Shown piece after piece: positions 1 to 64,000 of a stretch of DNA of 64,000 nt. Location of the stretch: NCBI GenBank assembly GCA_016235445.1, contig JACRLB010000047.1, positions 1 through 64,000 on the forward strand, in the 5' to 3' direction. The notes under the pieces are model-generated. The model searched no databases and was not told the origin of the DNA. It worked only from the letters and a program-made list of their open reading frames with translations. The DNA is from Chloroflexota bacterium. GTDB taxonomy: Bacteria > Chloroflexota > Anaerolineae > Anaerolineales > Villigracilaceae. How positions within the stretch are numbered: position 1 is the stretch's first letter; each line of letters opens with the position of its first letter. A program made the translations under genes and the position numbers.

Positions 1-81
1 GGCTTAAGGTCTATTGTAATGGACGTTTGATAAAATCCATCACGTTCAAATTGCGTATTTCGTAACTCGAAAATCTATACG

Positions 82-132
82 ATGTACTGTCGGTAATTTC
101 ATGCAATATAGATACGCTTATGTACTGTCGGT
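82..132. repeat. 13-bp direct repeat pair
   Basis: ATGTACTGTCGGT occurs at 82-94 and again at 120-132. The second copy supplies the start codon of the SWIM-type fragment. It may mark the junction that truncated that gene. Confidence 0.5.
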
Positions 133-779
133 TCGCAACTACCTCAGAAGAAACCCTGGAAGTAGCCCGTTGCTTACGCGAGTCTCGGTTGGTAACGGAG
201 GCTATTGAAATCGGTGAACACGGGCTTAAGTTGAAAGGGTCAAAGGCAAGTCTGGGGGAATGGCTGGGTCCCGTGGAAGAAGCGCAGGGACGGACAAAAC
301 AAGCGCTGACAGCCTGGTCGGCTGCATTTGGGGAGCATCCAACGCTGGAAATCTATAAAACGATCAAGCGTCTGGTTGGAACCGGTTGGGGGCGCTTGCG
401 TCCGGAGGTGATGGCAAAACTTCGCAAATCACATGATAAGCAGGTTTTGGCAGAGGTATATTTACTAGAAGAAGAGTGGGACGATGCCGTCAAAGTGGCA
501 GAAGGGCGTGATGTCTGGTATACCATTGCTGAAATAGTAGCAGACGGCGTTATGCAACATCGTCCGGAATGGGTGGTTCAAATCAGTTTGAAACACGCTG
601 AGCGATTAATGTCCGAGGCCAAAAGCAAGAATTATCCGATTGCCGCGACGTGGCTCAAACGAGCGAAACAAGCATACAAGTTGCTGGGGAAAACAGATGA
701 ATGGAAGAGGTATTTGGAAGAAACGAAGGAGAAATACAAGCGGAGGCCGTCGCTGCAAAGCCAGCTTGCGCGGTTATAG
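120..779 (+). CDS. C-terminal part of a SWIM zinc-finger family protein, probably a fragment
   Basis: The 219-residue product is helical and TPR-like throughout. From memory it resembles the C-terminal half of SWIM zinc-finger proteins, with the recognisable stretches GEWLGPVEEAQGRTKQAL near residue 45 and RRPSLQSQLARL at the very end. The SWIM motif itself (CxCxnCxH) is absent, and full-length relatives are about 500-600 residues, so this is probably a 5'-truncated copy whose ATG is fortuitous. The first residues (MYCRF) are encoded by a 13-bp direct repeat that also occurs 38 bp upstream, which fits a rearrangement junction. No ribosome binding site is evident. Alternative: an intact short helical-repeat protein of unknown role. 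Confidence 0.5.
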   Translation: MYCRFATTSEETLEVARCLRESRLVTEAIEIGEHGLKLKGSKASLGEWLGPVEEAQGRTKQALTAWSAAFGEHPTLEIYKTIKRLVGTGWGRLRPEVMAKLRKSHDKQVLAEVYLLEEEWDDAVKVAEGRDVWYTIAEIVADGVMQHRPEWVVQISLKHAERLMSEAKSKNYPIAATWLKRAKQAYKLLGKTDEWKRYLEETKEKYKRRPSLQSQLARL

Positions 780-829
780 TGTGGTTCACACATGGTTGGC
801 TCCTGTAAGACCAGCGAAGCAGTCCTGTT

Positions 830-860
830 GATAATCGTAATTATAATAATCACGATTATC
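830..860. promoter_or_regulatory. Inverted repeat upstream of a broken toxin-antitoxin pair
   Basis: GATAATCG (830-837) and CGATTATC (853-860) form an 8-bp inverted repeat in a very AT-rich stretch just before the next gene pair. The placement suits an autoregulatory operator. No protein binding can be shown from sequence. Confidence 0.35.
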
Positions 861-908
861 TTATAACATTTTGGGCGTTAAGTAGTGCGCTTGGGGTACA
901 TTCAGAGA

Positions 909-1426
909 ATGACCCAAGAAAGGGTTGATGTCATGCTTCACGACGCCATGCGCCGCGCCGTTACCACGGCGCGGCGCGTCACCCTCTTTCAAATCCTTTG
1001 GAACGAACGTTATCTTACCCGGGATCAATTAATGATCAGAATGGAGTACAGATTGGGAAGGAATTGTTTTGGTAGTTCCGCCGAGGATACGTTTTATCGA
1101 GATATGCGCGTGGTCAAGCAGGAGTTTCAAGCGGCTGGGCATGTATTGGAATATAGCCGTAACCCGAAAAAAAAGGATATTATCTAAAAGGGCAACCGAC
1201 ACTCTCCCCTGAATTCAGCCAAATGCTGAAAGCAAGTATTGCCGAAGTGCATCAACACCAGATCGATATTTATCGGCGGTTGTCGGCTGCCGACCATTTC
1301 CGGCAGGGCTGCTCCATCAGTGACACCGCCCGGAATGTTGTGGCATATCGCATCCGCCAGGAAAACCCTGAACTTACTGTACTGGAAGCACATCGCTTGG
1401 CATTGCAACGAGCCTATACAGCATGA
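909..1426 (+). pseudogene. Small partner gene of a nucleotidyltransferase, split by a -1 shift at an A8 tract
   Basis: One protein of about 172 residues is split over two frames. Frame one runs from ATG 909 (or GTG 885) to a stop at 1185-1187. Frame two continues from the A8 run at 1167-1174 and gives a natural continuation, KKGYYLKGQPTLSPEFSQML, then SISDTARNVVAYRIRQENPE, ending at 1426. The 3' end overlaps the following nucleotidyltransferase gene by ATGA, the usual organisation of a two-gene toxin-antitoxin operon. The slip site reads A AAA AAG in frame, the classic heptamer for -1 frameshifting, so programmed shifting is possible. The next gene carries two further frameshifts, which makes decay more likely. 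I recognise the pair type but not a named family. Confidence 0.55.
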
Positions 1427-2011
1427 CAGACCAGCCTTTGGATATTACTGCTTTTCTAAAACTTATCCTTGAGGCGTTGAAAGCCGCCAGGGTCGAGTAT
1501 CTGATCAGCGGCACCATCCCAGAATGGGCTTGGGGGGAACCGCGCACCACCAAGGATCTGGATATTGTCATAAACCTTCCCGTCAAAGCCGTAGACAGGT
1601 TTTCCAGAGAACTCAAGAAAAGAGATATGCTTGTCCCCGCCGATATCATTTTGGATGCCCTGATGAGGATCGCGCAGACATCCCGTTGAACGCGATCCAT
1701 ATGTACAGCGGTCTCAATGCGGATTTATATCTCATGCGGGATGGCGATGAACTTCGTAAGAGCGCCTTTCACCGCCTCCTCCTGGTGGACTACGGTCCGC
1801 CGATTGGGGAGGTATATGTCCACGCCCCAGAGAATTTGATCCTCTATAAACTCATGTATTTGGGATTAAGTGGGCAGTCGAAACATGCCGGGATATTGGA
1901 GCAATTCTCAAAGCCAAAAAGGATCAACTTGATTATGGATATATCAATGGGTGGGCGGATCGTTTGGGGTTGAACTCGGTGTGGGCGGAATTAAAAGACG
2001 ATAGGGTATGA
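1423..2011 (+). pseudogene. Nucleotidyltransferase (toxin-like), broken by two frameshifts
   Basis: Frame one starts at ATG 1423 and encodes the N-terminal nucleotidyltransferase core, with WAWGEPRTTKDLDIVINLP containing the conserved D-x-D pair. It is lost near 1665. The continuation EDRADIPLNAIHMYSGLNADLY lies in another frame up to about 1890. A second shift then leads to DIGAILKAKKDQLDYGYING and WADRLGLNSVWAELKDDRV, ending at TGA 2009-2011. Spliced together this gives a normal protein of about 195 residues, so the copy is dead or carries sequencing errors. It overlaps the upstream partner by ATGA. Confidence 0.7.
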
Positions 2012-2122
2012 AATTTTTACGATCTCAAAAAACGGCATCTTTTCCACCAGTAATCAGAATCAGAAGCGGAATCATGGACATTCAAGAAAATCCTGCCTGT
2101 TTTTCTCGCTTATAATTATTGC

Positions 2123-2434
2123 ATGTCAGCCACAAGAACTCTGCCCGAGAAGCTTCGCCCCTTTTTCTGGGATTATCCTTTTGCCCGCCTTTCGATTGCG
2201 AAGGATAGGGACTTGATTATCCGTCGCTTGCTTTCAAGCGGTTCCTGGGATGCAGTTTGCTGGATGCGCAAGCAGTTTGGCGATCAGGAACTTCGCAACT
2301 GGTTGATTGCTCACAAAGGCAGATGGCTCACCCCGCGTCAGCTTCGTTTTTGGGGACTGGTTTATGATCTTCCCACACGTCAGGTCAACCGTTGGGTACG
2401 AGCCGCTCAAAATGGGGTATGGGGGAATCGATGA
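2123..2434 (+). CDS. Small antitoxin-like protein preceding a nucleotidyltransferase
   Basis: The 103-residue basic protein has no recognisable enzymatic motif. Its segment FWDYPFARLSIAKDRDLIIRR and the central tryptophan-rich part resemble small proteins (DUF6922-like, from memory) commonly encoded just before AbiEii-type nucleotidyltransferases. The stop codon overlaps the downstream ATG as ATGA at 2431-2434, so the two are probably translationally coupled. The likely role is the antitoxin or cognate partner of the next gene. This is inference from context, not from a catalytic signature. Confidence 0.6.
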   Translation: MSATRTLPEKLRPFFWDYPFARLSIAKDRDLIIRRLLSSGSWDAVCWMRKQFGDQELRNWLIAHKGRWLTPRQLRFWGLVYDLPTRQVNRWVRAAQNGVWGNR

Positions 2435-3060
2435 AGTATTCCATTGCAGGCTTGCCCAAAAAACAAATCAGTGTTTTGAAATCACTGGGAGTGCAGATGT
2501 TTCCCAGGGGGTTTTATCTGGTTGGCGGTACAGCACTTGCGATTCGTCTTTCGCATCGTATCTCTGTCGACCTGGATTGGTTCACCCCTGATGCTTTCCA
2601 AGATGGGATGATACTTGCCCAGTCACTTCGCAATTCCGATGTTGAGTTGGAGATTGAACAGGTTTCGCCTGGCACCTTACATGGAAGCGTGAAGGGAGTG
2701 CGCGTTACCTTTCTGCAATATCAATATCCCCTGCTTAAGCCGCTTGAGCAATGGGATGAAATGAATTGCCCACTCGCTTCACTTGAAGATCTTGCCTGCA
2801 TGAAACTCTCCGCCATCGCTCAACGTGGTGCGCGCAAAGACTTTTGTGATATTTATGCCTTGGGGAAGAAATCTTTTTCTCTCTCTCAAATGCTTGGCTT
2901 TTACCAAAAGAAGTTCAGCATCCGTGATATCGGCTCGGTCCTCTATGGGCTTGTCTATTTTGATGATGCGGAAAGCGAACGTATGCCCAGAATGCTTTGG
3001 GATGTGACATGGAGGGAAATTAGAAATACCATCCTCGGATGGGTAAAAGAAATTTCGTAA
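2431..3060 (+). CDS. AbiEii/AbiGii-type nucleotidyltransferase toxin
   Basis: The 209-residue protein carries the signature of minimal nucleotidyltransferases: FYLVGGTALAIRLSHR (GG at residues 32-33), then VDLDWF, whose two aspartates (residues 47 and 49) would bind metal. Proteins of this family transfer a nucleotide to tRNA or protein targets and act as toxins of type IV-like or MenA-like systems. The start at 2431 is chosen because it overlaps the upstream stop by ATGA; an in-frame ATG at 2419 is possible. The reading frame looks complete, unlike the related broken pair just upstream. Confidence 0.75.
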   Translation: MKYSIAGLPKKQISVLKSLGVQMFPRGFYLVGGTALAIRLSHRISVDLDWFTPDAFQDGMILAQSLRNSDVELEIEQVSPGTLHGSVKGVRVTFLQYQYPLLKPLEQWDEMNCPLASLEDLACMKLSAIAQRGARKDFCDIYALGKKSFSLSQMLGFYQKKFSIRDIGSVLYGLVYFDDAESERMPRMLWDVTWREIRNTILGWVKEIS

Positions 3061-3063
3061 AGA

Positions 3064-3081
3064 GGAATCCCCATATTGTTC
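3064..3081 (-). repeat. 18-bp dispersed repeat, copy 1 (inverted)
   Basis: GGAATCCCCATATTGTTC is the exact reverse complement of the 18 bases at 6137-6154. A 16/18 match to that second copy lies at 6979-6996. The three copies bracket modules of the accessory region. Confidence 0.6.
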
Positions 3082-3160
3082 GCTAACAAAGTCGGATAAA
3101 GACTACATACTTCCCGGTAATAATAAACTTTCTCCCAGTTTATTCAATTGTGCTAAAAAG

Positions 3161-3665
3161 TCATCTAAAGATTACCTTCAATCCCATGATGGTCGTGGTC
3201 TTTTCGATGAGTTGCTTGACCAAATTGACGCTTGTGAAAAGAACTCCCTGACAGGCTCTGATGACGTGCAGAAACAGACGATGCTCGATCGGATTGTGTT
3301 TGGAGCAGTATGGCGGATAATGGGCGATCCGAATTTCAATGCCCAATTCGTCAGCCAATTGTTGTAGATATTCTTTACATTCAGAAATTGTGCATCTATA
3401 TCCAGGCTGATGATCGTAACGCTTTCGCCCACCACCCGACCTACGGATCGCAGCATAGTATTCAGATTCATCTGGAAGTCCTGCTAATTCTACTAATCCA
3501 TTATGCACTGTTTTTTCACTACAACCCAAAATTCTGGCAAGATAGACCTGCCCGCCTATTCTCCGTTTCATGGTCCACAGTTGCATAACGCCTTTGGTCT
3601 TTTTCCGAAAGCGTAGCGTAATATTTCTTCATCACTCGTTCAATTTCTGGACGATAAGCTTGCAT
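3161..3665 (-). pseudogene. ISAzo13-type transposase remnant (internal deletion and frameshift)
   Basis: On the minus strand the start MQAYRPEIERVMKKYYATLS at 3665 is followed, after a frame change near 3586, by the helix-turn-helix part ARILGCSEKTVHNGL and then GGGRK. The sequence then jumps directly to the C-terminal part CSKHNPIEHRLFLHVIRACQ and MGLKV. ISAzo13-family transposases are about 400 residues, so the central DDE portion (over 200 residues) is missing. This is a dead remnant. No terminal inverted repeats are evident beside it. Confidence 0.7.
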
Positions 3666-3766
3666 CCTTGGCTCTGTTTTTATAGTATTTGCTGCTTCAG
3701 AAATTTACCCGTTTTCTAAAATTAAGAATAAAATGACGCTGACCAGAAAGTTATTTAATCCTCGTT

Positions 3767-4042
3767 ACTTAATAGCAAAGGCGCGCCAGTTAAGATTCTT
3801 GACCTGATTTTAGGTGATCAAGTTGTTGTAGGTTATGATAATCGGATACTTGGTGAGTACGAGGAGGTTCTGTCGCGTCAAGAATTCCATATCCATCCCC
3901 CAAAGGCATTTGCTATCGTAAATCACATTGAAGTGTCCGGTCATTATATTGAGTCTGAAAAGCGCTCCATAGAAGGCTTCACAGACCCGGATGATATTAT
4001 GTTTACGGAAGTATTCATTACATCGGATGCTGATGCATTGGT
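3767..4042 (+). pseudogene. Truncated duplicate of the PIN toxin gene at 5684
   Basis: This stretch matches about 5728-6003 of the intact PIN gene downstream base for base with only scattered differences, including the segment encoding the DPDDIMF motif. It lacks the start (the first aspartate region is unrecognisable) and the last third. The match stops abruptly at 4042, where an unrelated transposase remnant begins. It is a recent partial duplication interrupted by mobile DNA. Confidence 0.75.
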
Positions 4043-4354
4043 GTGGGCGAGAAGCAATGCTGGAATCTCCGCTCGACTATTGCTTCGGTTCAATGGAGTG
4101 TCTGGGTCTATGCTCTTCTGTTGCTCTTGGCTTATCGCGCCTGGGGGTTATTGAATGCGCCTTCCATTCCCACGTGTTGGTGGCAGGGAGCGAAGCGCTG
4201 GTCTTTCAATACTCCCTGGCGACAACTTCGTTCCGCCTTTTGGGGAAGGACTCAATTTCAAGCCTTTTGGACAAGAACCCCCGACAACTGGCTCAAAAAA
4301 GAATCCTTCCTCATCACTTTATCCAATTCCCTCGCCGCTTCTACTCGTATTTAA
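4043..4354 (+). pseudogene. C-terminal fragment of an IS transposase (DDE type)
   Basis: The frame reads KQCWNLRSTIASVQWSVWVY, LLAYRAWGL, then WWQGAKRWSFNTPWRQLR and SFLITLSNSLAASTRI to a TAA at 4352-4354. The order of a conserved arginine-containing helix, a hydrophobic helix and a basic tail resembles the C-termini of IS4/IS701-like DDE transposases. The N-terminal catalytic part is absent; upstream DNA is the PIN pseudogene. Family assignment is tentative. Confidence 0.5.
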
Positions 4355-4355
4355 T

Positions 4356-4385
4356 CCAAAAAGGGCACTCTCGTACCCTTTTTGG
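4356..4385. terminator. Hairpin after the transposase fragment
   Basis: CCAAAAAGGG (4356-4365) pairs with CCCTTTTTGG (4376-4385) across a 10-base loop. The T-run lies in the 3' arm. It could serve as a bidirectional terminator or be the relic of an IS end. Confidence 0.45.
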
Positions 4386-4424
4386 CCTTTCCTCAAAAAG
4401 CCAAAGTCGAATAATAAAGGGTTG

Positions 4425-4437
4425 GTGTATAATACAC
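4425..4437 (+). promoter_or_regulatory. Palindrome over a TATAAT -10 element of the vapBC operon
   Basis: GTGTATAATACAC is a perfect 13-base palindrome whose centre is TATAAT (4428-4433), 44 bases before the antitoxin start. A further ATACAC lies at about 4454-4459. VapB-type antitoxins commonly repress from such sites, so this is a good operator/promoter candidate. No convincing -35 hexamer is seen. Confidence 0.5.
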
Positions 4438-4476
4438 ATAAAGTTTTGTTTTTATACACAAAGAAAAGAGTGCAAA

Positions 4477-4683
4477 ATGAGAACGAATATTGTCCTTGAT
4501 GACAAATTGATTGAACGGGCCCAGAAGTTGACAGGAATTAAGACGAAGCGAGAAGTAGTGCATGAAGCATTGCGTGTATTGATACTCTTGAATGAGCAGG
4601 CGGAAATCCGTGCCTTGCGCGGCAAATTGCCGTGGGATGGCAATTTGAATGATCAGCGCCAGTCACGTGTGAAAGTGCATTAG
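4477..4683 (+). CDS. VapB-type antitoxin
   Basis: The 68-residue protein begins MRTNIVLDDKLIERAQKLTG, the ribbon-helix-helix DNA-binding start typical of the VapB/DUF2191 family, followed by the helix TKREVVHEALRVLI. The C-terminal tail (LRGKLPWDGNLNDQR) is the part that normally binds and neutralises the toxin. A purine-rich AAGAAAAGAG sequence precedes the ATG. The stop is separated by two bases from the toxin gene, so the two form one operon. It is expected to autorepress through the palindrome at 4425-4437. Confidence 0.85.
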   Translation: MRTNIVLDDKLIERAQKLTGIKTKREVVHEALRVLILLNEQAEIRALRGKLPWDGNLNDQRQSRVKVH

Positions 4684-4685
4684 TC

Positions 4686-5081
4686 ATGCTTGTAGTTGAC
4701 ACCAGCGTTTGGGTTGATTACTTCAATGGCGTGGAAAATCCGCAAACCGATTTCCTTAACGCTATTTTGGATAAAACCCCGATCCTAATTGGCGATCTAA
4801 TATTAGCGGAAGTATTGCAGGGTTTTCGCCACGATCCAGATTTTGAAAAAGTCCGCCGCCTATTAGGCAAATTTTTGCAGGAAAGCATGGTCGATCCTGT
4901 ACTTGCAGTACAAAGTGCCAGAAATTATCGTTTTCTACGTCAAAAAGGGGTTACCGTCCGTAAAACAATTGATAGCCTCATAGCTACATTTTGCATCGAG
5001 AACGATCATGAGCTTCTTCACAATGACAGCGACTTCGACGGATATGAAAAGCATCTGGGGCTGCGAGTGATCCATCCCTAA
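4686..5081 (+). CDS. VapC-type PIN-domain ribonuclease toxin
   Basis: The 131-residue PIN protein has the expected acidic positions: D5 in MLVVDTSVWVDYF, a glutamate in ILAEVLQGF, an aspartate in KTIDSLIATF, and the C-terminal NDSDFDGYEKH. VapC toxins are metal-dependent endoribonucleases that cleave tRNA or rRNA and are held inactive by VapB. The length is typical for a full PIN toxin and all catalytic positions appear present, so this pair is probably functional. Confidence 0.85.
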   Translation: MLVVDTSVWVDYFNGVENPQTDFLNAILDKTPILIGDLILAEVLQGFRHDPDFEKVRRLLGKFLQESMVDPVLAVQSARNYRFLRQKGVTVRKTIDSLIATFCIENDHELLHNDSDFDGYEKHLGLRVIHP

Positions 5082-5396
5082 TATTGCGCGCCGTGTAAGT
5101 ATGCACTATTAATTTGTGCAATTACCCAGACTAATAAACCAACCAACTATTGTGAGCCGAAGAATCACTGATTGCTTCGTATGATACTCTTCAGCTAATT
5201 TTTTTTTAGCCCTTTCAATGAAAGAACAGTCTACCCACAACAGATTTTTCTGTAGTTTTCATTAAAAAAAGATTTTACATTACGTCCACTTTATTGGGTA
5301 AGCTCAGTGTTAAGTTTCGAGGGGATAGATAAATTGACTACCTCCTGAGAATCGAGTAAGATATTGTAGCAAAAGACGCTACAAAAGGAGTAAGCC
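5082..5396. other. Non-coding spacer with a promoter at its right end
   Basis: These 315 bases contain no convincing open frame, repeat or RNA gene. Only the 3' end holds recognisable signals: the promoter-like hexamers and hairpin described separately, and a strong ribosome binding site. Confidence 0.6.
5334..5384 (+). promoter_or_regulatory. Promoter and small hairpin before the Phd-like antitoxin
   Basis: TTGACT (5334-5339) and TAAGAT (5357-5362) are separated by exactly 17 bases, a sigma-70-like promoter. TGTAGC and GCTACA form a 6-bp inverted repeat around the expected start of transcription, a possible operator for the antitoxin. AAAAGGAG lies six bases before the ATG at 5397. Confidence 0.5.
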
Positions 5397-5684
5397 ATGC
5401 AATTCGTACCCTATCGAGATTTACGAAATGAACCATCCGCTCTTCGTAAAAAATTGGCAAGCGAGGGTGAGTTGGTCGTGACAGTAGATAACAAACCATT
5501 CGCTGTGATGATAAATCTGGACGACGAGAACATCCACGATATTCTTTTAATGGTGTCTCGTCTGAGAGCGCAAATGGCTGCTCGTTCAATACGCAGCAAG
5601 GCGCGCAGGGATGGTCTAGATAAAATGACACTAAAGGATGTCAATGCTGTTATCAAAAAAGCCAGAGCAGACCGGAAGCGCTGA
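5397..5684 (+). CDS. Phd/YefM-like antitoxin
   Basis: The 95-residue protein begins MQFVPYRDLRNEPSALRKKL and continues GELVVTVDNKPFAVMINLD, the beta-strand/helix layout of Phd/YefM-fold antitoxins. Its C-terminal half is lysine/arginine-rich and probably disordered, as expected for the toxin-binding tail. The TGA overlaps the toxin ATG as TGATG at 5682-5686, indicating coupled translation. It should repress the promoter just upstream. Confidence 0.8.
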   Translation: MQFVPYRDLRNEPSALRKKLASEGELVVTVDNKPFAVMINLDDENIHDILLMVSRLRAQMAARSIRSKARRDGLDKMTLKDVNAVIKKARADRKR

Positions 5685-6103
5685 TGCTGACGATTGTATT
5701 GGATACAAATGTGTTGATCAGCAGTCTACTTAGCAGCAAAGGCGCCCCAGCTAAGATTCTTGACCTGATCTTAGGCGATCAAGTTGTTGTAGTTTATGAT
5801 AATCGAATACTTGGTGAGTACGAGGAGGTTCTGTCGCGTCAAGAATTCCATATCCACCCCTCAAAGGCATTTGCTATCGTAAATCACATTGAAGTGACCG
5901 GTCATTATATTGAGTCTGAAAAGCTCCCCATAGAAGGCTTTACAGACCCGGATGATATTATGTTTGCTGAAGTATTCATTACATCGGAGGCAGATGCATT
6001 GGTCACGGGAAACCTAAAGCATTACAAGCCTTTGCTCGGAAAGAATATGCTGGTTCTAACTCCTGCGCAGTTTTTGGAAAGATTTTTTCCACGACAGGAG
6101 TAA
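5684..6103 (+). CDS. PIN-family toxin, partner of the Phd-like antitoxin
   Basis: The 139-residue protein starts MLTIVLDTNVLISSLLSSKG, with the first catalytic aspartate at residue 7. It continues with ILGEYEEVLSR, the acidic FTDPDDIMFAEVFI and the closing VTGNLKHYKPL, all typical of the toxin component, PIN family, class. It would act as a ribonuclease restrained by the preceding antitoxin. A truncated near-identical copy lies at 3767-4042, so this module was duplicated within the region. Confidence 0.85.
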   Translation: MLTIVLDTNVLISSLLSSKGAPAKILDLILGDQVVVVYDNRILGEYEEVLSRQEFHIHPSKAFAIVNHIEVTGHYIESEKLPIEGFTDPDDIMFAEVFITSEADALVTGNLKHYKPLLGKNMLVLTPAQFLERFFPRQE

Positions 6104-6136
6104 TTAGCGGTCAATTGCTCGTAATGTTTGACTGAT

Positions 6137-6154
6137 GAACAATATGGGGATTCC
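6137..6154 (+). repeat. 18-bp dispersed repeat, copy 2
   Basis: GAACAATATGGGGATTCC is the exact inverse of copy 1 at 3064-3081 and is in direct orientation to the degenerate copy at 6979-6996. Confidence 0.6.
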
Positions 6155-6180
6155 CTGTCCGGTGTCAGAACATGTGGGAC

Positions 6181-6219
6181 AGTGGAAAGATTCGAAAATC
6201 GAACTAAAATCTTTCCACT
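6181..6219 (-). terminator. Hairpin downstream of the minus-strand PIN pair
   Basis: AGTGGAAAGATT (6181-6192) pairs perfectly with AATCTTTCCACT (6208-6219) just beyond the stop of the small minus-strand gene. There is no clear T-run, so it may be an mRNA-stabilising hairpin rather than an intrinsic terminator. Confidence 0.4.
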
Positions 6220-6226
6220 CACAAAA

Positions 6227-6418
6227 TTAGTTTTCTTTGCCTACTTTTGATTTTGGCAACACCACGACTTTTTTGGGTAACAAAGTAACAACCTTACGCT
6301 TACCTTTCGTTTGCTGCTTCTTTAGATCAGTTGCGATGGATCTTAGATCATAATTAAATTTTTTGGCATGAGCGTTGCGAGCAGCGCGAACTTCTTCTAC
6401 AATCGGATCGTTCCACAT
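6227..6418 (-). CDS. Small partner protein of a PIN toxin
   Basis: The 63-residue product opens MWNDPIVEEVRAARNAHAKK and has a lysine/valine-rich tail. Short proteins with this opening are regularly encoded immediately after PIN-domain genes of the YIETSVISY type, and they are assumed to be the antitoxin. It starts one base after the stop of the PIN gene, so the order here is toxin first, partner second. Function is inferred from this association. Confidence 0.7.
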   Translation of the reverse strand: MWNDPIVEEVRAARNAHAKKFNYDLRSIATDLKKQQTKGKRKVVTLLPKKVVVLPKSKVGKEN

Positions 6419-6419
6419 C

Positions 6420-6908
6420 TTACACCTCCATCAATTCCAAGGGACTACAAATAATCGGGGGTTCATAACCGTTTAAGCGACAGACTAGTTCTACATTAGC
6501 ACGCATAGTGGCATTGGCAATATGTTTAAAATTCCAAGTTAGTAGATATTCCATTCCGTGGACTGCTGCAATAGCAATATGAAGAGCATCCTCAGATGCT
6601 TTTTCAGGAATGGCTTTTTGCTCAATTAGTTTTTCAGCCAAGTGTATTGCTTCATCCAGAATGTCTAGAAGAGGAAAATCCTCCAACACTCGGAGACGGT
6701 TTGCAGCGGCTTCTTCGTCACCAGATACTGCTTCCTGAATAACAAGCTGGGAAATATAGATTTCAAAGTCTTTTTTTCGTGAAGCCCACCACTCTTGGGT
6801 AGCCTGCTGGTTTGCAGCAACAATGATATCGCGGCTAGAGCGGGCAACAAAGTAGCTGATAACACTGGTCTCAATGTATACTTTTGATTTCACAATCCCA
6901 TTATACAA
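6420..6908 (-). CDS. PIN-domain protein (VapC-like toxin)
   Basis: The 162-residue protein carries the variant PIN opening KVYIETSVISYFVA, in which the usual first aspartate is glutamate, then IQEAVSGDEEAA, then ASEDALHIAIAAVHGMEYLLTWNFKHI, with the conserved acidic and TWN positions. This PIN subgroup is typical in pairs with the small protein that follows. The start is uncertain: TTG at 6908 or GTG at 6893, with no strong ribosome binding site. The two 18-bp repeats at 6137 and 6979 flank the pair on both sides. Confidence 0.75.
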   Translation of the reverse strand: MYNGIVKSKVYIETSVISYFVARSSRDIIVAANQQATQEWWASRKKDFEIYISQLVIQEAVSGDEEAAANRLRVLEDFPLLDILDEAIHLAEKLIEQKAIPEKASEDALHIAIAAVHGMEYLLTWNFKHIANATMRANVELVCRLNGYEPPIICSPLELMEV

Positions 6909-6978
6909 CTTATTTTATGATAAAAATGAAGGTGCCAAGATTGTATGATTTGTTGCAAGTCCAGTAGTGCTTATTTGT

Positions 6979-6996
6979 GAACACTATGGGGATACC
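6979..6996 (+). repeat. 18-bp dispersed repeat, copy 3 (degenerate)
   Basis: GAACACTATGGGGATACC matches copy 2 at 16 of 18 positions and lies just outside the start of the minus-strand PIN gene. Confidence 0.45.
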
Positions 6997-7036
6997 ACGC
7001 AGTTTTTCTATGTTTGAAACATTGCGCCAATGGATT

Positions 7037-7366
7037 TCATATTGGTTTGCCTCGCCGGCGTGGTCGCCGTCTTTCCATGACTAGTTTCTCGCGTTCATCC
7101 TCAGGATAAAAGGAAAGAGCTTTGTTTAATAGTAGTTCCAACTCTTTTAGAAAAGGGTATCTTGGATTAAATGTGTATAACCGAGTTCGTCCTTTGGTAG
7201 TGCTTGCCAAAATACCGCCAAGCTCAAATTTGTCGAGCTGGTTCTGGATGGTAGAAATATCCATGTCGAAAAATTGAGATATTTCTCTTGCATAACCTTC
7301 ACCGCGAGCTGTGATGAAGATCAAGACTTTTTCAGAACCTTTTGATCCAAACAGGGGTGCTAGCAT
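7037..7366 (-). CDS. Winged-helix transcriptional regulator
   Basis: The protein (109 residues from ATG 7366, 118 from TTG 7393) starts MLAPLFGSKGSEKVLIFI and shows an ArsR/MarR-like winged helix: AREISQFFDMDISTIQNQLD as recognition region, then GGILASTTKGRTRLYTFNPR as the wing. The C-terminus is arginine-rich (RRRPRRRG). Similar regulators often precede nucleotidyltransferase-type toxin genes. Here the AbiE-like pair lies upstream on the same strand. A perfect 13-bp inverted repeat sits directly over its start, suggesting autorepression. Confidence 0.75.
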   Translation of the reverse strand: MLAPLFGSKGSEKVLIFITARGEGYAREISQFFDMDISTIQNQLDKFELGGILASTTKGRTRLYTFNPRYPFLKELELLLNKALSFYPEDEREKLVMERRRPRRRGKPI

Positions 7367-7395
7367 ATTTAGTCCGTTCAAAAAAATAATCAATC

Positions 7396-7425
7396 GAAAT
7401 TTTCGGTTTTATAACCGAAAATTTC
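7396..7425 (-). promoter_or_regulatory. Perfect 13-bp inverted repeat, probable operator of the winged-helix gene
   Basis: GAAATTTTCGGTT (7396-7408) and AACCGAAAATTTC (7413-7425) flank a 4-base spacer. The site lies 3-30 bases before the TTG start and 30-59 before the ATG start of the regulator. Its symmetry and spacing suit a dimeric winged-helix protein. Confidence 0.55.
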
Positions 7426-7572
7426 AGTCATAAAACCATACCTGTATTTCGAAAAACAGCCTGCCTGAAACTGGCTAAGAAAAGAATGATTTGAATTCTT
7501 TTCAAGGATAGAGGGTAATAATTCATGTGGTTATGTTGAGCAGAGGTTTTTATTTTGAGGATGTTATTTTAC

Positions 7573-7608
7573 ATTCATACTCATTTTGCGCATAAAATGA
7601 GTATGAAT
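7573..7608. terminator. 15-bp hairpin after the AbiEii-like gene
   Basis: ATTCATACTCATTTT (7573-7587) and AAAATGAGTATGAAT (7594-7608) form a perfect stem with a 6-base loop, 19 bases past the stop of the minus-strand toxin gene. It lies between that gene and the winged-helix regulator. The stem is AT-rich and only short T stretches follow. Confidence 0.5.
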
Positions 7609-7626
7609 ATTTTACTTCAGCACGAA

Positions 7627-8682
7627 TCACTTATCTTCGAATAGGTCAAGCAGTTTGATACCTTGGTGAAAGTAGAAGAAAGCTTCCGGATTTGTTTTCT
7701 TGAGTTTATTGAGCTTCCCGTATTTTACATTGGGAATGTTCCACGATGCGATATCAAGGTTGTCTTGAAACCTGTCGATCTTGATACTTTGTTTAAGAAT
7801 GATGCCGGCCAGATAAGCAACCTTTGATGCACAGAGGATGGCTGTATCTATTGTGAAATTTTCGGAATAAACAAAGGCAGCCAGTTTTTTTGTGCCACTT
7901 AACAATTCCTCATAGTTTCCGCCCGGTATTGCCCCGCGTGTCCCTATTAGACCAGATGTCTGAAAGGAGTCAAAAAGTACATCTGTGAAGTTTAGGTCTG
8001 ATATTCCACGATAAATCAATTCCTTTGCGGCGGTTTGCTCAAAAGTTGTGCGAATTAGATCAATATTGGAAGAAGCGTCAAATAATTCACCAATATCAAA
8101 AAGTTGTTTTATTATCTCGATTTCTTTTCCCACCCCGTAAAGAATACCCGTAGTATTGGGAGCAAATGCAGTCAGCTTATCTCCCAACAGGCACTCTACT
8201 GCGGGGCAAAAGACTTGGATTGGCGAACCCTCAGTTGACAAGATGGGTGTGTGTAAGTCGACTTTATTCAGAACTGAATACGGGTTGTCGTCAAATAGGA
8301 TGTCTAGCAAAATGTGACTTTCTTTGTTCTGTATCACTGAATGAAAAAAGAACTTGTAGTGTTGCTTCGGCAAATCTCCCGGACGGCGGTTTTCCTCAAA
8401 GCGATAAAAAGCGCCCTGTTGAATGACCGATTGAAAAAATGGATCAAGGTTTTGAGGTCGTGAGAGAACAATATCAATATCTATGGAGAATCTTCCAGGT
8501 TTGCCGAGTAACAAAATCAGCGAAGTACCACCCTTAAAGATAAAATCCAAACCGCTTAAATGTAAGTTTTCTACCAAAGTCAAAGCCATAATCATCTTTT
8601 CGATCAAAATTGGATCCCTGCCGGCTGCTACTTTTCGAATCCCCATGATCCATTCTTTGGTTCGGGAATGTTTTGATATCAT
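7627..8682 (-). CDS. AbiEii-type nucleotidyltransferase toxin
   Basis: The 351-residue protein contains FIFKGGTSLILLLGKPGRFS (GG at 51-52, S54) followed by IDIDIVLSRP (D68, D70), the nucleotidyltransferase core of the AbiEii/AbiGii toxin family. The long C-terminal extension beyond residue 160 is helical, and its length is typical for AbiEii. AbiEii toxins transfer a nucleotide (GTP-preferring in the studied case) and cause growth arrest, including during phage infection. The ATG overlaps the stop of the upstream antitoxin gene by ATGA (8679-8682). Confidence 0.8.
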   Translation of the reverse strand: MISKHSRTKEWIMGIRKVAAGRDPILIEKMIMALTLVENLHLSGLDFIFKGGTSLILLLGKPGRFSIDIDIVLSRPQNLDPFFQSVIQQGAFYRFEENRRPGDLPKQHYKFFFHSVIQNKESHILLDILFDDNPYSVLNKVDLHTPILSTEGSPIQVFCPAVECLLGDKLTAFAPNTTGILYGVGKEIEIIKQLFDIGELFDASSNIDLIRTTFEQTAAKELIYRGISDLNFTDVLFDSFQTSGLIGTRGAIPGGNYEELLSGTKKLAAFVYSENFTIDTAILCASKVAYLAGIILKQSIKIDRFQDNLDIASWNIPNVKYGKLNKLKKTNPEAFFYFHQGIKLLDLFEDK

Positions 8683-9464
8683 CGATTGTTTTTCTCCTGC
8701 AACGCAAGCTGGATATTTGTCTTCTTGTGGATGAATTCTGCCAGCTTTTTTCCAGTCTTCCTGCGGCTGGCATATCGAAACATGGTTCTTTCATTAACCC
8801 AGTAGGTATCAAAAACACGTGTGAAGATATTTGACAGTTCTTCGCCTTGAAACGCATAAAATATGTTGTCATTTGCAAAGGTATCCACTAGGATTTTTTC
8901 TAATTTTGGAAAAGGGATATCTTTGTGAGAAGTGCTGGGGGATTGGGATATCAGTGGAATTACAATGATTGGATCGGTTTGGTGCAGGACGTACATTTCC
9001 ATGACGTTTCGTGTAGGTTTCAGAAACACCTGACTACTATATTTTTCCCTTAGTCGATTAAAAACCGACTCGCAAGCATCTTTCTCAACCTCAACAATAT
9101 ACATGCCTTGCCCAGGTTGATGCGTCATAAATTCATGCAATAGACTTGTCTCCCAACATAAATAATCCAGGTAGGGAAATGCTCTTCGAAGAACTTGGTC
9201 AAGGGAAGAGAGTTGCTTTGATGGGTGATATGAAAAGTAAGCCTTAGAGCTGGTTTTTTCTTTCACCGCATACATGCCTGCACCCAATGGGAGTAAGATG
9301 CCCTTGGCTTCCAAGGCATAGAGGGCGCGTCTAAAGAGTTGCTCATTAAAACTCAGCGACTGCGCCTGATAAAAGTTCCTTAACTCGGTCTTTGGGATCG
9401 TAGTGCGTCCGGAAAGAACATTTCTTAAGGCTGGTATTTGTAATAGAGTAGGGATATTTTTCAT
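8679..9464 (-). CDS. AbiEi-like antitoxin and regulator
   Basis: From ATG 9464 the product is about 261 residues (a GTG at 9491 would give 270). I prefer 9464 because GAGG stands five bases before it and because the operator palindrome would otherwise overlap the coding region. The N-terminal 80 residues form a winged-helix-like region (ELRNFYQAQSLSFNEQLFRR, then ALYALEAKGILLPLGAGMYA). The rest resembles DUF6577/AbiEi C-terminal domains. AbiEi proteins repress their operon cooperatively and neutralise AbiEii. The gene is coupled to the toxin gene by a 4-base overlap. Confidence 0.75.
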   Translation of the reverse strand: MKNIPTLLQIPALRNVLSGRTTIPKTELRNFYQAQSLSFNEQLFRRALYALEAKGILLPLGAGMYAVKEKTSSKAYFSYHPSKQLSSLDQVLRRAFPYLDYLCWETSLLHEFMTHQPGQGMYIVEVEKDACESVFNRLREKYSSQVFLKPTRNVMEMYVLHQTDPIIVIPLISQSPSTSHKDIPFPKLEKILVDTFANDNIFYAFQGEELSNIFTRVFDTYWVNERTMFRYASRRKTGKKLAEFIHKKTNIQLALQEKNNR

Positions 9465-9478
9465 TTTTACCTCGTTTT

Positions 9479-9516
9479 CGTAAAACGTCACTTTTTAATA
9501 ATAGTGACGTTTTACG
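9479..9516 (-). promoter_or_regulatory. Perfect 14-bp inverted repeat, probable AbiEi-like operator
   Basis: CGTAAAACGTCACT (9479-9492) and AGTGACGTTTTACG (9503-9516) are separated by 10 bases and lie directly upstream of the antitoxin start. Just beyond, on the minus strand, GGTATATTATCC offers a -10-like hexamer. Paired inverted repeats in this position are the known binding sites of AbiEi-type repressors. Confidence 0.6.
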
Positions 9517-9565
9517 AGATAATGGATAATATACCAGAAAATGAGTGGAGTTGCCATTGTTTGCA

Positions 9566-10504
9566 CTACAAATTGCTATCCACGGGGCTGCCCCGCATGT
9601 GGGCGTTGTGAATATCCTGATCGGTCTGTGCCAGGTAGCGTCGCAGGATCTGCAGGTCGGAATGCCCCATCAGTTTCTGGAGGGCAAAGATATCCACGCC
9701 ATTGCGCAGCATGACCAGGGCAAAGGCGCGGCGGAAATCGTGTGGGGTGGGAATCTCTTTCATACCCACCAGTTCTGCACGCCGGCGCAGGAGGCAGCGT
9801 AATGCAGCATAGGTCATCCGTTCCCCGCGGGTGGACATCCAAAGAGCAGGGTGGTTACCCGTTCGATATCGAAGATACCCACGGATGGCTCGAATGGTCT
9901 TTCGCCCGAGGAACACCATGCGCGGCTTGCGCCCTTTGCCCTGGCGAATCATCACTGCCCCGGTTGCCAGGTCCACATCTTCCAAGTTGATGTTCAGGAA
10001 TTCTTTGGCGCGTGCGCCTGTGTCCAGTAGTCCCAGCATCATGGCTTTGTCGCGGACACCGGAGTAAGTGCTTTGGCAGGTTTTCAGGAGTTGCTGGATT
10101 TCTTCGATCTGGATGGGTTCGATGGGATCGGTCGGTAATTTTGGTGCTTTGACCCTGCGAATCGGATTCTTCCACTCCGGCGGCATGATCTCTTCCTCTT
10201 CGATCCAATACAACATGGTTCGCAGGGGACGAAAGCAGGCATGCACACCCCCAGGGTTATGTGTTTCAGAGACCTCAAGAATGTATCTACGGATGAAATC
10301 CGATGTAAGTTGAGAGACTTGTGTAAGCGCGAACCCTTCACAATATTGTTGGAAGTATTTTAATTTCTTGGTATAGAACTCAATGGTTCCTGGGGAAAGC
10401 CCTTGTGATCTACGGTCGATCAGAAAAGACTCGATCAGGATGGGCAGATAATCCTGTTGCGGAAGTACGATAATCCCCTGGTCTTGTGTATTTAAAGCAC
10501 ACAT
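9566..10504 (-). CDS. Tyrosine recombinase (XerD/phage-integrase type)
   Basis: The 312-residue protein has an N-terminal SAM-like core-binding domain (residues 18-110) and a catalytic domain containing all active-site residues: R165 in [10 protein letters not shown]190 in QGKGRKPR, H255 and R258 in HDFRR, H281 in MGHSD and Y290 in RRYLAQTD. It starts 61 bases beyond the 3' end of a tRNA gene on the same strand, the classic place of an island integrase. It may therefore mobilise the accessory region to its left; a housekeeping Xer role is less likely given this location. Confidence 0.85.
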
Positions 10505-10565
10505 GGTGATCTCCTTTGTGTAGAGACCACCATATATAAGAAGAGTGTTTCACTTGGAAACGGTG

Positions 10566-10637
10566 TGCCGAGGGGGAGATTTGGACTCCCGACCAAGGGC
10601 TTATGAGTCCCCTGCTCTGCCACTGAGCTACCTCGGC
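10566..10637 (-). tRNA. tRNA with anticodon CAT (Met or modified Ile)
   Basis: The minus strand folds as a cloverleaf: acceptor GCCGAGG with CCTCGGC, D-arm GCTC AGTGGC AGAGC, anticodon loop CTCATAA (anticodon CAT), T-arm GGGAG TCCAAAT CTCCC and discriminator A. CCA is not encoded (the next bases are CAC). The T-loop starts TCCAAAT, not the usual TTCRAAT. The anticodon stem has an A-G opposition at its last pair, so the identity (elongator Met or Ile2) is unsettled. The 3' end faces the integrase gene and is the likely attachment site. Confidence 0.9.
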
Positions 10638-10738
10638 GTTGTGGGGAGAGCGGGGCAAATATTACTATGGGTGGATGGAATTGTCAACGTGACCGCCCGT
10701 CTTCATATTAAAAGCAGTTCAGAGCATATTTTTCAGAA

Positions 10739-10998
10739 ATGAGGCGCAGACATCCTGCCCTAATTCTTTCCGACATCATTGGCGCGGATGTGGAAAAAGT
10801 GTCAGAGAGGATCACTGCCGGGGTACGGGGTGCCAGGATCGAGGTCAAGAAAGAGGCGGCGTTGAGCGTGAAAATCAGCGCGGGAATCGCATCCGTGGCG
10901 CGCATCGGCATATCCACCGAAGTCGAGTCGCTTATCCAACAGGCGCGGCAGGCAGTGATGGGCGCAAAAGGAGCGGGGCCCGCATGTTTTTGGTTTGC
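10739..10998 (+). pseudogene. GGDEF-domain-like C-terminal remnant
   Basis: The plus frame encodes VEKVSERITAGVRGARI, VKISAGIASV and IQQARQAVMGAKGAG. This order (helix, SxGIA strand, then a helix with ARxAxxxAK-G-G) resembles the end of a GGDEF nucleotide-cyclase domain. The GG(D/E)EF active-site loop and everything before it are absent, and the frame runs on into antisense azlD. I read it as a remnant. An antisense chance frame is possible. Confidence 0.35.
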
Positions 10999-11322
10999 CT
11001 ATAACGAAAGCCATTGCAGGAGAAATAGCGCCGCCATTCCAACCAGGATGGTGAGCAGAGTATTGCGCGAGAACCACGCCGTCACAATGGCGATGATGCC
11101 CGCCAGCAGGCGCGTATTGGTCAACGACAAATCGAAATTGCCGTCACGGATGAACAACTCAGGGACGATGATGGCTGAAAGCACCGCAGGCGGAACGTAA
11201 TGCAGTGCCTTTCGCAAAGTTTCTGGAATTTCAAATTTCCCCTCTCCGAGTAGATAGATCAGCGAAAATCGAATCCCGAAGGTGATCAAACCGCCAATCA
11301 TGATAACCAGCCATATATTCAT
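10999..11322 (-). CDS. azlD: AzlD-type branched-chain amino acid exporter subunit
   Basis: The 107-residue protein has about four hydrophobic segments (near residues 5-24, 42-54, 68-84 and 88-104) and the AzlD opening MNIWLVIMIGGLITFGIRFS, with YVPPAVLSAIIVPE in the middle. AzlD is the small partner of AzlC in export of branched-chain amino acids or analogues across the cytoplasmic membrane. The start overlaps the end of azlC by ATGA (11319-11322), so the two are one transcription unit. Confidence 0.85.
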   Translation of the reverse strand: MNIWLVIMIGGLITFGIRFSLIYLLGEGKFEIPETLRKALHYVPPAVLSAIIVPELFIRDGNFDLSLTNTRLLAGIIAIVTAWFSRNTLLTILVGMAALFLLQWLSL

Positions 11323-12002
11323 TTCTTGCCTTCCAATAAAGTGCCGACGATAATGCCAACAAACGCGGCGAGAATCAACCCCAGCTTAAAGGGAAGGTTA
11401 TATGCGAGCAAAGCCGTAACCCCCGCGCTCGACGCGGCGGCGATGGTCGGCTGTTTTTTTAGCACAGGCACGATCATGGCAATGAAGGTAAGCGGCAGTG
11501 CAAAATCCAGCGAGAGATTGGCGGGGATGGATGCGCCGAGAAAAATCCCAAACGCCGTGCTCACCTGCCAGGTGAACCACAACGAAAAACCCGCGCCCAG
11601 CAGGAACCAATGCTTGTGCGTTTGCAGGCCTTCTTTTTCAAAATACAAAATCGAGGGGGCGTACGCCTCGTCGGTGAGCAGATACGAGAGCAGGGCTTTC
11701 CAGCGCAGTGAAAGGTCTTTGAGATGCGGCGCAAGCGACGCGCTGTACAGCATGTGGCGCAGGTTCACCACTGCAATGGTCAAAATGATAACGAGGCCGG
11801 GCGCGCTTTCCTTTACCAGTTGCGCGGTCACAAATTGCGAAGACCCCGCAAACACAATGGACGACATCCACTGCGCCGCCGCATTCGAAAGCCCCGCGTT
11901 CAACGCCAGCGCGCCATAGATCATGCCGAACGGAAACACGCCAATCAACAACGGCGCTTCCGCGCGGATTCCCTCGATGAAATTTTTTCTTGCCTCGCTC
12001 AT
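11319..12002 (-). CDS. azlC: AzlC-type branched-chain amino acid permease
   Basis: The 227-residue integral membrane protein starts MSEARKNFIEGIRAEAPLLI and carries the family signatures GVFPFGMIYGALALNAGLS, IVFAGSSQFVTAQL and VVNLRHMLYSASLAPHL. ATG 12002 is chosen over the upstream in-frame ATG at 12032 because AGGAGT lies four bases before it. With azlD it forms the two-component exporter. The pair is bounded upstream by the thiol peroxidase terminator. Confidence 0.88.
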   Translation of the reverse strand: MSEARKNFIEGIRAEAPLLIGVFPFGMIYGALALNAGLSNAAAQWMSSIVFAGSSQFVTAQLVKESAPGLVIILTIAVVNLRHMLYSASLAPHLKDLSLRWKALLSYLLTDEAYAPSILYFEKEGLQTHKHWFLLGAGFSLWFTWQVSTAFGIFLGASIPANLSLDFALPLTFIAMIVPVLKKQPTIAAASSAGVTALLAYNLPFKLGLILAAFVGIIVGTLLEGKK

Positions 12003-12073
12003 GAATACTCCTGTAAAAAAATCGCGCTTCATCGCACGAATTTAAATCATGGCGCGGATTGTATCATCTGGAC

Positions 12074-12102
12074 ATAAAAGCCGCCTCCTGACAGGAGACG
12101 GC
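12074..12102 (-). terminator. Terminator of the thiol peroxidase gene
   Basis: On the minus strand an 11-bp stem with one G-T pair (GCCGTCTCCTG paired with CAGGAGGCGGC, 12080-12102) is followed by TTTTATG. It ends transcription from tpx before azlC. Confidence 0.65.
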
Positions 12103-12140
12103 CTTCGCTTCATTCTTAACCCATGCCTGATTCTGTTTTC

Positions 12141-12677
12141 TCAGGCATTCGCCTGCCCGAGAGCCTGCTTCGCCGCCGCAATCACTTCGTCATAATCTGG
12201 TTCCATGCTCAGCACGGGCAAATAATTGACGTAGGTCAATTTCCCGTCCCGCCCAACGATAAAGACCGAGCGGCGCAGGTAACGGCGTTCCTTGATGAGG
12301 ATGCCATACTTCAAGCCGAATTCCGCTTCGAGTACATCCGAAACGACCTTCACCTTGTCTACGCCAGCCGCGCCGCACCAGCGTTTTTGCGCCATCGGAA
12401 AATCTGTGCTGATGGTGTAGATGACGATATCGTCGCTCAGTTTGGCGGCTTCTTCATTAAAGCGGCGAGTCTCACGGTCGCAGACATCCGTATCCAGCGA
12501 GGGAACTGCCGAAAGGATGATCACCTGTCCCCTGGATTCTTGAAGCGGATTTACCGGCGTCCAACCCGTCACCACCGAAGTGAATTCGGGGGCCATATCC
12601 CCAACTTTTACTTCATCTCCGAGCAGGGTGGCGAATTTCTCGCCGAGTTTAAAAACATCAGTACGAACGGTTGTCAT
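12141..12677 (-). CDS. tpx: Thiol peroxidase (Tpx, atypical 2-Cys peroxiredoxin)
   Basis: The 178-residue thioredoxin-fold protein has the peroxidatic cysteine at residue 66 in VPSLDTDVCDRETRRF and the resolving cysteine at 101 in QKRWCGAAGVDK, a spacing typical of Tpx. It reduces H2O2 and alkyl peroxides in the cytoplasm at the expense of thioredoxin. The TATTAATAGGAGAG leader gives a strong ribosome binding site. A perfect 28-bp palindrome lies in the divergent promoter region shared with rfbC. Confidence 0.92.
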   Translation of the reverse strand: MTTVRTDVFKLGEKFATLLGDEVKVGDMAPEFTSVVTGWTPVNPLQESRGQVIILSAVPSLDTDVCDRETRRFNEEAAKLSDDIVIYTISTDFPMAQKRWCGAAGVDKVKVVSDVLEAEFGLKYGILIKERRYLRRSVFIVGRDGKLTYVNYLPVLSMEPDYDEVIAAAKQALGQANA

Positions 12678-12740
12678 TGGGTTTTCTCTCCTATTAATAA
12701 ATTAATACAATTTTGTCCATTTTATCAGATGACCGCGCCT

Positions 12741-12768
12741 GTAAAACAAGTCTATAGACTTGTTTTAC
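12741..12768. promoter_or_regulatory. Perfect 28-bp palindrome between tpx and rfbC
   Basis: Each half is GTAAAACAAGTCTA with no spacer. It stands 64 bases before tpx and 80 before rfbC. It may be an operator or a bidirectional hairpin. A TATAAT-like hexamer for rfbC lies at 12798-12803. Confidence 0.45.
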
Positions 12769-12848
12769 TAATTCAGGGGATTCGCTTATGACAAGGATAT
12801 AATGGACGGCTGGCAGAAAAAGATAAAATTTTGGAGACTAATTGATCC

Positions 12849-13397
12849 ATGGAATTTCATCCCACAAAAATCCCTGATGTGCTATTGCTCAAACCCAAAG
12901 TGCTTGGAGACCCGCGCGGCTTTTTTATGGAAACCTACCGCGACTCCGAGTTTACCGAGGCTGGCATCGGCCAAAAATTTGTCCAGGAAAACCATTCTGC
13001 CTCCCAAAAAGGAGTCCTGCGCGGACTGCATTACCAGATCAGGCAGGCACAAGGGAAACTGATCCGCGCCATTGCAGGCGAGATATTCGATGTAGCCGTG
13101 GATATCCGCCGCAGTTCGCCGACCTTTGGTCAGTGGGTTGGTATAATCCTTTCAGCCGAAAACAAACATCAATTGTGGATTCCCCCCGGCTTTGCCCATG
13201 GCTTTTATGTGTTGAGCGAAAATGCCGAAGTCACCTATAAAGTCACCGATTATTACGCCCCTGAATGGGATCGTAGTATTCTATGGAGCGACTCGCAGAT
13301 CGGTGTTGATTGGCCCCTGCTGGGTGGTTTGCCGCCATCGTTATCTGCCAAAGACATCCACGGAAAACCACTGGCCGAAGCCGAGTTGTTCGATTAA
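12849..13397 (+). CDS. rfbC: dTDP-4-dehydrorhamnose 3,5-epimerase
   Basis: The 182-residue cupin matches RmlC along its whole length: GDPRGFFMETYRDSEF, FVQENHSASQKGVLRGLHYQ with catalytic H61, then K70, and IPPGFAHGFYVLSE. It converts dTDP-4-keto-6-deoxyglucose to the 4-keto-rhamnose intermediate, step three of dTDP-L-rhamnose synthesis. GGAG stands 12 bases before the ATG. It heads the rfbC-B-A-D block; a large inverted repeat separates it from rfbB. Confidence 0.93.
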   Translation: MEFHPTKIPDVLLLKPKVLGDPRGFFMETYRDSEFTEAGIGQKFVQENHSASQKGVLRGLHYQIRQAQGKLIRAIAGEIFDVAVDIRRSSPTFGQWVGIILSAENKHQLWIPPGFAHGFYVLSENAEVTYKVTDYYAPEWDRSILWSDSQIGVDWPLLGGLPPSLSAKDIHGKPLAEAELFD

Positions 13398-13405
13398 AGA
13401 ATTCT

Positions 13406-13503
13406 CTACCGTACATTGAAACCCTAAAGGTCTCCTCCCCTTCGTAAAAATACCGATTAATAGAAAAGACCTTTAGGGTTTTTACGAGAGATTTGTACGG
13501 TAG
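13406..13503. repeat. Nested inverted repeat in the rfbC-rfbB spacer
   Basis: Outer arms CTACCGTACA/TGTACGGTAG (13406-13415, 13494-13503) enclose perfect 15-bp inner arms AAACCCTAAAGGTCT/AGACCTTTAGGGTTT (13419-13433, 13467-13481). The whole could fold into a cruciform of about 98 bp. It may be a miniature mobile element or an intra-operon terminator/attenuator. Confidence 0.6.
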
Positions 13504-13542
13504 CAAATTAAAAAATAAACCAGACAAGGAAAACAAATTCAC

Positions 13543-14616
13543 ATGAAACATGTACTAATCACCGGGGGAGCGGGGTTTATCGGCTCGAATTTCATCCATT
13601 ATCTTTTGCGCATCGAACCTGGTATCCATGTGATCAATTTGGATGCCCTTACCTATGCCGGCAGTCTGGAAAATCTGAAAGACGTTGCAGATGACCCGCG
13701 CTATACCTTTGTTCAAGGCGATATTTGCGATACAGAATTTGTGGGGGAATTGCTGAAAAAATACGAGGTTGATACGGTTGTCCACTTTGCCGCCGAATCA
13801 CACGTAGACCGCTCGATCTTGGGTCCGCGCCAATTTATCGAAACCAACATCATGGGCACATTTTCCCTTTTAGAGGCGGCCCGCAAGTTCTGGCTTCAGG
13901 AAAAATCCCTGCCCCTCGAAAATGTCCGTTTCCATCACGTCTCCACTGATGAGGTCTTCGGGTCACTTGCCCCCGGCGAACCCGCTTGGACGGAAGAGAC
14001 CCCCTACGCGCCAAATTCCCCGTACGCCGCATCCAAAGCCTCCAGCGATCACCTTGTCCGCTCTTACGGCCATACCTATGGATTGCCGTTTACGATGACC
14101 AACTGTTCGAATAATTACGGCCCGTATCAATTCCCCGAAAAATTAATTCCCCTCATCATTCTGAATGCGCTGGATGGCAAGCCATTGCCCGTTTATGGCG
14201 ATGGTCAACAGATCCGTGACTGGCTGCATGTGGAAGATCATTGCGAAGCAATTCATCTTGTACTCAAAAAGGGATCGATTGGCTCAACCTACAACATTGG
14301 CGGCGAAAACCAGCCTGCCAACCTCACCATCGTCGAAACCATTTGCGAGATTTTGGATGAAATCTCCGCCAATGACAACCACAAGCCGCACAAAAATTTG
14401 ATCGAATTCGTGAAGGATCGTCCCGGTCACGACCGCCGCTATGATATGGACACACACAAGATTAGCGGTGAATTGGGCTGGCGCCCGCGTCATACCCTGA
14501 CCGAAGGCCTGCTCAACACAGTCAATTGGTATCTCTCCCACCCGGAGTGGGTGTCTGCCATCCGCCAGAAGCAGGAATACAAAGGTTGGCTGGATGCGAA
14601 TTACAAATCACGTTAA
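13543..14616 (+). CDS. rfbB: dTDP-glucose 4,6-dehydratase
   Basis: The 357-residue short-chain dehydrogenase-like enzyme begins MKHVLITGGAGFIGSNFIHY (NAD-binding GxxGxxG) and contains HFAAESHVDRSI, the STDEVFG motif, the SPYAASKASSDHL catalytic Tyr-Lys pair and NNYGPYQFPEKLIP. It dehydrates dTDP-glucose to dTDP-4-keto-6-deoxyglucose, step two of dTDP-rhamnose synthesis. AAGGAAAA lies about 11 bases upstream of the ATG. Length and motifs are complete. Confidence 0.95.
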   Translation: MKHVLITGGAGFIGSNFIHYLLRIEPGIHVINLDALTYAGSLENLKDVADDPRYTFVQGDICDTEFVGELLKKYEVDTVVHFAAESHVDRSILGPRQFIETNIMGTFSLLEAARKFWLQEKSLPLENVRFHHVSTDEVFGSLAPGEPAWTEETPYAPNSPYAASKASSDHLVRSYGHTYGLPFTMTNCSNNYGPYQFPEKLIPLIILNALDGKPLPVYGDGQQIRDWLHVEDHCEAIHLVLKKGSIGSTYNIGGENQPANLTIVETICEILDEISANDNHKPHKNLIEFVKDRPGHDRRYDMDTHKISGELGWRPRHTLTEGLLNTVNWYLSHPEWVSAIRQKQEYKGWLDANYKSR

Positions 14617-14731
14617 TAACTCATGGTACGCGCTCACGCTTCGACTGCGAGCGGGAACGAACCCCCGCTCTCCGCTCAGTTGGGCGGGTCGCCCCTACGA
14701 TTTACCAAGAAAATAAATCAGGAGAAATAAA
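14617..14731. repeat. GC-rich dispersed-repeat spacer between rfbB and rfbA
   Basis: It contains CGCTTCGACTGCGAGCGGG and a GAACCCCCGCTC stretch. The CTTCGACTGCG core recurs in the tandem repeat of the NmrA-like gene at 61278. No open frame is supported; the last 20 bases contain the rfbA ribosome binding site AGGAGAA. Confidence 0.4.
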
Positions 14732-15604
14732 ATGAAGGGAATCATTCTTGCAGGCGGGCGGGGGACACGTTTGTATCCTTTAACTCTGGCGACCAGCAAG
14801 CAAATGCTGCCAGTGTACGATAAGCCGATGATCTACTATCCCCTGTCCATGCTTATGCTGGCGGGGATACGAGAGATTCTGATCATCAGCACCCCGGAAG
14901 ACCTGCCCGTGATCCGCAGGCTTTTGGGGGATGGAAACTCATGGGGATTGCAATTCTCTTATGCCGAACAGGCAGAGCCGCGCGGCTTGGCCGATGCTTT
15001 TTTGGTCGGCAAGGAATTCATTGACGGGGAACGCGTCTGCCTGATTTTGGGCGACAACATCTTTTTCGGGCAGGGTCTGCCAGCTCAATTACTGGCGGCC
15101 GCCACCCTGGAGCATGGCGCGCTGATCTTCGCGTACCCTGTCCACGACCCACAGCGATATGGCGTGGTGGAATTCAATGCCGAGGGAAAAGCCATCAGCC
15201 TCGAAGAAAAGCCTCAAAAACCCCGCTCACATTATGCCGTGCCCGGTTTGTATTTTTTTGATGAGCAGGTAGTGAAATTTGCCGAATCTTTGAAACCCTC
15301 CGCGCGCGGCGAGATCGAAATCACCGACCTGAATCGCATCTACCTTGAGATGGGAGAGTTGCAGGTCACTCCATTTGGGCGCGGTGTAGCTTGGCTGGAT
15401 GCCGGCACACATGAGTCTCTTCTGCAAGCGGCAAATTTTGTGCAAGCCGTGGAAGACCGCCAGGGATTGATGATCTCCTCGCCGGAAGAGATTGCCTTTC
15501 ACCGCGGGTTTATCAACCGCGAACAGTTACGTGAGCTGGCTAACCAGATGGGGAATAACGGGTATGGCAATTATTTGCTGAACCTTGCAAACGAAGAAGA
15601 ATAA
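14732..15604 (+). CDS. rfbA: Glucose-1-phosphate thymidylyltransferase
   Basis: The 290-residue nucleotidyltransferase begins [20 protein letters not shown] and carries [31 protein letters not shown] and [22 protein letters not shown], all diagnostic of RmlA. It joins dTTP and glucose-1-phosphate to give dTDP-glucose, the first step of the rhamnose pathway. AGGAGAAATAAA precedes the ATG. rfbD follows after a 21-base gap, so they are co-transcribed. Confidence 0.95.
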
Positions 15605-15625
15605 TTCCCGCTGTCAAAATATTTT

Positions 15626-16507
15626 ATGAGAATACTTCTGTTTGGAAAAAATGGTCAATTGGGCTGGGAGTTGCACCGTACCCTCGCGCCGCTTGGGGAG
15701 GTTCATGCGTCTGACTCCAGGTCGCTGGATGTGGCTGACTTGAAGGCTCTTGAACGAGTGATTAACGAAGTAAAGCCTCAGATTATTGTCAACGCCTCTG
15801 CGTACACCGCTGTGGATCGCGCCGAAGAGCAGGTTGATCTTGCGACGAAAATCAACGCGCTCGCGCCCGCGCTGATGGCTGAATCTGCGCGTAAGCTTAA
15901 TGCGTCGCTGATTCATTATTCGACAGATTATGTTTTTGATGGAACGAAGAACACGGCTTATACCGAGAACGATTTGACGAATCCGCTCAACGTGTATGGT
16001 CAAAGCAAATTAAACGGCGAACAGGCCATCGGTCAGGTTGGAGGCGCGTACTTTATCTTCCGCACAAGCTGGGTGTATAGTCTGCGCGGCGATGGGTTCG
16101 TCTCCAAGGTATTGTCGTGGTCGAGAAAGCAGGAAACCCTGCGGATTGTCACAGACCAGATTGGAAGCCCTACCTGGGCGCGGATGCTGGCGGAGGTTAC
16201 GGCGGCTGTGATTGCCCAGTCCCTGCTTGCGCCGCAGAGGTATTTTTCAGAGAAAAGCGGCATATATCATCTGGGGGGGGCAGGGAGTGTTTCCCGCTTC
16301 GATTTTGTCCGTGCAATCCTGCGCCTCGACCCTAATGTGGGGGAGCAGATAACCAAAAACGTGGAAACGGCGCTGACAGCCGATTTCCCGACCCCTGCCT
16401 GCCGGCCGCTTGTCACTCCTTTGGATTGTTCGCGTTTTGAAAGCGTCTTTGGCCTGCGCCTGCCGGCTTGGGAGGAGAGCTTGAGGCTGGCGCTGGAAAA
16501 ATCGTAA
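15626..16507 (+). CDS. rfbD: dTDP-4-dehydrorhamnose reductase
   Basis: The 293-residue reductase shows MRILLFGKNGQLGWELHRTL (Rossmann motif), VNASAYTAVDRAEEQVDLAT, HYSTDYVFDGTKNTAYTEND with the active-site Tyr, and the NVYGQSKLNGEQAI Tyr-Lys pair. It performs the final NAD(P)H reduction giving dTDP-L-rhamnose. As the last gene of the rfbC-B-A-D block it completes a full rhamnose donor supply for the glycosyltransferases encoded downstream. Confidence 0.94.
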   Translation: MRILLFGKNGQLGWELHRTLAPLGEVHASDSRSLDVADLKALERVINEVKPQIIVNASAYTAVDRAEEQVDLATKINALAPALMAESARKLNASLIHYSTDYVFDGTKNTAYTENDLTNPLNVYGQSKLNGEQAIGQVGGAYFIFRTSWVYSLRGDGFVSKVLSWSRKQETLRIVTDQIGSPTWARMLAEVTAAVIAQSLLAPQRYFSEKSGIYHLGGAGSVSRFDFVRAILRLDPNVGEQITKNVETALTADFPTPACRPLVTPLDCSRFESVFGLRLPAWEESLRLALEKS

Positions 16508-16736
16508 TGAAGTTCATAGGACAAAATACCTAATTATCAATTAGAGTAAAGGGGGTATGATTGCCATTAAACCTACCAGTCTGGAAGCGGATAACATTTA
16601 CGAAAGGCTGTTTTGTATTCTGTGTTTCATCTTTACAGAATGGTAAAGTAGATTTGACGGCCTAATAGTGTTTTATAATGAATTTAGCGCTCGGATATAC
16701 TGAGACCTTCTTTGTATTTGGAAAGGCAAGGATAAA

Positions 16737-18551
16737 ATGAAATTACACAATAAATTCTTTTTGAGGGCTGGAACCCGCGTTTTACAGGTTTGTATTATAG
16801 GGTTGGTTATTATAGCTTTGGGAGCTTTCAGGCCTGTTCTGGCGGTAGGCGGACCGGGACCGGATCTGACCATTGTAAAAAGCCATGTGGGCAATTTCAC
16901 CGAAGGTGATACTGGGAAAACGTACACCCTTACCGTATCAAATGTTGGAGACGCCCCAACCAATGGGACAACTATTACTGTTGCTGATGCCCTGCCCACC
17001 GGTTTGACGGCCACAGGCTTTAGCGGCACGGGCTGGACCTGCACGCTCGATCCATTGGAATGTACGCGCAGTGATGTGTTAGCCGCTACTGCCAGTTTTT
17101 CAGATATAACCCTGACGGTGGATGTAGGTTTGGATACCGCCGCGCTTCTCACGAATGAAGCGTCCGCTGGCGGCGGCGGGGATCTGACTCCGGATAATAA
17201 TGTGGACACTGACGATACGATCATTGTTCAAATTGCGGATCTCACCATCAACAAGAGCCATACGGGTAGTTTCACTCAGGGCGAGCAGGGAAAAACTTAT
17301 ACGCTTACGGTAACGAATACTGGAGGCGGGTCTACGGATGGTTCCACAGTTACGGTGACAGATACGTTGCCAACCGGCTTAACGGCCACGGCTCTCAGCG
17401 GCACGGGTTGGAGTTGTACTCTGGGTACTTTGACCTGTACGCGCAGTGATGTTCTGGCTTCAGGGCTTAGCTATTCTGCCATCACATTGACGGTTAATGT
17501 GGCCTACAATACTCCCGCCAGTATTACAAATGAAGCGGCAGTAAGCGGCGGCGGGGAGATAGATCCTTCTAATAGTACGGACAGTGACCCAACCACAGTG
17601 ATTCAAAAATCGGATTTGATCATAACAAATGTGACCTTGTCTCCTGCGGCGCCAATTCCTGGACAGCCTTTTGATGTAAATGTTACTGTCATGAACCGTG
17701 GGGACGTGGTTACTGAAAGCATTGTATACCGGGATGTTTTTATTGATAGAAACCCGATGGATTTCCTTGACCCGGTGACTGGATGCGTGTCCATAGACGC
17801 TGATTATTTCAGGGCTGACCTGAACGATACAATGCCGCCGGGTGTCTCGGATACGAAGGCAGTGAATGTTACTGCCGGGCTTAGCACAGGCACTCATCAA
17901 ATTTGGGTATATACAGATGCAACTTGTATTAATGGGGAAAGTGTTGAAAACAATAATGTCTATGGGCCGATTACTGTTGCTACAGGCGCCAGATTGACCA
18001 TTAAATCCGGCGGCGCGTATGATGGCTGGATTCGCGAATCTAGGGAGACTAGTGGTAATGGCAATTTATTGAACAAGACTTCGACGCTGTTGTATATTGG
18101 CGATGATGCTTCCAACCGTCAGTATCGCTCCATTCTGTCCTTTAATACAGCAGGTGTGCCAGATAACGCTGTGATTACAAAAGTTTCATTAAAATTCAAA
18201 CACGTGGGTTTTGTTGGAACGAATCCATTCACAACACATGTCAAACTTCTGGTTGATATGAGGAAGGGTGTCTTTGGGACTTTCATTGCTTTACAAAACA
18301 GCGACTTCAAGGCCTTTGCCAATAGGAATCCGGCGGCGACGATTGGCAAAAAAACTATTAATGGCTGGTATATGAAATTGCTAGGTTCCGCTAACTTTCC
18401 ATATATAAACAAGACCGGAGTAACCCAATTTCGTCTGCGTTTTTCCAAAGATGACAATAACGATTTTGGCGCGGATTTTCTCAAAATTTATAGCGGAAAC
18501 GCAGGGGCAGTGAACCGTCCGCAGTTGGTGATCGAATATTACGTGCCATAA
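16737..18551 (+). CDS. Secreted protein with two DUF11 repeats, a CARDB-like domain and a C-terminal beta domain
   Basis: The 604-residue protein has a signal peptide (hydrophobic core VCIIGLVIIALGAF, cleavage probably near residue 37). Two DUF11 repeats follow at about residues 42-165 and 170-290, each with the pattern KxYTLTVxNxG, LPTGLTA and SGTGW. A CARDB-like Ig domain comes next (about 295-420; VTLSPAAPIPGQPFDVNVTV). The last 180 residues resemble the DNRLRE-type domain (QYRSILSFNTAGVPDNAVIT). It is probably an exported, cell-surface or matrix structural protein. A TATAAT at 16674-16679 may be its -10 element. A strong terminator follows, so it is monocistronic. Confidence 0.75.
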   Translation: MKLHNKFFLRAGTRVLQVCIIGLVIIALGAFRPVLAVGGPGPDLTIVKSHVGNFTEGDTGKTYTLTVSNVGDAPTNGTTITVADALPTGLTATGFSGTGWTCTLDPLECTRSDVLAATASFSDITLTVDVGLDTAALLTNEASAGGGGDLTPDNNVDTDDTIIVQIADLTINKSHTGSFTQGEQGKTYTLTVTNTGGGSTDGSTVTVTDTLPTGLTATALSGTGWSCTLGTLTCTRSDVLASGLSYSAITLTVNVAYNTPASITNEAAVSGGGEIDPSNSTDSDPTTVIQKSDLIITNVTLSPAAPIPGQPFDVNVTVMNRGDVVTESIVYRDVFIDRNPMDFLDPVTGCVSIDADYFRADLNDTMPPGVSDTKAVNVTAGLSTGTHQIWVYTDATCINGESVENNNVYGPITVATGARLTIKSGGAYDGWIRESRETSGNGNLLNKTSTLLYIGDDASNRQYRSILSFNTAGVPDNAVITKVSLKFKHVGFVGTNPFTTHVKLLVDMRKGVFGTFIALQNSDFKAFANRNPAATIGKKTINGWYMKLLGSANFPYINKTGVTQFRLRFSKDDNNDFGADFLKIYSGNAGAVNRPQLVIEYYVP

Positions 18552-18569
18552 AACTAACCGGAACGTAGG

Positions 18570-18606
18570 GCAGGCTTACCCATACTTACTGGGTAAGCCT
18601 GCTTTT
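18570..18606 (+). terminator. Intrinsic terminator of the DUF11 protein gene
   Basis: GCAGGCTTACCC (18570-18581) pairs with GGGTAAGCCTGC (18591-18602) across a 9-base loop and is followed by TTTT. Confidence 0.85.
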
Positions 18607-18626
18607 AAGTTTTCGATATGAGAGTG

Positions 18627-18671
18627 ATTGGTTATTTTGGTTAGTTCCTCATAATTACCAAAATAACCAAT
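18627..18671. repeat. 15-bp inverted repeat
   Basis: ATTGGTTATTTTGGT (18627-18641) and ACCAAAATAACCAAT (18657-18671) are perfect complements with a 15-base loop, in the gap between the terminator and the insertion sequence. Its role is unknown. Confidence 0.5.
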
Positions 18672-18760
18672 TGAATTTTAAAGTGCAGTGTGTGTTTGTG
18701 GATTACAAATCGTATTAAATTACTATTTGAACGCTGTGCTGTTAGCCCAAAGCTAAAATG

Positions 18761-20166
18761 TCACCTGTTGTCCAAAGCAGAAATGTCCCCGCCGCGCGCG
18801 GCGGGGACATTTCTGCTTTTATTTTTGGAAAGCTTGAAGGTGCGCCAGGGATGGTCAGGGGCAGGCTTGTGTGGAACGGGCGCGGGTTTAGTTTTGATCG
18901 TTTTGTTGAGATCTTTTGCAATGACAACCTCGGATTGTTTAGCCTGTTGATGAAAAATGGTATAAGGCAAAGACTTGCCTTTGTAAATGAGTGTAACGTT
19001 TTGCTTGGCATCCATACAAACGGTAACAATTGCATTTCGCATTGTATAAGTGGGGCGCTCGGTTTGAATTTGATAAACAATCTTTTCAAATTGAACTGTT
19101 AGATTTTTTGAGATTGTGCGCGCTTCCTGCCAGGTCAAGATGCGAGCCAGGTCATCTTTGGCAGTGAGCGAACGATGAGCGTTCACTTCACTTCTTGGCT
19201 CGTCTGCAAAGCGTTGATTAAAATCCTGTATAAATTCAGGCAGGTAGGCGTTGCCAGCTTCGCGAGAGCAAATCTTCAACAGGCGCATTTCTTTGGGAAG
19301 TCTGTCTTGCAAAGTTTGGTTGGCGCGTTCCACGCGTCCTTTGGCTTGTGGCGTATTGGCACAAATGATCTGAATATCCAATTCACGCATGGCGCGTCCA
19401 AACTGGGTAATGGCATCTCTCCCGAGCCAGAACTGCTCTGATTGACCCGAAAAATGCCGTGTTTATCGCTGTAGAAGGCTACTGGTTTGCCGTAGCGATT
19501 GAAGTAGTTTTCGGCTGACTGAGCGTAACTGAAAAAACTCTCACTGTCTACAAATTGCAACTCTACCAGCTTGCCTGTCGCATCGTCAATGAAAACCAGC
19601 AACACGCAGGATTCTGCCCGTCCTTCAAACCAATCATGTGGTGAACCATCGATCTGAACCAGTTCTCCACACCTGCCCTGGCGGGCGGTGCCAGGGAAAC
19701 AGGCGCGTCGTTCTCGCAGTTGGTGCGCTACCACCTTTTTCAACTTGCGAGATTTCCACAACCCTTCCTCGATCATGATCTTGCGCACGCTTTCCACCGA
19801 GAGTTGCAACTTTTCTTTCTCCACCAATTTCTCGTGCGCCAGTGTTGGACCAAAGCCTTCGTATTTTGTCTTCATCAAATCCAAGCTTTGTTTCTTCACG
19901 CTTTCAGACAAACGATTGGCCGCTTTGCGACCTCGATGTTTTGAAATCAAACCCACTGCACCTTGTTTTTTATATCTTTTCAACAGCCGTTTTATTTGTC
20001 GTGTACAAAGATGCAAGATTTCTCCTGCTTCTTTTTGGCTCATTTGCTTTTTCGATAACCTTTGCATTACTTCTAGCTTGCTTAATTCTTTTGTGCTCAT
20101 GCTCAATAATGTCTCCATTTTCTCGTCCTCCGAAGGGGACATTTTAGCTTTGCAGAAAAGGGACAT
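18761..20166 (-). pseudogene. DDE transposase of the IS1202-like element, interrupted by one frameshift
   Basis: The N-terminal frame (starting at ATG 20166 inside the terminal repeat, or more likely at METLLSMSTKEL, 20118) has a helix-turn-helix (QKEAGEILHLCTRQIKRLL) and the catalytic core segments GELVQIDGSPHDWFEGR, LLVFIDDATGKLVELQF and YSDKHGIFRVN. Near 19435 the frame shifts: the true continuation EQFWLGRDAITQFGRAMREL lies in the other frame and leads on to CANTPQAKGRVERANQTLQD, with the last acidic residue, to the stop at 18761. One base is missing, so the copy is probably inactive unless this is a sequencing error. Confidence 0.8.
18775..18818. repeat. 44-bp perfect palindrome inside the IS end
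   Basis: Each half is AAGCAGAAATGTCCCCGCCG plus CG, centred between 18796 and 18797. It overlaps the last codons of the transposase and a subterminal repeat. The GC-rich core would give a very stable hairpin, probably insulating the transposase from outside transcription. Confidence 0.8.
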
Positions 20167-20273
20167 TTTAGCTTTGGGCTAACAATTTGAACGCTGTGCT
20201 TGACAGCCCTTACTCCTTATGGGAGAATTCAGGTCATTCGATATTAAAATCAAACCTTCACAGAAATATACTT

Positions 20274-21056
20274 ATGTTTAAAAACTTATACATCTATCGG
20301 CGTTACCTGATTGGAACGTTTTGGACAGAACTTCGCTATCGATATGCTGGAACCATTTTGGGTTTTTTTTGGGTGGTTATTACTCCATTGTTGGAAGTTC
20401 TTATTTATGCAGTGGTTTTTTCACAAATAGTTAGTATACGCAGCGGCGGTGAGAAAGGGGTCTCTTATACGCTGTTTCTAACCTCTGGTTTGTTTCCCTT
20501 TATTGCGTTCTCGCAGTCTATCAGCCGGGGGATGGATGCAATTAAAGCCAATGCTATCTATATGCGCCGTTCCCTGGTTCCTTCCGAAGTGTTTGTATTT
20601 AAGGAAGTGCTTTTAAGTGGCTTTTCCTTTTTTATTTACCTCTTTTTACTGATCCCAATAAGTTTGATTGCTGGAAATCCAATAACCTGGCAGACTCTTC
20701 TTATGCCGGTCTTTGCAGTTTTTTTATTGATATTGGGTTTTGGGATGTCTTTACCGCTAGCGAATTTACGAATCCTTTTCCCCGATTTGGGTGAAATAAT
20801 CCCGGTTATCATGCAGTTGTGGCGATGGACATTGCCTATAATGTTTACTGACAAGAATTTTCCAGCCTTGCTGAGGCGGCTAATGAGCTTGAACCCACCT
20901 TATTATTTTATCCGTTCGTTTCGTGATGTATTAATTGAGCACAGTGCGCCGCCTGTGGAAGCATGGGTGTCAATGGGTTTGTGGATTATTTTTTTTCTGA
21001 TAATAGCACAGGTTATTTCCGGACAGCTTCGTAAAGAGGTAAAAGATTTGCTATGA
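20274..21056 (+). CDS. wzm: ABC-2 type polysaccharide export permease (Wzm-like)
   Basis: From ATG 20274 the product is 260 residues: MFKNLYIYRRYLIGTFWTEL, then about six membrane segments, with the Wzm features RYRYAGTILGFFWVVITPLL and LFPDLGEIIPVIMQL. The in-frame TTG at 20187 lies in the IS target duplication and is not a credible start. Wzm forms the membrane channel that exports lipid-linked polysaccharide with the Wzt ATPase encoded next (start overlaps the stop, 21053-21056). The IS lies 90 bases upstream and may have displaced the native promoter. Confidence 0.88.
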   Translation: MFKNLYIYRRYLIGTFWTELRYRYAGTILGFFWVVITPLLEVLIYAVVFSQIVSIRSGGEKGVSYTLFLTSGLFPFIAFSQSISRGMDAIKANAIYMRRSLVPSEVFVFKEVLLSGFSFFIYLFLLIPISLIAGNPITWQTLLMPVFAVFLLILGFGMSLPLANLRILFPDLGEIIPVIMQLWRWTLPIMFTDKNFPALLRRLMSLNPPYYFIRSFRDVLIEHSAPPVEAWVSMGLWIIFFLIIAQVISGQLRKEVKDLL

Positions 21057-22435
21057 CGAAAGATGTCGTATTAAAAGTTGACGGCCTAGGCAAGAGCTTT
21101 AAAATATATCCAAACCCTGTTGGGCGTATTAAAGAATGGCTAACCTTTGGCAGGCGAAAATACCATAAAAGATTCTTAGCTTTGGAGAATATATCCTTTG
21201 AAGTTCGCAAAGGGGGATTTCTGGGTATTATAGGCCCAAATGGCGCAGGAAAGAGTACTTTGCTAAAGGTATTAACCGGGGTCTTGGAACCAACTTCCGG
21301 TACGTATAAGACCTCAGGCAGAGTCCTGTCTCTGTTGGAGTTAAGTGGTGGTATGGACAATGACTTATCTGGGCGGGAAAATATTATTCGTAGCTCCCAG
21401 CTTTTAGGGTTTCCACCCGGCTATGTTGAAAAAAAGATGACTCAGATTGAAGACTTTGCCGAATTGGAAGATTTTTTTGACCAACCATTGAGCGTTTATT
21501 CCAGCGGCATGAGAATTCGTCTGGCCTTTTCTATGTTTGCATTCCTTGAATGTGATATTCTTATTCTTGACGAGGTACTCGCTGTAGGCGATATCTTCTT
21601 TCGACAAAAATGTTATGTGCGACTTGAGGAGTTGATTGCCCAGAATGTTGCCATTATTCTTGTGACACATAGTACAGGTACAGTTAGACAATATTGTGAT
21701 GACGTTATTGTCCTTCAAAATGGGAGGATCATTTATCATGGAGATTCACAACAGGCGATTTCAAAGTACTTTGAGATAAAAAAGGATCAGGGTATTAAGA
21801 TTAAAGTTTCTGATACTTATGTGGAAGAAGATTATGCATCTTTTAATACTATTTCATTAAAAGCAAGACATGGCACTTTAGAATGGCCCGCGGAAAGTAT
21901 TCTTGAAAAGGCTGTTCTACCGAAAAAAAATGAAAACCAGCGGGTAAAATTAATTCATCTGTTGATTTGTAATGAACAGGGAAATCCCTTGCAGGCTTTT
22001 GAGCAGGGATCAAAGGCTTATTTTTACTTTGCATATCAAGCGAAGGAAAATATGGGAGTTCCACTTGCTGAAATTACTTTCCTTACGCCTAAAAACTTTC
22101 TAATCCATAGTAGGAATTCACTTCAGTTAGATGTGATTCCTCCCCTGAAATTACAAAAAGGAGAAATTGTTCGTTATCGGCAAATGGTGAAACTTGACCT
22201 TGCTCCGGGTAACTATATTTTTAATCTTAGATTACTCACAATGCATCCATCGGATTTTAAGGAACGAAAAAAAATTTCCTCGATGGAACTAAAAGAAAAA
22301 TTGATCACTGTTCTCGATATAAAACCGGCTGGAATGATTGGAGTATTTCAGCAATCTCAAGGTCAGGGTATTGGTTTACATGGCGGTCTTTGTAATTTGG
22401 AAGGTGAAATGCATCTTGAGGTTGTTCATGGCTAG
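21053..22435 (+). CDS. wzt: ABC-type polysaccharide export ATPase with C-terminal Wzt domain
   Basis: The 460-residue protein has an ABC domain in residues 1-240: Walker A GPNGAGKSTLLK, signature YSSGMRIRLAFS, Walker B CDILILDEVLAVGD and the H-loop TH. A beta-rich C-terminal domain (about residues 290-450) resembles Wzt C-terminal carbohydrate-binding domains, which recognise the modified end of the glycan before export. Overlap with wzm indicates coupled translation. Confidence 0.9.
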   Translation: MTKDVVLKVDGLGKSFKIYPNPVGRIKEWLTFGRRKYHKRFLALENISFEVRKGGFLGIIGPNGAGKSTLLKVLTGVLEPTSGTYKTSGRVLSLLELSGGMDNDLSGRENIIRSSQLLGFPPGYVEKKMTQIEDFAELEDFFDQPLSVYSSGMRIRLAFSMFAFLECDILILDEVLAVGDIFFRQKCYVRLEELIAQNVAIILVTHSTGTVRQYCDDVIVLQNGRIIYHGDSQQAISKYFEIKKDQGIKIKVSDTYVEEDYASFNTISLKARHGTLEWPAESILEKAVLPKKNENQRVKLIHLLICNEQGNPLQAFEQGSKAYFYFAYQAKENMGVPLAEITFLTPKNFLIHSRNSLQLDVIPPLKLQKGEIVRYRQMVKLDLAPGNYIFNLRLLTMHPSDFKERKKISSMELKEKLITVLDIKPAGMIGVFQQSQGQGIGLHGGLCNLEGEMHLEVVHG

Positions 22436-22491
22436 TAGAAAATTATCATTTAGCGGAAAGAATGATTTGACTTTCCACAAATGGAGGATAT

Positions 22492-25400
22492 ATGGTTTTT
22501 GTTATTGCAGGAATGCATCGCTCTGGAACATCAATGGTTGCCAGACTTTTGAATCTTTGCGGGGCATATCTTGGTGAAGAAAAAGAGCTGATCCCGGCTG
22601 CTGAGGATAACCCAGAGGGGTTTTGGGAAAATGCCAGGTTTCATAAGATCAACGAAGAGATACTCGCATCATTCGGTGGAAGTTGGGATTTTCCTCCTGT
22701 GCTTGAAACAGGTTGGGAGACAGGCAATAATCTTTCACAGATTCGCCCGCGAGTCAATAATCTTATCTACGAATTTCTTCCGCATCGCATATGGGGATGG
22801 AAGGATCCTAGAAATTCTCTTACACTGCCTTATTGGAAAACACTTTTTCCTGATCTAAAAGTGGTTGTTTGTTTACGCAACCCTTATGACGTTTACAAAT
22901 CCTTGTCACGCCGCGGATATGCGTCAAGCGCCTTTTCTTATAATCTTTGGCTGAGGTATTACCAATCATTGCTAACTGCCACCGATCCAAAAAGTCGAAT
23001 TGTCACACATTTTGAATCTTATTTCCAGAACCCACAATTGGAACTTCGGCGGCTACTTAATTACCTAGATTTGGATGTTTCAGATGAAATAATTGAGATG
23101 GCATGTGAAACGATTTCTCCTAATCTTCGACATGGCCAAGCGAAAATATCGAACCTTCTTGCTACAAACCCGACTGCCGATTTACTTAATATCTATACGG
23201 AGCTTTGCCTCCAGGCGGGGTCTGTATTTTTTGAATCTCTCTCCCCAAGAGAACGCGAATCCCTGGAAGAAATAGATTTGAATGATGAAGCAAGCTTAAG
23301 CAGACGCCGGATTGCCAGCTTAAATTTGGAAATCGAGCAAAAGAATTTGGAAATCGAGCAAAAGAATTTGGAAATCGAGCAAAAGAATTTGGAAATCGAG
23401 CAAAAGAATTTGGAAATCGAGCAAAAGAATGCGCAGATTCACGAATTGGTGGCACAAAAAGAAGAAGATATTGCCAATTTGCGGGCTGAACTCCGTCATA
23501 TTTTTGAAAGCCGCAGTTGGCGATTGGTGAAATTTATGCAAAAATTTAGTTCTTTTTTCCAGAGAGGGATGCAACGGGTAAAAGGAATTAATCACAGTTT
23601 TCGAAAAATCTTTTCCGTCTTACGCAGAGAAGGCATACGTGGATTGTTTTTGCGTATGCGTAACCGTTTAAAGACTGCAATACCAATCAGAGCTTTCCCG
23701 GAAGCAGTTGCAGAAGTGTATACCAGCTTGTTATCGATCTCCACCGGCCATGAGCCAGATGAATTTGTTCCCCTAGGCGAAGAAAGAATATCTTCAAACG
23801 AATTACCGATCAAGCTTATTGCTTTTTATCTCCCACAATTTCACCCGATCCCGGAAAATGATAATTGGTGGGGGAAGGGTTTTACCGAATGGAGCAATGT
23901 ATCAAAGGCAATTCCCCAGTTTGTTGGACATTATCAACCCCGTCTGCCCGGGGAACTTGGATTTTATGATCTGCGTATACCGGAAGTTCAAAAGCGGCAG
24001 ATCGAATTGGCACGCATGTATGGAATTCACGGATTCGCCTTTTATTATTATTGGTTCAATGGTAAAAGACTTCTGGAAAAACCATTGGATTTATTCCTAG
24101 AGAGTAAAGAAGAATTTCCCTTTTGTATTTGCTGGGCCAATGAAAATTGGACCCGTCGTTGGGATGGTCAGGAAAATGAAATTTTAATTGGGCAGGAACA
24201 TTCTCCGGAGAGCGACCTTCGATTCATTCAAGATATTGCCCCCATTCTTCAAGATAAACGCTATATTCGTGTCAATGGGAGACCATTATTAATTGTTTAC
24301 CGTGCCAATATTCTTCCTGATGTATTAAAAACGGTTGCGCTTTGGCGGGAGTACTGTAAAAGCCATGACATAGGTGATCCCTATCTTGTTTCGGCCCAGA
24401 CATTTTGGTTTATGGACCCACGTGATGTGGGCTTTGATGCGGCCATTGAATTTCCGCCGCATAGCGTGCCAGTTACAGATATTCGCCACTTGTTAAAAAT
24501 TTCAAATCAAAACTATAGGGGAAATGTGATAGATTACAGAGAGATTATCGAAAAGACATCTTCAATGGCTTGGCCAGATTATCAGCTTTTTAAGACGGTG
24601 TTCCCAAGTTGGGATAATGAAGCGCGCAAGCCTGGAAAAGGCTATACTTTTGCCTTTTCAACCCCAGAACTTTACAAAGACTGGTTGTTGCGCGCGGCAA
24701 AGTTTACCTTGCAGGAGCCAGACCCGGATAAAAGATTGTTATTTGTCAATGCCTGGAATGAGTGGGCGGAAGGCGCCCACCTGGAGCCAGACCGAAAGTA
24801 TGGATATGCCTACCTTCAAGCCACCGCGGATGCTTTGCGAGAAGTTGTCAGCCTGAAAGATACAATACCAGTTCACGTAGATAGTAAAAATAATGTCCTC
24901 TCGAAAAACCGAGAACAGGATATTCACTCGGTTTCCCCCCATCCAATTATCATTTTTCAGCCGGGTAAAGTGGGTTCAACAAGTGTCCATGTATCCTTGG
25001 AAAAGAAGTATAAGGATATTGGTATTTCAACTCCAATCCATCATGCACATATTCTTGAAAATATTGATGAAAGAATAGAATTTGTATCAAGGATTAGAAA
25101 AAATCCATCGAACACTATTAAGAAATTGTTGGAAAGCAAGAATCTTAGAGATGAGATATACAGCCAACCCGAAAAATCTTGGAACATTGTTAGTTTGGTG
25201 CGAGACCCTGTTGCGCAGAAGATCAGCGCATTATTCCAACTTATTGACGAATATTTCCCTGATTGGAAACAAAGGTTTGATACTGGCGCTAATTCATTGA
25301 TGGATTTGCAGAAATTTTTCCTTGAAAAGGAGGAGTTTCAAGTTAACGGGCTTGATGCTTGGTTTGAAAATCAGTTAAAGCCTTTATGTAATATTGATAT

Positions 25401-25740
25401 CTTTGATATTCCCTTTGCTAAGGAAGCAGGATATCAGATATATAACCCTGGTTCCCGTATAAACTTGCTGATTGTTCGCCTTGAAGATCTTAATCTTGTA
25501 GCTGGGCAGGCATTTAAAGAATTTATCAATATCGAGGATTTTTCTATCATTAATACGAACATTGGTGAGGAAAAACCTTATTATCAACTTTATAATCAGT
25601 TCAAAAGCCTTCCAGTACCCATTGAATACCTGGATAATGCCTATAATTCGCGCTATGCCAGGCATTTCTACACTGATGATGAAATTAACTTCTTTCGTGA
25701 ACGATGGTTGCTCCCACAGCTTGAAAAAAGGAGTAGATGA
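22492..25740 (+). CDS. Multidomain sulfotransferase - coiled coil - WbsX-like protein - sulfotransferase-like protein
   Basis: The 1082-residue protein has four parts. (1) Residues 1-260 are a sulfotransferase: [20 protein letters not shown] is the PAPS 5'-phosphosulfate loop, and [18 protein letters not shown] the 3'-phosphate region. (2) Residues 275-340 are a coiled coil built from five NLEIEQK heptads. (3) Residues about 430-780 are a WbsX-type domain ([55 protein letters not shown]). (4) Residues about 820-1082 are a second sulfotransferase-like or capsular-synthesis domain ([37 protein letters not shown]). It probably builds and sulfates a surface glycan. The next gene is a paralogue of part 4. 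Confidence 0.75.
   Translation: [1082 protein letters not shown]
23323..23427 (+). repeat. Five exact 21-bp tandem repeats encoding heptads
   Basis: The unit AATTTGGAAATCGAGCAAAA plus G is repeated five times without a mismatch and encodes (NLEIEQK)5. Exact DNA identity means recent expansion. A sixth degenerate heptad, NAQIHEL, follows. Confidence 0.95.
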
Positions 25741-26591
25741 TGTTGTCGAATCTTCTAAACAACAAATATATGAAGCGGCTGAGAATTAGCTTAAACCCAT
25801 CTCTTGTTACCCCTATTATTATTTTTCAACCTGGAAAAGTTGGTTCCATGAGCGTCCAGCGTTCCTTAGAGGAAGCTTATAAACACCCCGATCTGGACAT
25901 GCCAATTATTATTCATCATGTTCACGCCTTGAATCAACTGGATGAACGGGAGGGCTATGTAAGAAAAACCCGTAAAAACCCTGAGGAAAGTATTCAATTG
26001 ATTCAAGAGTGGCGTATTTTACGTAAGGAGATTGAAAGCAACCCGTTTAAAAAGTGGAATGTTGTTAATTTAGTGCGCGACCCAGTTGCCATCAAGGTCA
26101 GCGCCCTTTTTCAGTTGTTGGACCAACATATCCCGGATTGGGAAAAACGTCTAAATACGAATGAACTGGCAATGGCAGATTTGGAAGAACTCTTTTTTGG
26201 TAAACAGGAATTTGGCTTTCACGGCTTGGACCGTTGGTATGATAATCAAATCAAAGCCTTGTGGGGAATTGATATATTTGCCTCGCCTTTTCCATGGGGT
26301 AGGGGATATCAAATATTCAAAAAAGAAAATATTAATTTAATAATCATCCGTCTTGAAGACCTTAACCGAGTGGCGGAACAAGCTTTTGATGAATTTCTTG
26401 GGCTTAAGAATTTCAAAGTTGTAAATGCAAATATTGGCAAGGAAAAACCGTACGCAGAACTATATAATGAATTCAAAAAACATCCCCTACCTGTCGACTA
26501 TATTGACCAGGGATACGGGTCTCGGTTTGCGAATCATTTTTATACCCGTGATGAAATCGCCGCGTTTCGAAAGCATTGGGCGCGGCAGTAA
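25737..26591 (+). CDS. Sulfotransferase-like / putative capsular polysaccharide synthesis protein
   Basis: The 284-residue protein is a paralogue of the C-terminal domain of the preceding giant protein. Shared segments include [20 protein letters not shown] (phosphosulfate-binding-like loop), [37 protein letters not shown] and the closing [12 protein letters not shown]. Its ATG overlaps the stop of that gene. The residue pattern suits a PAPS-dependent sulfotransferase fold, but the substrate is unknown. It probably arose by tandem duplication. Confidence 0.7.
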   Translation: [284 protein letters not shown]

Positions 26592-26727
26592 TCTTCTTTT
26601 GATCGGTAATTAGAAAAAACGTCCCGATGGTAGTTATCAGGCGTTCAAATTCCTCAAGAAAAACCTCACCTAACGTCTATAGATAAATCAAATATCAAAT
26701 CGATTTTTCCTGCTCTCCACATTCCCC

Positions 26728-27720
26728 ATGCCGCTTATATCAATTATCGTTTTATGCTGGAACAGCGCGGCCCATCTGCCGCAATGTTTGAATACTCTTA
26801 CCTCGCAATCCTATAAGGATTTTGAAGTCATTGTTATTGATAACAACTCTTTGGATGGTTCTATAGAGAACTTGGTACAACTTTGGCCTGCGCTGAATTT
26901 AAAATTGGAAAGATTAAACGAAAACAAAGGCTTTGCCACCGCCAACAATATCGGTGTGAAATTTGCCCGCGGAAAATGGATTGCCCTCCTCAATGCCGAT
27001 GCCTTCCCCGAACCGGAGTGGCTTGAAAAGCTATTACGTGCCGCAGAGCGAAACCCGGAATATAGCGCCTTCTCCTCCCGCCAGATTCAGAATAATGCCC
27101 CCCACCTTTTGGATGGCGCCGGGGATGCCTACCACATCAGCGGACTTGCCTGGCGGAATGGCTACAAGCTGTCTGCAAAAGAATACGGGCTTGAAGGCAG
27201 GGAGGTATTCAGCCCCTGTGCCGCCGCCGCTCTGTACTCTCGCGAGGAATTCTTGAAAGTGGGCGGCTTTGATGAGGATTACTTTTCTTATTTTGAGGAT
27301 GTGGATTTGGGGTTTCGACTCCGCCTGGGCGGGGCAAAATGCCTGTATGTACCGGAAGCAATTGTCAGTCACGTGGGAAGCGCGAGTACCGGTCAACGCA
27401 GTGATTTTTCCGTCTATTACGGCTATCGAAATTTGATCTGGACCTTCGTCAAAAATATGCCCTTTCCATGGTTATGGTTATTTTTACCGCTTCACATTAT
27501 TACCATCCTTTTCTTTTCCATCTATTTAACTGTGCGCGGGCAGGGCAGGGCAATCTGGAGGGCGATATTCGATGCGCTCCGCGGCCTTCCTAAAATGATG
27601 AGGAAAAGAAAGGCAATCCAAAAAAATATCAAGATCAAGCCGCGTGACCTGTTGAATGTCATGTCTACAGGTTTGTTTGAACCCTATCAGGAATTTATGC
27701 AACGGAATAAAAAACAATGA
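26728..27720 (+). CDS. Family 2 glycosyltransferase
   Basis: The 330-residue GT-A enzyme begins MPLISIIVLCWNSAAHLPQC and has the nucleotide-binding VIDNNSLDGS, the metal-binding LLNADAFPEPEW (DxD equivalent DAF) and FDEDYFSYFEDVDLGFRLRL, diagnostic of rhamnosyltransferase-like GT2 members. A C-terminal membrane-associated helix (WLFLPLHIITILFFSIYL) follows. With a dTDP-rhamnose pathway close by, it may transfer rhamnose. The stop overlaps the next gene by ATGA. Confidence 0.88.
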   Translation: MPLISIIVLCWNSAAHLPQCLNTLTSQSYKDFEVIVIDNNSLDGSIENLVQLWPALNLKLERLNENKGFATANNIGVKFARGKWIALLNADAFPEPEWLEKLLRAAERNPEYSAFSSRQIQNNAPHLLDGAGDAYHISGLAWRNGYKLSAKEYGLEGREVFSPCAAAALYSREEFLKVGGFDEDYFSYFEDVDLGFRLRLGGAKCLYVPEAIVSHVGSASTGQRSDFSVYYGYRNLIWTFVKNMPFPWLWLFLPLHIITILFFSIYLTVRGQGRAIWRAIFDALRGLPKMMRKRKAIQKNIKIKPRDLLNVMSTGLFEPYQEFMQRNKKQ

Positions 27721-28613
27721 AAGACCTCGGCGTTTGCATTGTCACCCGCAAATCGAAGGAAGTGCTTCTGGATTGCCTTGTGTCATTATATGAACAGACT
27801 CAAGGGCTTGACCTGGAAGTCGTTGTGGTGGATAACGACTCACAGGATGGCACGGTCGAAGAAGTGCGCCTCAAATTCCCAACCGTGAAGTTGATTCTGA
27901 ACAATGAAAATTTGGGTTTTTCCCGCGCAGTAAACCAGGGCCTGCGAATTCTGGACGCGCGCTATTATGCACTGCTCAACCCGGATGCCATCGTGCTGGA
28001 CCGCGCCCTGCCGCGTCTGATTCAATTCATGGAGGAAAATCCCCAGGCTGGGATATGCGTTCCGAAAGTCCTCAACAGCGACGGCACACTGCAATATCAA
28101 TGCCGCCGTGGCGAAGCCCGCCCTGGTGAGGTGTTTTCTTATTTTATCGGGCTTGCCCGCATGTTTCCCAATGACACGCGCTTCACAGGCTATTTGCTCA
28201 ATCATATCGACAACGATCAGGTCAACGAAGTCAAGGCGGTTTCAGGTTCTTGTATGATGATTCGCCGTGCTGTGATCGAACAGATCGGTTATTTCGACGA
28301 GCGCTATTTTGCCTATCAGGAAGATACAGACTATTGCTTTCATGCGCGCCAGTCGGGCTGGAAAGTGTATTATGTTCCTATGGCTCGGGTAATTCACCAC
28401 GGCGGACGGGGAGGTTCGGGTGTCAACCCATATTTTGGGGTGTATCAATGGCATCGTTCCTACTATCTTTATTACCGTAAAAATCTGGCAAGAGATTATC
28501 CGTTTTGGTTCCACCCGCTGTACTATTTTGTGATGCTGGCAAAAATGACTGTGAACCTGACAGGTGTATTCTTCAGCCGCGATAAAGTTGTAGGGACTCG
28601 CAAGCCTTCCTGA
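27717..28613 (+). CDS. Family 2 glycosyltransferase (rhamnosyltransferase-like)
   Basis: The 298-residue GT-A enzyme begins MKDLGVCIVTRKSKEVLLDC and has VVVDNDSQDGTVEEV, ALLNPDAIVLD and FDERYFAYQEDTDYCFHARQ, followed by HHGGRGGSG. It is very like the preceding transferase in plan and probably acts after it on the same glycan, at the cytoplasmic face. The two genes are translationally coupled. Confidence 0.88.
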   Translation: MKDLGVCIVTRKSKEVLLDCLVSLYEQTQGLDLEVVVVDNDSQDGTVEEVRLKFPTVKLILNNENLGFSRAVNQGLRILDARYYALLNPDAIVLDRALPRLIQFMEENPQAGICVPKVLNSDGTLQYQCRRGEARPGEVFSYFIGLARMFPNDTRFTGYLLNHIDNDQVNEVKAVSGSCMMIRRAVIEQIGYFDERYFAYQEDTDYCFHARQSGWKVYYVPMARVIHHGGRGGSGVNPYFGVYQWHRSYYLYYRKNLARDYPFWFHPLYYFVMLAKMTVNLTGVFFSRDKVVGTRKPS

Positions 28614-28727
28614 CCCAATCGAAATAGGGGAGTGGTTTTCATTGCCGCAAACGGACGGCGGTTTCAGGAAGATAAACTCTGATAAACTATCAGCATAGAT
28701 TTGCATTTCATTTGTGAAACGGTTTTC

Positions 28728-29792
28728 ATGGGTAATCCATTATTCCCCCTCATTATCAGCCTTCTTGTCAGCATTGGTTTCGGGTATCCCTCGGCATTCC
28801 TCGCGAACCGCCTCAACATCATGGATATTCCCGGGACTGCCCCTCATAAAAAACACGCCCGTCCCACACCGTTGGCGGGTGGTATTTTGTTGACGATAAC
28901 ACTTGCCACTGCGGCGTTTATTTTTCGCCAACAACTCAACCGTGAAATCCTCACGGTTTTCGCCGGCGCTTCAGTGGTGTTTCTCTTTGGCTTGTGGGAC
29001 GATTACAAAGGGTTATCAGCCCGCCCCAAATTGATTGGTCAATTAATTGCTGTTGCGACCCTTGTATTTTTTGGAGTTCAGGTTCATTTTATGACGGTCT
29101 TATCCGACGCCGGGTATATATCCATCCTGGCGGCCAGAGTTTTGAATATTCTAGTTACACTATTTTGGGTGATTGGCATTACCAACGCCGTGAACATGGT
29201 GGACAGTATGGATGGGATCGTAGCCGGGCTTGGGGTGATTGCATTTGCTTTTTTCATGGGCGCAACAATATTAGCGCATCAAACCGCGCTGACAATTTGG
29301 TCTGCCGCGCTGTTGGGGATTAGCGCAGGGTTATATTTTTGGAATAAAATGGCGGCCAAATTCTTTCTCGGCGATTCGGGCACGCAGACGCTGGGATTTT
29401 TGCTGGCCTCTTTTGGCATCATGTATAATCCTCTCAACCGTAACCCCGAATCTTCATGGATCGTCCCCATTATGCTGTTGGGTATCCCAATCTTCGATAC
29501 CACGCTTGTAGTTTTATCCCGTATTAAAAGAAAACAAGCGGTGGGAAGTGGCAGGCGAGACCATACCTATCACCGGCTGATTGCATTGGGCTTTTCGCCC
29601 AGGCTGGCCGTATCCATTACTCACCTGGCGGCTTTGCTTATCAGTTGCCTGGCTTTCCTAAGCCTATACCTTCCTCCATTTGCCGCCATATTATTTTTTG
29701 TGCTGACAATACTCTGTGGAGTCATCACCTTGCTTTGGCTCGAGCGAAAACCAACCCTGGATGAACAACCTGAAGGAAATCATCTTGCGTAA
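28728..29792 (+). CDS. WecA/MraY-family polyprenyl-phosphate glycosyl-1-phosphate transferase
   Basis: From ATG 28728 it has 354 residues, with about ten membrane helices. Family signatures are GTAPHKKHARPTPLAGGILL, the aspartate pair in GLWDDYKGLSARPKLIGQ, NAVNMVDSMDGIVAGLG, FLGDSGTQTLGF and the loop GRRDHTYHRLIALG. It transfers a sugar-1-phosphate from a UDP-sugar to undecaprenyl phosphate and so starts glycan assembly on the lipid carrier. A TTG at 28701 is possible but has no support. Confidence 0.88.
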   Translation: MGNPLFPLIISLLVSIGFGYPSAFLANRLNIMDIPGTAPHKKHARPTPLAGGILLTITLATAAFIFRQQLNREILTVFAGASVVFLFGLWDDYKGLSARPKLIGQLIAVATLVFFGVQVHFMTVLSDAGYISILAARVLNILVTLFWVIGITNAVNMVDSMDGIVAGLGVIAFAFFMGATILAHQTALTIWSAALLGISAGLYFWNKMAAKFFLGDSGTQTLGFLLASFGIMYNPLNRNPESSWIVPIMLLGIPIFDTTLVVLSRIKRKQAVGSGRRDHTYHRLIALGFSPRLAVSITHLAALLISCLAFLSLYLPPFAAILFFVLTILCGVITLLWLERKPTLDEQPEGNHLA

Positions 29793-32382
29793 AATTCTCG
29801 ATCATATTCGTCACTGGCGCCAGCCGCATAATTTGCCGGTGGTTTATGTTGCTTTCCTGGCGCTTGGGGCGTTGATTTCACTTTTCTCGATTCTCCGTTC
29901 TCCATCAGAGTCGAAGAACGCCTTATTTTTGGGATACTCATTGGAAAAGACCCTGCTTGGCGCGGGGCTTCTTTTGTTGCTGTTCCTGTTCATTGCATTG
30001 ACCTTGAAACTCTCCCGCCAGCCTGAGTGGTCCCGCCAGTTGTGGGAGGGTGTCTTTAATAACCCACCTGTAAAGGCCATAATTTTGTGGGCTTCTGTTG
30101 CTTTGCTTATTATTTTTTGGATATTGCTATTTTTGCCATCCTATCGTCTTGGGGGCATGGCGGGGTATGTTGTCCAGTTGAAAGCTGTCATCGTCTGGCT
30201 GGCAGTTGTCAGCGTGGTCACGATGCGGATGATCCTGCTCGAGCGTGGAAAAGAATCCGTTGGGTCTGTCATCCTGAAAAATAAGATGGCTGTTCGGGCG
30301 GGGACTGTTGTCCTGGCATTGTTTATTCTTGCGGGGGGGATTGTGGTTTTTTCAGGCATGGGCGTCAGCCACCCTGAAGATTACTGGTACGCTTCCGGGG
30401 TTCCGGTGTTGGGGTTGCAAATTCTTTTTTCGCTGGTATTGGGCGCATTGTTCATCTGGCTGGAACCCCGCTGGAATGTGAAGCCATCAACAAGGGTTGA
30501 TGTTTTGATTTGCCTGGGGCTTTGGGTTGTTACTGCCTGGCTGTGGGCGCGGGAGCCTATTCGACCGAATTTCTTTATGCCCGATACGGCTGATAATTTG
30601 ATGTATCCATATTCGGACAGCGCCACATTCGATGTTGCCAGCCAGTTTGCGCTGATTGGGCAGGGGATTTTTAACGGGCAATATTTTGACCGCGTTCTTT
30701 ATATTGCTTTTTTGAATTATTTGCATATTTTGTTCGGCCAGAATACGGGGCAGATGATGACCGCGCAGGCGGTGGTTTATGCGGCGTATCCTGTGCTTGT
30801 TTATCTGTTGGGCAGGGAATTGCACAGCCGTGCCCTGGGCGTTTCGGCCGGTGTGTTGATCTTGTTGCGCGGTTTGAATTCGCTTGTCTCTGCCACCTGG
30901 ATTGACCTCGCAAGCCCCAAAATGATCCTGACGGATTTCCCCGCCGCAATCGGCATTGCGCTTTTTTTGCTGTTATTTTTAAAATGGTTTAAAGACCCTT
31001 CAAAAAGATATCTTGCAGTGTGGGCAGGCGCCGCGCTTGGCTTTACGATCCTATTGCGGACGAATGCGATTCTCCTGCTTCCGGCCTTGCTTATGTATGC
31101 CTGGGTTGTTCTGCGCCCGCGCTGGAAGTACGCATCTATCGGCTCCTTGTTGCTGATTCTTGGAATGTTGACCGCCACCACGCCCTGGGATTTGAGAAAT
31201 CTTCAAAACGGTACGCCCATGTTTTACGTGTACTATTCGCGCATTCAACTGGTTTTGCGCGCCCGGTATGGCCTGCAGGGAGATACTTATCTTCCAAACA
31301 TGCCCTCCACTGTTCAGGTTTCTCAAACACAAACTGGACCGAGAGAAATTGCAAGGCAGAGGGTTGCAGAGCCGCCAGAGACAAAATCTTGCAACACCCA
31401 GCCTTGTAAGATTGCCAATCACTTTTTTCACAACCTGATTACTTCGGTTCTTTTTCTGCCATCGTCTTTTACCCTCGATGATTTGTGGAACATCATAAAG
31501 CTGGGCATACCCTACTGGAAAAATGACTGGGCGGGTGGGGGGCTTGGCGTTGGCGCGGGAATTTTCCTGCTCTTGAATTTGGCTGTGATTTCCCTGGGGT
31601 TTGGCGCCATGTGGGAGCGCAACCGGGCTGTAGCGGTGATACCGGCCATTTTTTTCCTGGTTTATATTTTGTCCAACGCTTTGGCGCTCACCTCCGGCGG
31701 ACGTTATATCGTCCCGGTGGATTGGATCATTTGCGTCTATTACATGGCTGGTTTTCTGCAAATTGCGTATTGGATGCTGCGCCTGACGGGGGATGTCGAC
31801 TCATTCGAACACTTGCCGCCCAACGCCAACGGAGAATCTGCGATAAACCGTCCAAAGATAGTTTCGGCTTTTGTGATGGTGTTCATGCTTGGCTCGTTAA
31901 TTCCCATTTCGGAAATGCCATTTGAAAGACGATATCAGGATAGTTCGGTGGAAGATACCCTTGTTATGCTGGAGCAAAAGGGAATGTTCGAGCAGGCTAA
32001 TTTCGACAGGGAGGAATTGTCCGCTTTTCTGGCAGGCCCGCGCGCGGAAATGTTCGTCGGCAGGCTGTTGTATCCGCGATATTACTTTGCCGGGGAAGGC
32101 GAGTTTGACAGGCATTATCCATACGTGCCTCTCGATTATCCGCGCCTTGTGTTTAATATAATCGGCCCCTTTGAAGGCGGAGGCAGGCAGAATGTGATCA
32201 TCCCCGGCAATAATCCCAACATGATCCTTCATGCGGCTGACGTGGTTGTGGTTGGGTGCAAAGCGGAGCAAAATCTCGATGGCCTGGCGGTCTTTGTATT
32301 ATCCGAACCGGGCTTCGTCTATTTACGCTTTCCCCAATCAGAACTGAAATGCCCATTGCAGTCGCCCATCATTCAACCGTAG
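29761..32382 (+). CDS. Large polytopic membrane protein, GT-C (family 39-like) glycosyltransferase fold
   Basis: From ATG 29761 the product is about 873 residues; the start lies inside the end of the preceding gene in another frame. About 13 membrane helices cover residues 20-690, and the last 180 residues are soluble. The region LIGQGIFNGQYFDRVLYIAF, then YPVLVYLLGRELHSRALGVS, looks like the donor-binding part of GT-C enzymes that use polyprenyl-phosphate sugars. Exact family and substrate are not recognised. It would act on the outer face of the membrane and may complete the polysaccharide. Confidence 0.55.
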   Translation: MNNLKEIILRKILDHIRHWRQPHNLPVVYVAFLALGALISLFSILRSPSESKNALFLGYSLEKTLLGAGLLLLLFLFIALTLKLSRQPEWSRQLWEGVFNNPPVKAIILWASVALLIIFWILLFLPSYRLGGMAGYVVQLKAVIVWLAVVSVVTMRMILLERGKESVGSVILKNKMAVRAGTVVLALFILAGGIVVFSGMGVSHPEDYWYASGVPVLGLQILFSLVLGALFIWLEPRWNVKPSTRVDVLICLGLWVVTAWLWAREPIRPNFFMPDTADNLMYPYSDSATFDVASQFALIGQGIFNGQYFDRVLYIAFLNYLHILFGQNTGQMMTAQAVVYAAYPVLVYLLGRELHSRALGVSAGVLILLRGLNSLVSATWIDLASPKMILTDFPAAIGIALFLLLFLKWFKDPSKRYLAVWAGAALGFTILLRTNAILLLPALLMYAWVVLRPRWKYASIGSLLLILGMLTATTPWDLRNLQNGTPMFYVYYSRIQLVLRARYGLQGDTYLPNMPSTVQVSQTQTGPREIARQRVAEPPETKSCNTQPCKIANHFFHNLITSVLFLPSSFTLDDLWNIIKLGIPYWKNDWAGGGLGVGAGIFLLLNLAVISLGFGAMWERNRAVAVIPAIFFLVYILSNALALTSGGRYIVPVDWIICVYYMAGFLQIAYWMLRLTGDVDSFEHLPPNANGESAINRPKIVSAFVMVFMLGSLIPISEMPFERRYQDSSVEDTLVMLEQKGMFEQANFDREELSAFLAGPRAEMFVGRLLYPRYYFAGEGEFDRHYPYVPLDYPRLVFNIIGPFEGGGRQNVIIPGNNPNMILHAADVVVVGCKAEQNLDGLAVFVLSEPGFVYLRFPQSELKCPLQSPIIQP

Positions 32383-32405
32383 TGGAATATTGTCCCCGCG
32401 TATCG

Positions 32406-33050
32406 TTACCCATTCAATTTTATCAGCCTCATTTTCATGGCCGCGAGCACAGCCTGCGCGCGATTGGGCTGTTTCATTTTTTCAAGAATATTTTTTGCAT
32501 GACTGCGGACAGTCTCTTCGCTGACACTCAACTGGGCGGCAATCTGTTTATATGTATTGGGCGAAGCCATCCACTCGAGAACTTCAAGTTCGCGCGGGGT
32601 CAGCGTAATCGTTGGAGTGTGCTGTGGCTGCATTCGGCTGACGATTTTTTTCATCACATCCGGGTGAAGGTAGGCTTCCCCGTGCGCCACTGCATGGATC
32701 GCGCGCACCAACTCGGCAGGCTCCACATTTTTCAGCACATACCCTTCGATGCCCGCCGCCACAAGATCGAACACGCGGTCATCCACTTCGGTGCCGGTCA
32801 ACATCATGATCTTTATTTTTGGGTTGGATTTTCGCAGGGCAAGCGCCATCTCCTGCCCGTCCATTTCAGGCATGATGAGGTCCACGAGAACGATGCCTGG
32901 CTGTAGCTTTTTTGCCGCTTCCAAACCGACTCTTCCATTTTCCGCTTCGCCCACAACCTCCAGGTCTGGTTCCAGACGAAGGACCATTGCCAACCCTTTG
33001 CGGACCACCGCGTGGTCGTCTACGATGAGGATCCGAATTGAATCAGGCAT
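32406..33050 (-). CDS. NarL/FixJ-family response regulator
   Basis: The 214-residue protein has a receiver domain (RILIVDDHAVVRKGL, phospho-acceptor D57 in VLVDLIMPEMDG, K in YVLKNVEP) and a LuxR-type helix-turn-helix (LTPRELEVLEWMASPNTYKQ, VSEETVRSHAKNILEKM). Start 33050 is preferred; the stop of the kinase gene overlaps it by 8 bases. It is encoded with the sensor kinase divergently from the sulfur-oxidation cluster, which makes it the best candidate for that cluster's regulator. Confidence 0.9.
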   Translation of the reverse strand: MPDSIRILIVDDHAVVRKGLAMVLRLEPDLEVVGEAENGRVGLEAAKKLQPGIVLVDLIMPEMDGQEMALALRKSNPKIKIMMLTGTEVDDRVFDLVAAGIEGYVLKNVEPAELVRAIHAVAHGEAYLHPDVMKKIVSRMQPQHTPTITLTPRELEVLEWMASPNTYKQIAAQLSVSEETVRSHAKNILEKMKQPNRAQAVLAAMKMRLIKLNG

Positions 33051-34755
33051 GGTGATGCCCATTGATCGGCAGGTTGACCATGATGCGCGCGCCTGCATCG
33101 AGTTGGCTGACGATCTCACAATCGCCGCCCATGGCGCGGGCGCGTTCCTGAATTCCATGCAGGCCGAAATGCTCGCGGTTGAGACTGCGCGAAAGTGCGA
33201 CGGATAGATCGAAGCCTTTGCCTTCGTCTGAAACAACCAGATAGACTTCATCTTCTGTAACGGTCAGGCACAGGCGCGCTGATTGCGCGCCTGAATGCCG
33301 CGCGGAATTGGCCAGGGCTTCCTGCGCCATGCGGTAGACCGTTCGTCTCATTCCAGAGGACAGGGAATTGAAATCGCCGTTGCTGCTGAAGATGATGCTG
33401 AAAGGCCGCGGGCGGCAGCAACTGCTGACGTAATTCGTCAGGTCAGCCATGAAAAGCTCGATGGTCAGGGCGGAGGGCCACAGGTCAAAGATGGAGCGGC
33501 GTACTTCGTCGTGGGCGGTATTGGCAAGGGAGCGTAATTCAATGAGTTCGTTCTTCACGTCCCCGGCTTTTTGAGGGAGCATGGTGATGCAGGCATCCAG
33601 GGAATAGACAATGCCAAAGAGCGATTGGGCGACGGTGTCGTGAATGTCGCGGGCGATGCGGTTGCGTTCGGTTTCTACGGCGAGGCGTCGGGCGCGGTCA
33701 ATGCAAAGGATGGTGGTACCAAGCGCCAGGGCGGCTTGATTCGCAACCGTCATCAGCGTGGATTCCATCTCTTTGGTGAGTCCAGATTCTTCGACGAGTA
33801 AAATGCCGACGGGGTGCTCCCTCAAATAAAGCGGCACAATAAACCATTGATTTCGATTGAGCCAGGTATTAAGTTGGAAATCCTGAATGAGGGGGTGGTC
33901 GTTTGTGGTGAAACTGCTGCGGTTGAGCAGAGCTTTGATGACTTCGCCATTTTCAGATTTGAGCGGAAGCGATTTTGTGTGAGGGAAAGATTCTTCGGGG
34001 GGGTAGACCATCCAGCCGCCGAGTTCTTCGCGGGCGGGGTCCACCAATGCGACGACGGCTTTTGAAAAGCCGAGGTCGGTGGTGACGGCTCCGAGCACGC
34101 GCTCCTGCACAGAGATGAGATCGGGCGCGGCCTGCAACAACACGGTGAGGTCGTGAATGATCTCCAGTTGACGGTGTGCGGTTTCCAGGTTTTCGTGTTT
34201 TTGGGCAAGCTCATCACGGGCGCTGGATAATTCTTCGCGCGCGCGATTGATATCCCTGAGCAGGGTGGACGGGTACGCAAAGAGGATCGGGAACAGCCAT
34301 ATTCCCGCGAGTTGAGTCATTAAGGTGATGTTGTTTGAAAGTTCTGGAGGAGAAAAAATATTGCCGATTAAATAAAGCGGCGTAAAGGCAAGGGAGGCCA
34401 CAAGCGCGCCGCGCACTTGAAAGAAAAATGCGCCTGCCAGGAGCGGGCTTAGCACATAAAGATAATACGGGCTTTGCGTCCCTCCGCTAAGCGCGAGAAT
34501 GAGTGCGGAGAAGAGAAAATCGAAGCTCATTATGTAAGGGCGGTCTACAACGAGCTGATTAAGGCGGCGGTTGAAAATCGAAACGATTCCATTGGCGAGG
34601 ACGACAATACCCAGCACAACCAAAGGGGGGAATACGCCAGGGCTATTTTCTTGATTCAAGGTTAACACGGCGGGGAAAAGCGAAGCCCAGCGAAAGATGA
34701 CAAGAAACAGGAAGATGCGATTGGTGCGAAAAATGGATTTAATGTTTCTGACCAT
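33043..34755 (-). CDS. Membrane sensor histidine kinase (NarX/DesK type, with GAF domain)
   Basis: The 570-residue protein has five or six membrane helices (residues 12-165), a coiled coil (170-200), a GAF domain (about 205-350), a HisKA_3 dimerisation box with H372 in RIARDIHDTVAQSLFGIVYS, and an ATPase domain (EALANSARHSGAQSA, VSDEGKGFDL, GLHGIQERARAMGG). It should phosphorylate the regulator encoded with it. The input could be membrane redox state or a GAF ligand; the sequence does not say which. It diverges from tusA across 162 bases. Confidence 0.9.
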   Translation of the reverse strand: MVRNIKSIFRTNRIFLFLVIFRWASLFPAVLTLNQENSPGVFPPLVVLGIVVLANGIVSIFNRRLNQLVVDRPYIMSFDFLFSALILALSGGTQSPYYLYVLSPLLAGAFFFQVRGALVASLAFTPLYLIGNIFSPPELSNNITLMTQLAGIWLFPILFAYPSTLLRDINRAREELSSARDELAQKHENLETAHRQLEIIHDLTVLLQAAPDLISVQERVLGAVTTDLGFSKAVVALVDPAREELGGWMVYPPEESFPHTKSLPLKSENGEVIKALLNRSSFTTNDHPLIQDFQLNTWLNRNQWFIVPLYLREHPVGILLVEESGLTKEMESTLMTVANQAALALGTTILCIDRARRLAVETERNRIARDIHDTVAQSLFGIVYSLDACITMLPQKAGDVKNELIELRSLANTAHDEVRRSIFDLWPSALTIELFMADLTNYVSSCCRPRPFSIIFSSNGDFNSLSSGMRRTVYRMAQEALANSARHSGAQSARLCLTVTEDEVYLVVSDEGKGFDLSVALSRSLNREHFGLHGIQERARAMGGDCEIVSQLDAGARIMVNLPINGHHHA

Positions 34756-34825
34756 GACGGCTAAAACCTGAAGTTGAAAAGGGGGGGATAAGTTGTAGAA
34801 TGATTATATCCGAATAATCGCGCCA

Positions 34826-34843
34826 CTCCCCCGCGCGGGGGAG
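34826..34843. promoter_or_regulatory. 18-bp perfect palindrome in the divergent kinase/tusA promoter region
   Basis: CTCCCCCGCGCGGGGGAG lies 75 bases before the tusA start and 71 before the kinase start. It is the only strong dyad in the intergenic region and therefore the prime operator candidate. A weak -10-like TATCATAAT lies near 34889-34898, and AAAGGAGACAGTT gives the tusA ribosome binding site. Confidence 0.45.
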
Positions 34844-34917
34844 AAAAATACCCCTGTGTGTGGGATGGTCAACTGGATGTCGAATCGGTATCATAATCAC
34901 GTTCAAAGGAGACAGTT

Positions 34918-35160
34918 ATGACAGACGTAATTATCAAAGAAGACCAAGTGTTGGATTGTTCTGGAATGCTATGTCCCTTGCCTGTTGTGAAAACTTCCAA
35001 GGCAATGAAAGAACTTCAATCTGGACAAGTTTTGAAGATGGTTGCCACCGACCCTGGCGCCCCGCCAGATATGGAAGCCTGGAGCCGCCAAACGGGCAAT
35101 GAATTGCTTCGTTCGATGGTTGAAAGTGGAAAGTTCATCTTCTATTTGAAGAAAAAATAA
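34918..35160 (+). CDS. tusA: TusA-family sulfur carrier protein
   Basis: The 80-residue protein has the defining motif LDCSGMLCPLPVVKTSKAM, with C19 in the CPxP signature and a second cysteine at residue 14. TusA proteins accept sulfane sulfur as a persulfide and hand it to partners; in sulfur oxidisers they deliver it toward Dsr or sHdr. As first gene of the cluster, after a strong ribosome binding site, it is followed by two DsrE-like partners, the usual TusA/DsrE relay arrangement. Confidence 0.93.
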   Translation: MTDVIIKEDQVLDCSGMLCPLPVVKTSKAMKELQSGQVLKMVATDPGAPPDMEAWSRQTGNELLRSMVESGKFIFYLKKK

Positions 35161-35196
35161 ATTGAATCCCATCAAATTTTAATATGGAGGTTTCTC

Positions 35197-35721
35197 ATGT
35201 CTAAATCTGATCCGAACGCCCCAAAAAGACTGGCGCTTATTGCCAGCAAAGGAACACTTGACTGGGCCTATCCCCCGTTCATTCTCGCCAGCGCGGCTGG
35301 CGCCATGGGCTGGGAGGTGGGCATTTTCTTTACCTTTTACGGGTTGACTCTCCTCAAAAATGACCTGACCGCTTCGGTCTCCCCTTTGGGCAACCCTGCC
35401 ATGCCGATGAAAATGCCCTTTGGCCCTGAAGGATTCCAGAATATCAACTGGGCCATGCCGAACCTGCTCATGGCAAATGTCCCTGGCTTTGAGAGCGTGG
35501 CGACTGGCTTGATGAAGCAAACGTTCAAGAACAAAGGGGTCGCGTCGGTTGATGAGCTTCGCCAGATGTGTGTCGAGTTGGATGTGAAAATGATCGGCTG
35601 TCAGATGACCATGGATGTTTTCGGCTTCAAACGTGAAGACTTTATCAAGGAATGTGAAGTCGGCGGCGCGGCCATGTTCCTCGAATACGCCGCAGACGCG
35701 GATGTGCAATTGTTTGTATAG
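35197..35721 (+). CDS. dsrE2: DsrE2-like sulfur-transfer protein
   Basis: The 174-residue protein has the DsrE/DsrF/DsrH fold: RLALIASKGTLDWAYPPFIL at the start and the conserved late segment LRQMCVELDVKMIGCQMTMD with C125 and C135, then C153. DsrE2-type proteins often carry a membrane-prone helix; here residues 25-52 are moderately hydrophobic. It is thought to exchange persulfide sulfur with TusA. AATATGGAGG gives the ribosome binding site. Subtype naming is from memory. Confidence 0.8.
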   Translation: MSKSDPNAPKRLALIASKGTLDWAYPPFILASAAGAMGWEVGIFFTFYGLTLLKNDLTASVSPLGNPAMPMKMPFGPEGFQNINWAMPNLLMANVPGFESVATGLMKQTFKNKGVASVDELRQMCVELDVKMIGCQMTMDVFGFKREDFIKECEVGGAAMFLEYAADADVQLFV

Positions 35722-35741
35722 CGGGTAAAGAGTAATGATGT

Positions 35742-35784
35742 AAACAAGTAGACAGGGAAACACGGCAAACCTGTCTACTTGTTT
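35742..35784. repeat. 15-bp inverted repeat between the two dsrE-like genes
   Basis: AAACAAGTAGACAGG (35742-35756) and CCTGTCTACTTGTTT (35770-35784) are perfect complements. Related GTAGACAGG/GTTTACCTG stretches recur in the spacer before soeA (53761-53847), so this is a dispersed family rather than a dedicated terminator. Confidence 0.6.
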
Positions 35785-35824
35785 CCTTGTTTACCTGTTT
35801 ACTACTTCTCCCCGGAGGGCAGTT

Positions 35825-36223
35825 ATGTTGTGGAAGACGAATGACCCTGATACAAAGAAAATTTTGTACGTTCAGACTCACGGGGAAAAAGACCCTGAGC
35901 GCACAGCGACTCCATTCTTCCTTGCCACGGCTGGGGCGGCAATGGACAATGAAGTGTGCATTTATTTCACGATGAATGGTCCGCAGTGTCTGGCAAAAGG
36001 CAACGGCGAGAAGATATTCATCCCGCGCAAAGGCGGCAATGGAAAAGAACTCAAATATTTCATTGACCAGGCGCAGGAAATTGGCGTGCGTTTGCTCGTC
36101 TGCCAGCCTTCACTCGATTTACACGGCTACACCATGGATGACATGATCGAAGGCGTGGAAATGATCGGCGGCGCGGCGTTCAACGATATGGCTGTCCATG
36201 CCGATGCGGTGATTGCGTTCTAA
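35825..36223 (+). CDS. DsrE-family protein (DsrE3-like)
   Basis: The 132-residue protein shows a DsrE-like fold: KKILYVQTHGEKDPERTATP, FFLATAGAAMDNEVCIYFTM and VRLLVCQPSLDLHGYTMDDM, with the probable persulfide-carrying C93 and further cysteines at 45 and 55. It is shorter than the preceding DsrE2-like protein and matches the DsrE3 group commonly encoded with tusA in sHdr clusters. CCCCGGAGGGCAGTT upstream of ATG is a good ribosome binding site. Confidence 0.8.
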   Translation: MLWKTNDPDTKKILYVQTHGEKDPERTATPFFLATAGAAMDNEVCIYFTMNGPQCLAKGNGEKIFIPRKGGNGKELKYFIDQAQEIGVRLLVCQPSLDLHGYTMDDMIEGVEMIGGAAFNDMAVHADAVIAF

Positions 36224-36282
36224 ATGCAGAATGATGAATGGCGGAATGCAGAATATATGATAGACATTCATCATTCTGCATT
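36223..36282. repeat. 18-bp inverted repeat (ATGCAGAAT family)
   Basis: AATGCAGAATGATGAATG (36223-36240) and CATTCATCATTCTGCATT (36265-36282) are perfect complements, starting at the last base of the preceding stop codon. Relatives with the ATTCTGCATT core occur at 46394-46483. Confidence 0.7.
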
Positions 36283-36300
36283 CTGCATTAGGAGTTTTCC

Positions 36301-37008
36301 ATGCCTACCACATTAGAAAACTGGAATCCGGGCAAAGCCGAAAATCGTCATCCCGAAGTGGCGTACGAAGAGAAGGAACGTCTTTTCCTCGAAGTCAAAA
36401 ATGATCTGCGCTTCAGTGACTTCCTCTACGGATGTTACGAGTGCGGCATTTGCGTTGCCACTTGTCCATCTGCGCGCTTCTATGATTTCAGCCCACGCGT
36501 GATTGCGCAGTCCATGGCGCGTGAAGATGTCGAACGCATCTATGACATCATCTCCGAAGATATTTGGAATTGCGCGCAATGCTTCTCTTGTGTGCGCTGT
36601 CCGCGACAAAATAACCCCGGTGGATTGGTCACAATTCTGCGCGAAGTTTCGCTCAAGAATGGCTTGCAGGAAACAAAAGATGCCTTGCAAGGTTACAGCC
36701 GCGTTATATATAAAGTTATGCTCAAAGGCAATCAGGTTTCACCGGATATGCTCCAGCCTGATTTCTTCCCCGATTGGGGCCCGTGGGTGGGTGAATTCAG
36801 CGCGAACATGCAAATCTGGCGCAAAGCCATTCCCATGGACTCGATTCGCGGAGTCACCGACGCCGCCTGGCGCGTGGACCGCAAGACCCTGCTCGAACTC
36901 TATACCATCTGGTTCGAGTCAGGCAACATGGACATCATCAAAGAACTCGATGAAGCCTTGTACGATCTTTTGACAGAAGTCATGCAGGAAGAGTTGGAGG
37001 AGGGGTAG
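36301..37008 (+). CDS. shdrC1: sHdrC1-like iron-sulfur protein
   Basis: The 235-residue protein corresponds to heterodisulfide reductase subunit C: a canonical CYECGICVATCPS cluster (C45, C48, C51, C55) and a second CAQCFSCVRCPR (C91, C94, C97, C100), in which the last spacing is two rather than three residues. In the sulfur-oxidising Hdr-like complex, subunit C relays electrons between sHdrB and the flavoprotein sHdrA. AGGAGTTTTCC precedes the ATG. Gene order C1-B1-A-hyp matches known shdr clusters. Confidence 0.88.
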   Translation: MPTTLENWNPGKAENRHPEVAYEEKERLFLEVKNDLRFSDFLYGCYECGICVATCPSARFYDFSPRVIAQSMAREDVERIYDIISEDIWNCAQCFSCVRCPRQNNPGGLVTILREVSLKNGLQETKDALQGYSRVIYKVMLKGNQVSPDMLQPDFFPDWGPWVGEFSANMQIWRKAIPMDSIRGVTDAAWRVDRKTLLELYTIWFESGNMDIIKELDEALYDLLTEVMQEELEEG

Positions 37009-37075
37009 TTGGTAAATAGTAATTGGTAATTGAGAAGTAATTACCAATTACCAATCGCCAATTACTTCTCAATTG
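37009..37075. repeat. TAATTGGTAATTG-family palindromic spacer, copy 1
   Basis: AATTGGTAATTGAGAAGTAA is followed by ATTACCAATTACCAATCGCC and AATTACTTCTCAATTGG, forming long hairpins. The right edge supplies the GGAG of the next gene. Confidence 0.8.
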
Positions 37076-37084
37076 GAGACGATT

Positions 37085-38308
37085 ATGAGTGACACACTTA
37101 CCACCGTTGAACAGATCCTTGAACGAAAATCTCATCCCGTCGTTCGTGACGCATCCGTTGCGAAGACTCATGACATGCGCGACCTTTTGTTTGAACTCGA
37201 AGCAAAAGGCGAGATCATCGTTCAGAGAGTGCCTGAGCCATATTTTGAGATGACCACAAAATATGGGCGCAAGAAAAAGATTCCGCTCGAACATACCTGG
37301 CACCACAAATCCTGCGGTCACTGCGGACATATCCCTGGCTACGCATCCTCCATCCTCTGGCTTCACCGCCAGTTTGGTTTGGACTATCTCGACCCCACAG
37401 ACCAGACCTCCTGCACAGGTTGGAATTACTACGCCTCCGCCGCATCCAACGCGGCTGGACAAGCCTCGGTGATGGCTCGCAATTTCGCCGCCGCGTATGA
37501 GACGGGCTACTTCCCATTGATCCACTGCGGCACAAGTTTCGGACATTACAAGGAAATCCGCGAACAGCTTGTGCATCACAAGGATTTGCGTGACGAAGTC
37601 CGCCGAATTCTGGGCAAGATGGGCAAGCCGCTCGTCATCCCCGAAGAAATTGTTCATTACAGTGAGTGGGTTCACATGATGCGCGACCGCATCGCTGAAA
37701 AGCAAACGCTGGACATGAGCATGATTACCGCCACTGTCCACCCTGCCTGCCACTATTACAAGATCGTCGCCGAAGACGCGATCTACGACCCCGAAATCTA
37801 CGGCGGACAGCGTACCGCCGTTGTGACTGCCATGCTCGAAACCATCGGCGTCAACGTCGCGGATTATTCCACATGGTTCGATTGCTGTGGATTTGGTTTC
37901 CGCCATGTTTTGGTACAGCGCGACTTCACCCGTTCATTTTCTGTTTTGCGCAAGATCGAGACGATGAAGAACGAAGTCAACCCTGACTTGACCGTTACCC
38001 ACGATACAGGCTGTGTCACATCATTGGACAAGAGTCAATTTGCCGCCAAAGCGCATGACCGCAAAGTCGGCATCCCCGTATTGTCCGACGCGCAGGTTGC
38101 CGCGCTGGCAATGGGAGCGCATCCCTTCCGCGTCATCCAATTCCACTGGCATTCCACAGACTGGCGTCCCTTCCTCGATAAGCTCGGCGTCAACTGGCAA
38201 AAATATTGGGACGAGTTCCAGGGCGATCTCGACGCGATTCGCGCGGGGACGAAATCTGGCATTACCTGGGAAGACGCGGATGCGCCAGTTGCATTAACTG
38301 CGAAATAA
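37085..38308 (+). CDS. shdrB1: sHdrB1-like CCG-domain protein
   Basis: The 407-residue protein (ATG 37085, GGAG seven bases upstream; an in-frame TTG at 37073 is less likely) carries cysteine motifs of the HdrB family: HKSCGHCGHIPGY (C77, C80), TVHPACHYYK, WFDCCGFGFRH and HDTGCVTSLD. HdrB subunits bind noncubane [4Fe-4S] clusters at the CCG motifs and form the active site for disulfide/thiol chemistry. In sHdr this is the presumed place where LbpA-bound sulfur is oxidised. It lies between shdrC1 and shdrA as in other clusters. Confidence 0.88.
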   Translation: MSDTLTTVEQILERKSHPVVRDASVAKTHDMRDLLFELEAKGEIIVQRVPEPYFEMTTKYGRKKKIPLEHTWHHKSCGHCGHIPGYASSILWLHRQFGLDYLDPTDQTSCTGWNYYASAASNAAGQASVMARNFAAAYETGYFPLIHCGTSFGHYKEIREQLVHHKDLRDEVRRILGKMGKPLVIPEEIVHYSEWVHMMRDRIAEKQTLDMSMITATVHPACHYYKIVAEDAIYDPEIYGGQRTAVVTAMLETIGVNVADYSTWFDCCGFGFRHVLVQRDFTRSFSVLRKIETMKNEVNPDLTVTHDTGCVTSLDKSQFAAKAHDRKVGIPVLSDAQVAALAMGAHPFRVIQFHWHSTDWRPFLDKLGVNWQKYWDEFQGDLDAIRAGTKSGITWEDADAPVALTAK

Positions 38309-38317
38309 TAACAAGTG

Positions 38318-38388
38318 AAAAGTAATTCGTAATTGGTAATTCGTTTGTCTAATTACGATTTACCAATTACGAATTACGAATATCTGGA
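38318..38388. repeat. TAATTGGTAATTG-family palindromic spacer, copy 2
   Basis: AGTAATTCGTAATTGGTAAT faces ATTTACCAATTACGAATTAC, giving a hairpin that fills most of the spacer before shdrA. Confidence 0.8.
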
Positions 38389-38394
38389 GGAAAC

Positions 38395-39450
38395 ATGACA
38401 TCTGGAAAAGTACTCATCATCGGCGGCGGACCTTCGGGGCTTGAATCCGCGCGCTGTGTGGCGGAACTGGGCGGGGAAGCCATACTCATCGAAAAGCGCG
38501 AACGACTTGGCGGCACGCCAGACCGCGAAGGCTACGCCAAACTCACTCATCACTGGCGCGACGCATCCGAAGCGATGGCGGATATGGCGGCGGCGGTGAC
38601 GAGCAACAAAAATGTGGAAGTGAAGTACAACGCCGAAGTGAAGTCAATGACTGGGAGCGCTGGCAACTTCACAGTTGAGATCGAAGCGGGCGGCGCAGTC
38701 GAATCCATCAATGCGGGCGCAGTCATCATCGCCACAGGTTTTCAGCATTTTGATCCGGGCCGCGCAACGCAATATTACAACTACTATTCTTTTCCCGATG
38801 TCATCACGCTCACTGATCTCGAAAAAATGTTGAAGGAACATAATGTCGTGCGCCCGTCGAATGGCGAGACGCCGAAGAAGATCGCGTTCATTCAATGTGT
38901 GGGTTCGCGTGACCGACAAATTGGAAATGAATATTGCTCGAAGGTTTGTTGCGGCATCGCCAGCAAACAAGCCATTGAGTTGCGCGAACAAATTCCCGAT
39001 TCGAAAGTGATGATCTTTTATATCGACATGCGCATGTATGGCTATTGGGAAAATGAAATCTACTGGCCCGCGCAGGAAAAATATAAAGTCAATTATGTGA
39101 AGGGCGTTATCAGCGAAGTGCTCAGAAAGGGCGACAAACTTTTGATCCGCGGCGAAGACACCACCATGAGCCGCCCGATGGAAGTGACGATGGATATGGT
39201 TGTGCTTTCGGTTGGCATGGAACCGAGCGCAGGCACACGCGCAGTGGCGCAACTCATGGGCGTCCAGCAAAATAAATATGGCTTCATCGAAGCGGGCGGC
39301 GCGGGCGGTCTCGACCCCGTTGCCACATCGCAGGAAGGCATCTTCGTTGCGGGCGCCGCGTCTGGTCCGTCTGACCTCGACGACTCCATCGCGCAGGCAG
39401 GTCTCGCCGCCGCGCGCGCAGTCGCATCCGTCCGCAAGGTAATGGCGTAA
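38395..39450 (+). CDS. shdrA: sHdrA-like FAD/iron-sulfur subunit
   Basis: The 351-residue flavoprotein begins MTSGKVLIIGGGPSGLESAR (FAD-binding GxGxxG, residues 10-15) and has the HdrA cysteine cluster as CVGSRD, then YCSKVCC (C168, C181, C185, C186). It lacks the extra ferredoxin-like domains of methanogen HdrA, as is typical for the short sHdrA form. It is the electron-collecting core of the complex. CTGGAGGAAAC precedes the ATG. Near the C-terminus EGIFVAGAASGPSDLDDSIA is the second FAD contact. Confidence 0.88.
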   Translation: MTSGKVLIIGGGPSGLESARCVAELGGEAILIEKRERLGGTPDREGYAKLTHHWRDASEAMADMAAAVTSNKNVEVKYNAEVKSMTGSAGNFTVEIEAGGAVESINAGAVIIATGFQHFDPGRATQYYNYYSFPDVITLTDLEKMLKEHNVVRPSNGETPKKIAFIQCVGSRDRQIGNEYCSKVCCGIASKQAIELREQIPDSKVMIFYIDMRMYGYWENEIYWPAQEKYKVNYVKGVISEVLRKGDKLLIRGEDTTMSRPMEVTMDMVVLSVGMEPSAGTRAVAQLMGVQQNKYGFIEAGGAGGLDPVATSQEGIFVAGAASGPSDLDDSIAQAGLAAARAVASVRKVMA

Positions 39451-39469
39451 CGCAAGATGGCATCTTGCG
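39451..39469. repeat. Short hairpin between shdrA and the hypothetical gene
   Basis: CGCAAGATG and CATCTTGCG flank one G in perfect symmetry, starting at the first base after the shdrA stop. Confidence 0.5.
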
Positions 39470-39478
39470 CCACAAAAT

Positions 39479-40255
39479 ATGAATCAACCTCAACAACCAA
39501 GTCACATCCTCAAACAAAGAACGGGACCTGACGATCCCGTTTTGCAAGAGACATTGCAGGATGCGCTCGCGCAAGTTTCATCTGCTGATGTGATTTCCAT
39601 CGCTGACGAATTATCCGCGCGACAAGAACGCATCTTTCTTAATCTGAAAACTGATTCAGTCTCGTTGGCATCCTCCTTCGCTGACGTAGCCGCCGCCGTC
39701 ACTCACACAAAAGCGAACGCGCGCACACTTACCAATTACTTTAATCACGGCGATTACAAATTAATTACCGAATTACTAATTACTGATATGCCAACACCCG
39801 TCCGCGTGGCGGTCTTCGTTGAAAAACTAAACGCACTCGATACCCGCCTTGCCATGGAGCTTGCCACTGGTCTTTTACATTACACCTCTCCCAAAGACCA
39901 CTGGCTGTGGACTCGCTGGCTATGGGACCCAACCACAGCCACAGGCATTCTTCCATTACTTGCAGGCAGTACCCACAACCTGCTCGCAGAAAATTTTGCC
40001 GATGGATATGCAAGAGTCGGTTCGGTCACTGCCATGAGCATGAAATTCGCGGAAGGCACGGATTTGTTTGTTGACGAGTTAACGAGTAACGAGAAACGAG
40101 CGTCGTTTGCCAACAGCGCGTTTCTCGCCTGTGCTTACAGTGTGTATTTGTACGGAACAACGAGTTGGCGATTGAGCCGCGAGTTCAATGGTTTACTCCC
40201 CACTCTGCCAAATATGGCGAGGAAGTTGCTGGGATTGAAAAAGATAGGTAATTAG
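39479..40255 (+). CDS. sHdr-associated hypothetical protein (Hyp/sHdrH position)
   Basis: The 258-residue soluble protein has no cofactor motif that I can see. Its position directly after shdrA and its size suit the conserved hypothetical protein of sHdr clusters, which resembles DUF1641-type proteins (LTNYFNHGDYKLITELLITD, VAVFVEKLNALDTRLAMELA). Bases 39728-39790 within the gene have the AATTACC-type composition of the spacer repeats, so residues about 84-104 may derive from an inserted repeat. There is no clear ribosome binding site, so translation may be coupled to shdrA. Confidence 0.65.
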   Translation: MNQPQQPSHILKQRTGPDDPVLQETLQDALAQVSSADVISIADELSARQERIFLNLKTDSVSLASSFADVAAAVTHTKANARTLTNYFNHGDYKLITELLITDMPTPVRVAVFVEKLNALDTRLAMELATGLLHYTSPKDHWLWTRWLWDPTTATGILPLLAGSTHNLLAENFADGYARVGSVTAMSMKFAEGTDLFVDELTSNEKRASFANSAFLACAYSVYLYGTTSWRLSREFNGLLPTLPNMARKLLGLKKIGN

Positions 40256-40316
40256 TAATTGGTAAATAGTAATTGCCAATTACCACGCACCAATTACCAA
40301 TTACGAATTACGAACT
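40245..40316. repeat. TAATTGGTAATTG-family palindromic spacer, copy 3
   Basis: GGTAATTAGTAATTGGTAAA faces CAATTACCAATTACGAATTA. The left edge encodes the last residues of the preceding protein. Confidence 0.8.
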
Positions 40317-40326
40317 AGGAGACTTC

Positions 40327-41610
40327 ATGGCACCTAAGTTTGAGAAAGTAAAAGTAGTCGAAAAAGAACATGCTGTCGTAGACGGCGTGGATATTTCGGG
40401 TCACTGGAATCGCATGTTCGAACAGCGTGTGATCACCGAGTACACGCCCGAACTCATCGAAAAAGTTGCGGATATTCCTGGCGGCGAATCGTTTGCGAAT
40501 TGTTATCAGTGCGCGAAGTGTATCGCCGTCTGCCCAGTGGACATTGTCGGGAATTATGGTCCGCGCAAGTTGTATCGCTACGCCCAAACAGGCATGGACC
40601 TGACCGAAGCCCCCGAACTGTGGCTTTGTACCACCTGCAAAAATTGTCTGCGCGTCTGCCCCAAAGAAGTGGATATGATTCAGATCATGCCCGCTGTGCG
40701 TGAGCAGGCGATTCTTGCGGGAAAATTTGTCCCCGCCGAATTGCAACAGGCATTCGAGAACACCGCCAAATCGGGCAATCCGCTTGGACAGCCCCAGCGC
40801 AAACGCGACGCGTGGATTAAAGACGCGGGCGTGGAAGTTCCTATCATCAAAGACCTCGCCCGCCCCGTGGATGTGCTTTGGTATGTCGGCTCGTATCCGT
40901 CCTATCATCCGCGCGGCATTGACGCGGCTTCGGCGGCGGCGCGCATCTTCTCCGCGCTGGGAATTGATTTTGCGATTCTAGGAAAAGAAGAAAAAGACGA
41001 CGCCGACTCCCAGCGTTTAGCTGGTGAGAAGGGTCTCTTCGAGATGATGACCGAATACAACATCGAGACCTTCAACAAGTACGAATGGAAGGAATTGATG
41101 GTCACGGGTCCGCATGAATTGAACGCCTTCAAGAACGTGTATCCCAAGTACGGCTTTGAGCGCCCTGTGGTGCACTACACCACCTTCCTTGCCCGCTACC
41201 TTGACCAACTCAAACCGTTGCTCAAACATCGCGTAGAAAAGAAAATCACCTATCACGACCCCTGCTATCTCGGCAGGCATAACGGCGAATACGAAGCCCC
41301 GCGCAAATTGCTCGAAGCCATCCCTGGCGTGGAGTTGGTTGAAATGCAGCGCAACCGCGAAAACGGATATTGCTGTGGCGGCGGTGGCGGCGGCATGTGG
41401 ATGGACTCGTTCACAGCCAAGCACACCACCATGCGCCTCTCGGAAAAACGCGCGATGGAAGCCGCGTCCACGGGCGCGGATGTGCTGGCAGTCGCCTGCC
41501 CGTTTGAAGTCTCACGCTTCGCCGACGCGGTCAAGTCCACGGGCAATGAGCATGTGGATGTGCTGGATATCCTTGAATTGCTGGATAAATCAATACGGGG
41601 GGAGCAGTAA
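40327..41610 (+). CDS. shdrB3: HdrC-HdrB fusion protein, sHdrB3-like
   Basis: The 427-residue protein (ATG 40327 with GGAG upstream; the longer frame is repeat DNA) begins with an HdrC-like module holding two cubane motifs, CYQCAKCIAVCP (C59-C69) and CTTCKNCLRVCP (C101-C111). An HdrB-like module follows with one intact CCG motif near the end (YHDPCYLGRHNGEYEAP, YCCGGGGGGMWMD). Such HdrD-like fusions replace the separate sHdrC2-B2 pair in the sHdr variant that also encodes EtfAB, exactly as seen here. It is likely to link the sHdr core to EtfAB. Confidence 0.82.
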   Translation: MAPKFEKVKVVEKEHAVVDGVDISGHWNRMFEQRVITEYTPELIEKVADIPGGESFANCYQCAKCIAVCPVDIVGNYGPRKLYRYAQTGMDLTEAPELWLCTTCKNCLRVCPKEVDMIQIMPAVREQAILAGKFVPAELQQAFENTAKSGNPLGQPQRKRDAWIKDAGVEVPIIKDLARPVDVLWYVGSYPSYHPRGIDAASAAARIFSALGIDFAILGKEEKDDADSQRLAGEKGLFEMMTEYNIETFNKYEWKELMVTGPHELNAFKNVYPKYGFERPVVHYTTFLARYLDQLKPLLKHRVEKKITYHDPCYLGRHNGEYEAPRKLLEAIPGVELVEMQRNRENGYCCGGGGGGMWMDSFTAKHTTMRLSEKRAMEAASTGADVLAVACPFEVSRFADAVKSTGNEHVDVLDILELLDKSIRGEQ

Positions 41611-41669
41611 TTGGTAATTAGTAATTGGAGATTGCAAAAAATTACCAATTACCAATCACCAATTACCAA
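41609..41669. repeat. TAATTGGTAATTG-family palindromic spacer, copy 4
   Basis: AATTGGTAATTAGTAATTGG faces AATTACCAATTACCAATCAC across a short loop, directly behind the shdrB3-like stop. Confidence 0.8.
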
Positions 41670-41700
41670 ATGCAAAAAGTAACTCGAAACAGGAGCCTTC

Positions 41701-42456
41701 ATGAACATCGTAGTAGCAATAAAACACATCCCCAGCATCGCCGATGACCTGCCCGTCAAAGGCAATAACGTGGATTTTGACTCGGTGGATTTCGTGCTCA
41801 ACGAATTCGATGAGCAGTCCATCGAGCAGGCTGTGCTGGTGAAGGAAGCCGTCGGTGGGACGGTGACCGTGGTCGGGGTGGACATGATCGGGGAGTTGGA
41901 CGCGGTTCTTCATCTCGCGTTGGCGAAGGGCGCGGATAAGGCTGTCAAAATTACGGGCGATGACCCTGCCGCGGATTCACATCAGCAAGCCAAGTGGTTG
42001 GCGGAAGCGATCAAAGGCATGTCGGCGGATATGGTTTTCGCGGGCGTGCAGGCGTCGAATGATCTCGACGGTCAGATCGGACCGATGATCGCGGCGCATC
42101 TCGACATGCCGTACATCGGCGGAGTCAGTTCAGTGGAGGTCTCTGACCACACAGCAACGGTGAATAAAGAATTCGCGGGTGGAATTGGCGGGAAATATTC
42201 TGTCAGTTTGCCGATGGTTGTCGGTGTGCAGGCCGCGTCCAAGCCGCCGCGCTATGCACCGATCAGCAAAGTCCGCCAGGTCGCGCAGACCGCGACGATT
42301 GAGAAGGTTTCTCCGTCAGGTGATGCGACTTCGGGATTGGCTTTCAAGAAGATGGCTCCACCCGTTGTGACAGGTCACGCCGAGATGATCGAAGGTTCGT
42401 CGAAGGATGTGGCGAAGAAGATCGTGGAGTTGTTGAAGAGCAAGGGGCTTGCGTAA
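41701..42456 (+). CDS. etfB: Electron transfer flavoprotein beta subunit
   Basis: The 251-residue protein begins MNIVVAIKHIPSIADDLPVK and contains VFAGVQASNDLDGQIGPMIA and LPMVVGVQAASKPPRYAPIS, standard EtfB features around the AMP/FAD site. Together with EtfA it would accept electrons from the sHdr complex in the cytoplasm. It sits between the HdrD-like fusion and the membrane EMO-like gene, so its job here is inside the sulfur pathway rather than fatty acid oxidation. CAGGAGCC precedes the ATG. Confidence 0.92.
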   Translation: MNIVVAIKHIPSIADDLPVKGNNVDFDSVDFVLNEFDEQSIEQAVLVKEAVGGTVTVVGVDMIGELDAVLHLALAKGADKAVKITGDDPAADSHQQAKWLAEAIKGMSADMVFAGVQASNDLDGQIGPMIAAHLDMPYIGGVSSVEVSDHTATVNKEFAGGIGGKYSVSLPMVVGVQAASKPPRYAPISKVRQVAQTATIEKVSPSGDATSGLAFKKMAPPVVTGHAEMIEGSSKDVAKKIVELLKSKGLA

Positions 42457-42530
42457 TTGGTAAATAGTAAATGGTAATTAGTAATTGACGCGCAACGAAA
42501 TTACCATTTACCGATTACTAATTACCTCCG
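42455..42530. repeat. TAATTGGTAATTG-family palindromic spacer, copy 5
   Basis: AATTGGTAAATAGTAAATGG and TAATTAGTAATTG face ATTACCATTTACCGATTACT. It spans the spacer between etfB and etfA. Confidence 0.8.
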
Positions 42531-42541
42531 AAGGAGCAAAC

Positions 42542-43480
42542 ATGAGCAATGACATTCTCGTAATCACCGAACACATGGACGGAAAATTTTCCGATGTGTC
42601 GTTTGAAATGGTTGGAAAAGCCAAAGAGTTGGCATCCGCTTTGGGAGGAAGAGCAGTCGCCGTCGTAGTCGGAGGCGGGGTTTCGTCCAATGTCTTCGCG
42701 TCTGATTCAACAATCCACATTGATGATGCGGCGCTGAGTCAATTCAATCCCGAAGCATACGGAAAAGTCATCGAAGCGTTGGTCAAGGAAAAATCTCCGC
42801 GGCTGGTGATGTTTGGCTGGACTGCCACAGGCATGGACTTAGCCGCGTGGCTTTCGGCGAAACTTGGCGTGCCGTGCGCGGCGTATGTGAAAAACATCGG
42901 CGCGGATTTGACGATGAGTTGCCAGGCGTACGGCGGCAAAATGAGCGCGGACGTTTCACCCGAAGGCGACATGGCGATTGCGGCTTGTCTCGCAGGCTCG
43001 TTCCCTGTGGAAGCGGGGCAAGGCTCGACGGCGGCAACATCCATTGCTTCGCCCGTTGCGCTGGATGGGTTGAAAATAAAATTCGTCGAAGCGATTAAAC
43101 CCGCGGGCGGCGATGTGGATATTACCGCGCAAGCGAAGTTGGTTTCGATTGGACGCGGAATTGGAAGCAAGGATAATGTTGAACTCGCGGAAGAGTTGGC
43201 GGGCAAACTTGGCGCGACGGTTTCATCATCCCGCCCCGTTGTGGATGCGGGCTGGTTGCCGCGCACAAGGCAGGTTGGCAAGTCGGGACTCAAGGTCAAG
43301 CCGAAGTTGTATCTCATGCTCGGTATCTCTGGCGCGCCTGAACATCTCGAAGGCATGAAGAGCGCGGAGTTGATCATCGCCATCAACACCGACAAGAAAG
43401 CGCCGATCTTCAACGTGGCGCATTACGGCGCGACGGCGGATCTGTTTGAAGTGGCTGAGGCGATGCTTGAATTACTGTAA
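42542..43480 (+). CDS. etfA: Electron transfer flavoprotein alpha subunit
   Basis: The 312-residue protein (ATG 42542, ribosome binding site GAAGGAGCAAAC) has the complete C-terminal FAD domain: SSRPVVDAGWLPRTRQVGKS, VKPKLYLMLGISGAPEHLEG and AINTDKKAPIFNVAHYGATA. It forms the Etf heterodimer with the preceding gene product. The membrane EMO-like oxidoreductase encoded next is its expected electron acceptor. Confidence 0.92.
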   Translation: MSNDILVITEHMDGKFSDVSFEMVGKAKELASALGGRAVAVVVGGGVSSNVFASDSTIHIDDAALSQFNPEAYGKVIEALVKEKSPRLVMFGWTATGMDLAAWLSAKLGVPCAAYVKNIGADLTMSCQAYGGKMSADVSPEGDMAIAACLAGSFPVEAGQGSTAATSIASPVALDGLKIKFVEAIKPAGGDVDITAQAKLVSIGRGIGSKDNVELAEELAGKLGATVSSSRPVVDAGWLPRTRQVGKSGLKVKPKLYLMLGISGAPEHLEGMKSAELIIAINTDKKAPIFNVAHYGATADLFEVAEAMLELL

Positions 43481-43538
43481 TTAGTAATAAATGGAGATTG
43501 GTAATTAGTAATTGGTAATTACCAATTACCAATTACCT
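43480..43538. repeat. TAATTGGTAATTG-family palindromic spacer, copy 6
   Basis: GTAATTAGTAATTGGTAATT is followed directly by ACCAATTACCAATTACC. It is the shortest-looped hairpin of the series. Confidence 0.8.
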
Positions 43539-43554
43539 TTTTCGGGAGGGTACG

Positions 43555-45621
43555 TTGCTCACACTGATTGAAAAAATCATATTCATTTTGCTGGCGTTGG
43601 TTGCGGCGGGATTCACAGTTCATGGATTCAAAACCATCATCGACTCGGTGCGGAAGGGACGCCCTGCGCCTGAGTTGAAAAATATTCCTGCGAGTCTGAT
43701 CAAAGCGGGCGTGATGATTCTGTTTCAGCAGACCATCTTCAAGGCGCGTAAAGTGTTGAGCGCGATTCATCTTGGGTTGTTCTTCGGTCTCATCACCTAT
43801 GCCTTCGTCAATCTCGTGGATGTGCTCGAAGGATTCATCCCAGGCTTTGAGTTGATTTATGGCGGCAAACATCTTGCATTTGCGTTTCCGCCCGTCATCG
43901 TCAACGCTTTCAATCTCATCGCCGATGTGATGAGCGGCGCGTTGTTGTTCAGCATCACCGTTTTTCTTGTGCGGCGTTTCATCGTCAAGGATAAACGGCT
44001 CGAATATCGCGATAATGTTTTGCTGAATCCAAAAATCAAGGCGGGCGGGCAGGCAAGAGATTCGCTCACCGTGGGCGTGTTCGTCATCATGCACGTTGCC
44101 GCGCGTTTGCTTGGTCAGGCATATCGCCTTGGCGATGGCGCGGACCCGTTCATGCCGATTGCGAGTTTTCTCAACGGCATGTTTGGCGTTTCGCAAACGG
44201 GCGTTCACGTTGCGTGGTGGGTCAGCATTTGTTGGGTACTTTATATCTTGCCCTACATCACGCGCAGTAAGCATACGCACTTCACGATTGGTCCCGTCAA
44301 TCTCGGGCTTGCCAAACAAAATCCGCGCGGACTGCTCGACCCTGCCGCGAAGGTTGACCCTGGCGCAAAATTTTTGCACGACCTTTCCTGGAAACGCGTT
44401 TTGGATTCTTATGCCTGCGTGCAATGCAATCGCTGTCAGGATGTCTGCCCCATGAATTTCGCCGAAGGCGCGCCGCTTTCCCCTTCGGCATTGGAAGTGA
44501 ACAAGCGTTACCTCATTAAAGAAGCGACCTTCGGCTCTCACCCCGACCGATTGCTGATTCCGCTTACTGAGACAGTCATCTCCGCTGAGGCAGTTTGGTC
44601 CTGCACAACTTGTCATGCGTGCGTCAGTATTTGTCCCGTTGGCAATGAGCCGATGGCAGATATCATTGATATTCGCCGCCGCCTATTAATTGACGGCGCG
44701 GAAATTGACAGCGGCGTGCAGAACGCTTTGCAGTCCCTCGCCACCAACGGCAACTGGATGAGCAAAGGTAAACGTCTGCGCGGACGCTGGGCGAAGGAGA
44801 TGGAGTTCCCCGTCAAGAACGCGACCGAAGAGCCCGTGGAGCATTTGTGGTTCGTCGGCGATACGGCTTCGTTCGATGAGCGCGTCATTCCGAATACCAA
44901 AATGGTTGCGCGTATTTTCAACCAGGGCGGCTTGGATTTTGGAATCATGTACCAAAGCGAATCCAACTCTGGCAATGACGTGCGCCGCGTGGGGGAGGAA
45001 GGTCTGTTCGAGCAGTTGGTCGAGCAGAATATCGAAGCGTTTGGCAAGGCGCAATTCAAGCAAATCGTCACCACCGACCCGCACTCGTTCAACACGCTCA
45101 AGAACGAGTATCCGCAATTCGGCGGGAAGTTTGAGGTCAAGCATTACACGGTGACTTTGCTCAAGTTGATAGAAGAAGGCAAGTTGACGGTTAAGAATAA
45201 ACTGTCGAATTACAAAGTCACCTTCCACGACCCGTGCTATCTCGGACGCTACAACGGCGGATTTACCGCTCCGCGCAAGTTGCTGGAACTGCTCGGTGTG
45301 GAATTCGTCGAAATGCCGCGCAACTGCGAAAACTCATTCTGCTGTGGCGCAGGCGGCGGTCAGATATGGATGGGCAAAGTTGCGCCAGGGGAACGTCCCG
45401 CGGAGAATCGAATCAAGGAGGCGTTGACCACATTTGAGTCAAACACAGGCGACAAGACTCAACTCTTCATCGTCACCTGCCCGAAGGATATGGTCATGTA
45501 TTCGGACGCGGTCAAGACGACGGGCAGTGAAGGCAAGATCGAAGTCCGCGACATTATTCAACTGGTGGCGGAAGCTGTCGGGTTGGAAATGCCGCTCGAA
45601 GCGGAAGCAGTTGTCAGTTAA
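43555..45621 (+). CDS. emo: EMO-type membrane Etf:quinone oxidoreductase (HdrDE-like fusion)
   Basis: The 688-residue protein starts at TTG 43555, supported by GGGAGGG four bases upstream. Residues 1-245 form five or six membrane helices of the NarI/HdrE-like di-haem type (histidines in SAIHLGLFFG, VIMHVAARLL and TGVHVAWWVS). Two cubane clusters follow (CVQCNRCQDVCP near 287, CTTCHACVSICP near 350), then a CCG module (FHDPCYLGRYNGGFTAPRKL, FCCGAGGGQIWMG near 597). This is the layout of EMO proteins that pass electrons from EtfAB to menaquinone. It gives the sHdr pathway a direct outlet to the respiratory chain. Confidence 0.85.
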   Translation: MLTLIEKIIFILLALVAAGFTVHGFKTIIDSVRKGRPAPELKNIPASLIKAGVMILFQQTIFKARKVLSAIHLGLFFGLITYAFVNLVDVLEGFIPGFELIYGGKHLAFAFPPVIVNAFNLIADVMSGALLFSITVFLVRRFIVKDKRLEYRDNVLLNPKIKAGGQARDSLTVGVFVIMHVAARLLGQAYRLGDGADPFMPIASFLNGMFGVSQTGVHVAWWVSICWVLYILPYITRSKHTHFTIGPVNLGLAKQNPRGLLDPAAKVDPGAKFLHDLSWKRVLDSYACVQCNRCQDVCPMNFAEGAPLSPSALEVNKRYLIKEATFGSHPDRLLIPLTETVISAEAVWSCTTCHACVSICPVGNEPMADIIDIRRRLLIDGAEIDSGVQNALQSLATNGNWMSKGKRLRGRWAKEMEFPVKNATEEPVEHLWFVGDTASFDERVIPNTKMVARIFNQGGLDFGIMYQSESNSGNDVRRVGEEGLFEQLVEQNIEAFGKAQFKQIVTTDPHSFNTLKNEYPQFGGKFEVKHYTVTLLKLIEEGKLTVKNKLSNYKVTFHDPCYLGRYNGGFTAPRKLLELLGVEFVEMPRNCENSFCCGAGGGQIWMGKVAPGERPAENRIKEALTTFESNTGDKTQLFIVTCPKDMVMYSDAVKTTGSEGKIEVRDIIQLVAEAVGLEMPLEAEAVVS

Positions 45622-45631
45622 GAAAGAAGCG

Positions 45632-45940
45632 ATGTTCAAGTGTCCGTATTGCGAGTTTAGCGGTAAACGTTCAGAAGTCCACAATCATCTGGCGGAGAGT
45701 CATCCAGATACCTTGGGCGTGCGCGTGGACGAGTTTACGGGTCATACGTTTTTCATTGTGACCTGCCCCGTGTGCGGCGATAGTTATGAGCAGGTTACGA
45801 AAAAGGCAAGACGTGACCCAGGTTTTGTGCAAGAATATGAACATGAAATTCGTATGGTTGTTTTTGATTTACTTCTGTATCACTTGCAAGGTGAACACGG
45901 AGAACCCTCACCCCTTCCCTCTCCCGAGGGGAGAGGGTGA
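45632..45940 (+). CDS. Small zinc-binding protein of unknown function
   Basis: The 102-residue protein begins MFKCPYCEFSGKRSEVHNHL with a CxxC and histidines at 17, 19 and 24 (C2H2-like finger), followed by a second CxxC in TCPVCGDSYEQV (C45, C48). The start 45632 lies 10 bases after the EMO stop. The last ten residues (PSPLPSPEGRG) are encoded by a common palindromic repeat, so the native C-terminus probably ended earlier. Its place between the electron outlet and the lbpA genes suggests a role in the pathway, but none can be named. Confidence 0.6.
   Translation: MFKCPYCEFSGKRSEVHNHLAESHPDTLGVRVDEFTGHTFFIVTCPVCGDSYEQVTKKARRDPGFVQEYEHEIRMVVFDLLLYHLQGEHGEPSPLPSPEGRG
45917..45937. repeat. CCCTCTCCC palindrome
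   Basis: CCCTCTCCC and GGGAGAGGG flank three bases. It is a very common bacterial dispersed hairpin, here overlapping the 3' end of the zinc-protein gene. Confidence 0.6.
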
Positions 45941-45955
45941 AAAAAGGAGAATAAC

Positions 45956-46393
45956 ATGGCAACAGTTCGTGGATGTAATATTCCTGAAGACCGCTACTAC
46001 TGGGTCGAGAAACACGCGTGGGCGCGTCCCGAAGCAGACGGCACGGTGACAATTGGAATTACCGATGTGGCGCAGCATTTGGCGCGAGGGATTCTGACCG
46101 CCACGCCGAAAGATGTGGGGCGCGCGGTGCAAAAAGGCAAAGGCGCGGGGACGTTGGAAAGCGGCAAGTGGGTGGGCCCTGTCACGTCTCCGATTACGGG
46201 TGAGATCGTGGAAGTGAACGAATCCGTGAAAGCAAAGCCTGCACTGCTCAATGAAGACCCGTATGGCGCGGGCTGGTTTGTGCGCGTCAAGCCCGCGGAT
46301 TGGGCTGGCGAAAGCGCGGCATTGTTGCAAGGGGAAACGGCGGTGGCGGCGTATCAGAAATTTATGGAAGAGCAGGGCTTAAATTTTGAATGA
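45956..46393 (+). CDS. lbpA1: Lipoate-binding protein LbpA (sHdr-type), paralogue 1
   Basis: The 145-residue GcvH-like protein carries the lipoylation site K71 in GTLESGKWVGPVTSPITGEI. The ESGKWVGP form is typical of LbpA proteins dedicated to sHdr rather than glycine cleavage (which usually show ESVKAAS or similar). LbpA holds the sulfur substrate on its lipoyl arm during oxidation by sHdr. AAAAAAGGAGAATAAC is a strong ribosome binding site. No glycine-cleavage genes are nearby, supporting the sulfur role. Confidence 0.88.
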   Translation: MATVRGCNIPEDRYYWVEKHAWARPEADGTVTIGITDVAQHLARGILTATPKDVGRAVQKGKGAGTLESGKWVGPVTSPITGEIVEVNESVKAKPALLNEDPYGAGWFVRVKPADWAGESAALLQGETAVAAYQKFMEEQGLNFE

Positions 46394-46483
46394 TGAATGA
46401 GGAATGCAGAATTATTTTTCTGCATAGAGGCATAACTTCTATTCCCTAATTCTGCATTCTCTATTCTGCATTCTGCATTTCCC
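46394..46483. repeat. ATGCAGAAT-family palindromic spacer
   Basis: GGAATGCAGAATTATTTTTC is followed by CTGCATAGAGG, ATTCTGCATTC and TATTCTGCATTCTGCATT. It shares the core with the repeat at 36223-36282. Confidence 0.65.
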
Positions 46484-46930
46484 ATGATCTTCCACGCCTG
46501 TGACATCCCCGAAGACCTGACTTACGACATCGAACGCGACGTTTGGATTCGCTTCGATGGGGATGTGGCGACTCTCGGCATGACCGACGTGGCGCAGACC
46601 CGTTGCGGCAAGATTGCGGCGATCAGTTTTCGGGATGTCGGGAAGAAGGTGGCGCAAGGAAAGACACTGGCGACGATTGAATCTGCCAAGTGGGTGGGAC
46701 CCTTCCCCGCGCCGTTTTCGTGCGAGATCATCGAGACGAATGAAGCGGGTTTTGCGCGCGATATTTTGATTACGAACAAAGACCCGTATGGAACTGGCTG
46801 GCTGGTAAAAGTAAGACCGACAAATTTTGAGAATGAACGCGGTCATCTGGTGACGGGTGACGAAGCGGTTGAGAAGTATAAAGAGAGAATTAGAGAATTG
46901 AAGGTTAATTGTTTGAGGTGTATTGACTGA
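46484..46930 (+). CDS. lbpA2: Lipoate-binding protein LbpA, paralogue 2
   Basis: The 148-residue protein has the lipoyl lysine K69 in TIESAKWVGPFPAPFSCEII and the same domain plan as its neighbour: an opening HACDIPEDLTYDIERDVWIR and a closing DPYGTGWLVKVRPTNFENER. It has two cysteines in the extreme C-terminus (VNCLRCID) that the other two lack. The ATG at 46484 follows repeat DNA and shows no good ribosome binding site, so expression may be lower than that of paralogue 1. Confidence 0.85.
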   Translation: MIFHACDIPEDLTYDIERDVWIRFDGDVATLGMTDVAQTRCGKIAAISFRDVGKKVAQGKTLATIESAKWVGPFPAPFSCEIIETNEAGFARDILITNKDPYGTGWLVKVRPTNFENERGHLVTGDEAVEKYKERIRELKVNCLRCID

Positions 46931-46943
46931 CGACCATGATTGA

Positions 46944-47065
46944 GCGGGGCTGAAGCCGCCTGCTCAGTGCATGGAAGCCCCTTCGGGGCTGGCGCACCGA
47001 GTCGGCTTTTAGCCGACTTTCACGAACTGAGGCAGGGCTTCAGCCCGCCGAATCGTTGATTGCGA
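46944..47065. repeat. GC-rich palindromic spacer between lbpA2 and lbpA3
   Basis: GCGGGGCTGAAGCCGCCTG near the left edge is roughly complementary to CAGGGCTTCAGCCCGCC at the right. In between lie the hairpins GAAGCCCCTTCGGGGCT and GTCGGCTTTTAGCCGAC. It looks like a composite dispersed repeat. Confidence 0.65.
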
Positions 47066-47102
47066 AATCGCTTTTGCCGAACAAATATTTAGGAGAGTTT
47101 TT

Positions 47103-47549
47103 ATGACAACATCCAGCGCTTACGAAATCCCCGCAGACCGCGCGTATGACCGCGAACATCACATGTGGGCGCAAGTTGATTCCACCAGCGGGCAAGTGAC
47201 CATTGGCATTGACACGCTCGGGCTGGCGTCGCTGGGCGATCTGGCGTATGTCACGTTGCAGGCAGTTGGAATGCCTGTCAAACGCGGCGAATCGATGGGG
47301 ACGCTGGAAGCGGCGAAGATGACGGGCGATTTGATCGCTCCTGTCAGCGGAACGATTGTGGCGCGGAACGATGAGACGGTGAGCAACCCTGGCTTGGTGA
47401 ATCAATCGCCATATGGCGATGGCTGGATGATGGTCATCAAGCCGAGTGATTGGGAAAATGAATCCGTGCAGTTGGTTTCTGGCGAAGGTCTGCCCGCGTG
47501 GGTTGACTCTGAAGTCAAACGGTATCGCGGTCAAGGTTGGATCGATTGA
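47103..47549 (+). CDS. lbpA3: Lipoate-binding GcvH-like protein, paralogue 3
   Basis: The 148-residue protein has its lipoylation site at K72 in GTLEAAKMTGDLIAPVSGTI, which differs from the ESxKWVGP form of the first two paralogues and is nearer to biotinyl/lipoyl domains of GcvH type. The overall fold markers are kept (QVTIGIDTLGLASLGDLAYV, SPYGDGWMMVIKPSDWENES). It may carry a different intermediate or be recognised by a different ligase. AGGAGAGTTTTT precedes the ATG. Confidence 0.82.
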   Translation: MTTSSAYEIPADRAYDREHHMWAQVDSTSGQVTIGIDTLGLASLGDLAYVTLQAVGMPVKRGESMGTLEAAKMTGDLIAPVSGTIVARNDETVSNPGLVNQSPYGDGWMMVIKPSDWENESVQLVSGEGLPAWVDSEVKRYRGQGWID

Positions 47550-47562
47550 TGACACAAGATTT

Positions 47563-47636
47563 CACCACGGAGAACACGGAGTTCACAGAGATTTTTAAAA
47601 TGGTTTTCTCCGTGCTCTCTGTGTGCTCTGTGGTAG
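47563..47636. repeat. CCACGGAGAACACGGAG dispersed inverted repeat
   Basis: CACCACGGAGAACACGGAGT faces CTCCGTGCTCTCTGTG and CTCTGTGGT. This type is widespread in environmental genomes. It fills the spacer before the ligase gene. Confidence 0.65.
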
Positions 47637-47646
47637 AGGCTCTTGA

Positions 47647-48798
47647 ATGATGACCTGGCGATTAATCACAGACGATAACGTTTCCCCCTCCTTCGGTCTC
47701 GCGGCGGATGAGACGCTGGCGCAACGCGTTGGGATGAATCAATCTCAACCCACATTACGTCTTTACACCTATCGTTCGCATTGCGCGCTGGTGGGGCGTT
47801 TTCAAAATATTGAAAATGAAATTCGCGTTGGGTATTGCCGCGAAAATGGAATCACGCTCAATCGTCGTCCCACGGGCGGCGGCGCGATCATCATGGGCGC
47901 GGATCAACTCGGCGTGGCGCTCACCATCCCTGGGCGTGGCGCCCTTCGGCTAGGCGCTCAGGGTGATAACTATGCACAGGCTCGTGAAATGATGGGCAAT
48001 TTCTCCGAAGGTCTCGTGCGCGGATTGAATCAACTCGGCGTGCAGGCAAAGTTCCGCCGCAAGAATGATATTGAAGTGAACGGCAAAAAACTCGTTGGGC
48101 TGGGCGTGTATCGCGCGCCGTCGGGTGGGTTGCTCTTCCATGCCAGCATGTTGGTGGATTTGGATATTGAATTGATGTTGCGCGTGCTCAACACGCCGTT
48201 CGAGAAAATTTCAGATAAAGAGATTGATACCGTTGCAGGAAGAATCACAACCGTGAGGCGCGAAACCGAATCAAATATTTCTGTGGATGAAGTGCGCCGC
48301 CTCATTGCCGACGGGTTTGCTGGTGCGTTCAACCTCAGCCTCCTCCACGCTGACGGTTTTACCCGCGACGAACTTGACGACATTGCCAAACTCGAAAACG
48401 AAAAATATCTGACGGAAGATTGGGTCTGCCAAACCACGTCCGTGCCTGATAGCAACGGCTCGGCGAAAATCAAAACGGAGGCGGGGCTGATCGATGTCAG
48501 CGTGACGATGGCGGGCGCGATGATCAAAGCGGCATTCATCGGCGGTGATTTTTTCGCGGCGGAAAACGCCGTGGCTGATTTGGAAGCGTCGTTGAGATGG
48601 CACGCGAGTCAACCAGAGAAGGTTGCGGCGACGATCGGGAAAATCTTCCAGAGTAGGGAAAGCCAGTTTAACGGAATCAAGCCCGAGGTTATGATCGAGG
48701 CGGTGACGAAGGCAGTGAGTCGCGCCCGCGTGGTGGAGAGTCAAATGCGGGCGGATCCGTACGGATGTTATGTCAACCCTGGAGGCGGACATGCCTGA
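47647..48798 (+). CDS. Lipoate-protein ligase, long form (sLpl-like)
   Basis: The 383-residue protein has the LplA catalytic fold: LRLYTYRSHCALVGRFQNIE, the RRPTGGGAIIM lipoyl-AMP loop and KFRRKNDIEVNGKKLVGLGV with the catalytic lysine region. A C-terminal accessory domain (about residues 255-345) resembles LplB. In sHdr organisms a dedicated ligase attaches lipoate or octanoate to LbpA; position right after three lbpA genes fits that. The ATG overlap with the next radical SAM gene (48791-48798) couples both. Confidence 0.85.
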   Translation: MMTWRLITDDNVSPSFGLAADETLAQRVGMNQSQPTLRLYTYRSHCALVGRFQNIENEIRVGYCRENGITLNRRPTGGGAIIMGADQLGVALTIPGRGALRLGAQGDNYAQAREMMGNFSEGLVRGLNQLGVQAKFRRKNDIEVNGKKLVGLGVYRAPSGGLLFHASMLVDLDIELMLRVLNTPFEKISDKEIDTVAGRITTVRRETESNISVDEVRRLIADGFAGAFNLSLLHADGFTRDELDDIAKLENEKYLTEDWVCQTTSVPDSNGSAKIKTEAGLIDVSVTMAGAMIKAAFIGGDFFAAENAVADLEASLRWHASQPEKVAATIGKIFQSRESQFNGIKPEVMIEAVTKAVSRARVVESQMRADPYGCYVNPGGGHA

Positions 48799-49759
48799 GT
48801 TGATTCAAATCATCGAGCCGTTGAATTTGACGACGGAGTGTTTGGAAATCCGCCGCGCGAATTTTGGCGACGCGATCACCTTCCATGCGCCTGGCTTGCG
48901 AAAATATAAAACGGATGAATTTGATTCGCAGAATGCGATTGAGTTTGTTTCGATCAGCGTGACGGGGACGGCGTGCGCGTTGAGTTGCGAACATTGCAAG
49001 ACGAATGTGTTGCACGGCATGGCGGATTTGCGGCAACATGACGGCTCTTTATTTGATTTGTGCGCTGACCTTGCTTCGAAAGGCGCGCGCGGCGTGTTGA
49101 TCTCTGGCGGAAGCGACAAGCGCGGACGTGTGCCGCTGTTGCCGCACATCCATGATATGAAGCGCGTGCGAAATGAACTTGGGCTTGCCATGCGAATCCA
49201 CACGGGCTTGCCCGATGAAGAGACCTGCGCCGCGCTCGGCGAAGTGGAGATCGACGGCGCAATGATTGACATCATCGGTCATCGCGATACGATGCGCGAG
49301 GTTTATCATCTCGATGCCGACCCCGAAGATTATGAAAATTCTTTGGCGTGGCTGGAGAAATATAAAGTTCCCACCATCCCGCATATTATTTTGGGATTGC
49401 ATTTTGGAAAGATGCTCGGCGAAGAATATGCGCTGGAAATGATTGCGCGACACCCGCCGAAGGTGATGGTGCTGGTGGTGCTCATGTCGCTGACGGGCAC
49501 GCCGATGATGGGAGTGAAGCCGCCATCGTTGGAGGAGATCGGCGCGTTTTTCGAGAAGGCTCGCAAGGCCCTGCCATCCACGCCTGTGATGCTGGGCTGT
49601 GCGCGTCCGCTCGGAAATTTGAAAGTTGAGATTGACCGTCTTGCGGTGGATGCGGGTTTGAATGGCATTGCCTACCCCGCGAATGGAATCGTGGAGTATG
49701 CGCGGCAGAATGGTTTGCGCCCGCAGTTTATCAATGCGTGTTGTGGTGTGACATGGTGA
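48791..49759 (+). CDS. Radical SAM protein, lipoyl synthase type (LipS1/LipS2-like)
   Basis: From ATG 48791 (GGAGGCGGAC just before it) the product is 322 residues. The radical SAM cluster motif is CALSCEHCKTN (CxxxCxxC) near residue 60. The C-terminus INACCGVTW carries a further cysteine pair that could ligate an auxiliary cluster. In the sLpl-LipS1/S2 route, two radical SAM enzymes together insert the two sulfur atoms into protein-bound octanoate. I cannot assign which of the two this is. Coupling to the ligase gene supports the lipoate role. Confidence 0.8.
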   Translation: MPELIQIIEPLNLTTECLEIRRANFGDAITFHAPGLRKYKTDEFDSQNAIEFVSISVTGTACALSCEHCKTNVLHGMADLRQHDGSLFDLCADLASKGARGVLISGGSDKRGRVPLLPHIHDMKRVRNELGLAMRIHTGLPDEETCAALGEVEIDGAMIDIIGHRDTMREVYHLDADPEDYENSLAWLEKYKVPTIPHIILGLHFGKMLGEEYALEMIARHPPKVMVLVVLMSLTGTPMMGVKPPSLEEIGAFFEKARKALPSTPVMLGCARPLGNLKVEIDRLAVDAGLNGIAYPANGIVEYARQNGLRPQFINACCGVTW

Positions 49760-49764
49760 AAAAA

Positions 49765-49920
49765 CTTTTTTACCACAAAGGGCACGAAGTACACAAAGGT
49801 GGGTTGAGTGATGGTTGTGGTTCTTTGTTTACGACTTTCACGAAAGATGGTCGAAAAGAAGTCGTCACATTGAGCCGCGCATTAAACCTTCGTGACCTTA
49901 GTGTCCTTCGTGGTTAATTT
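49765..49920. repeat. ACCACAAAGGGCACGAAG dispersed inverted repeat
   Basis: TTACCACAAAGGGCACGAAG near the left is complementary in pattern to CTTAGTGTCCTTCGTGGTTA at the right edge. The interior has no open frame. Confidence 0.65.
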
Positions 49921-49934
49921 CTTTAGGAGAATTC

Positions 49935-51071
49935 ATGGCAAAAGTAATCGTTCCGTCCGACCTGCAAGATGAGCAATTCAACATCAGCCCAGACTACGTC
50001 CGCATCAGCATTGCGGCGGCGATCGAGCTTGGGTTGAAGCCTGGGCGAATCAATCGTTGCAGTTGCAATTGCATCAACCTTCTGCAAAATTATCCCGAAG
50101 GCTGTTATGCCAACTGCACCTACTGCGGACTCGCCCGCGAGCGCCCAGGCACGCCCGAAGAGAATACGTTTATCCGCGTGGCGTGGCCGCTGTATCCAAC
50201 GGATTTGGTTGCCGAAAAAATTGCCGAGCATGAGGAAAAACATGGCGTGGGACGTGTGTGCATCGCGCAAGTTCAGGATCACCGCGCCTATGACGATCTG
50301 GTGGAAATGATCCGCCGCGTGCGCCGCCCTGCGCCTGCTGTGCCAATCTCGGCATTGGTCAGCGCGACGACGCTTAATGAAGAGCGTTTGCATGTCATCA
50401 AAGAAGCGGGCGCGGACATTATCGGCGTGGGTCTGGATGCAGTGACGGAGGAAGTCTTCGATGAGACCCGCGGCAAAAAAGCCAGAGGCCCGCACAACTG
50501 GGAGTATCACTGGAAGGTTATCCGCTCTGCCAGCGAAATCTATGGGCCGATGAAAGTCAACTGTCACATCATCGTTGGGCTTGGCGAAACAGACCGCGAA
50601 CTGGTGGATATGTTCTTCCAGTTGAAAGAGGAGAAAATTGCGGGCTACCTGTTCGCGTTCAATCCCGAACCTGGTACGGTCATGCAGGACGTATCCCGTT
50701 CTCCCATCCATCGCATGAGACGGATTCAACTGGTGAAGCATCTGATCGAAAATCAGGAAATGCCGCGAAAGGCTTTGTCGTTCGACGAGATGGGCAGTAT
50801 TTCTCGACTCGACGCGCCCGAAACAATGGTGGATGTTGCCGTCAATACGGGGTTGCCTTTCATGACGAATGGCTGTCCTGACCGTTCAGGGGAAGTGGCG
50901 TGTAATCGTCCCTACGGCTCCTACCGCCCTGGCGAGGAATACCGCGATTATCCGTTCGTTCCCAACATGGACGATCTCGTCATCATTCGCCAGCAAATGA
51001 GACTTGAAGAAGTCTGGGCGAATCTCAATTCTCCAATGACAAGTTACTCTCTGCCTGTCATCGCCGCTTGA
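49935..51071 (+). CDS. Radical SAM protein, second lipoyl synthase-type subunit (LipS1/LipS2-like)
   Basis: The 378-residue protein has an unusual cysteine-rich block, INRCSCNCINLLQNYPEGCY followed by ANCTYCGLARERPGTP. The radical SAM motif is CYANCTYC, and the preceding CSCNC suggests an auxiliary cluster, as in sulfur-inserting enzymes (LipA, BioB). Later segments VGLDAVTEEVFDETRG and MKVNCHIIVGLGETDRELV are typical of biotin-synthase-like radical SAM barrels. TTTAGGAGAATTC gives a strong start. With the preceding radical SAM protein it forms the predicted lipoate-assembly pair. Confidence 0.82.
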   Translation: MAKVIVPSDLQDEQFNISPDYVRISIAAAIELGLKPGRINRCSCNCINLLQNYPEGCYANCTYCGLARERPGTPEENTFIRVAWPLYPTDLVAEKIAEHEEKHGVGRVCIAQVQDHRAYDDLVEMIRRVRRPAPAVPISALVSATTLNEERLHVIKEAGADIIGVGLDAVTEEVFDETRGKKARGPHNWEYHWKVIRSASEIYGPMKVNCHIIVGLGETDRELVDMFFQLKEEKIAGYLFAFNPEPGTVMQDVSRSPIHRMRRIQLVKHLIENQEMPRKALSFDEMGSISRLDAPETMVDVAVNTGLPFMTNGCPDRSGEVACNRPYGSYRPGEEYRDYPFVPNMDDLVIIRQQMRLEEVWANLNSPMTSYSLPVIAA

Positions 51072-51105
51072 TAACCGCCCACTGATTACTGTTGACTGAT
51101 CACTG

Positions 51106-52113
51106 ATGAACCCCATCCGCCTCCTCAACCTGGGAAGCATCCCGCCGTTGCAAACACAATCGGTGTATCACATGCTGGCGGAACGCATGAGCGTGGACGA
51201 GCCAGACACCATCATCCTCTGCCGACCAAACGCGCCATACCTTTGCCTTGGGTATCACCAGGTTTTTGAAAACACCTTCGACCCAGAGGAATGTCAACGG
51301 CGTGGACTGCCCATCCTGCGGCGCAGGCTTGGCGGCGGCGCAACGTATCTCGACGGGAATCAAATTTTCTACCAGTGTATTTTTCATCACAGCCGAATGC
51401 CTGCCATGCTCAAAGATATTTACGCAACCGCTCTTGCCGCGCCAGTCAACACCTTGAAAAAACTTGGACTCAACGCCGAACTGCGCGACACGAACGAAAT
51501 CGAAGTGGACGGAAAGCGCATCGCTGGCACGGGCGGCGGACGAATCGGCGAAGCCTGCGTGGTGGTCGGCAACCTGCTTTTTGATTTTGACTTTGAAGCG
51601 ATGACATCCGTGTGGCGCACGCCATCATCCTCTTTTCGTTCACTCGCAGAGAAGGCGCTGTGTCAACAGCTAGTGACCTTGAACCAATTGGGAATTTCCG
51701 CTTCGCTGGATGAAGCGGCGGACATGCTGGTTGAGTCATTTGAAAATTCATTTCATCGTCCACTGCAACCCGATACCCTTACTTCGGATGAATTGGAAAT
51801 CGCGCGGCAAACGGCAAAAGAACTTGTTTCAGATGAATTCCTTGCACTGCACAAAGAAAACAACAATCGTGACCCCATGCATTTCTTGAAGATTTCTGCG
51901 CGCGCATTTATTCATGCAGACGAGGCCCAGATGAGCGGCTGGGCTGTGCGCGGAAGTTTTTGGGTCAGCCAGGATATGATCCAGACCGCGAAACTTGAAT
52001 CCAACCCCATGCGCAATTGGCAGCAAGTTGAAGAAGAATTGCGCGGCGTCCCCTTCAAGAAATGGCAGGAGCAAATCCATGCTCACTTTTCCAACGAGAC
52101 CATCTTATCGTAA
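51106..52113 (+). CDS. Second lipoate-protein ligase A family protein
   Basis: The 335-residue protein matches LplA/LipM-type transferases: TIILCRPNAPYLCLGYHQVF, RRRLGGGATYLDGNQIFYQC and ELRDTNEIEVDGKRIAGTGG. It is clearly different from the ligase at 47647 (GGGATYL instead of GGGAIIM; no LplB-like tail). It could be an octanoyl/lipoyl amidotransferase or be specific for one LbpA paralogue. It begins 34 bases after the radical SAM gene and ends 9 bases before the soeBC-like gene. Confidence 0.8.
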   Translation: MNPIRLLNLGSIPPLQTQSVYHMLAERMSVDEPDTIILCRPNAPYLCLGYHQVFENTFDPEECQRRGLPILRRRLGGGATYLDGNQIFYQCIFHHSRMPAMLKDIYATALAAPVNTLKKLGLNAELRDTNEIEVDGKRIAGTGGGRIGEACVVVGNLLFDFDFEAMTSVWRTPSSSFRSLAEKALCQQLVTLNQLGISASLDEAADMLVESFENSFHRPLQPDTLTSDELEIARQTAKELVSDEFLALHKENNNRDPMHFLKISARAFIHADEAQMSGWAVRGSFWVSQDMIQTAKLESNPMRNWQQVEEELRGVPFKKWQEQIHAHFSNETILS

Positions 52114-52122
52114 GGACAGTTC

Positions 52123-53760
52123 ATGACCAATTATGGATTTCTGATTGACCAAAGCAAATGCATCGGATGTCACGCCTGTTCCACCGCGTGCAAGTCCGAG
52201 AATCAAGTGCCAATCGGCGTGAATCGCACATGGGTCAAGTATGTTGAAACTGGCGCGTACCCCGATGTGCGCCGCCACTTTCAAGTGACGCGTTGTAACC
52301 ATTGCGCCAACCCGCCCTGCGTGCGCATTTGCCCCGTCACCGCCATGTATCAGCGCGACGATGGCATCGTCGAGTTCGACCCGTCCATCTGCATCGGGTG
52401 CAAATCCTGTATGCAAGCCTGTCCGTATGATTCAATTTATCTCGACCCTGAAACCAACACCGCCGCGAAATGCACCTTCTGCGCCCATCGTGTGGATGTG
52501 GGACTCGAACCCGCCTGCGTTGTCGTCTGCCCTGAACATGCCATTCTCGCTGGCGACTTGAACAACCCCGCTTCAGAAATAAGCCGCAAACTGGTCACTT
52601 CGAAAGTGACAGTTCGCAAGCCTGAGCAGGGCACGGGACCCAAGCTTTTCTACATCAACGGCAATGACTGGTCGCTTCATCCCTCCGCCGCGCAGACGCA
52701 TGACTCGTATGTGTGGGCAGACAAAGTCACCGAGCAAAACGTCTCTGCCTACGAACGCGGCGCGATTGCCTTGCCCGTTTTGAAATCCAAATCAGGGACG
52801 CCCATCCGCACCCCGCAGGAACAAGGAATGCCGCTCAACGGTCCCATCCAAATTGGCGGGCGCGTTGCCGAACAAATGGTTCAAACCACGTACAACGCCC
52901 AGCACAAAATCAACTGGCATTGGGAACTGCCTTCGTATCTTGTCACGAAAAGTATCGCAGGCGGAATGTTCATGCTCCTCAGCCTCGGCGCAGGACTTGG
53001 CATGTTCACCTTCGACTCTGCGACTTTCCTCGCCGCAGGCTTCACTGCAATGGTCTTCATGCTCATCACGACCATCCTGCTCATCAAGGATTTGTCACAG
53101 CCCAAACGCTTCTTGAACATTCTGCTTCGTCCGCAATGGAAATCATGGGTGGCACGCGGCGCGTACATTATGGTCACATTCACGGCAGTCGCTGGGTTGT
53201 GGTGGTTGCTCGAAGGCGCGGCTCAGGTGGGGATACTGCCTCTCGAAACGGTAGCAACTGTCCGCCCGTTTGCGGCGTGGATCGTCTTCCCGTTCGCTTT
53301 GGGAGTTGTCATCTACACCGCCTTCCTGCTTGGTCAAGCTGAAGGACGCGATATGTGGCAGAATAATCTGCTGCCGTTCCAATTGTTTGCTCAATCCATG
53401 ATGGTCGCAAGCGGAGTCTTCTTCGCCTTGGGCGCTTTCGTGAATTTCTCTGCCGACCTGCAATCGCTTCTTGCGGTTCTCTTCCCCGCCAGCATCGCGG
53501 TCAATTTACTGCTGACCTTCGCGGGCAAACTCAACTCCTTCCCAACCGATACCGCCATGCTCGCCTCGCGCGAAATGACCCACGGCAAATTCCGCAATCA
53601 TTATTGGTGGGGCGGCATTGCGTTGGGACACATCGTTCCATTGGCGTTGTTATTTGCTTTCAGCGCTTCTGCACCCGTCGCTGTTGCGTGTTCCGTTGTT
53701 GGCTTGTTCTTTTATGAATTTGCCTTCGTGATGGCTCCGCAGCATATTCCGAATTCGTAG
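52123..53760 (+). CDS. soeBC: SoeB-SoeC-like fusion: four-cluster ferredoxin plus DmsC-type membrane anchor
   Basis: The 545-residue fusion starts with a four-cluster DmsB-like module: CIGCHACSTACK (C13-C23), CNHCANPPCVRICP, CIGCKSCMQACP and CTFCAHRVDVGLEPACVVVCP. About 75 linker residues follow, and then eight membrane helices (residues 275-540) of the DmsC type. It should carry electrons between the molybdenum subunit encoded next and the quinone pool. Fusion of these two subunits is uncommon; SoeB and SoeC are normally separate proteins. The absence of a Tat signal on the catalytic partner suggests a cytoplasmic orientation as in SoeABC. Confidence 0.85.
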   Translation: MTNYGFLIDQSKCIGCHACSTACKSENQVPIGVNRTWVKYVETGAYPDVRRHFQVTRCNHCANPPCVRICPVTAMYQRDDGIVEFDPSICIGCKSCMQACPYDSIYLDPETNTAAKCTFCAHRVDVGLEPACVVVCPEHAILAGDLNNPASEISRKLVTSKVTVRKPEQGTGPKLFYINGNDWSLHPSAAQTHDSYVWADKVTEQNVSAYERGAIALPVLKSKSGTPIRTPQEQGMPLNGPIQIGGRVAEQMVQTTYNAQHKINWHWELPSYLVTKSIAGGMFMLLSLGAGLGMFTFDSATFLAAGFTAMVFMLITTILLIKDLSQPKRFLNILLRPQWKSWVARGAYIMVTFTAVAGLWWLLEGAAQVGILPLETVATVRPFAAWIVFPFALGVVIYTAFLLGQAEGRDMWQNNLLPFQLFAQSMMVASGVFFALGAFVNFSADLQSLLAVLFPASIAVNLLLTFAGKLNSFPTDTAMLASREMTHGKFRNHYWWGGIALGHIVPLALLFAFSASAPVAVACSVVGLFFYEFAFVMAPQHIPNS

Positions 53761-53847
53761 GAAACGTAGACACGGAAACAAGTAAACACGTAGACAGGTA
53801 AACAGGTAAAAACGGAACACGAAACACGCAACACGAATCGAGAAACC

Positions 53848-56802
53848 ATGACCGAAACAAAAACAAAAAACATCCCTCAAACTTCCGCAGGCACCGCCGT
53901 CCCGCAATTCGCGGCGTCCAACCGCAAGCCCATCAAACTGACCGAAGTCGTCCACCCCGATGGACGCATCAGCCAATACCCACCGCCCGAAGTATGGGAT
54001 GATTGGGTCGAATGGGACGGCAAGGAATGGCCCAAGAAAGTTGCGCGGCGATACACCCTCGTGCCGACTGTCTGCTTCAATTGTGAATCTGCGTGTGGAC
54101 TTCTCGCCTACGTGGACAAAGACACCTACGAGATTCGCAAGTTCGAAGGCAACCCCGTCCACCCTGGCAGTCGCGGACGTAACTGCGCCAAGGGACCCGC
54201 GACCCACAATCAAGTCTACGACCCTGAACGTATTCTTTATCCATTGAAGCGAGTCGGCAAACGCGGCGAAGGCAAATGGGAACGCATCTCCTGGGAGCAG
54301 GCTCTTTCTGAAATCGCGGAGAAAATGCGCGAGAGCAAACTCCGCCGCCCGAATGGAATCGTCTATCACGTTGGGCGCCCTGGCGAAGATGGTTACACCA
54401 ACCGCATCGTCCAAACCTGGGGCATGGACGGGCACAACAGCCACACCAACATCTGCTCATCGTCTGCGCGCGCGGGCTACAACTTCTGGCTCGGGCAAGA
54501 CCGTCCCAGCCCTGATTATGCCAACGCGCGCGTTATCCTTCTGATTTCAAGTCACCTCGAAACGGGACATTATTTCAATCCGCACGCGCAACGCATTATC
54601 GAAGCCAAAACCGACGGAGCGAAACTCATCACCTTCGACCCGCGCCTCTCGAACACCGCCTCCATGAGCGATGTTTGGTTGCCAACATATCCTGGCAGTG
54701 AAAACACCATTCTGCTAGCCATTGCGAATCACTTAATCCAAAACGACCTCTATAACAAAGATTTCGTCCGCAAGTGGACAAATTGGAAAGAGTTCCTTCA
54801 ATACATTCAAGCATCCACATCTCCCGAATGGGACTCCGTCCGCCAAATAATTACCAATTACCAATCACCAATTACTTTTGAAACCTTCGACAAAGTTCTA
54901 AAGACTCTCTACGCCGAATACACCTTCGAACGCGCCGCCGAAGAATCGCAGGTTCCCATCGAACGCATTCAGGAGACCGCAAAATATATCGCCAACTGCG
55001 AAGGCAAACTCGCCACGCACGTTTGGCGTTCTGCCAGCGTTGGCAACCTCGGCGGATGGCAGGTCGCGCGTTGCATCTTTTTCCTCAACGTTCTCACGGG
55101 CAGTGTCGGCAACAAAGGCGGCACGTCCATGACGGGTTGGAACAAATTTGTGCCCAAGCCGTTCAAGGGCGCGCCTGCTCCCGAAACGTGGAACGAACTT
55201 CATTACCCCATCGAATATCCGCTCGCGCATTACGAGATGTCCATTCTTTTGCCGCACATGCTCGAAGAAGGTCGCGGCGACATTGACGTTTATTTCACGC
55301 GCGTCTACAACCCGATGTGGGTCAACCCCGATGGCTTCATGTGGCTCAAGGCGTTGAAAGATGAATCGAAAATAAAATGTTATGTTGCGCTCACGCCCAC
55401 GTGGAATGAAACCGCGTGGTTCGCCGATTACGTTCTGCCCACGGGTCACGGACCCGAACGTCACGACCTGATGAGTCAGGAAACGCACGCGGGTCAGTGG
55501 ATCGCTTTCCGTCAGCCTGTGCGCCGTGTGGCGATGGAACGCGCTGGCATGAAAGTTGATTTCACCTATCAAGCCAACCCTGGCGAAGTCTGGGAGGAGA
55601 ACGAGTTCTGGATTCAACTCTCCGCAAAGATGGACCCTGACGGCTCACTCGGCATTCGTCAATGGTTTGAGAGCCCGTATCGCAAGGGCGAGATCATCAC
55701 CGTGGACGAATACTATCAGTGGATTTTTGAAAACTCCGTGCCTGGACTCCCCGAAGCCGCCGCAAAAGAGGGACTGACTCCGCTGGCGTTCATGCGCAAG
55801 TATGGAGTCTTTGAAGTTAAGAAGGAAAATTATTCTCCCTTTGAAAAAGTAATTGGTAATTGGGTAAATGGTAATTTTATGGAAAACCAATTACCAATTA
55901 CTAATTACCAGTTAGATGAACACGACCGCATTCTCAAAGATAACCAAGTTGTCGGCGTAAACATTGACGGCGAAGTGAAAGCAGGCTTCGACACTCCCAG
56001 CAAGAAACTCGAATTCTTCAGCGACACCCTCGCGGACTGGGGCTGGGCTGAAAAAGAAAACGTCATCCCGTGGACGGTGAAAAGCCACGTCCATCCCGAT
56101 AACATCAACCGTGAAAACGGCGAGATGATTTTGCTCCCTAACTTCCGTTTGCCCACATTGATTCACACGCGTTCAGCAAATGCCAAATGGTTGGTGGAAA
56201 TCTCGCACAAGAATCCCATCTGGATGAATCCCGAAGACGCGCAACGCAACGGGCTTGTCACAGGCGACCTCGCCCGCGTCGAAACCGAGATCGGTCACTT
56301 TGTAGATTCGGTCTGGGTGACGGAAGGAATCAAACCTGGCGTCATTGCCATCAGCCACCACTTGGGACGTTGGCGTTTGAACGAAAACGAAGGCGTGAGC
56401 AAAGGCTCATCCAACCTCGTCGAACTCAACGACGACGGCAAAGGCGGATTCCTCATGCGCGTCATTCACGGCGCGAAAGCCTGGGAATCCTCCGACCCCG
56501 ATACGAGCCGCATCTGGTGGAGCAACGTTGGTGTGAATCAAAATCTTGCTCATGCTGTGCATCCCGACCCAATTAGTGGCGTGCATTGTTGGTTGCAAAA
56601 AGTGTTCAGCATCCGCAAGGCAGAGCCTGGCGAAAAAGCAGGCGACCTCTTCGTAGACACGAACAAGTCCATGGAAAAATACCGTGAGTGGCTGGCGATG
56701 ACTCGCCCCGCCGATAAAGTCAGCCCCGATGGCAACCGCCGTCCGTATTGGCTGGCGCGTCCGTTGAAGCCTGTCAAGGAAGCGTATAAATTGCCGAAGT
56801 AA
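53848..56802 (+). CDS. soeA: SoeA-like molybdopterin oxidoreductase (putative sulfite dehydrogenase)
   Basis: The 984-residue protein binds a [4Fe-4S] cluster near its N-terminus (VCFNCESACG, C76/C79/C83, with C113 in GRNCAKG). It has the bis-MGD folds of the DMSO reductase family, with a probable cysteine Mo ligand in TNICSSSARAG (C203). No Tat signal precedes it, so the enzyme is probably cytoplasmic, as is SoeA. In this context it should oxidise sulfite made by sHdr to sulfate. Two in-frame inserts derived from the spacer repeat (around residues 334-345 and 668-690) interrupt the family sequence. A polysulfide/thiosulfate reductase-type activity is the main alternative. Confidence 0.82.
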   Translation: MTETKTKNIPQTSAGTAVPQFAASNRKPIKLTEVVHPDGRISQYPPPEVWDDWVEWDGKEWPKKVARRYTLVPTVCFNCESACGLLAYVDKDTYEIRKFEGNPVHPGSRGRNCAKGPATHNQVYDPERILYPLKRVGKRGEGKWERISWEQALSEIAEKMRESKLRRPNGIVYHVGRPGEDGYTNRIVQTWGMDGHNSHTNICSSSARAGYNFWLGQDRPSPDYANARVILLISSHLETGHYFNPHAQRIIEAKTDGAKLITFDPRLSNTASMSDVWLPTYPGSENTILLAIANHLIQNDLYNKDFVRKWTNWKEFLQYIQASTSPEWDSVRQIITNYQSPITFETFDKVLKTLYAEYTFERAAEESQVPIERIQETAKYIANCEGKLATHVWRSASVGNLGGWQVARCIFFLNVLTGSVGNKGGTSMTGWNKFVPKPFKGAPAPETWNELHYPIEYPLAHYEMSILLPHMLEEGRGDIDVYFTRVYNPMWVNPDGFMWLKALKDESKIKCYVALTPTWNETAWFADYVLPTGHGPERHDLMSQETHAGQWIAFRQPVRRVAMERAGMKVDFTYQANPGEVWEENEFWIQLSAKMDPDGSLGIRQWFESPYRKGEIITVDEYYQWIFENSVPGLPEAAAKEGLTPLAFMRKYGVFEVKKENYSPFEKVIGNWVNGNFMENQLPITNYQLDEHDRILKDNQVVGVNIDGEVKAGFDTPSKKLEFFSDTLADWGWAEKENVIPWTVKSHVHPDNINRENGEMILLPNFRLPTLIHTRSANAKWLVEISHKNPIWMNPEDAQRNGLVTGDLARVETEIGHFVDSVWVTEGIKPGVIAISHHLGRWRLNENEGVSKGSSNLVELNDDGKGGFLMRVIHGAKAWESSDPDTSRIWWSNVGVNQNLAHAVHPDPISGVHCWLQKVFSIRKAEPGEKAGDLFVDTNKSMEKYREWLAMTRPADKVSPDGNRRPYWLARPLKPVKEAYKLPK
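54847..54880. repeat. TAATTGGTAATTG-family repeat inside soeA, insert 1
   Basis: AATTACCAATTACCAATCAC is read in frame as ITNYQSPIT. The frame is kept. Confidence 0.75.
55851..55915. repeat. TAATTGGTAATTG-family palindrome inside soeA, insert 2
   Basis: GTAATTGGTAATTGGGTAAA faces ACCAATTACCAATTACTAAT. The full hairpin is translated in frame as VIGNWVNGNF, then NQLPITNYQL. Confidence 0.8.
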
Positions 56803-56804
56803 TT

Positions 56805-56836
56805 TTGTAGTGCGAGATAATTATCTCGCACTACAA
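56805..56836. repeat. 32-bp perfect palindrome after soeA
   Basis: Each half is TTGTAGTGCGAGATAA with no spacer, four bases after the soeA stop. CCGCTTTAGCGG follows. It could end the main transcript or be a mobile palindrome; there is no T-run. Confidence 0.7.
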
Positions 56837-56989
56837 TAGTCCGCTTTAGCGGGCTTTGTAGGAGAGCGCGGGGGTTCATCCCCGTGCGGGTATGAGGCTT
56901 CGCGAATGCCGCTCGAAGCAGAATCAACTTCCAGTTAAGCCCGAAGCGCGTTGAGCGATGGTCGAAGCATCCAGAAAGAAAAGAATCAA

Positions 56990-58057
56990 ATGGCAGTCAA
57001 ATCTACGAAAGCAAAATCAAAACCCAAAAAGGAAGAGCCCGTCGAAGAGCCTGTTTGGACGTATCGCGGATACCACCTTAAAACCAGCGAGTTCGTCACG
57101 GCAATGGTGCATTTGTTTCGCGCCGAAATTCAGCGCGCCAATGTCTGGCGGCAGCGGTTGGATACCACCACCAACTGGGCGGTGGTGGTCACAGGCGCAA
57201 CGCTTTCGATTGCGTTCAGCCAATCGAATGTGCATCATTCGGTTGTCATGTTGAACACACTGCTGGTCTTGTGGTTTTTGTTCATCGAAGCGCGGCGCTA
57301 TCGTTATTATGAGTTGTGGAGTTACCGCGTGCGTTTGATGGAAACAGATTTCTACGCCGCCATGCTTGTGCCTCCGTTTCATCCATCCCCTGAATGGGCG
57401 GAGAACCTGGCCGAGAATTTGCTCACCCCGAGTTTTCCCATTTCGATGTGGGAGGCGTTCGGCAGAAGATTACGGAGAAATTACTACTGGATATTTTTGA
57501 TCTTGCTTGCTTCGTGGATTTCAAAGATATGGCTCTTCCCCGAAGCGCCGAAGAGTTTGGCGGAATTCGTGGGCCGCGCATCGGTGGGGCCTGTGCCTGG
57601 CGAAGTGATGATTGGGCTGGGCATTGCGTTTTATATTTTCCTGGCCGTATTTGCCGTTGCCACCGTTAACATGACCAAAGCTACGGGGGAAATTCTTCCG
57701 CGCTTCGGCGATGAAACTGCGCCTGCCGCGTTTTCGATGGAAGGCAAACACACGGGCTTGCGCGCCTTGCTCGTGCCGCGCAGACGGCGCAGACAATTGC
57801 TGGCGCTCATCATTACCGATAAAGCCGACACCGTATCGAATCGTATTATGACCGACCTCAAACGCGGCGTAACCGCCATGCAAGGCAAGGGCATGTACAC
57901 GGGCAAAGACCGTTCCATCCTCATGTGTGCGCTGACGATTACCGAAATGCACAACTTGAAATCTGCCGTTGCAAAGGAAGACCCAAAAGCCGTGGTCATC
58001 GTTTCGCCCGCGCAGGAAATTCTCGGCGCAGGCTTTGCCCCGCTGGAAGAGAAATGA
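56990..58057 (+). CDS. DUF2270-family membrane protein with C-terminal DUF2179-like domain
   Basis: From ATG 56990 it has 355 residues. Residues 25-235 match DUF2270: FVTAMVHLFRAEIQRANVWR, RLDTTTNWAVVVTGATLSIA, FLFIEARRYRYYELWSYRVR, with four membrane helices in two pairs. Residues about 265-350 (RQLLALIITDKADTVSNRIM, GVTAMQGKGMYTGKDRSILM) resemble the YitT-type DUF2179 domain. The function of neither domain is established. Overlap with the FmdE-like gene (ATGA, 58054-58057) implies a shared role. Confidence 0.7.
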   Translation: MAVKSTKAKSKPKKEEPVEEPVWTYRGYHLKTSEFVTAMVHLFRAEIQRANVWRQRLDTTTNWAVVVTGATLSIAFSQSNVHHSVVMLNTLLVLWFLFIEARRYRYYELWSYRVRLMETDFYAAMLVPPFHPSPEWAENLAENLLTPSFPISMWEAFGRRLRRNYYWIFLILLASWISKIWLFPEAPKSLAEFVGRASVGPVPGEVMIGLGIAFYIFLAVFAVATVNMTKATGEILPRFGDETAPAAFSMEGKHTGLRALLVPRRRRRQLLALIITDKADTVSNRIMTDLKRGVTAMQGKGMYTGKDRSILMCALTITEMHNLKSAVAKEDPKAVVIVSPAQEILGAGFAPLEEK

Positions 58058-58671
58058 CCCTCGCAGAAATTTTGCGCGAGAGCGCCAACAGGCACAAACA
58101 TCTTTGTCCGCGCCAGGTGCTCGGTGCGCGCATGGCATTGTACGCCGCCGAAATTCTTCAATTGGAATTGCCGCGCACAGACAAACGCCTGCTCGTGATT
58201 TCAGAAACGGACGGCTGTGCTGTGGATGGAATCATCGCCGCCACACATTGCCGCGTGGGCAGTCGCTCGCTTCGCATTCTGGACTTTGGGAAGGTTGCCG
58301 CCACCTTTATAGATATCCCCGCTGAAACATCCATCCGCATTGCGCCCTCGCCTGAAGCGCGTTGGCTTTCAGGCGAGTATGCGCCGCAAGCCCGCAATCG
58401 CTGGGAGGCGATGCTGTTGGGGTATCAGGCCATGCCGGCGGCGGAATTATTCACTGTCCAGTTTGTGCAGTTGAATGAGCCGCTGGCGCAAATTATCAGC
58501 AGACCCGGCAGGAAGGCGGTTTGTGATTCGTGTGGGGAGGAAATCATTAACGGGCGCGAAATCAGCAAAAAAGATGAAACCATCCTTTGCCGCGGCTGTG
58601 CAGGCGGCGGATATTATCGGTTACAGGATGTTCAGCCTGAGCAGATTTCTTTTCTTAATTCCGCCTTTTGA
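58054..58671 (+). CDS. FmdE-family protein with zinc-ribbon tail
   Basis: The 205-residue protein has the FmdE signature as HLCPRQVLGARMALYAAEIL and ISETDGCAVDGIIAATHCRV, and a C-terminal zinc ribbon VCDSCGEEIINGREIS with ILCRGC. FmdE-like proteins accompany molybdenum/tungsten enzymes, and a role in molybdopterin enzyme maturation has been proposed. Here it follows the SoeA-like enzyme with only the DUF2270 gene between. The 3' end overlaps the convergent acyl-CoA ligase gene by 40 bases. Confidence 0.75.
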   Translation: MTLAEILRESANRHKHLCPRQVLGARMALYAAEILQLELPRTDKRLLVISETDGCAVDGIIAATHCRVGSRSLRILDFGKVAATFIDIPAETSIRIAPSPEARWLSGEYAPQARNRWEAMLLGYQAMPAAELFTVQFVQLNEPLAQIISRPGRKAVCDSCGEEIINGREISKKDETILCRGCAGGGYYRLQDVQPEQISFLNSAF

Positions 58672-60191
58672 ACTTTGCCCATTGCGTTGCGGGGCAGTTC
58701 ATCTTTGAAGACAATGGATTTGGGGGACTTGTACGGCGCGAGCTTTTCACGACAAAAGCGCATCAATTCTTCGCCGCTAACTGATTCAGTTTTCTTCAGC
58801 GCCACCACCGCTGTTACTTTTTCTCCCCACTCCCGGTCAGGACAGCCAATCACGGCGCAGGCGGCTACCGCGGGGTGTTCCACCAGCACACGTTCCACTT
58901 CGGGCGGGTAGATGTTCAGCCCGCCGCTGATGATCAAATCTTTGGAGCGGCCACAGAGGGTGATGTAGCCGTCTGCTTCAAGGTAGCCTAAATCACCAGT
59001 CTTGAACCAGCCGTCGGCGGAGAAAGAGGCGGAGGTTTTGTCGGGCTGATTCCAATATCCTTTGAAGATGTTCGGGCCGCGAATCTCCAGTTCTCCAATC
59101 TCACCCGTTGGCAGGGAGGCGCGGGATTCTGAATCGACAAATCTCACTTCGACGCCGGGGAGCGGATGCCCGACCGAGCCGATGCGCCGCTCTCCATGCA
59201 GGGGGTTGGAACAGTTCATGCCTGTTTCGGTCATGCCGTAGCGTTCGAGCAGGGTGTGGCCAAAGGTTTGCTGAAAGCCAGTGAAGACTTCATCAGGCAG
59301 GCGGTCTGAACCTGAGGTGATGAGGCGGAGATGCGAGAGGTCAAAATTTTTCGCGTTGGGGGCATCGAGCAAACGGTTGTGAATGGTGGGCACTGCCATG
59401 AAGACCGTGCATCGCCGCTCGACGAGTGTTTGCAGAGTTTTTTGCGCATCGAACTCGCGCATTAAGAGTGTTGTTGCGCCCGCGTGCAATGCGCCGTGAA
59501 GCGCGACGAATAACCCATGCACGTGGAAGATGGGCAGAACGTGCAGGAGAATGTCATCTGCTTGCCAGCCCCAGACTTCGTGCAGAGATTGGAGATTGGA
59601 GATGAGGTTGCCGTGTGTGATCTCTGCGCCTTTGGGCCTGCCTGTTGTGCCAGAGGTGTAGATGATGACGGCGGTGGAGGAGGGACTGGACGCTTCGCAT
59701 GGAGGATTGGAGATTGGAGAATTAGAGACTGGAGAATTGGAGATTGGAGATTTGTAATTGGTAATTAGTAATTGAAATTCTTTTGGCTGCGTTGGATCAA
59801 GAAAAATACATTTCTGTAAATTGGGCAGTTCAGGGAGAATGGATTGGGTTTTTTCTTTCGCTGAATCGAGCGCGAAGAATAATTTTGCTCCGGAGTCTTC
59901 GAGGAAGTATTTCAGTTCATCGGGCGGGTAGGCGAGGTTGAGGGGGAGGGAGATGGCTCCGAGGCGCACGGTTGCCAGATGCAAAAGGATGAATTCGAGG
60001 CATTTGGAAAGTTGCAATGCCACGCGGTCGCCGGGTTGGATTCCCAGACTTTGCAAGTATTTTGCGGCGCGATTGACTTGCTCATCCAATTCTTTGTAGG
60101 TGAGGCGTTGAAGCGGCGGGTCTATAAATTCCAGCGCGATTGTATCGGGAAATTTTCGGACGTTTTCGGTGAAGGCGTTTAGGAAGGACAT
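58632..60191 (-). CDS. Acyl-CoA ligase, malonyl-CoA synthetase (MatB)-like
   Basis: The 519-residue adenylate-forming enzyme (start 60191, MSFLNAFTENVRKFPD) has the AMP-binding motif IIYTSGTTGRPKGAEITHGN, LPIFHVHGLFVALHGALHAG, ERYGMTETGMNCSNPLHGER and GWFKTGDLGYLEADGYI. The LFVALHGAL and GMTETGMN wording is close to MatB, which makes malonyl-CoA. Residues about 139-162 (ITNYKSPISNSPVSNSPISN) come from inserted repeat DNA and precede the AMP-binding loop. It is the last gene of a minus-strand group with the DUF2877 and NmrA-like genes. Confidence 0.82.
   Translation of the reverse strand: MSFLNAFTENVRKFPDTIALEFIDPPLQRLTYKELDEQVNRAAKYLQSLGIQPGDRVALQLSKCLEFILLHLATVRLGAISLPLNLAYPPDELKYFLEDSGAKLFFALDSAKEKTQSILPELPNLQKCIFLDPTQPKEFQLLITNYKSPISNSPVSNSPISNPPCEASSPSSTAVIIYTSGTTGRPKGAEITHGNLISNLQSLHEVWGWQADDILLHVLPIFHVHGLFVALHGALHAGATTLLMREFDAQKTLQTLVERRCTVFMAVPTIHNRLLDAPNAKNFDLSHLRLITSGSDRLPDEVFTGFQQTFGHTLLERYGMTETGMNCSNPLHGERRIGSVGHPLPGVEVRFVDSESRASLPTGEIGELEIRGPNIFKGYWNQPDKTSASFSADGWFKTGDLGYLEADGYITLCGRSKDLIISGGLNIYPPEVERVLVEHPAVAACAVIGCPDREWGEKVTAVVALKKTESVSGEELMRFCREKLAPYKSPKSIVFKDELPRNAMGKVQKAELRKEICSG
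59703..59774. repeat. GGAGATTGGAGA and TAATTGGTAATTAG repeats inside the acyl-CoA ligase gene
   Basis: Several GGAGATTGGAGA/GGAGAATTGGAGA units join a TAATTGGTAATTAGTAATTG unit. On the minus strand they encode an S/P/I/N-rich linker in frame. Confidence 0.8.
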
Positions 60192-61129
60192 GATTTTGTC
60201 TGAGACTCCGCGTAAGAAATAAGTGTGCAAATAAAACCCGCCAGCGCATCGGCGCCGGAGGTGTGGCCTACAGCGAGTAAATTGGAGATTGGCGACTGGA
60301 GACTTGTTCTGAGCGAAGCCGAAGCATTGGGGGATGTGAGAAGTAGCGCATTGAACAAATCATGCCACAGAATCCCCGCTTCTCCCGCCCCTGCTGATTT
60401 GAGCCAGGCCGCCGAGAGGGAGGTGGTCAACGATGCGGCGGTTTCGGCAGTCTCTCTTGCGAGAGCGGATGCGATTTTGGGTGGATGGATGATCCATGCG
60501 GCGTAGAGTGCGCCGAGGATGAAGTCGTCACCTGCGGGGGTGAGGCCGATGCCCAGGCCGGCGAGTTGTTTGGCGGCGGTTAGGGAGGCGGGGAGGTCTG
60601 CGATTGCGAGAGAAGAGATTAGAGAATTGGAGATTGGAGAACTGGAGATTGGAGACTGGTAATTGGTAATTGGTAATTGTTGAAATGTCATTGCGAGGAG
60701 GGCTCGTTGCGACGAAGCAATCTCCCAATTGACGATGGGATTGCTTCGGGCGGAAGACCACCGCCCTCGCAACGACATAAGTTGATTCAGAATATCATCT
60801 CTTCTGGCGTGCAATATTTCCCAATCAGGGCGCGGAGACCAGAGTGTTGCGGGTTGTGTGTGGATGATGAGGTTGTCGAGGGTGAGGTGATTTAAAGTAA
60901 TAGAAACTGGAGACTGGAGATTGAGATGTTCGGAGAAGAATATGTCGGTATCCATGACCAGGTTGAACGGGCCGTTTCCAATTTGTGGCGTGACGATGGA
61001 TAAAACTTCCATGCACTCGTTGATGAGGTTGCAGGCATGGTCAAAGACATGCAAAATGCGCGGGTGACGGGAATTTGTCAGCCAGTTGTTGACTGCGGGA
61101 GCAAGGGAAAGGGCATTAATGGGTTGCAT
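60179..61129 (-). CDS. DUF2877-family protein carrying repeat-derived inserts
   Basis: The 316-residue protein has the DUF2877 landmarks AGLGIGLTPAGDDFILGALY and LLAVGHTSGADALAGF. DUF2877 proteins are associated with carboxylase/ureidoglycine-type catabolic operons, but their reaction is not established. Residues about 118-172 (SSQRALLAMTFQQLPITNYQ and SPISSSPISNS) are encoded by two inserted DNA repeats, and SLQSPISN near the end by a third. It overlaps the NmrA-like gene by 14 bases and the ligase gene by 13. Confidence 0.7.
   Translation of the reverse strand: MQPINALSLAPAVNNWLTNSRHPRILHVFDHACNLINECMEVLSIVTPQIGNGPFNLVMDTDIFFSEHLNLQSPVSITLNHLTLDNLIIHTQPATLWSPRPDWEILHARRDDILNQLMSLRGRWSSARSNPIVNWEIASSQRALLAMTFQQLPITNYQSPISSSPISNSLISSLAIADLPASLTAAKQLAGLGIGLTPAGDDFILGALYAAWIIHPPKIASALARETAETAASLTTSLSAAWLKSAGAGEAGILWHDLFNALLLTSPNASASLRTSLQSPISNLLAVGHTSGADALAGFICTLISYAESQTKSCPS
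60615..60777. repeat. Compound repeat inside the DUF2877 gene
   Basis: Bases 60615-60680 are GGAGATTGGAGA and TAATTGGTAATTGG units. Bases 60686-60777 form a separate palindromic element starting TGTCATTGCGAGG and ending CCTCGCAACGACA, with internal GAAGCAATCTCCC/GGGATTGCTTC. Both are read through in frame. Confidence 0.8.
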
Positions 61130-62153
61130 CGCGTTCTTGCACTATTCTACCAATGAATATTTCAAACGATGTCGGCTCTCGTTTCAATAGCCACCTCGAT
61201 ACATTGGGGTTTCCCATCAACCCCCATTGGTCGTAATATTCGAACATCTTGATCAGATTTTCAATCGTGTACCCGCCCATTTCAGGCGCGCGCTTCGACT
61301 GCGCTCGCAAAAAATGCTCGCTCATTTCAGGCGCGCGCTTCGACTGCGCTCGCAAAAAATGCTCGCTCATTTCAGGCGCGCGCTTCGACTGCGCTCGCAA
61401 AAAACGCTCGCTCATTTCAGGCGCGCGCTTCGACTGCGCTCGCAAAAAACGCTCGCTCCGCTCAGCGCGAAGTCTCCAGTTTTCAATCTCTTCCTTCTCA
61501 GCGCGCACAGGGCTATTCAAAATACGGCTCAATATTTTCGCGACATCCACGTGTGAGATCGGCAATGTGCCAGCGAGTTCGTAGATTGCGTTGAGGTGAT
61601 TGGGTTCGGTCAACACAATTTTGGCAGTTTCGGCAAGGTCTTCAAGGTCAACGAAACTGAATTTTGAATTGACAGAATAAGGCACACGCAAGACGCCATC
61701 TTCGGTGATGCTCCCCCAGCTTGCCAGCAGATTTTGCATATACGGCGCGGGTTGTAATATCGTGAATGGCAAGCCCGATTCAAATAGCATTTCTTCCACG
61801 CGGAGCTTTTGCCAGTGATGTTTCATCTTCTCTGTTTGCGGGTGCAGAACGGAATGATAGACGAAATGCTCAACTCCCGTCTTGCAAGCCTCCCCAATTA
61901 CCAATTTACCAATTACTGTTTCATCAGGATTCATGTTTGGGCAAATGTGATAAACGCTCCGCGCGCCTTGCATGGCGGAACGAATCACGGATTCGTTGTG
62001 TATGTCGCCGACGATGACTTTGTCTGCGCCAAGAGATTTCATCATCGAAACATGCTCTTCGCGATGGACGAATGCACAGACGCTCTCGACTTTCGAGAGC
62101 GTCTTGACCAGAGTCCTGCCTGTTTTGCCGCCAGCGCCTGTGATGAGAATCAT
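61116..62153 (-). CDS. NmrA-like NAD(P)-binding protein with tandem-repeat insert
   Basis: The 345-residue atypical short-chain dehydrogenase begins MILITGAGGKTGRTLVKTLS (dinucleotide loop) and has PFTILQPAPYMQNLL and FSFVDLEDLAETAKIVL, as in the NmrA/HSCARG and quinone-oxidoreductase-2-like group. The active-site YxxxK is not evident, so it may be a redox sensor or a reductase of unusual type. Residues about 233-292 are four copies of a 15-residue unit (FLRAQSKRAPEM core) inserted before the final helices. Another stretch (ETVIGKLVIGEA) matches the spacer repeat. Confidence 0.72.
   Translation of the reverse strand: MILITGAGGKTGRTLVKTLSKVESVCAFVHREEHVSMMKSLGADKVIVGDIHNESVIRSAMQGARSVYHICPNMNPDETVIGKLVIGEACKTGVEHFVYHSVLHPQTEKMKHHWQKLRVEEMLFESGLPFTILQPAPYMQNLLASWGSITEDGVLRVPYSVNSKFSFVDLEDLAETAKIVLTEPNHLNAIYELAGTLPISHVDVAKILSRILNSPVRAEKEEIENWRLRAERSERFLRAQSKRAPEMSERFLRAQSKRAPEMSEHFLRAQSKRAPEMSEHFLRAQSKRAPEMGGYTIENLIKMFEYYDQWGLMGNPNVSRWLLKREPTSFEIFIGRIVQERDATH
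61278..61457. repeat. Four 45-bp tandem repeats inside the NmrA-like gene
   Basis: Units start at 61278, 61323, 61368 and 61413, each beginning CATTTCAGGCGCGCGCTTCG. Units 1-2 and 3-4 differ by one base (AAAATG versus AAAACG). The unit is a multiple of three, so the frame is preserved. Confidence 0.95.
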
Positions 62154-62253
62154 AATTTTGACTATAATCCATTATACAGAATAGTTCTGTACGAATCATG
62201 GTTATTCAAATTTGAGGCAGGCTTATCATTTTGCATCAAAAAGGAGTTTCACA

Positions 62254-62751
62254 ATGATCGAGAATTTTCTTGCCAGATTATTCGAGCACAATAACTGGGC
62301 AAACGACAAAATTATTCAGGCTTGCGCCGCCCTGACGGACGAACAACTCGACGCCCCGCCTCAATCCGCCACGGAAGGGAGTATTCGCAGTACCTTATCG
62401 CATCTCGTCTCAGCTCAATATGGTTATCTGCGAATCCTGACCCTGCCGCTGGAAGAGAGACAAGACCGCGTCACTATGGAGTTTGCTGACTTGGGAGATT
62501 CTTTGAAAAGCAGTGGAATAAGGCTGTTGGAACTCGTCAGGGATGAAAGCAAACTTCCCGAAACTCGCATCCAAACCAGGGATGGATTCTATGTGGAGCC
62601 GTGGGTTATCATGGTTCAAATTATCAACCATGCCACCGAACACCGCGAGCAGATCAAGAGCATGTTCACCGCGCTGGGAATAACTCCCCCCTCCATTGAT
62701 GGATGGGATTATGGAGAGTCTGCCAACGCGCTCGTGCCGATATCAAGGTGA
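62254..62751 (+). CDS. DinB-family protein
   Basis: The 165-residue protein (ATG 62254, AAAAAGGAGTTTCAC upstream) is a four-helix DinB/YfiT-type protein: ARLFEHNNWANDKIIQACAA, LSHLVSAQYGYLRIL and QIINHATEHREQIKSM, with the three histidines that bind a divalent metal (near residues 46, 126 and 130). Members are metal-dependent hydrolases or thiol S-transferases acting on small thiols. The substrate is unknown here. Confidence 0.85.
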   Translation: MIENFLARLFEHNNWANDKIIQACAALTDEQLDAPPQSATEGSIRSTLSHLVSAQYGYLRILTLPLEERQDRVTMEFADLGDSLKSSGIRLLELVRDESKLPETRIQTRDGFYVEPWVIMVQIINHATEHREQIKSMFTALGITPPSIDGWDYGESANALVPISR

Positions 62752-62776
62752 TTGAGCAATCCTTGGAGGGCTGTAT

Positions 62777-63772
62777 ATGAAAGCAGTTGTTTGGACGAAA
62801 TACGGATCACCGGATGGACTTCAGCTTCAAGAGGTGGAAAAACCGACCCCCAAAGATAATGAGGTACTGATCAAAATACACGCGGCAACCGCCTCCAGAG
62901 CCGATACCGAGTTCCGCAGGCTCAAACTCCCATTCCTGTTTGCAATTCCAATTCGAATATATCTTGGTTTCTTCAAACCAACCAGAATAAAGATACTTGG
63001 CACGGAGTTTGCGGGGGAAGTTACCGCCGCTGGCAAAGACGTGACCCAATATCAAACAGGTGACCAGGTCTATGGATATACCGGCCTTGGTATGGGAACA
63101 TATGCGGAATATATCTGTCTGGCTGAAAAACCTTCGGCGTTGCTGGGTGTGATGTCAAAAAGACCGACCAACATAACCTATGAGGAATCCGCCGCTGTTC
63201 CCTTTGGCGGACTCGAAGCCTTGCATTCCCTTGGAAGGGCAAACATCCAGCGCGGACAACAGGTTTTAATCGTCGGCGCGGGCGGAAGTATCGGCACGTA
63301 TTCCGTCCAGCTTGCCAAACATTACGGCGCAGAAGTGACAGGCGTGGACAGCGGCGGCAAATTGGACTTGTTGCGCTCGATTGGCGCAGACCACGTAATT
63401 GATTACACACGGGAGGATTACACAAAAAACGGAAAGAAGTACGATGTCATCATGGACACGATCGGCGGGAGTCCGTTTGCGGGGAGTGTCAGGTCGCTCA
63501 ACGAAAATGGAACTTATCTCAACGTGAATCCAACAATGTTGCACAGGCTTCAAATGGGGTTGGCTGGAAGAAGCAGGAAGAAACTCCTCTTGTGGGAAGG
63601 AGGCTATTCGACCAAAAACCTGCTCAGGCTCAAAGAGTTGATCGAGGCGGGGACGCTAAAACCTGTCATCGATCGGCGCTATCCCTTGGAGCAGATCGCC
63701 GAGGCGCACAGATATGTCGAGACCGATCAGAAAAAAGGGAATGTGGTAGTGAGGATGGAGATTGGGGATTAG
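62777..63772 (+). CDS. Quinone oxidoreductase-like NAD(P)-dependent dehydrogenase (MDR family)
   Basis: The 331-residue medium-chain dehydrogenase has an N-terminal GroES-like domain (MKAVVWTKYGSPDGLQLQEV, GTEFAGEVTAAGKDVTQYQT) and a Rossmann domain (LIVGAGGSIGTYSVQLAKHY, IGADHVIDYTREDY). Structural zinc cysteines are absent, which places it with the zinc-free quinone-oxidoreductase/RTN4IP1-like subgroup. It probably reduces quinones or enones with NADPH. It follows DinB by 25 bases with the ribosome binding site GGAGGGCTGTAT. Confidence 0.85.
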   Translation: MKAVVWTKYGSPDGLQLQEVEKPTPKDNEVLIKIHAATASRADTEFRRLKLPFLFAIPIRIYLGFFKPTRIKILGTEFAGEVTAAGKDVTQYQTGDQVYGYTGLGMGTYAEYICLAEKPSALLGVMSKRPTNITYEESAAVPFGGLEALHSLGRANIQRGQQVLIVGAGGSIGTYSVQLAKHYGAEVTGVDSGGKLDLLRSIGADHVIDYTREDYTKNGKKYDVIMDTIGGSPFAGSVRSLNENGTYLNVNPTMLHRLQMGLAGRSRKKLLLWEGGYSTKNLLRLKELIEAGTLKPVIDRRYPLEQIAEAHRYVETDQKKGNVVVRMEIGD

Positions 63773-63989
63773 AGACTGGGATGCTGAGAATTGGGGGATT
63801 GGGAAATTGATTGGCGAAACGGAAAAGCCGATTGCTCAAGCCAATCGGGCGCCGCACTGACGACCGCAGGGAGTGTCGAAGTGGTGAGGCCTTTTACGAC
63901 CCAAGCGTGGGACAGAGGAAATGCTGGCATACGCTCAAAGCGTTGGGACTGTAAGGGTAGTGGGGTAAAATATAAGCAGGAGTACGAAT
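63773..63989. other. Spacer with repeat units and one hairpin
   Basis: It begins with GGAGATTGGGGATTAGAGAC-type units as seen at 59703 and 60615. CCGATTG (63828-63834) and CAATCGG (63842-63848) form a small hairpin; on the minus strand it is followed by CTTTTCC, a weak terminator. The GC-rich part at 63850-63960 shows no frame or RNA that I recognise. Confidence 0.4.
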
Positions 63990-64000
63990 ATGAGAAACTT
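63990..64000 (+). CDS. Start of a gene running out of the window
   Basis: ATG at 63990 follows AGGAG at 63978-63982, a good ribosome binding site. Only the first codons (MRN) are visible, so nothing can be said about the product. Confidence 0.4.

Follow-up and report, generated by a model that had tools for sequence, protein, structure and literature searches.

A putative lipoyl-assembly cassette with a lysine-less ligase relative at the ligase position of a group III sHdr operon in Chloroflexota

Gene organization of the sHdr locus

The window, that is, the whole stretch of DNA analyzed, comprises the initial 64 kb of contig C39 in genome G000 (4.13 Mb); genomes, contigs and other loci are designated below with the prefixes G, C and L. 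ORFs and a Pfam/NCBIfam profile search reveal a row of genes, all on the + strand, that extends from a DsrE2-like gene starting at 35197 to a molybdopterin oxidoreductase gene ending at 56802 (Table 1). The common strand and tight spacing are compatible with one operon, but do not prove it. The gaps are 90 bases between lbpA_a and lbpA_b, 172 bases between lbpA_b and lbpA_c, and 97 bases between lbpA_c and slpl(AB), and the frames of lbpA_a and lbpA_b overlap in the relative G515. A scan for promoters for separate expression of lbpA_c found 6 sites where 4.1 ± 1.8 are expected. By eye, the intergenic regions 46931-47102, 47550-47646 and 49760-49934, in or near the cassette formed by lbpA_c, slpl(AB), lipS1, lipS2 and lig2, resemble inverted repeats of a dispersed type.

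The name HdrC1 was assigned by gene order and is presumptive, and the membrane Hdr-like protein probably corresponds to EMO. The Pfam scan gave no match for the hypothetical protein at 39479-40255. The HdrB1-like, HdrB3-like and zinc-finger-like proteins were scanned as ORF slices that begin within a few codons of the likely ATG (for the HdrB1-like protein, one codon past the chosen ATG), without effect on the domain matches. The LipS1 score is just below, and the LipS2 score clearly below, the curated NCBIfam cut-off.

The window cluster combines Hdr-like genes, EtfBA and three LbpA, as group III sHdr clusters do, and the locus is a group III (EtfAB-linked) sHdr sulfur-oxidation operon. According to excerpts of PMC6067878, the number of lbpA genes per sHdr cluster is at least one, mostly two and rarely three. 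It is two or three in the etfBA-containing clusters of group III, and the presence of two kinds is called unexplained there. The excerpted part of PMC6776052 describes a 19-gene cluster of Thermomicrobium roseum (Chloroflexi; trd_0160-0142) with three lbpA genes, hdrABC and etfAB, so that three LbpA in an EtfAB-linked cluster are already in print. As far as these excerpts go, the window resembles the published clusters in its Hdr-like, EtfBA and DsrE-like proteins and in its number of LbpA.

Table 1. Genes of the sHdr operon in the window
Feature	Position	Strand	Match or remark
DsrE2-like protein	35197-35721	+	Pfam DrsE_2 1.4e-48
DsrE-like sulfurtransferase	35825-36223	+	Pfam DsrE 1.9e-17
HdrC1-like Fe-S protein	36301-37008	+	Fer4_8 1.8e-07
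HdrB1-like protein	37085-38308	+	CCG 6.5e-08, scan from 37088; start chosen, ORF opens 37073
sHdrA-like flavoprotein	38395-39450	+	Pyr_redox_2 5e-15
Hypothetical protein of sHdr operon	39479-40255	+	same place in relatives
HdrB3/HdrD-like protein	40327-41610	+	CCG 4.1e-19, Fer4_8 1.5e-09; scan from 40318, start chosen
EtfB	41701-42456	+	ETF 1.8e-24
EtfA	42542-43480	+	ETF_alpha 1.6e-30
Membrane Hdr-like protein, probable ETF:quinone partner	43555-45621	+	CCG 6.1e-17, Fer4_8 5.1e-11
Small zinc-finger-like protein, precedes lbpA_a	45632-45940	+	zf-Di19 2e-06, scan from 45617; same place in relatives
LbpA_a, GcvH-like carrier, ESGKWVGP, N-terminal Cys only	45956-46393	+	Pfam GCV_H 1.4e-35
LbpA_b, GcvH-like carrier, ESAKWVGP, N- and C-terminal Cys	46484-46930	+	Pfam GCV_H 1.6e-31
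LbpA_c, GcvH-like, EAAKMTGD, no Cys, first gene of cassette	47103-47549	+	Pfam GCV_H 1.4e-30
sLpl(AB)-type lipoate:protein ligase, K148 = family lysine	47647-48798	+	catalytic domain and Lip_prot_lig_C
LipS1, lipoyl synthase component	48770-49759	+	NF053742 228.2 bits, cut-off 230
LipS2, lipoyl synthase component	49935-51071	+	NF053743 208.1 bits, cut-off 270
Lig2, LplA-family, Arg138 replaces family lysine	51106-52113	+	Pfam: catalytic domain only
Fe-S/NrfD fusion protein	52123-53760	+	Fer4_11 8.1e-26, NrfD 2e-15
Molybdopterin oxidoreductase	53848-56802	+	Molybdopterin 3.6e-21

The three carrier proteins

An earlier reading of the locus made from the sequence only had reported three different LbpA-type proteins in a row. 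All three ORFs are present on the + strand, each matching Pfam GCV_H, and their lipoylation contexts read exactly as it had given them. The matches cover the GCV_H profile nearly end to end, and their E values indicate that the three carriers are not chance matches. The sequences of LbpA_a, LbpA_b and LbpA_c keep the lipoyl lysine of GcvH-like proteins. The two cysteines of sulfur LbpAs are both present in LbpA_b, whereas only the N-terminal one is present in LbpA_a and neither in LbpA_c, so that the pair is not common to the three. The loss of the C-terminal cysteine (window 46360-46393) is common to the LbpA_a family rows seen, including those of ordinary operons, and LbpA_b contains CxxC near its C-terminus.

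A carrier tree was constructed from 96 rows, which take in only some of the GCV_H hits of the genome profile search, after 23 of the 119 GCV_H rows (near-duplicates and a short row from an archaeon) had been dropped. In this tree, the LbpA_c rows form one clade (100/99) and the LbpA_b rows another (100/98). LbpA_c lies outside the clade of GcvH (99/98), and also outside the sulfur LbpA clade (100/99), which unites types a, b, a' and d with the LbpA of Acidithiobacillus plasmids. The fourth GCV_H protein of G000, which is encoded on another contig (C22), falls in the GcvH clade. A clade of LbpA_c and LbpA_b is rejected by the AU test (p 5.4e-05), so LbpA_c is not a copy of LbpA_b. The distinct clade and this rejection indicate that LbpA_c is a separate lineage and not a local duplicate. 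Trees in which LbpA_c is held together with GcvH (p 0.099), placed inside the sulfur LbpAs (p 0.199) or placed with LipS-linked proteins (p 0.122) stand in the same test. The earlier view of the third protein as divergent is upheld; this protein is no copy of LbpA_b and belongs with special genes for lipoylation. A grouping of this protein with ordinary GcvH, which had been named as evidence to the contrary, is not seen in the tree but is permitted by the AU test.

LbpA_a, LbpA_b and LbpA_c are not three equivalent carriers. It could be argued that the paralogues are interchangeable and that the extra copy only raises the carrier dose, because clusters commonly encode several LbpA, and the excerpted part of PMC6067878 considers that the genes may be duplicated to produce the protein more efficiently. 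This explanation is highly improbable, because the three proteins belong to separate lineages, with the union of LbpA_c and LbpA_b rejected, and because their cysteine patterns differ.

A further LbpA, type d (L149, L152 and L154), is characterized by ES[AG]KWLG and, at the C-terminus, by the motif DDCxHCEGYE; in G182 and G384 its gene lies approximately 10 kb from the nearby pair of GCV_H genes. The third LbpA of T. roseum may be of this type, as a guess. Plasmids of Acidithiobacillus ferrooxidans encode a lone LbpA (L139:787-1233 and L140:13992-14438), which is annotated as glycine cleavage system protein H, is placed in the sulfur LbpA clade and has hemerythrin, thioredoxin and Hdr-related genes as neighbours.

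Position and distribution of the cassette

At ten Chloroflexota loci (L124, L125, L126, L127, L132, L133, L134, L136, L137 and L138), referred to here as ordinary operons, LbpA_a and LbpA_b are encoded with one ligase, and the visible stretch contains no gene for LbpA_c, LipS1 or LipS2. The ligase gene is located approximately 2.2 to 2.4 kb downstream of lbpA_b at L132 and L134, and close by at the other eight loci. At L125, which is from the genus of the window, and L138, which is from its family, the single ligase gene is located directly between lbpA_b and the FeS-NrfD/MopB genes. In the window and at L037, L038 and L224 (with weak Fe-S/NrfD and MopB matches in L224), this position contains lbpA_c, slpl(AB), lipS1, lipS2 and lig2 in this order. 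The same order is seen in part, up to contig ends, at L035, L040/L041, L049/L223 with L222, L051/L226, L227, L036, L042 and L225. Judged by gene order, the cassette occupies the place of the ordinary ligase in the window operon. The window thus differs from the published group III clusters in that its third carrier is of type c and accompanies a LipS1/S2 cassette; type c is absent from the ten ordinary loci.

The sequence-only reading had also suggested that the different carriers serve different sulfur substrates. This suggestion finds no direct evidence, and LbpA_a and LbpA_b occur as a pair in ordinary operons, where LbpA_c is missing. A related possibility is that LbpA_c is a third working carrier, for redox or sulfur groups, that serves another partner such as the Fe-S/NrfD-molybdopterin enzyme. 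LbpA_c is under purifying selection (dN/dS 0.132 and 0.111) and keeps the lipoyl lysine, and its distant relatives are the sole carriers of loci beside Hdr-like or FAD-oxidase genes, as this possibility would have it. However, the ordinary operons L125 and L138 have the same Fe-S/NrfD and MopB genes and no LbpA_c, the protein is without both cysteines of the sulfur LbpAs, and it accompanies LipS1/S2 in differing settings. A role as a third working carrier is for these reasons improbable.

The cassette is located apart from any lbpA_a/lbpA_b operon at five loci (L121 in G086, L123 in G119, L039 in G006, L055 in G770 and L221 in G714). L053 is left out of this count, because its contig starts just before lbpA_c. 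A gene for a [NiFe]-hydrogenase large subunit is located near the cassette at three of these five loci (L121, L123 and L039). The context of lbpA_c switches at least twice on the LbpA_c tree, in which 12 of the 13 LbpA_c rows were given a state and L053 was left out. An LbpA_a and LbpA_b pair is encoded elsewhere in the genome in G119 and G770, and G086 contains two GCV_H genes and an ordinary-type ligase gene on another contig. The hydrogenase operon near the cassette has its own DsrE, an LbpA of type a' (ESSK[FY]VGP, with both cysteines) and an HdrD-like (CCG) subunit. Hydrogenase-linked LbpA of type a' is found at L039:1-6047, L123:2838-8961, L131:691-7299 and L121:16460-18199 with L155 (by Pfam at L039 and L131).

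Co-occurrence was analyzed for a non-random set of 34 genomes picked for cluster or ligase hits. Thirteen of them have a LipS2 score above 165 bits, and the remaining 21 do not exceed 31.6 bits. A type c gene lies alongside LipS2 in 11 of the 13 genomes, with a distant c-type in G298 and G339, and the contigs of the last two (G424 and G035) break off within the cassette. An order-wide survey of 400 genomes found Lig2 orthologues (E<=1e-62) in 14, LbpA_c (E<1e-40) in 13 and both in 11. In the five unmatched genomes (Lig2 only in G424, G035 and G465; LbpA_c only in G476 and G038), the contigs all end in the cassette. LbpA_a/LbpA_b or LbpA_a' is also present in 15 of the 16 genomes with a Chloroflexota-type LbpA_c (G000, G031, G034, G763, G020, G039, G052, G476, G515, G038, G086, G119, G770, G006 and G714), which rules out, as a general claim, that LbpA_c is independent of any sulfur carrier. 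The exception is G771 (L053), a genome of short contigs in which LbpA_c is the only GCV_H protein found.

LipA scores above the cut-off in 31 of the 34 genomes, including G000. The presence of a LipM-like gene (C11:52540-53352) and LipA (C23:47675-48526) in G000 indicates a second lipoate route beside the cassette.

The two ligase-family proteins and the proposed lipoyl transfer

The two LplA-family genes reported in the sequence-only reading are both present in the cluster, with lipS1 and lipS2 between them. A ligase tree was constructed from 85 rows, after 35 of the 120 LplA-family rows (near copies and fragments) had been dropped. In this tree, the sLpl(AB) proteins of the cassette form one clade (100/99) among the LipS-linked ligases. 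The best named records for sLpl(AB) of the window are from Anaerolineales/Chloroflexi assemblies, such as a Hainich bin at 91% identity. Lig2 forms another clade (100/100), inside a clade of 43 rows (100/99) that holds the single ligases of the ordinary operons. The LplA-family hits of G000 are three, sLpl(AB), Lig2 and the LipM-like gene product, with no ordinary ligase among them.

The column of the family lysine contains Arg in all 17 cassette copies of Lig2 and Lys in all 107 other proteins, when all 120 LplA-family rows and four later ones are counted (12/12 and 73/73 for the tree rows alone). It also contains Lys in the five solved ligases that were aligned, of seven matched. Lig2 of the window, with Arg138, therefore lacks the conserved lysine of lipoate:protein ligases. 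A shift of the alignment, with the lysine one residue earlier in GKRIAG, does not account for this result, because five of the 17 Lig2 proteins (L042, L053, L123, L221 and L224) have no Lys at either position. Relatives of Lig2 at seven distant two-ligase loci keep the lysine, indicating that the arginine is a trait of the Chloroflexota cassette. According to the excerpted part of PMC9307952, one lysine of LplA does both adenylation and transfer, and Lys135 is one half of the catalytic dyad of LipB; by our reading of the alignments, this lysine probably corresponds to the arginine column of Lig2. Lig2 is unlikely, from its sequence, to be a normal ATP-dependent ligase. It is not a decaying gene either, because it is under purifying selection, with dN/dS values of 0.193 and 0.128 in two pairs, the third pair being saturated.

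Lig2 was also compared with other members of the family. The cysteine in GEACVVVG of Lig2 presumably fits the LipB position, by eye. A LipB-like cysteine transferase is nevertheless rejected, because this position contains A, S, T, R or G in relatives. No cysteine is invariant in Lig2. Lig2 is not LipM, because the PVCFEVPS loop is absent and GGG is present in place of GGR; the LipM cysteine column contains Cys in all seven LipM-like rows (loop shown for five) and not in Lig2. Pfam detects only the catalytic domain in Lig2, without a C-terminal accessory domain. Along most of its length, the structure model (pLDDT 90.7) can be superimposed on E. coli LplA (1x2g_A; 323 aligned columns) and bovine lipoyltransferase (2e5a; 344 columns), at a high rmsd of approximately 12 Å, and we read this model as suggesting the same domains as in two-domain ligases, placed differently.

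A ligase specific to the third paralogue had been proposed earlier. In that form the proposal finds no support, because LbpA_c travels with both ligase-family genes and LipS1/S2 as one cassette. One ligase per carrier is likewise disfavored, because both ligase-family genes are present even at seven distant loci where the visible stretch holds just one GCV_H gene (L050, L064, L076, L085, L086, L129 and L135; these genomes contain further GCV_H genes elsewhere). In Thioalkalivibrio, moreover, a single sLpl modifies both LbpA1 and LbpA2, according to excerpts of PMC6067878. A variant is one modifying branch per carrier class, in which Lig2 would modify LbpA_a and LbpA_b, its arginine being tolerated, and sLpl(AB) with LipS1/S2 would modify LbpA_c. 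This variant accords with the position of Lig2 in the same clade as the ligase that alone accompanies LbpA_a and LbpA_b in ordinary operons, with the absence of an ordinary ligase among the three LplA-family hits of G000, and with the adjacency of lbpA_c and slpl(AB). It is unlikely, because Lig2 accompanies LbpA_c also away from LbpA_a/LbpA_b, is kept in G086 and G119 despite an ordinary-type ligase, lacks the family lysine in every cassette copy and has a distant counterpart at the seven one-carrier loci, and because one sLpl suffices for two LbpA in Thioalkalivibrio.

The reading that we tentatively prefer, at a little short of an even chance for all its parts together, is that the usual single LbpA ligase is replaced in this operon by a self-contained lipoyl-assembly cassette. 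LbpA_c would be mainly an assembly acceptor, which sLpl(AB) loads with free octanoate, and LipS2 and LipS1 would insert the two sulfurs on octanoyl-LbpA_c. The finished lipoyl group would then be handed from LbpA_c to LbpA_a and LbpA_b, the putative sulfur carriers that serve the Hdr-like complex, and Lig2 is a candidate for this hand-over or for client presentation. The roles of LbpA_c as an acceptor and of Lig2 in a relay are what we infer from these comparisons. LipL-type transfer presumably proceeds over a cysteine thioester, and Lig2 has no invariant cysteine, which speaks against a hand-over by Lig2; its arginine might also still permit ligation. The AU test permits each of the three deep placements of LbpA_c given above. 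The seven distant two-ligase loci show one carrier and no client in the locus, so that the carrier there may itself be a working one, and LbpA_c of G771 has no other GCV_H protein beside it in the short contigs found.

A relay has a precedent in LIPT1/LipL, which is ligase-derived and moves lipoyl groups from the H protein, according to excerpts of PMC7253636. The cassette resembles this GcvH-LipM/LipL or GCSH-LIPT1 relay in that it pairs a GcvH-like protein with a family member that derives from ligases and possibly does not activate lipoate, whereas Lig2 is without the LipM-type loop and an invariant cysteine, and the relay is putative here. The sLpl(AB)-LipS1/S2 pathway of lipoate assembly is described in PMC10332631, excerpts of which also mention GcvH-restricted ligases that depend on an additional amidotransferase or ligase, and the possibility of amidotransferases yet unknown. 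The window encodes sLpl(AB), LipS1 and LipS2 together, the two LipS scores being below cut-off, and as in that pathway their genes adjoin lbpA genes in an sHdr cluster, but the cassette also includes lig2, a further LplA-family gene, and encodes a GcvH-like protein devoid of cysteine. The excerpts of PMC10332631 contain no mention of a second ligase of the Lig2 kind or of a hub LbpA. According to the same excerpts, proteobacterial sLpl(AB) and LipS1/S2 modify LbpA directly without a hub, and the service of LbpA1 and LbpA2 by one ligase (PMC6067878, in part) similarly weighs against a relay. Because of this direct modification and the missing thioester cysteine, the mechanism is proposed with reserve, whereas sequence gives good support for the cassette itself, for where it sits, for its presence outside the operon at other loci and for the Lys-to-Arg change. 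As far as the open-licence literature shows, what departs from the known systems is the cassette with its lysine-less ligase relative, whereas two or three LbpA per sHdr cluster are already published.

A wider form of the preferred reading, possible but rather unlikely, is that the cassette serves as a lipoyl-relay module that is portable and stands outside central metabolism. In this form, sLpl(AB) and LipS1/S2 would charge LbpA_c as a hub, and Lig2 would pass the lipoyl group to the sulfur carrier at hand, either LbpA_a/LbpA_b of sHdr or LbpA_a' of the hydrogenase operon. Lig2 would also lend itself to testing why the family needs its lysine.

At L050, a contig titled Syntrophaceae, an sLpl(AB) gene (L050:3961-5097) is nested in the Chloroflexota cassette clade (100/98), and its neighbours encode a Lig2 relative, a GcvH-like protein, a FAD oxidase and a CCG protein. 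This placement reflects either gene transfer or a mis-binned contig.
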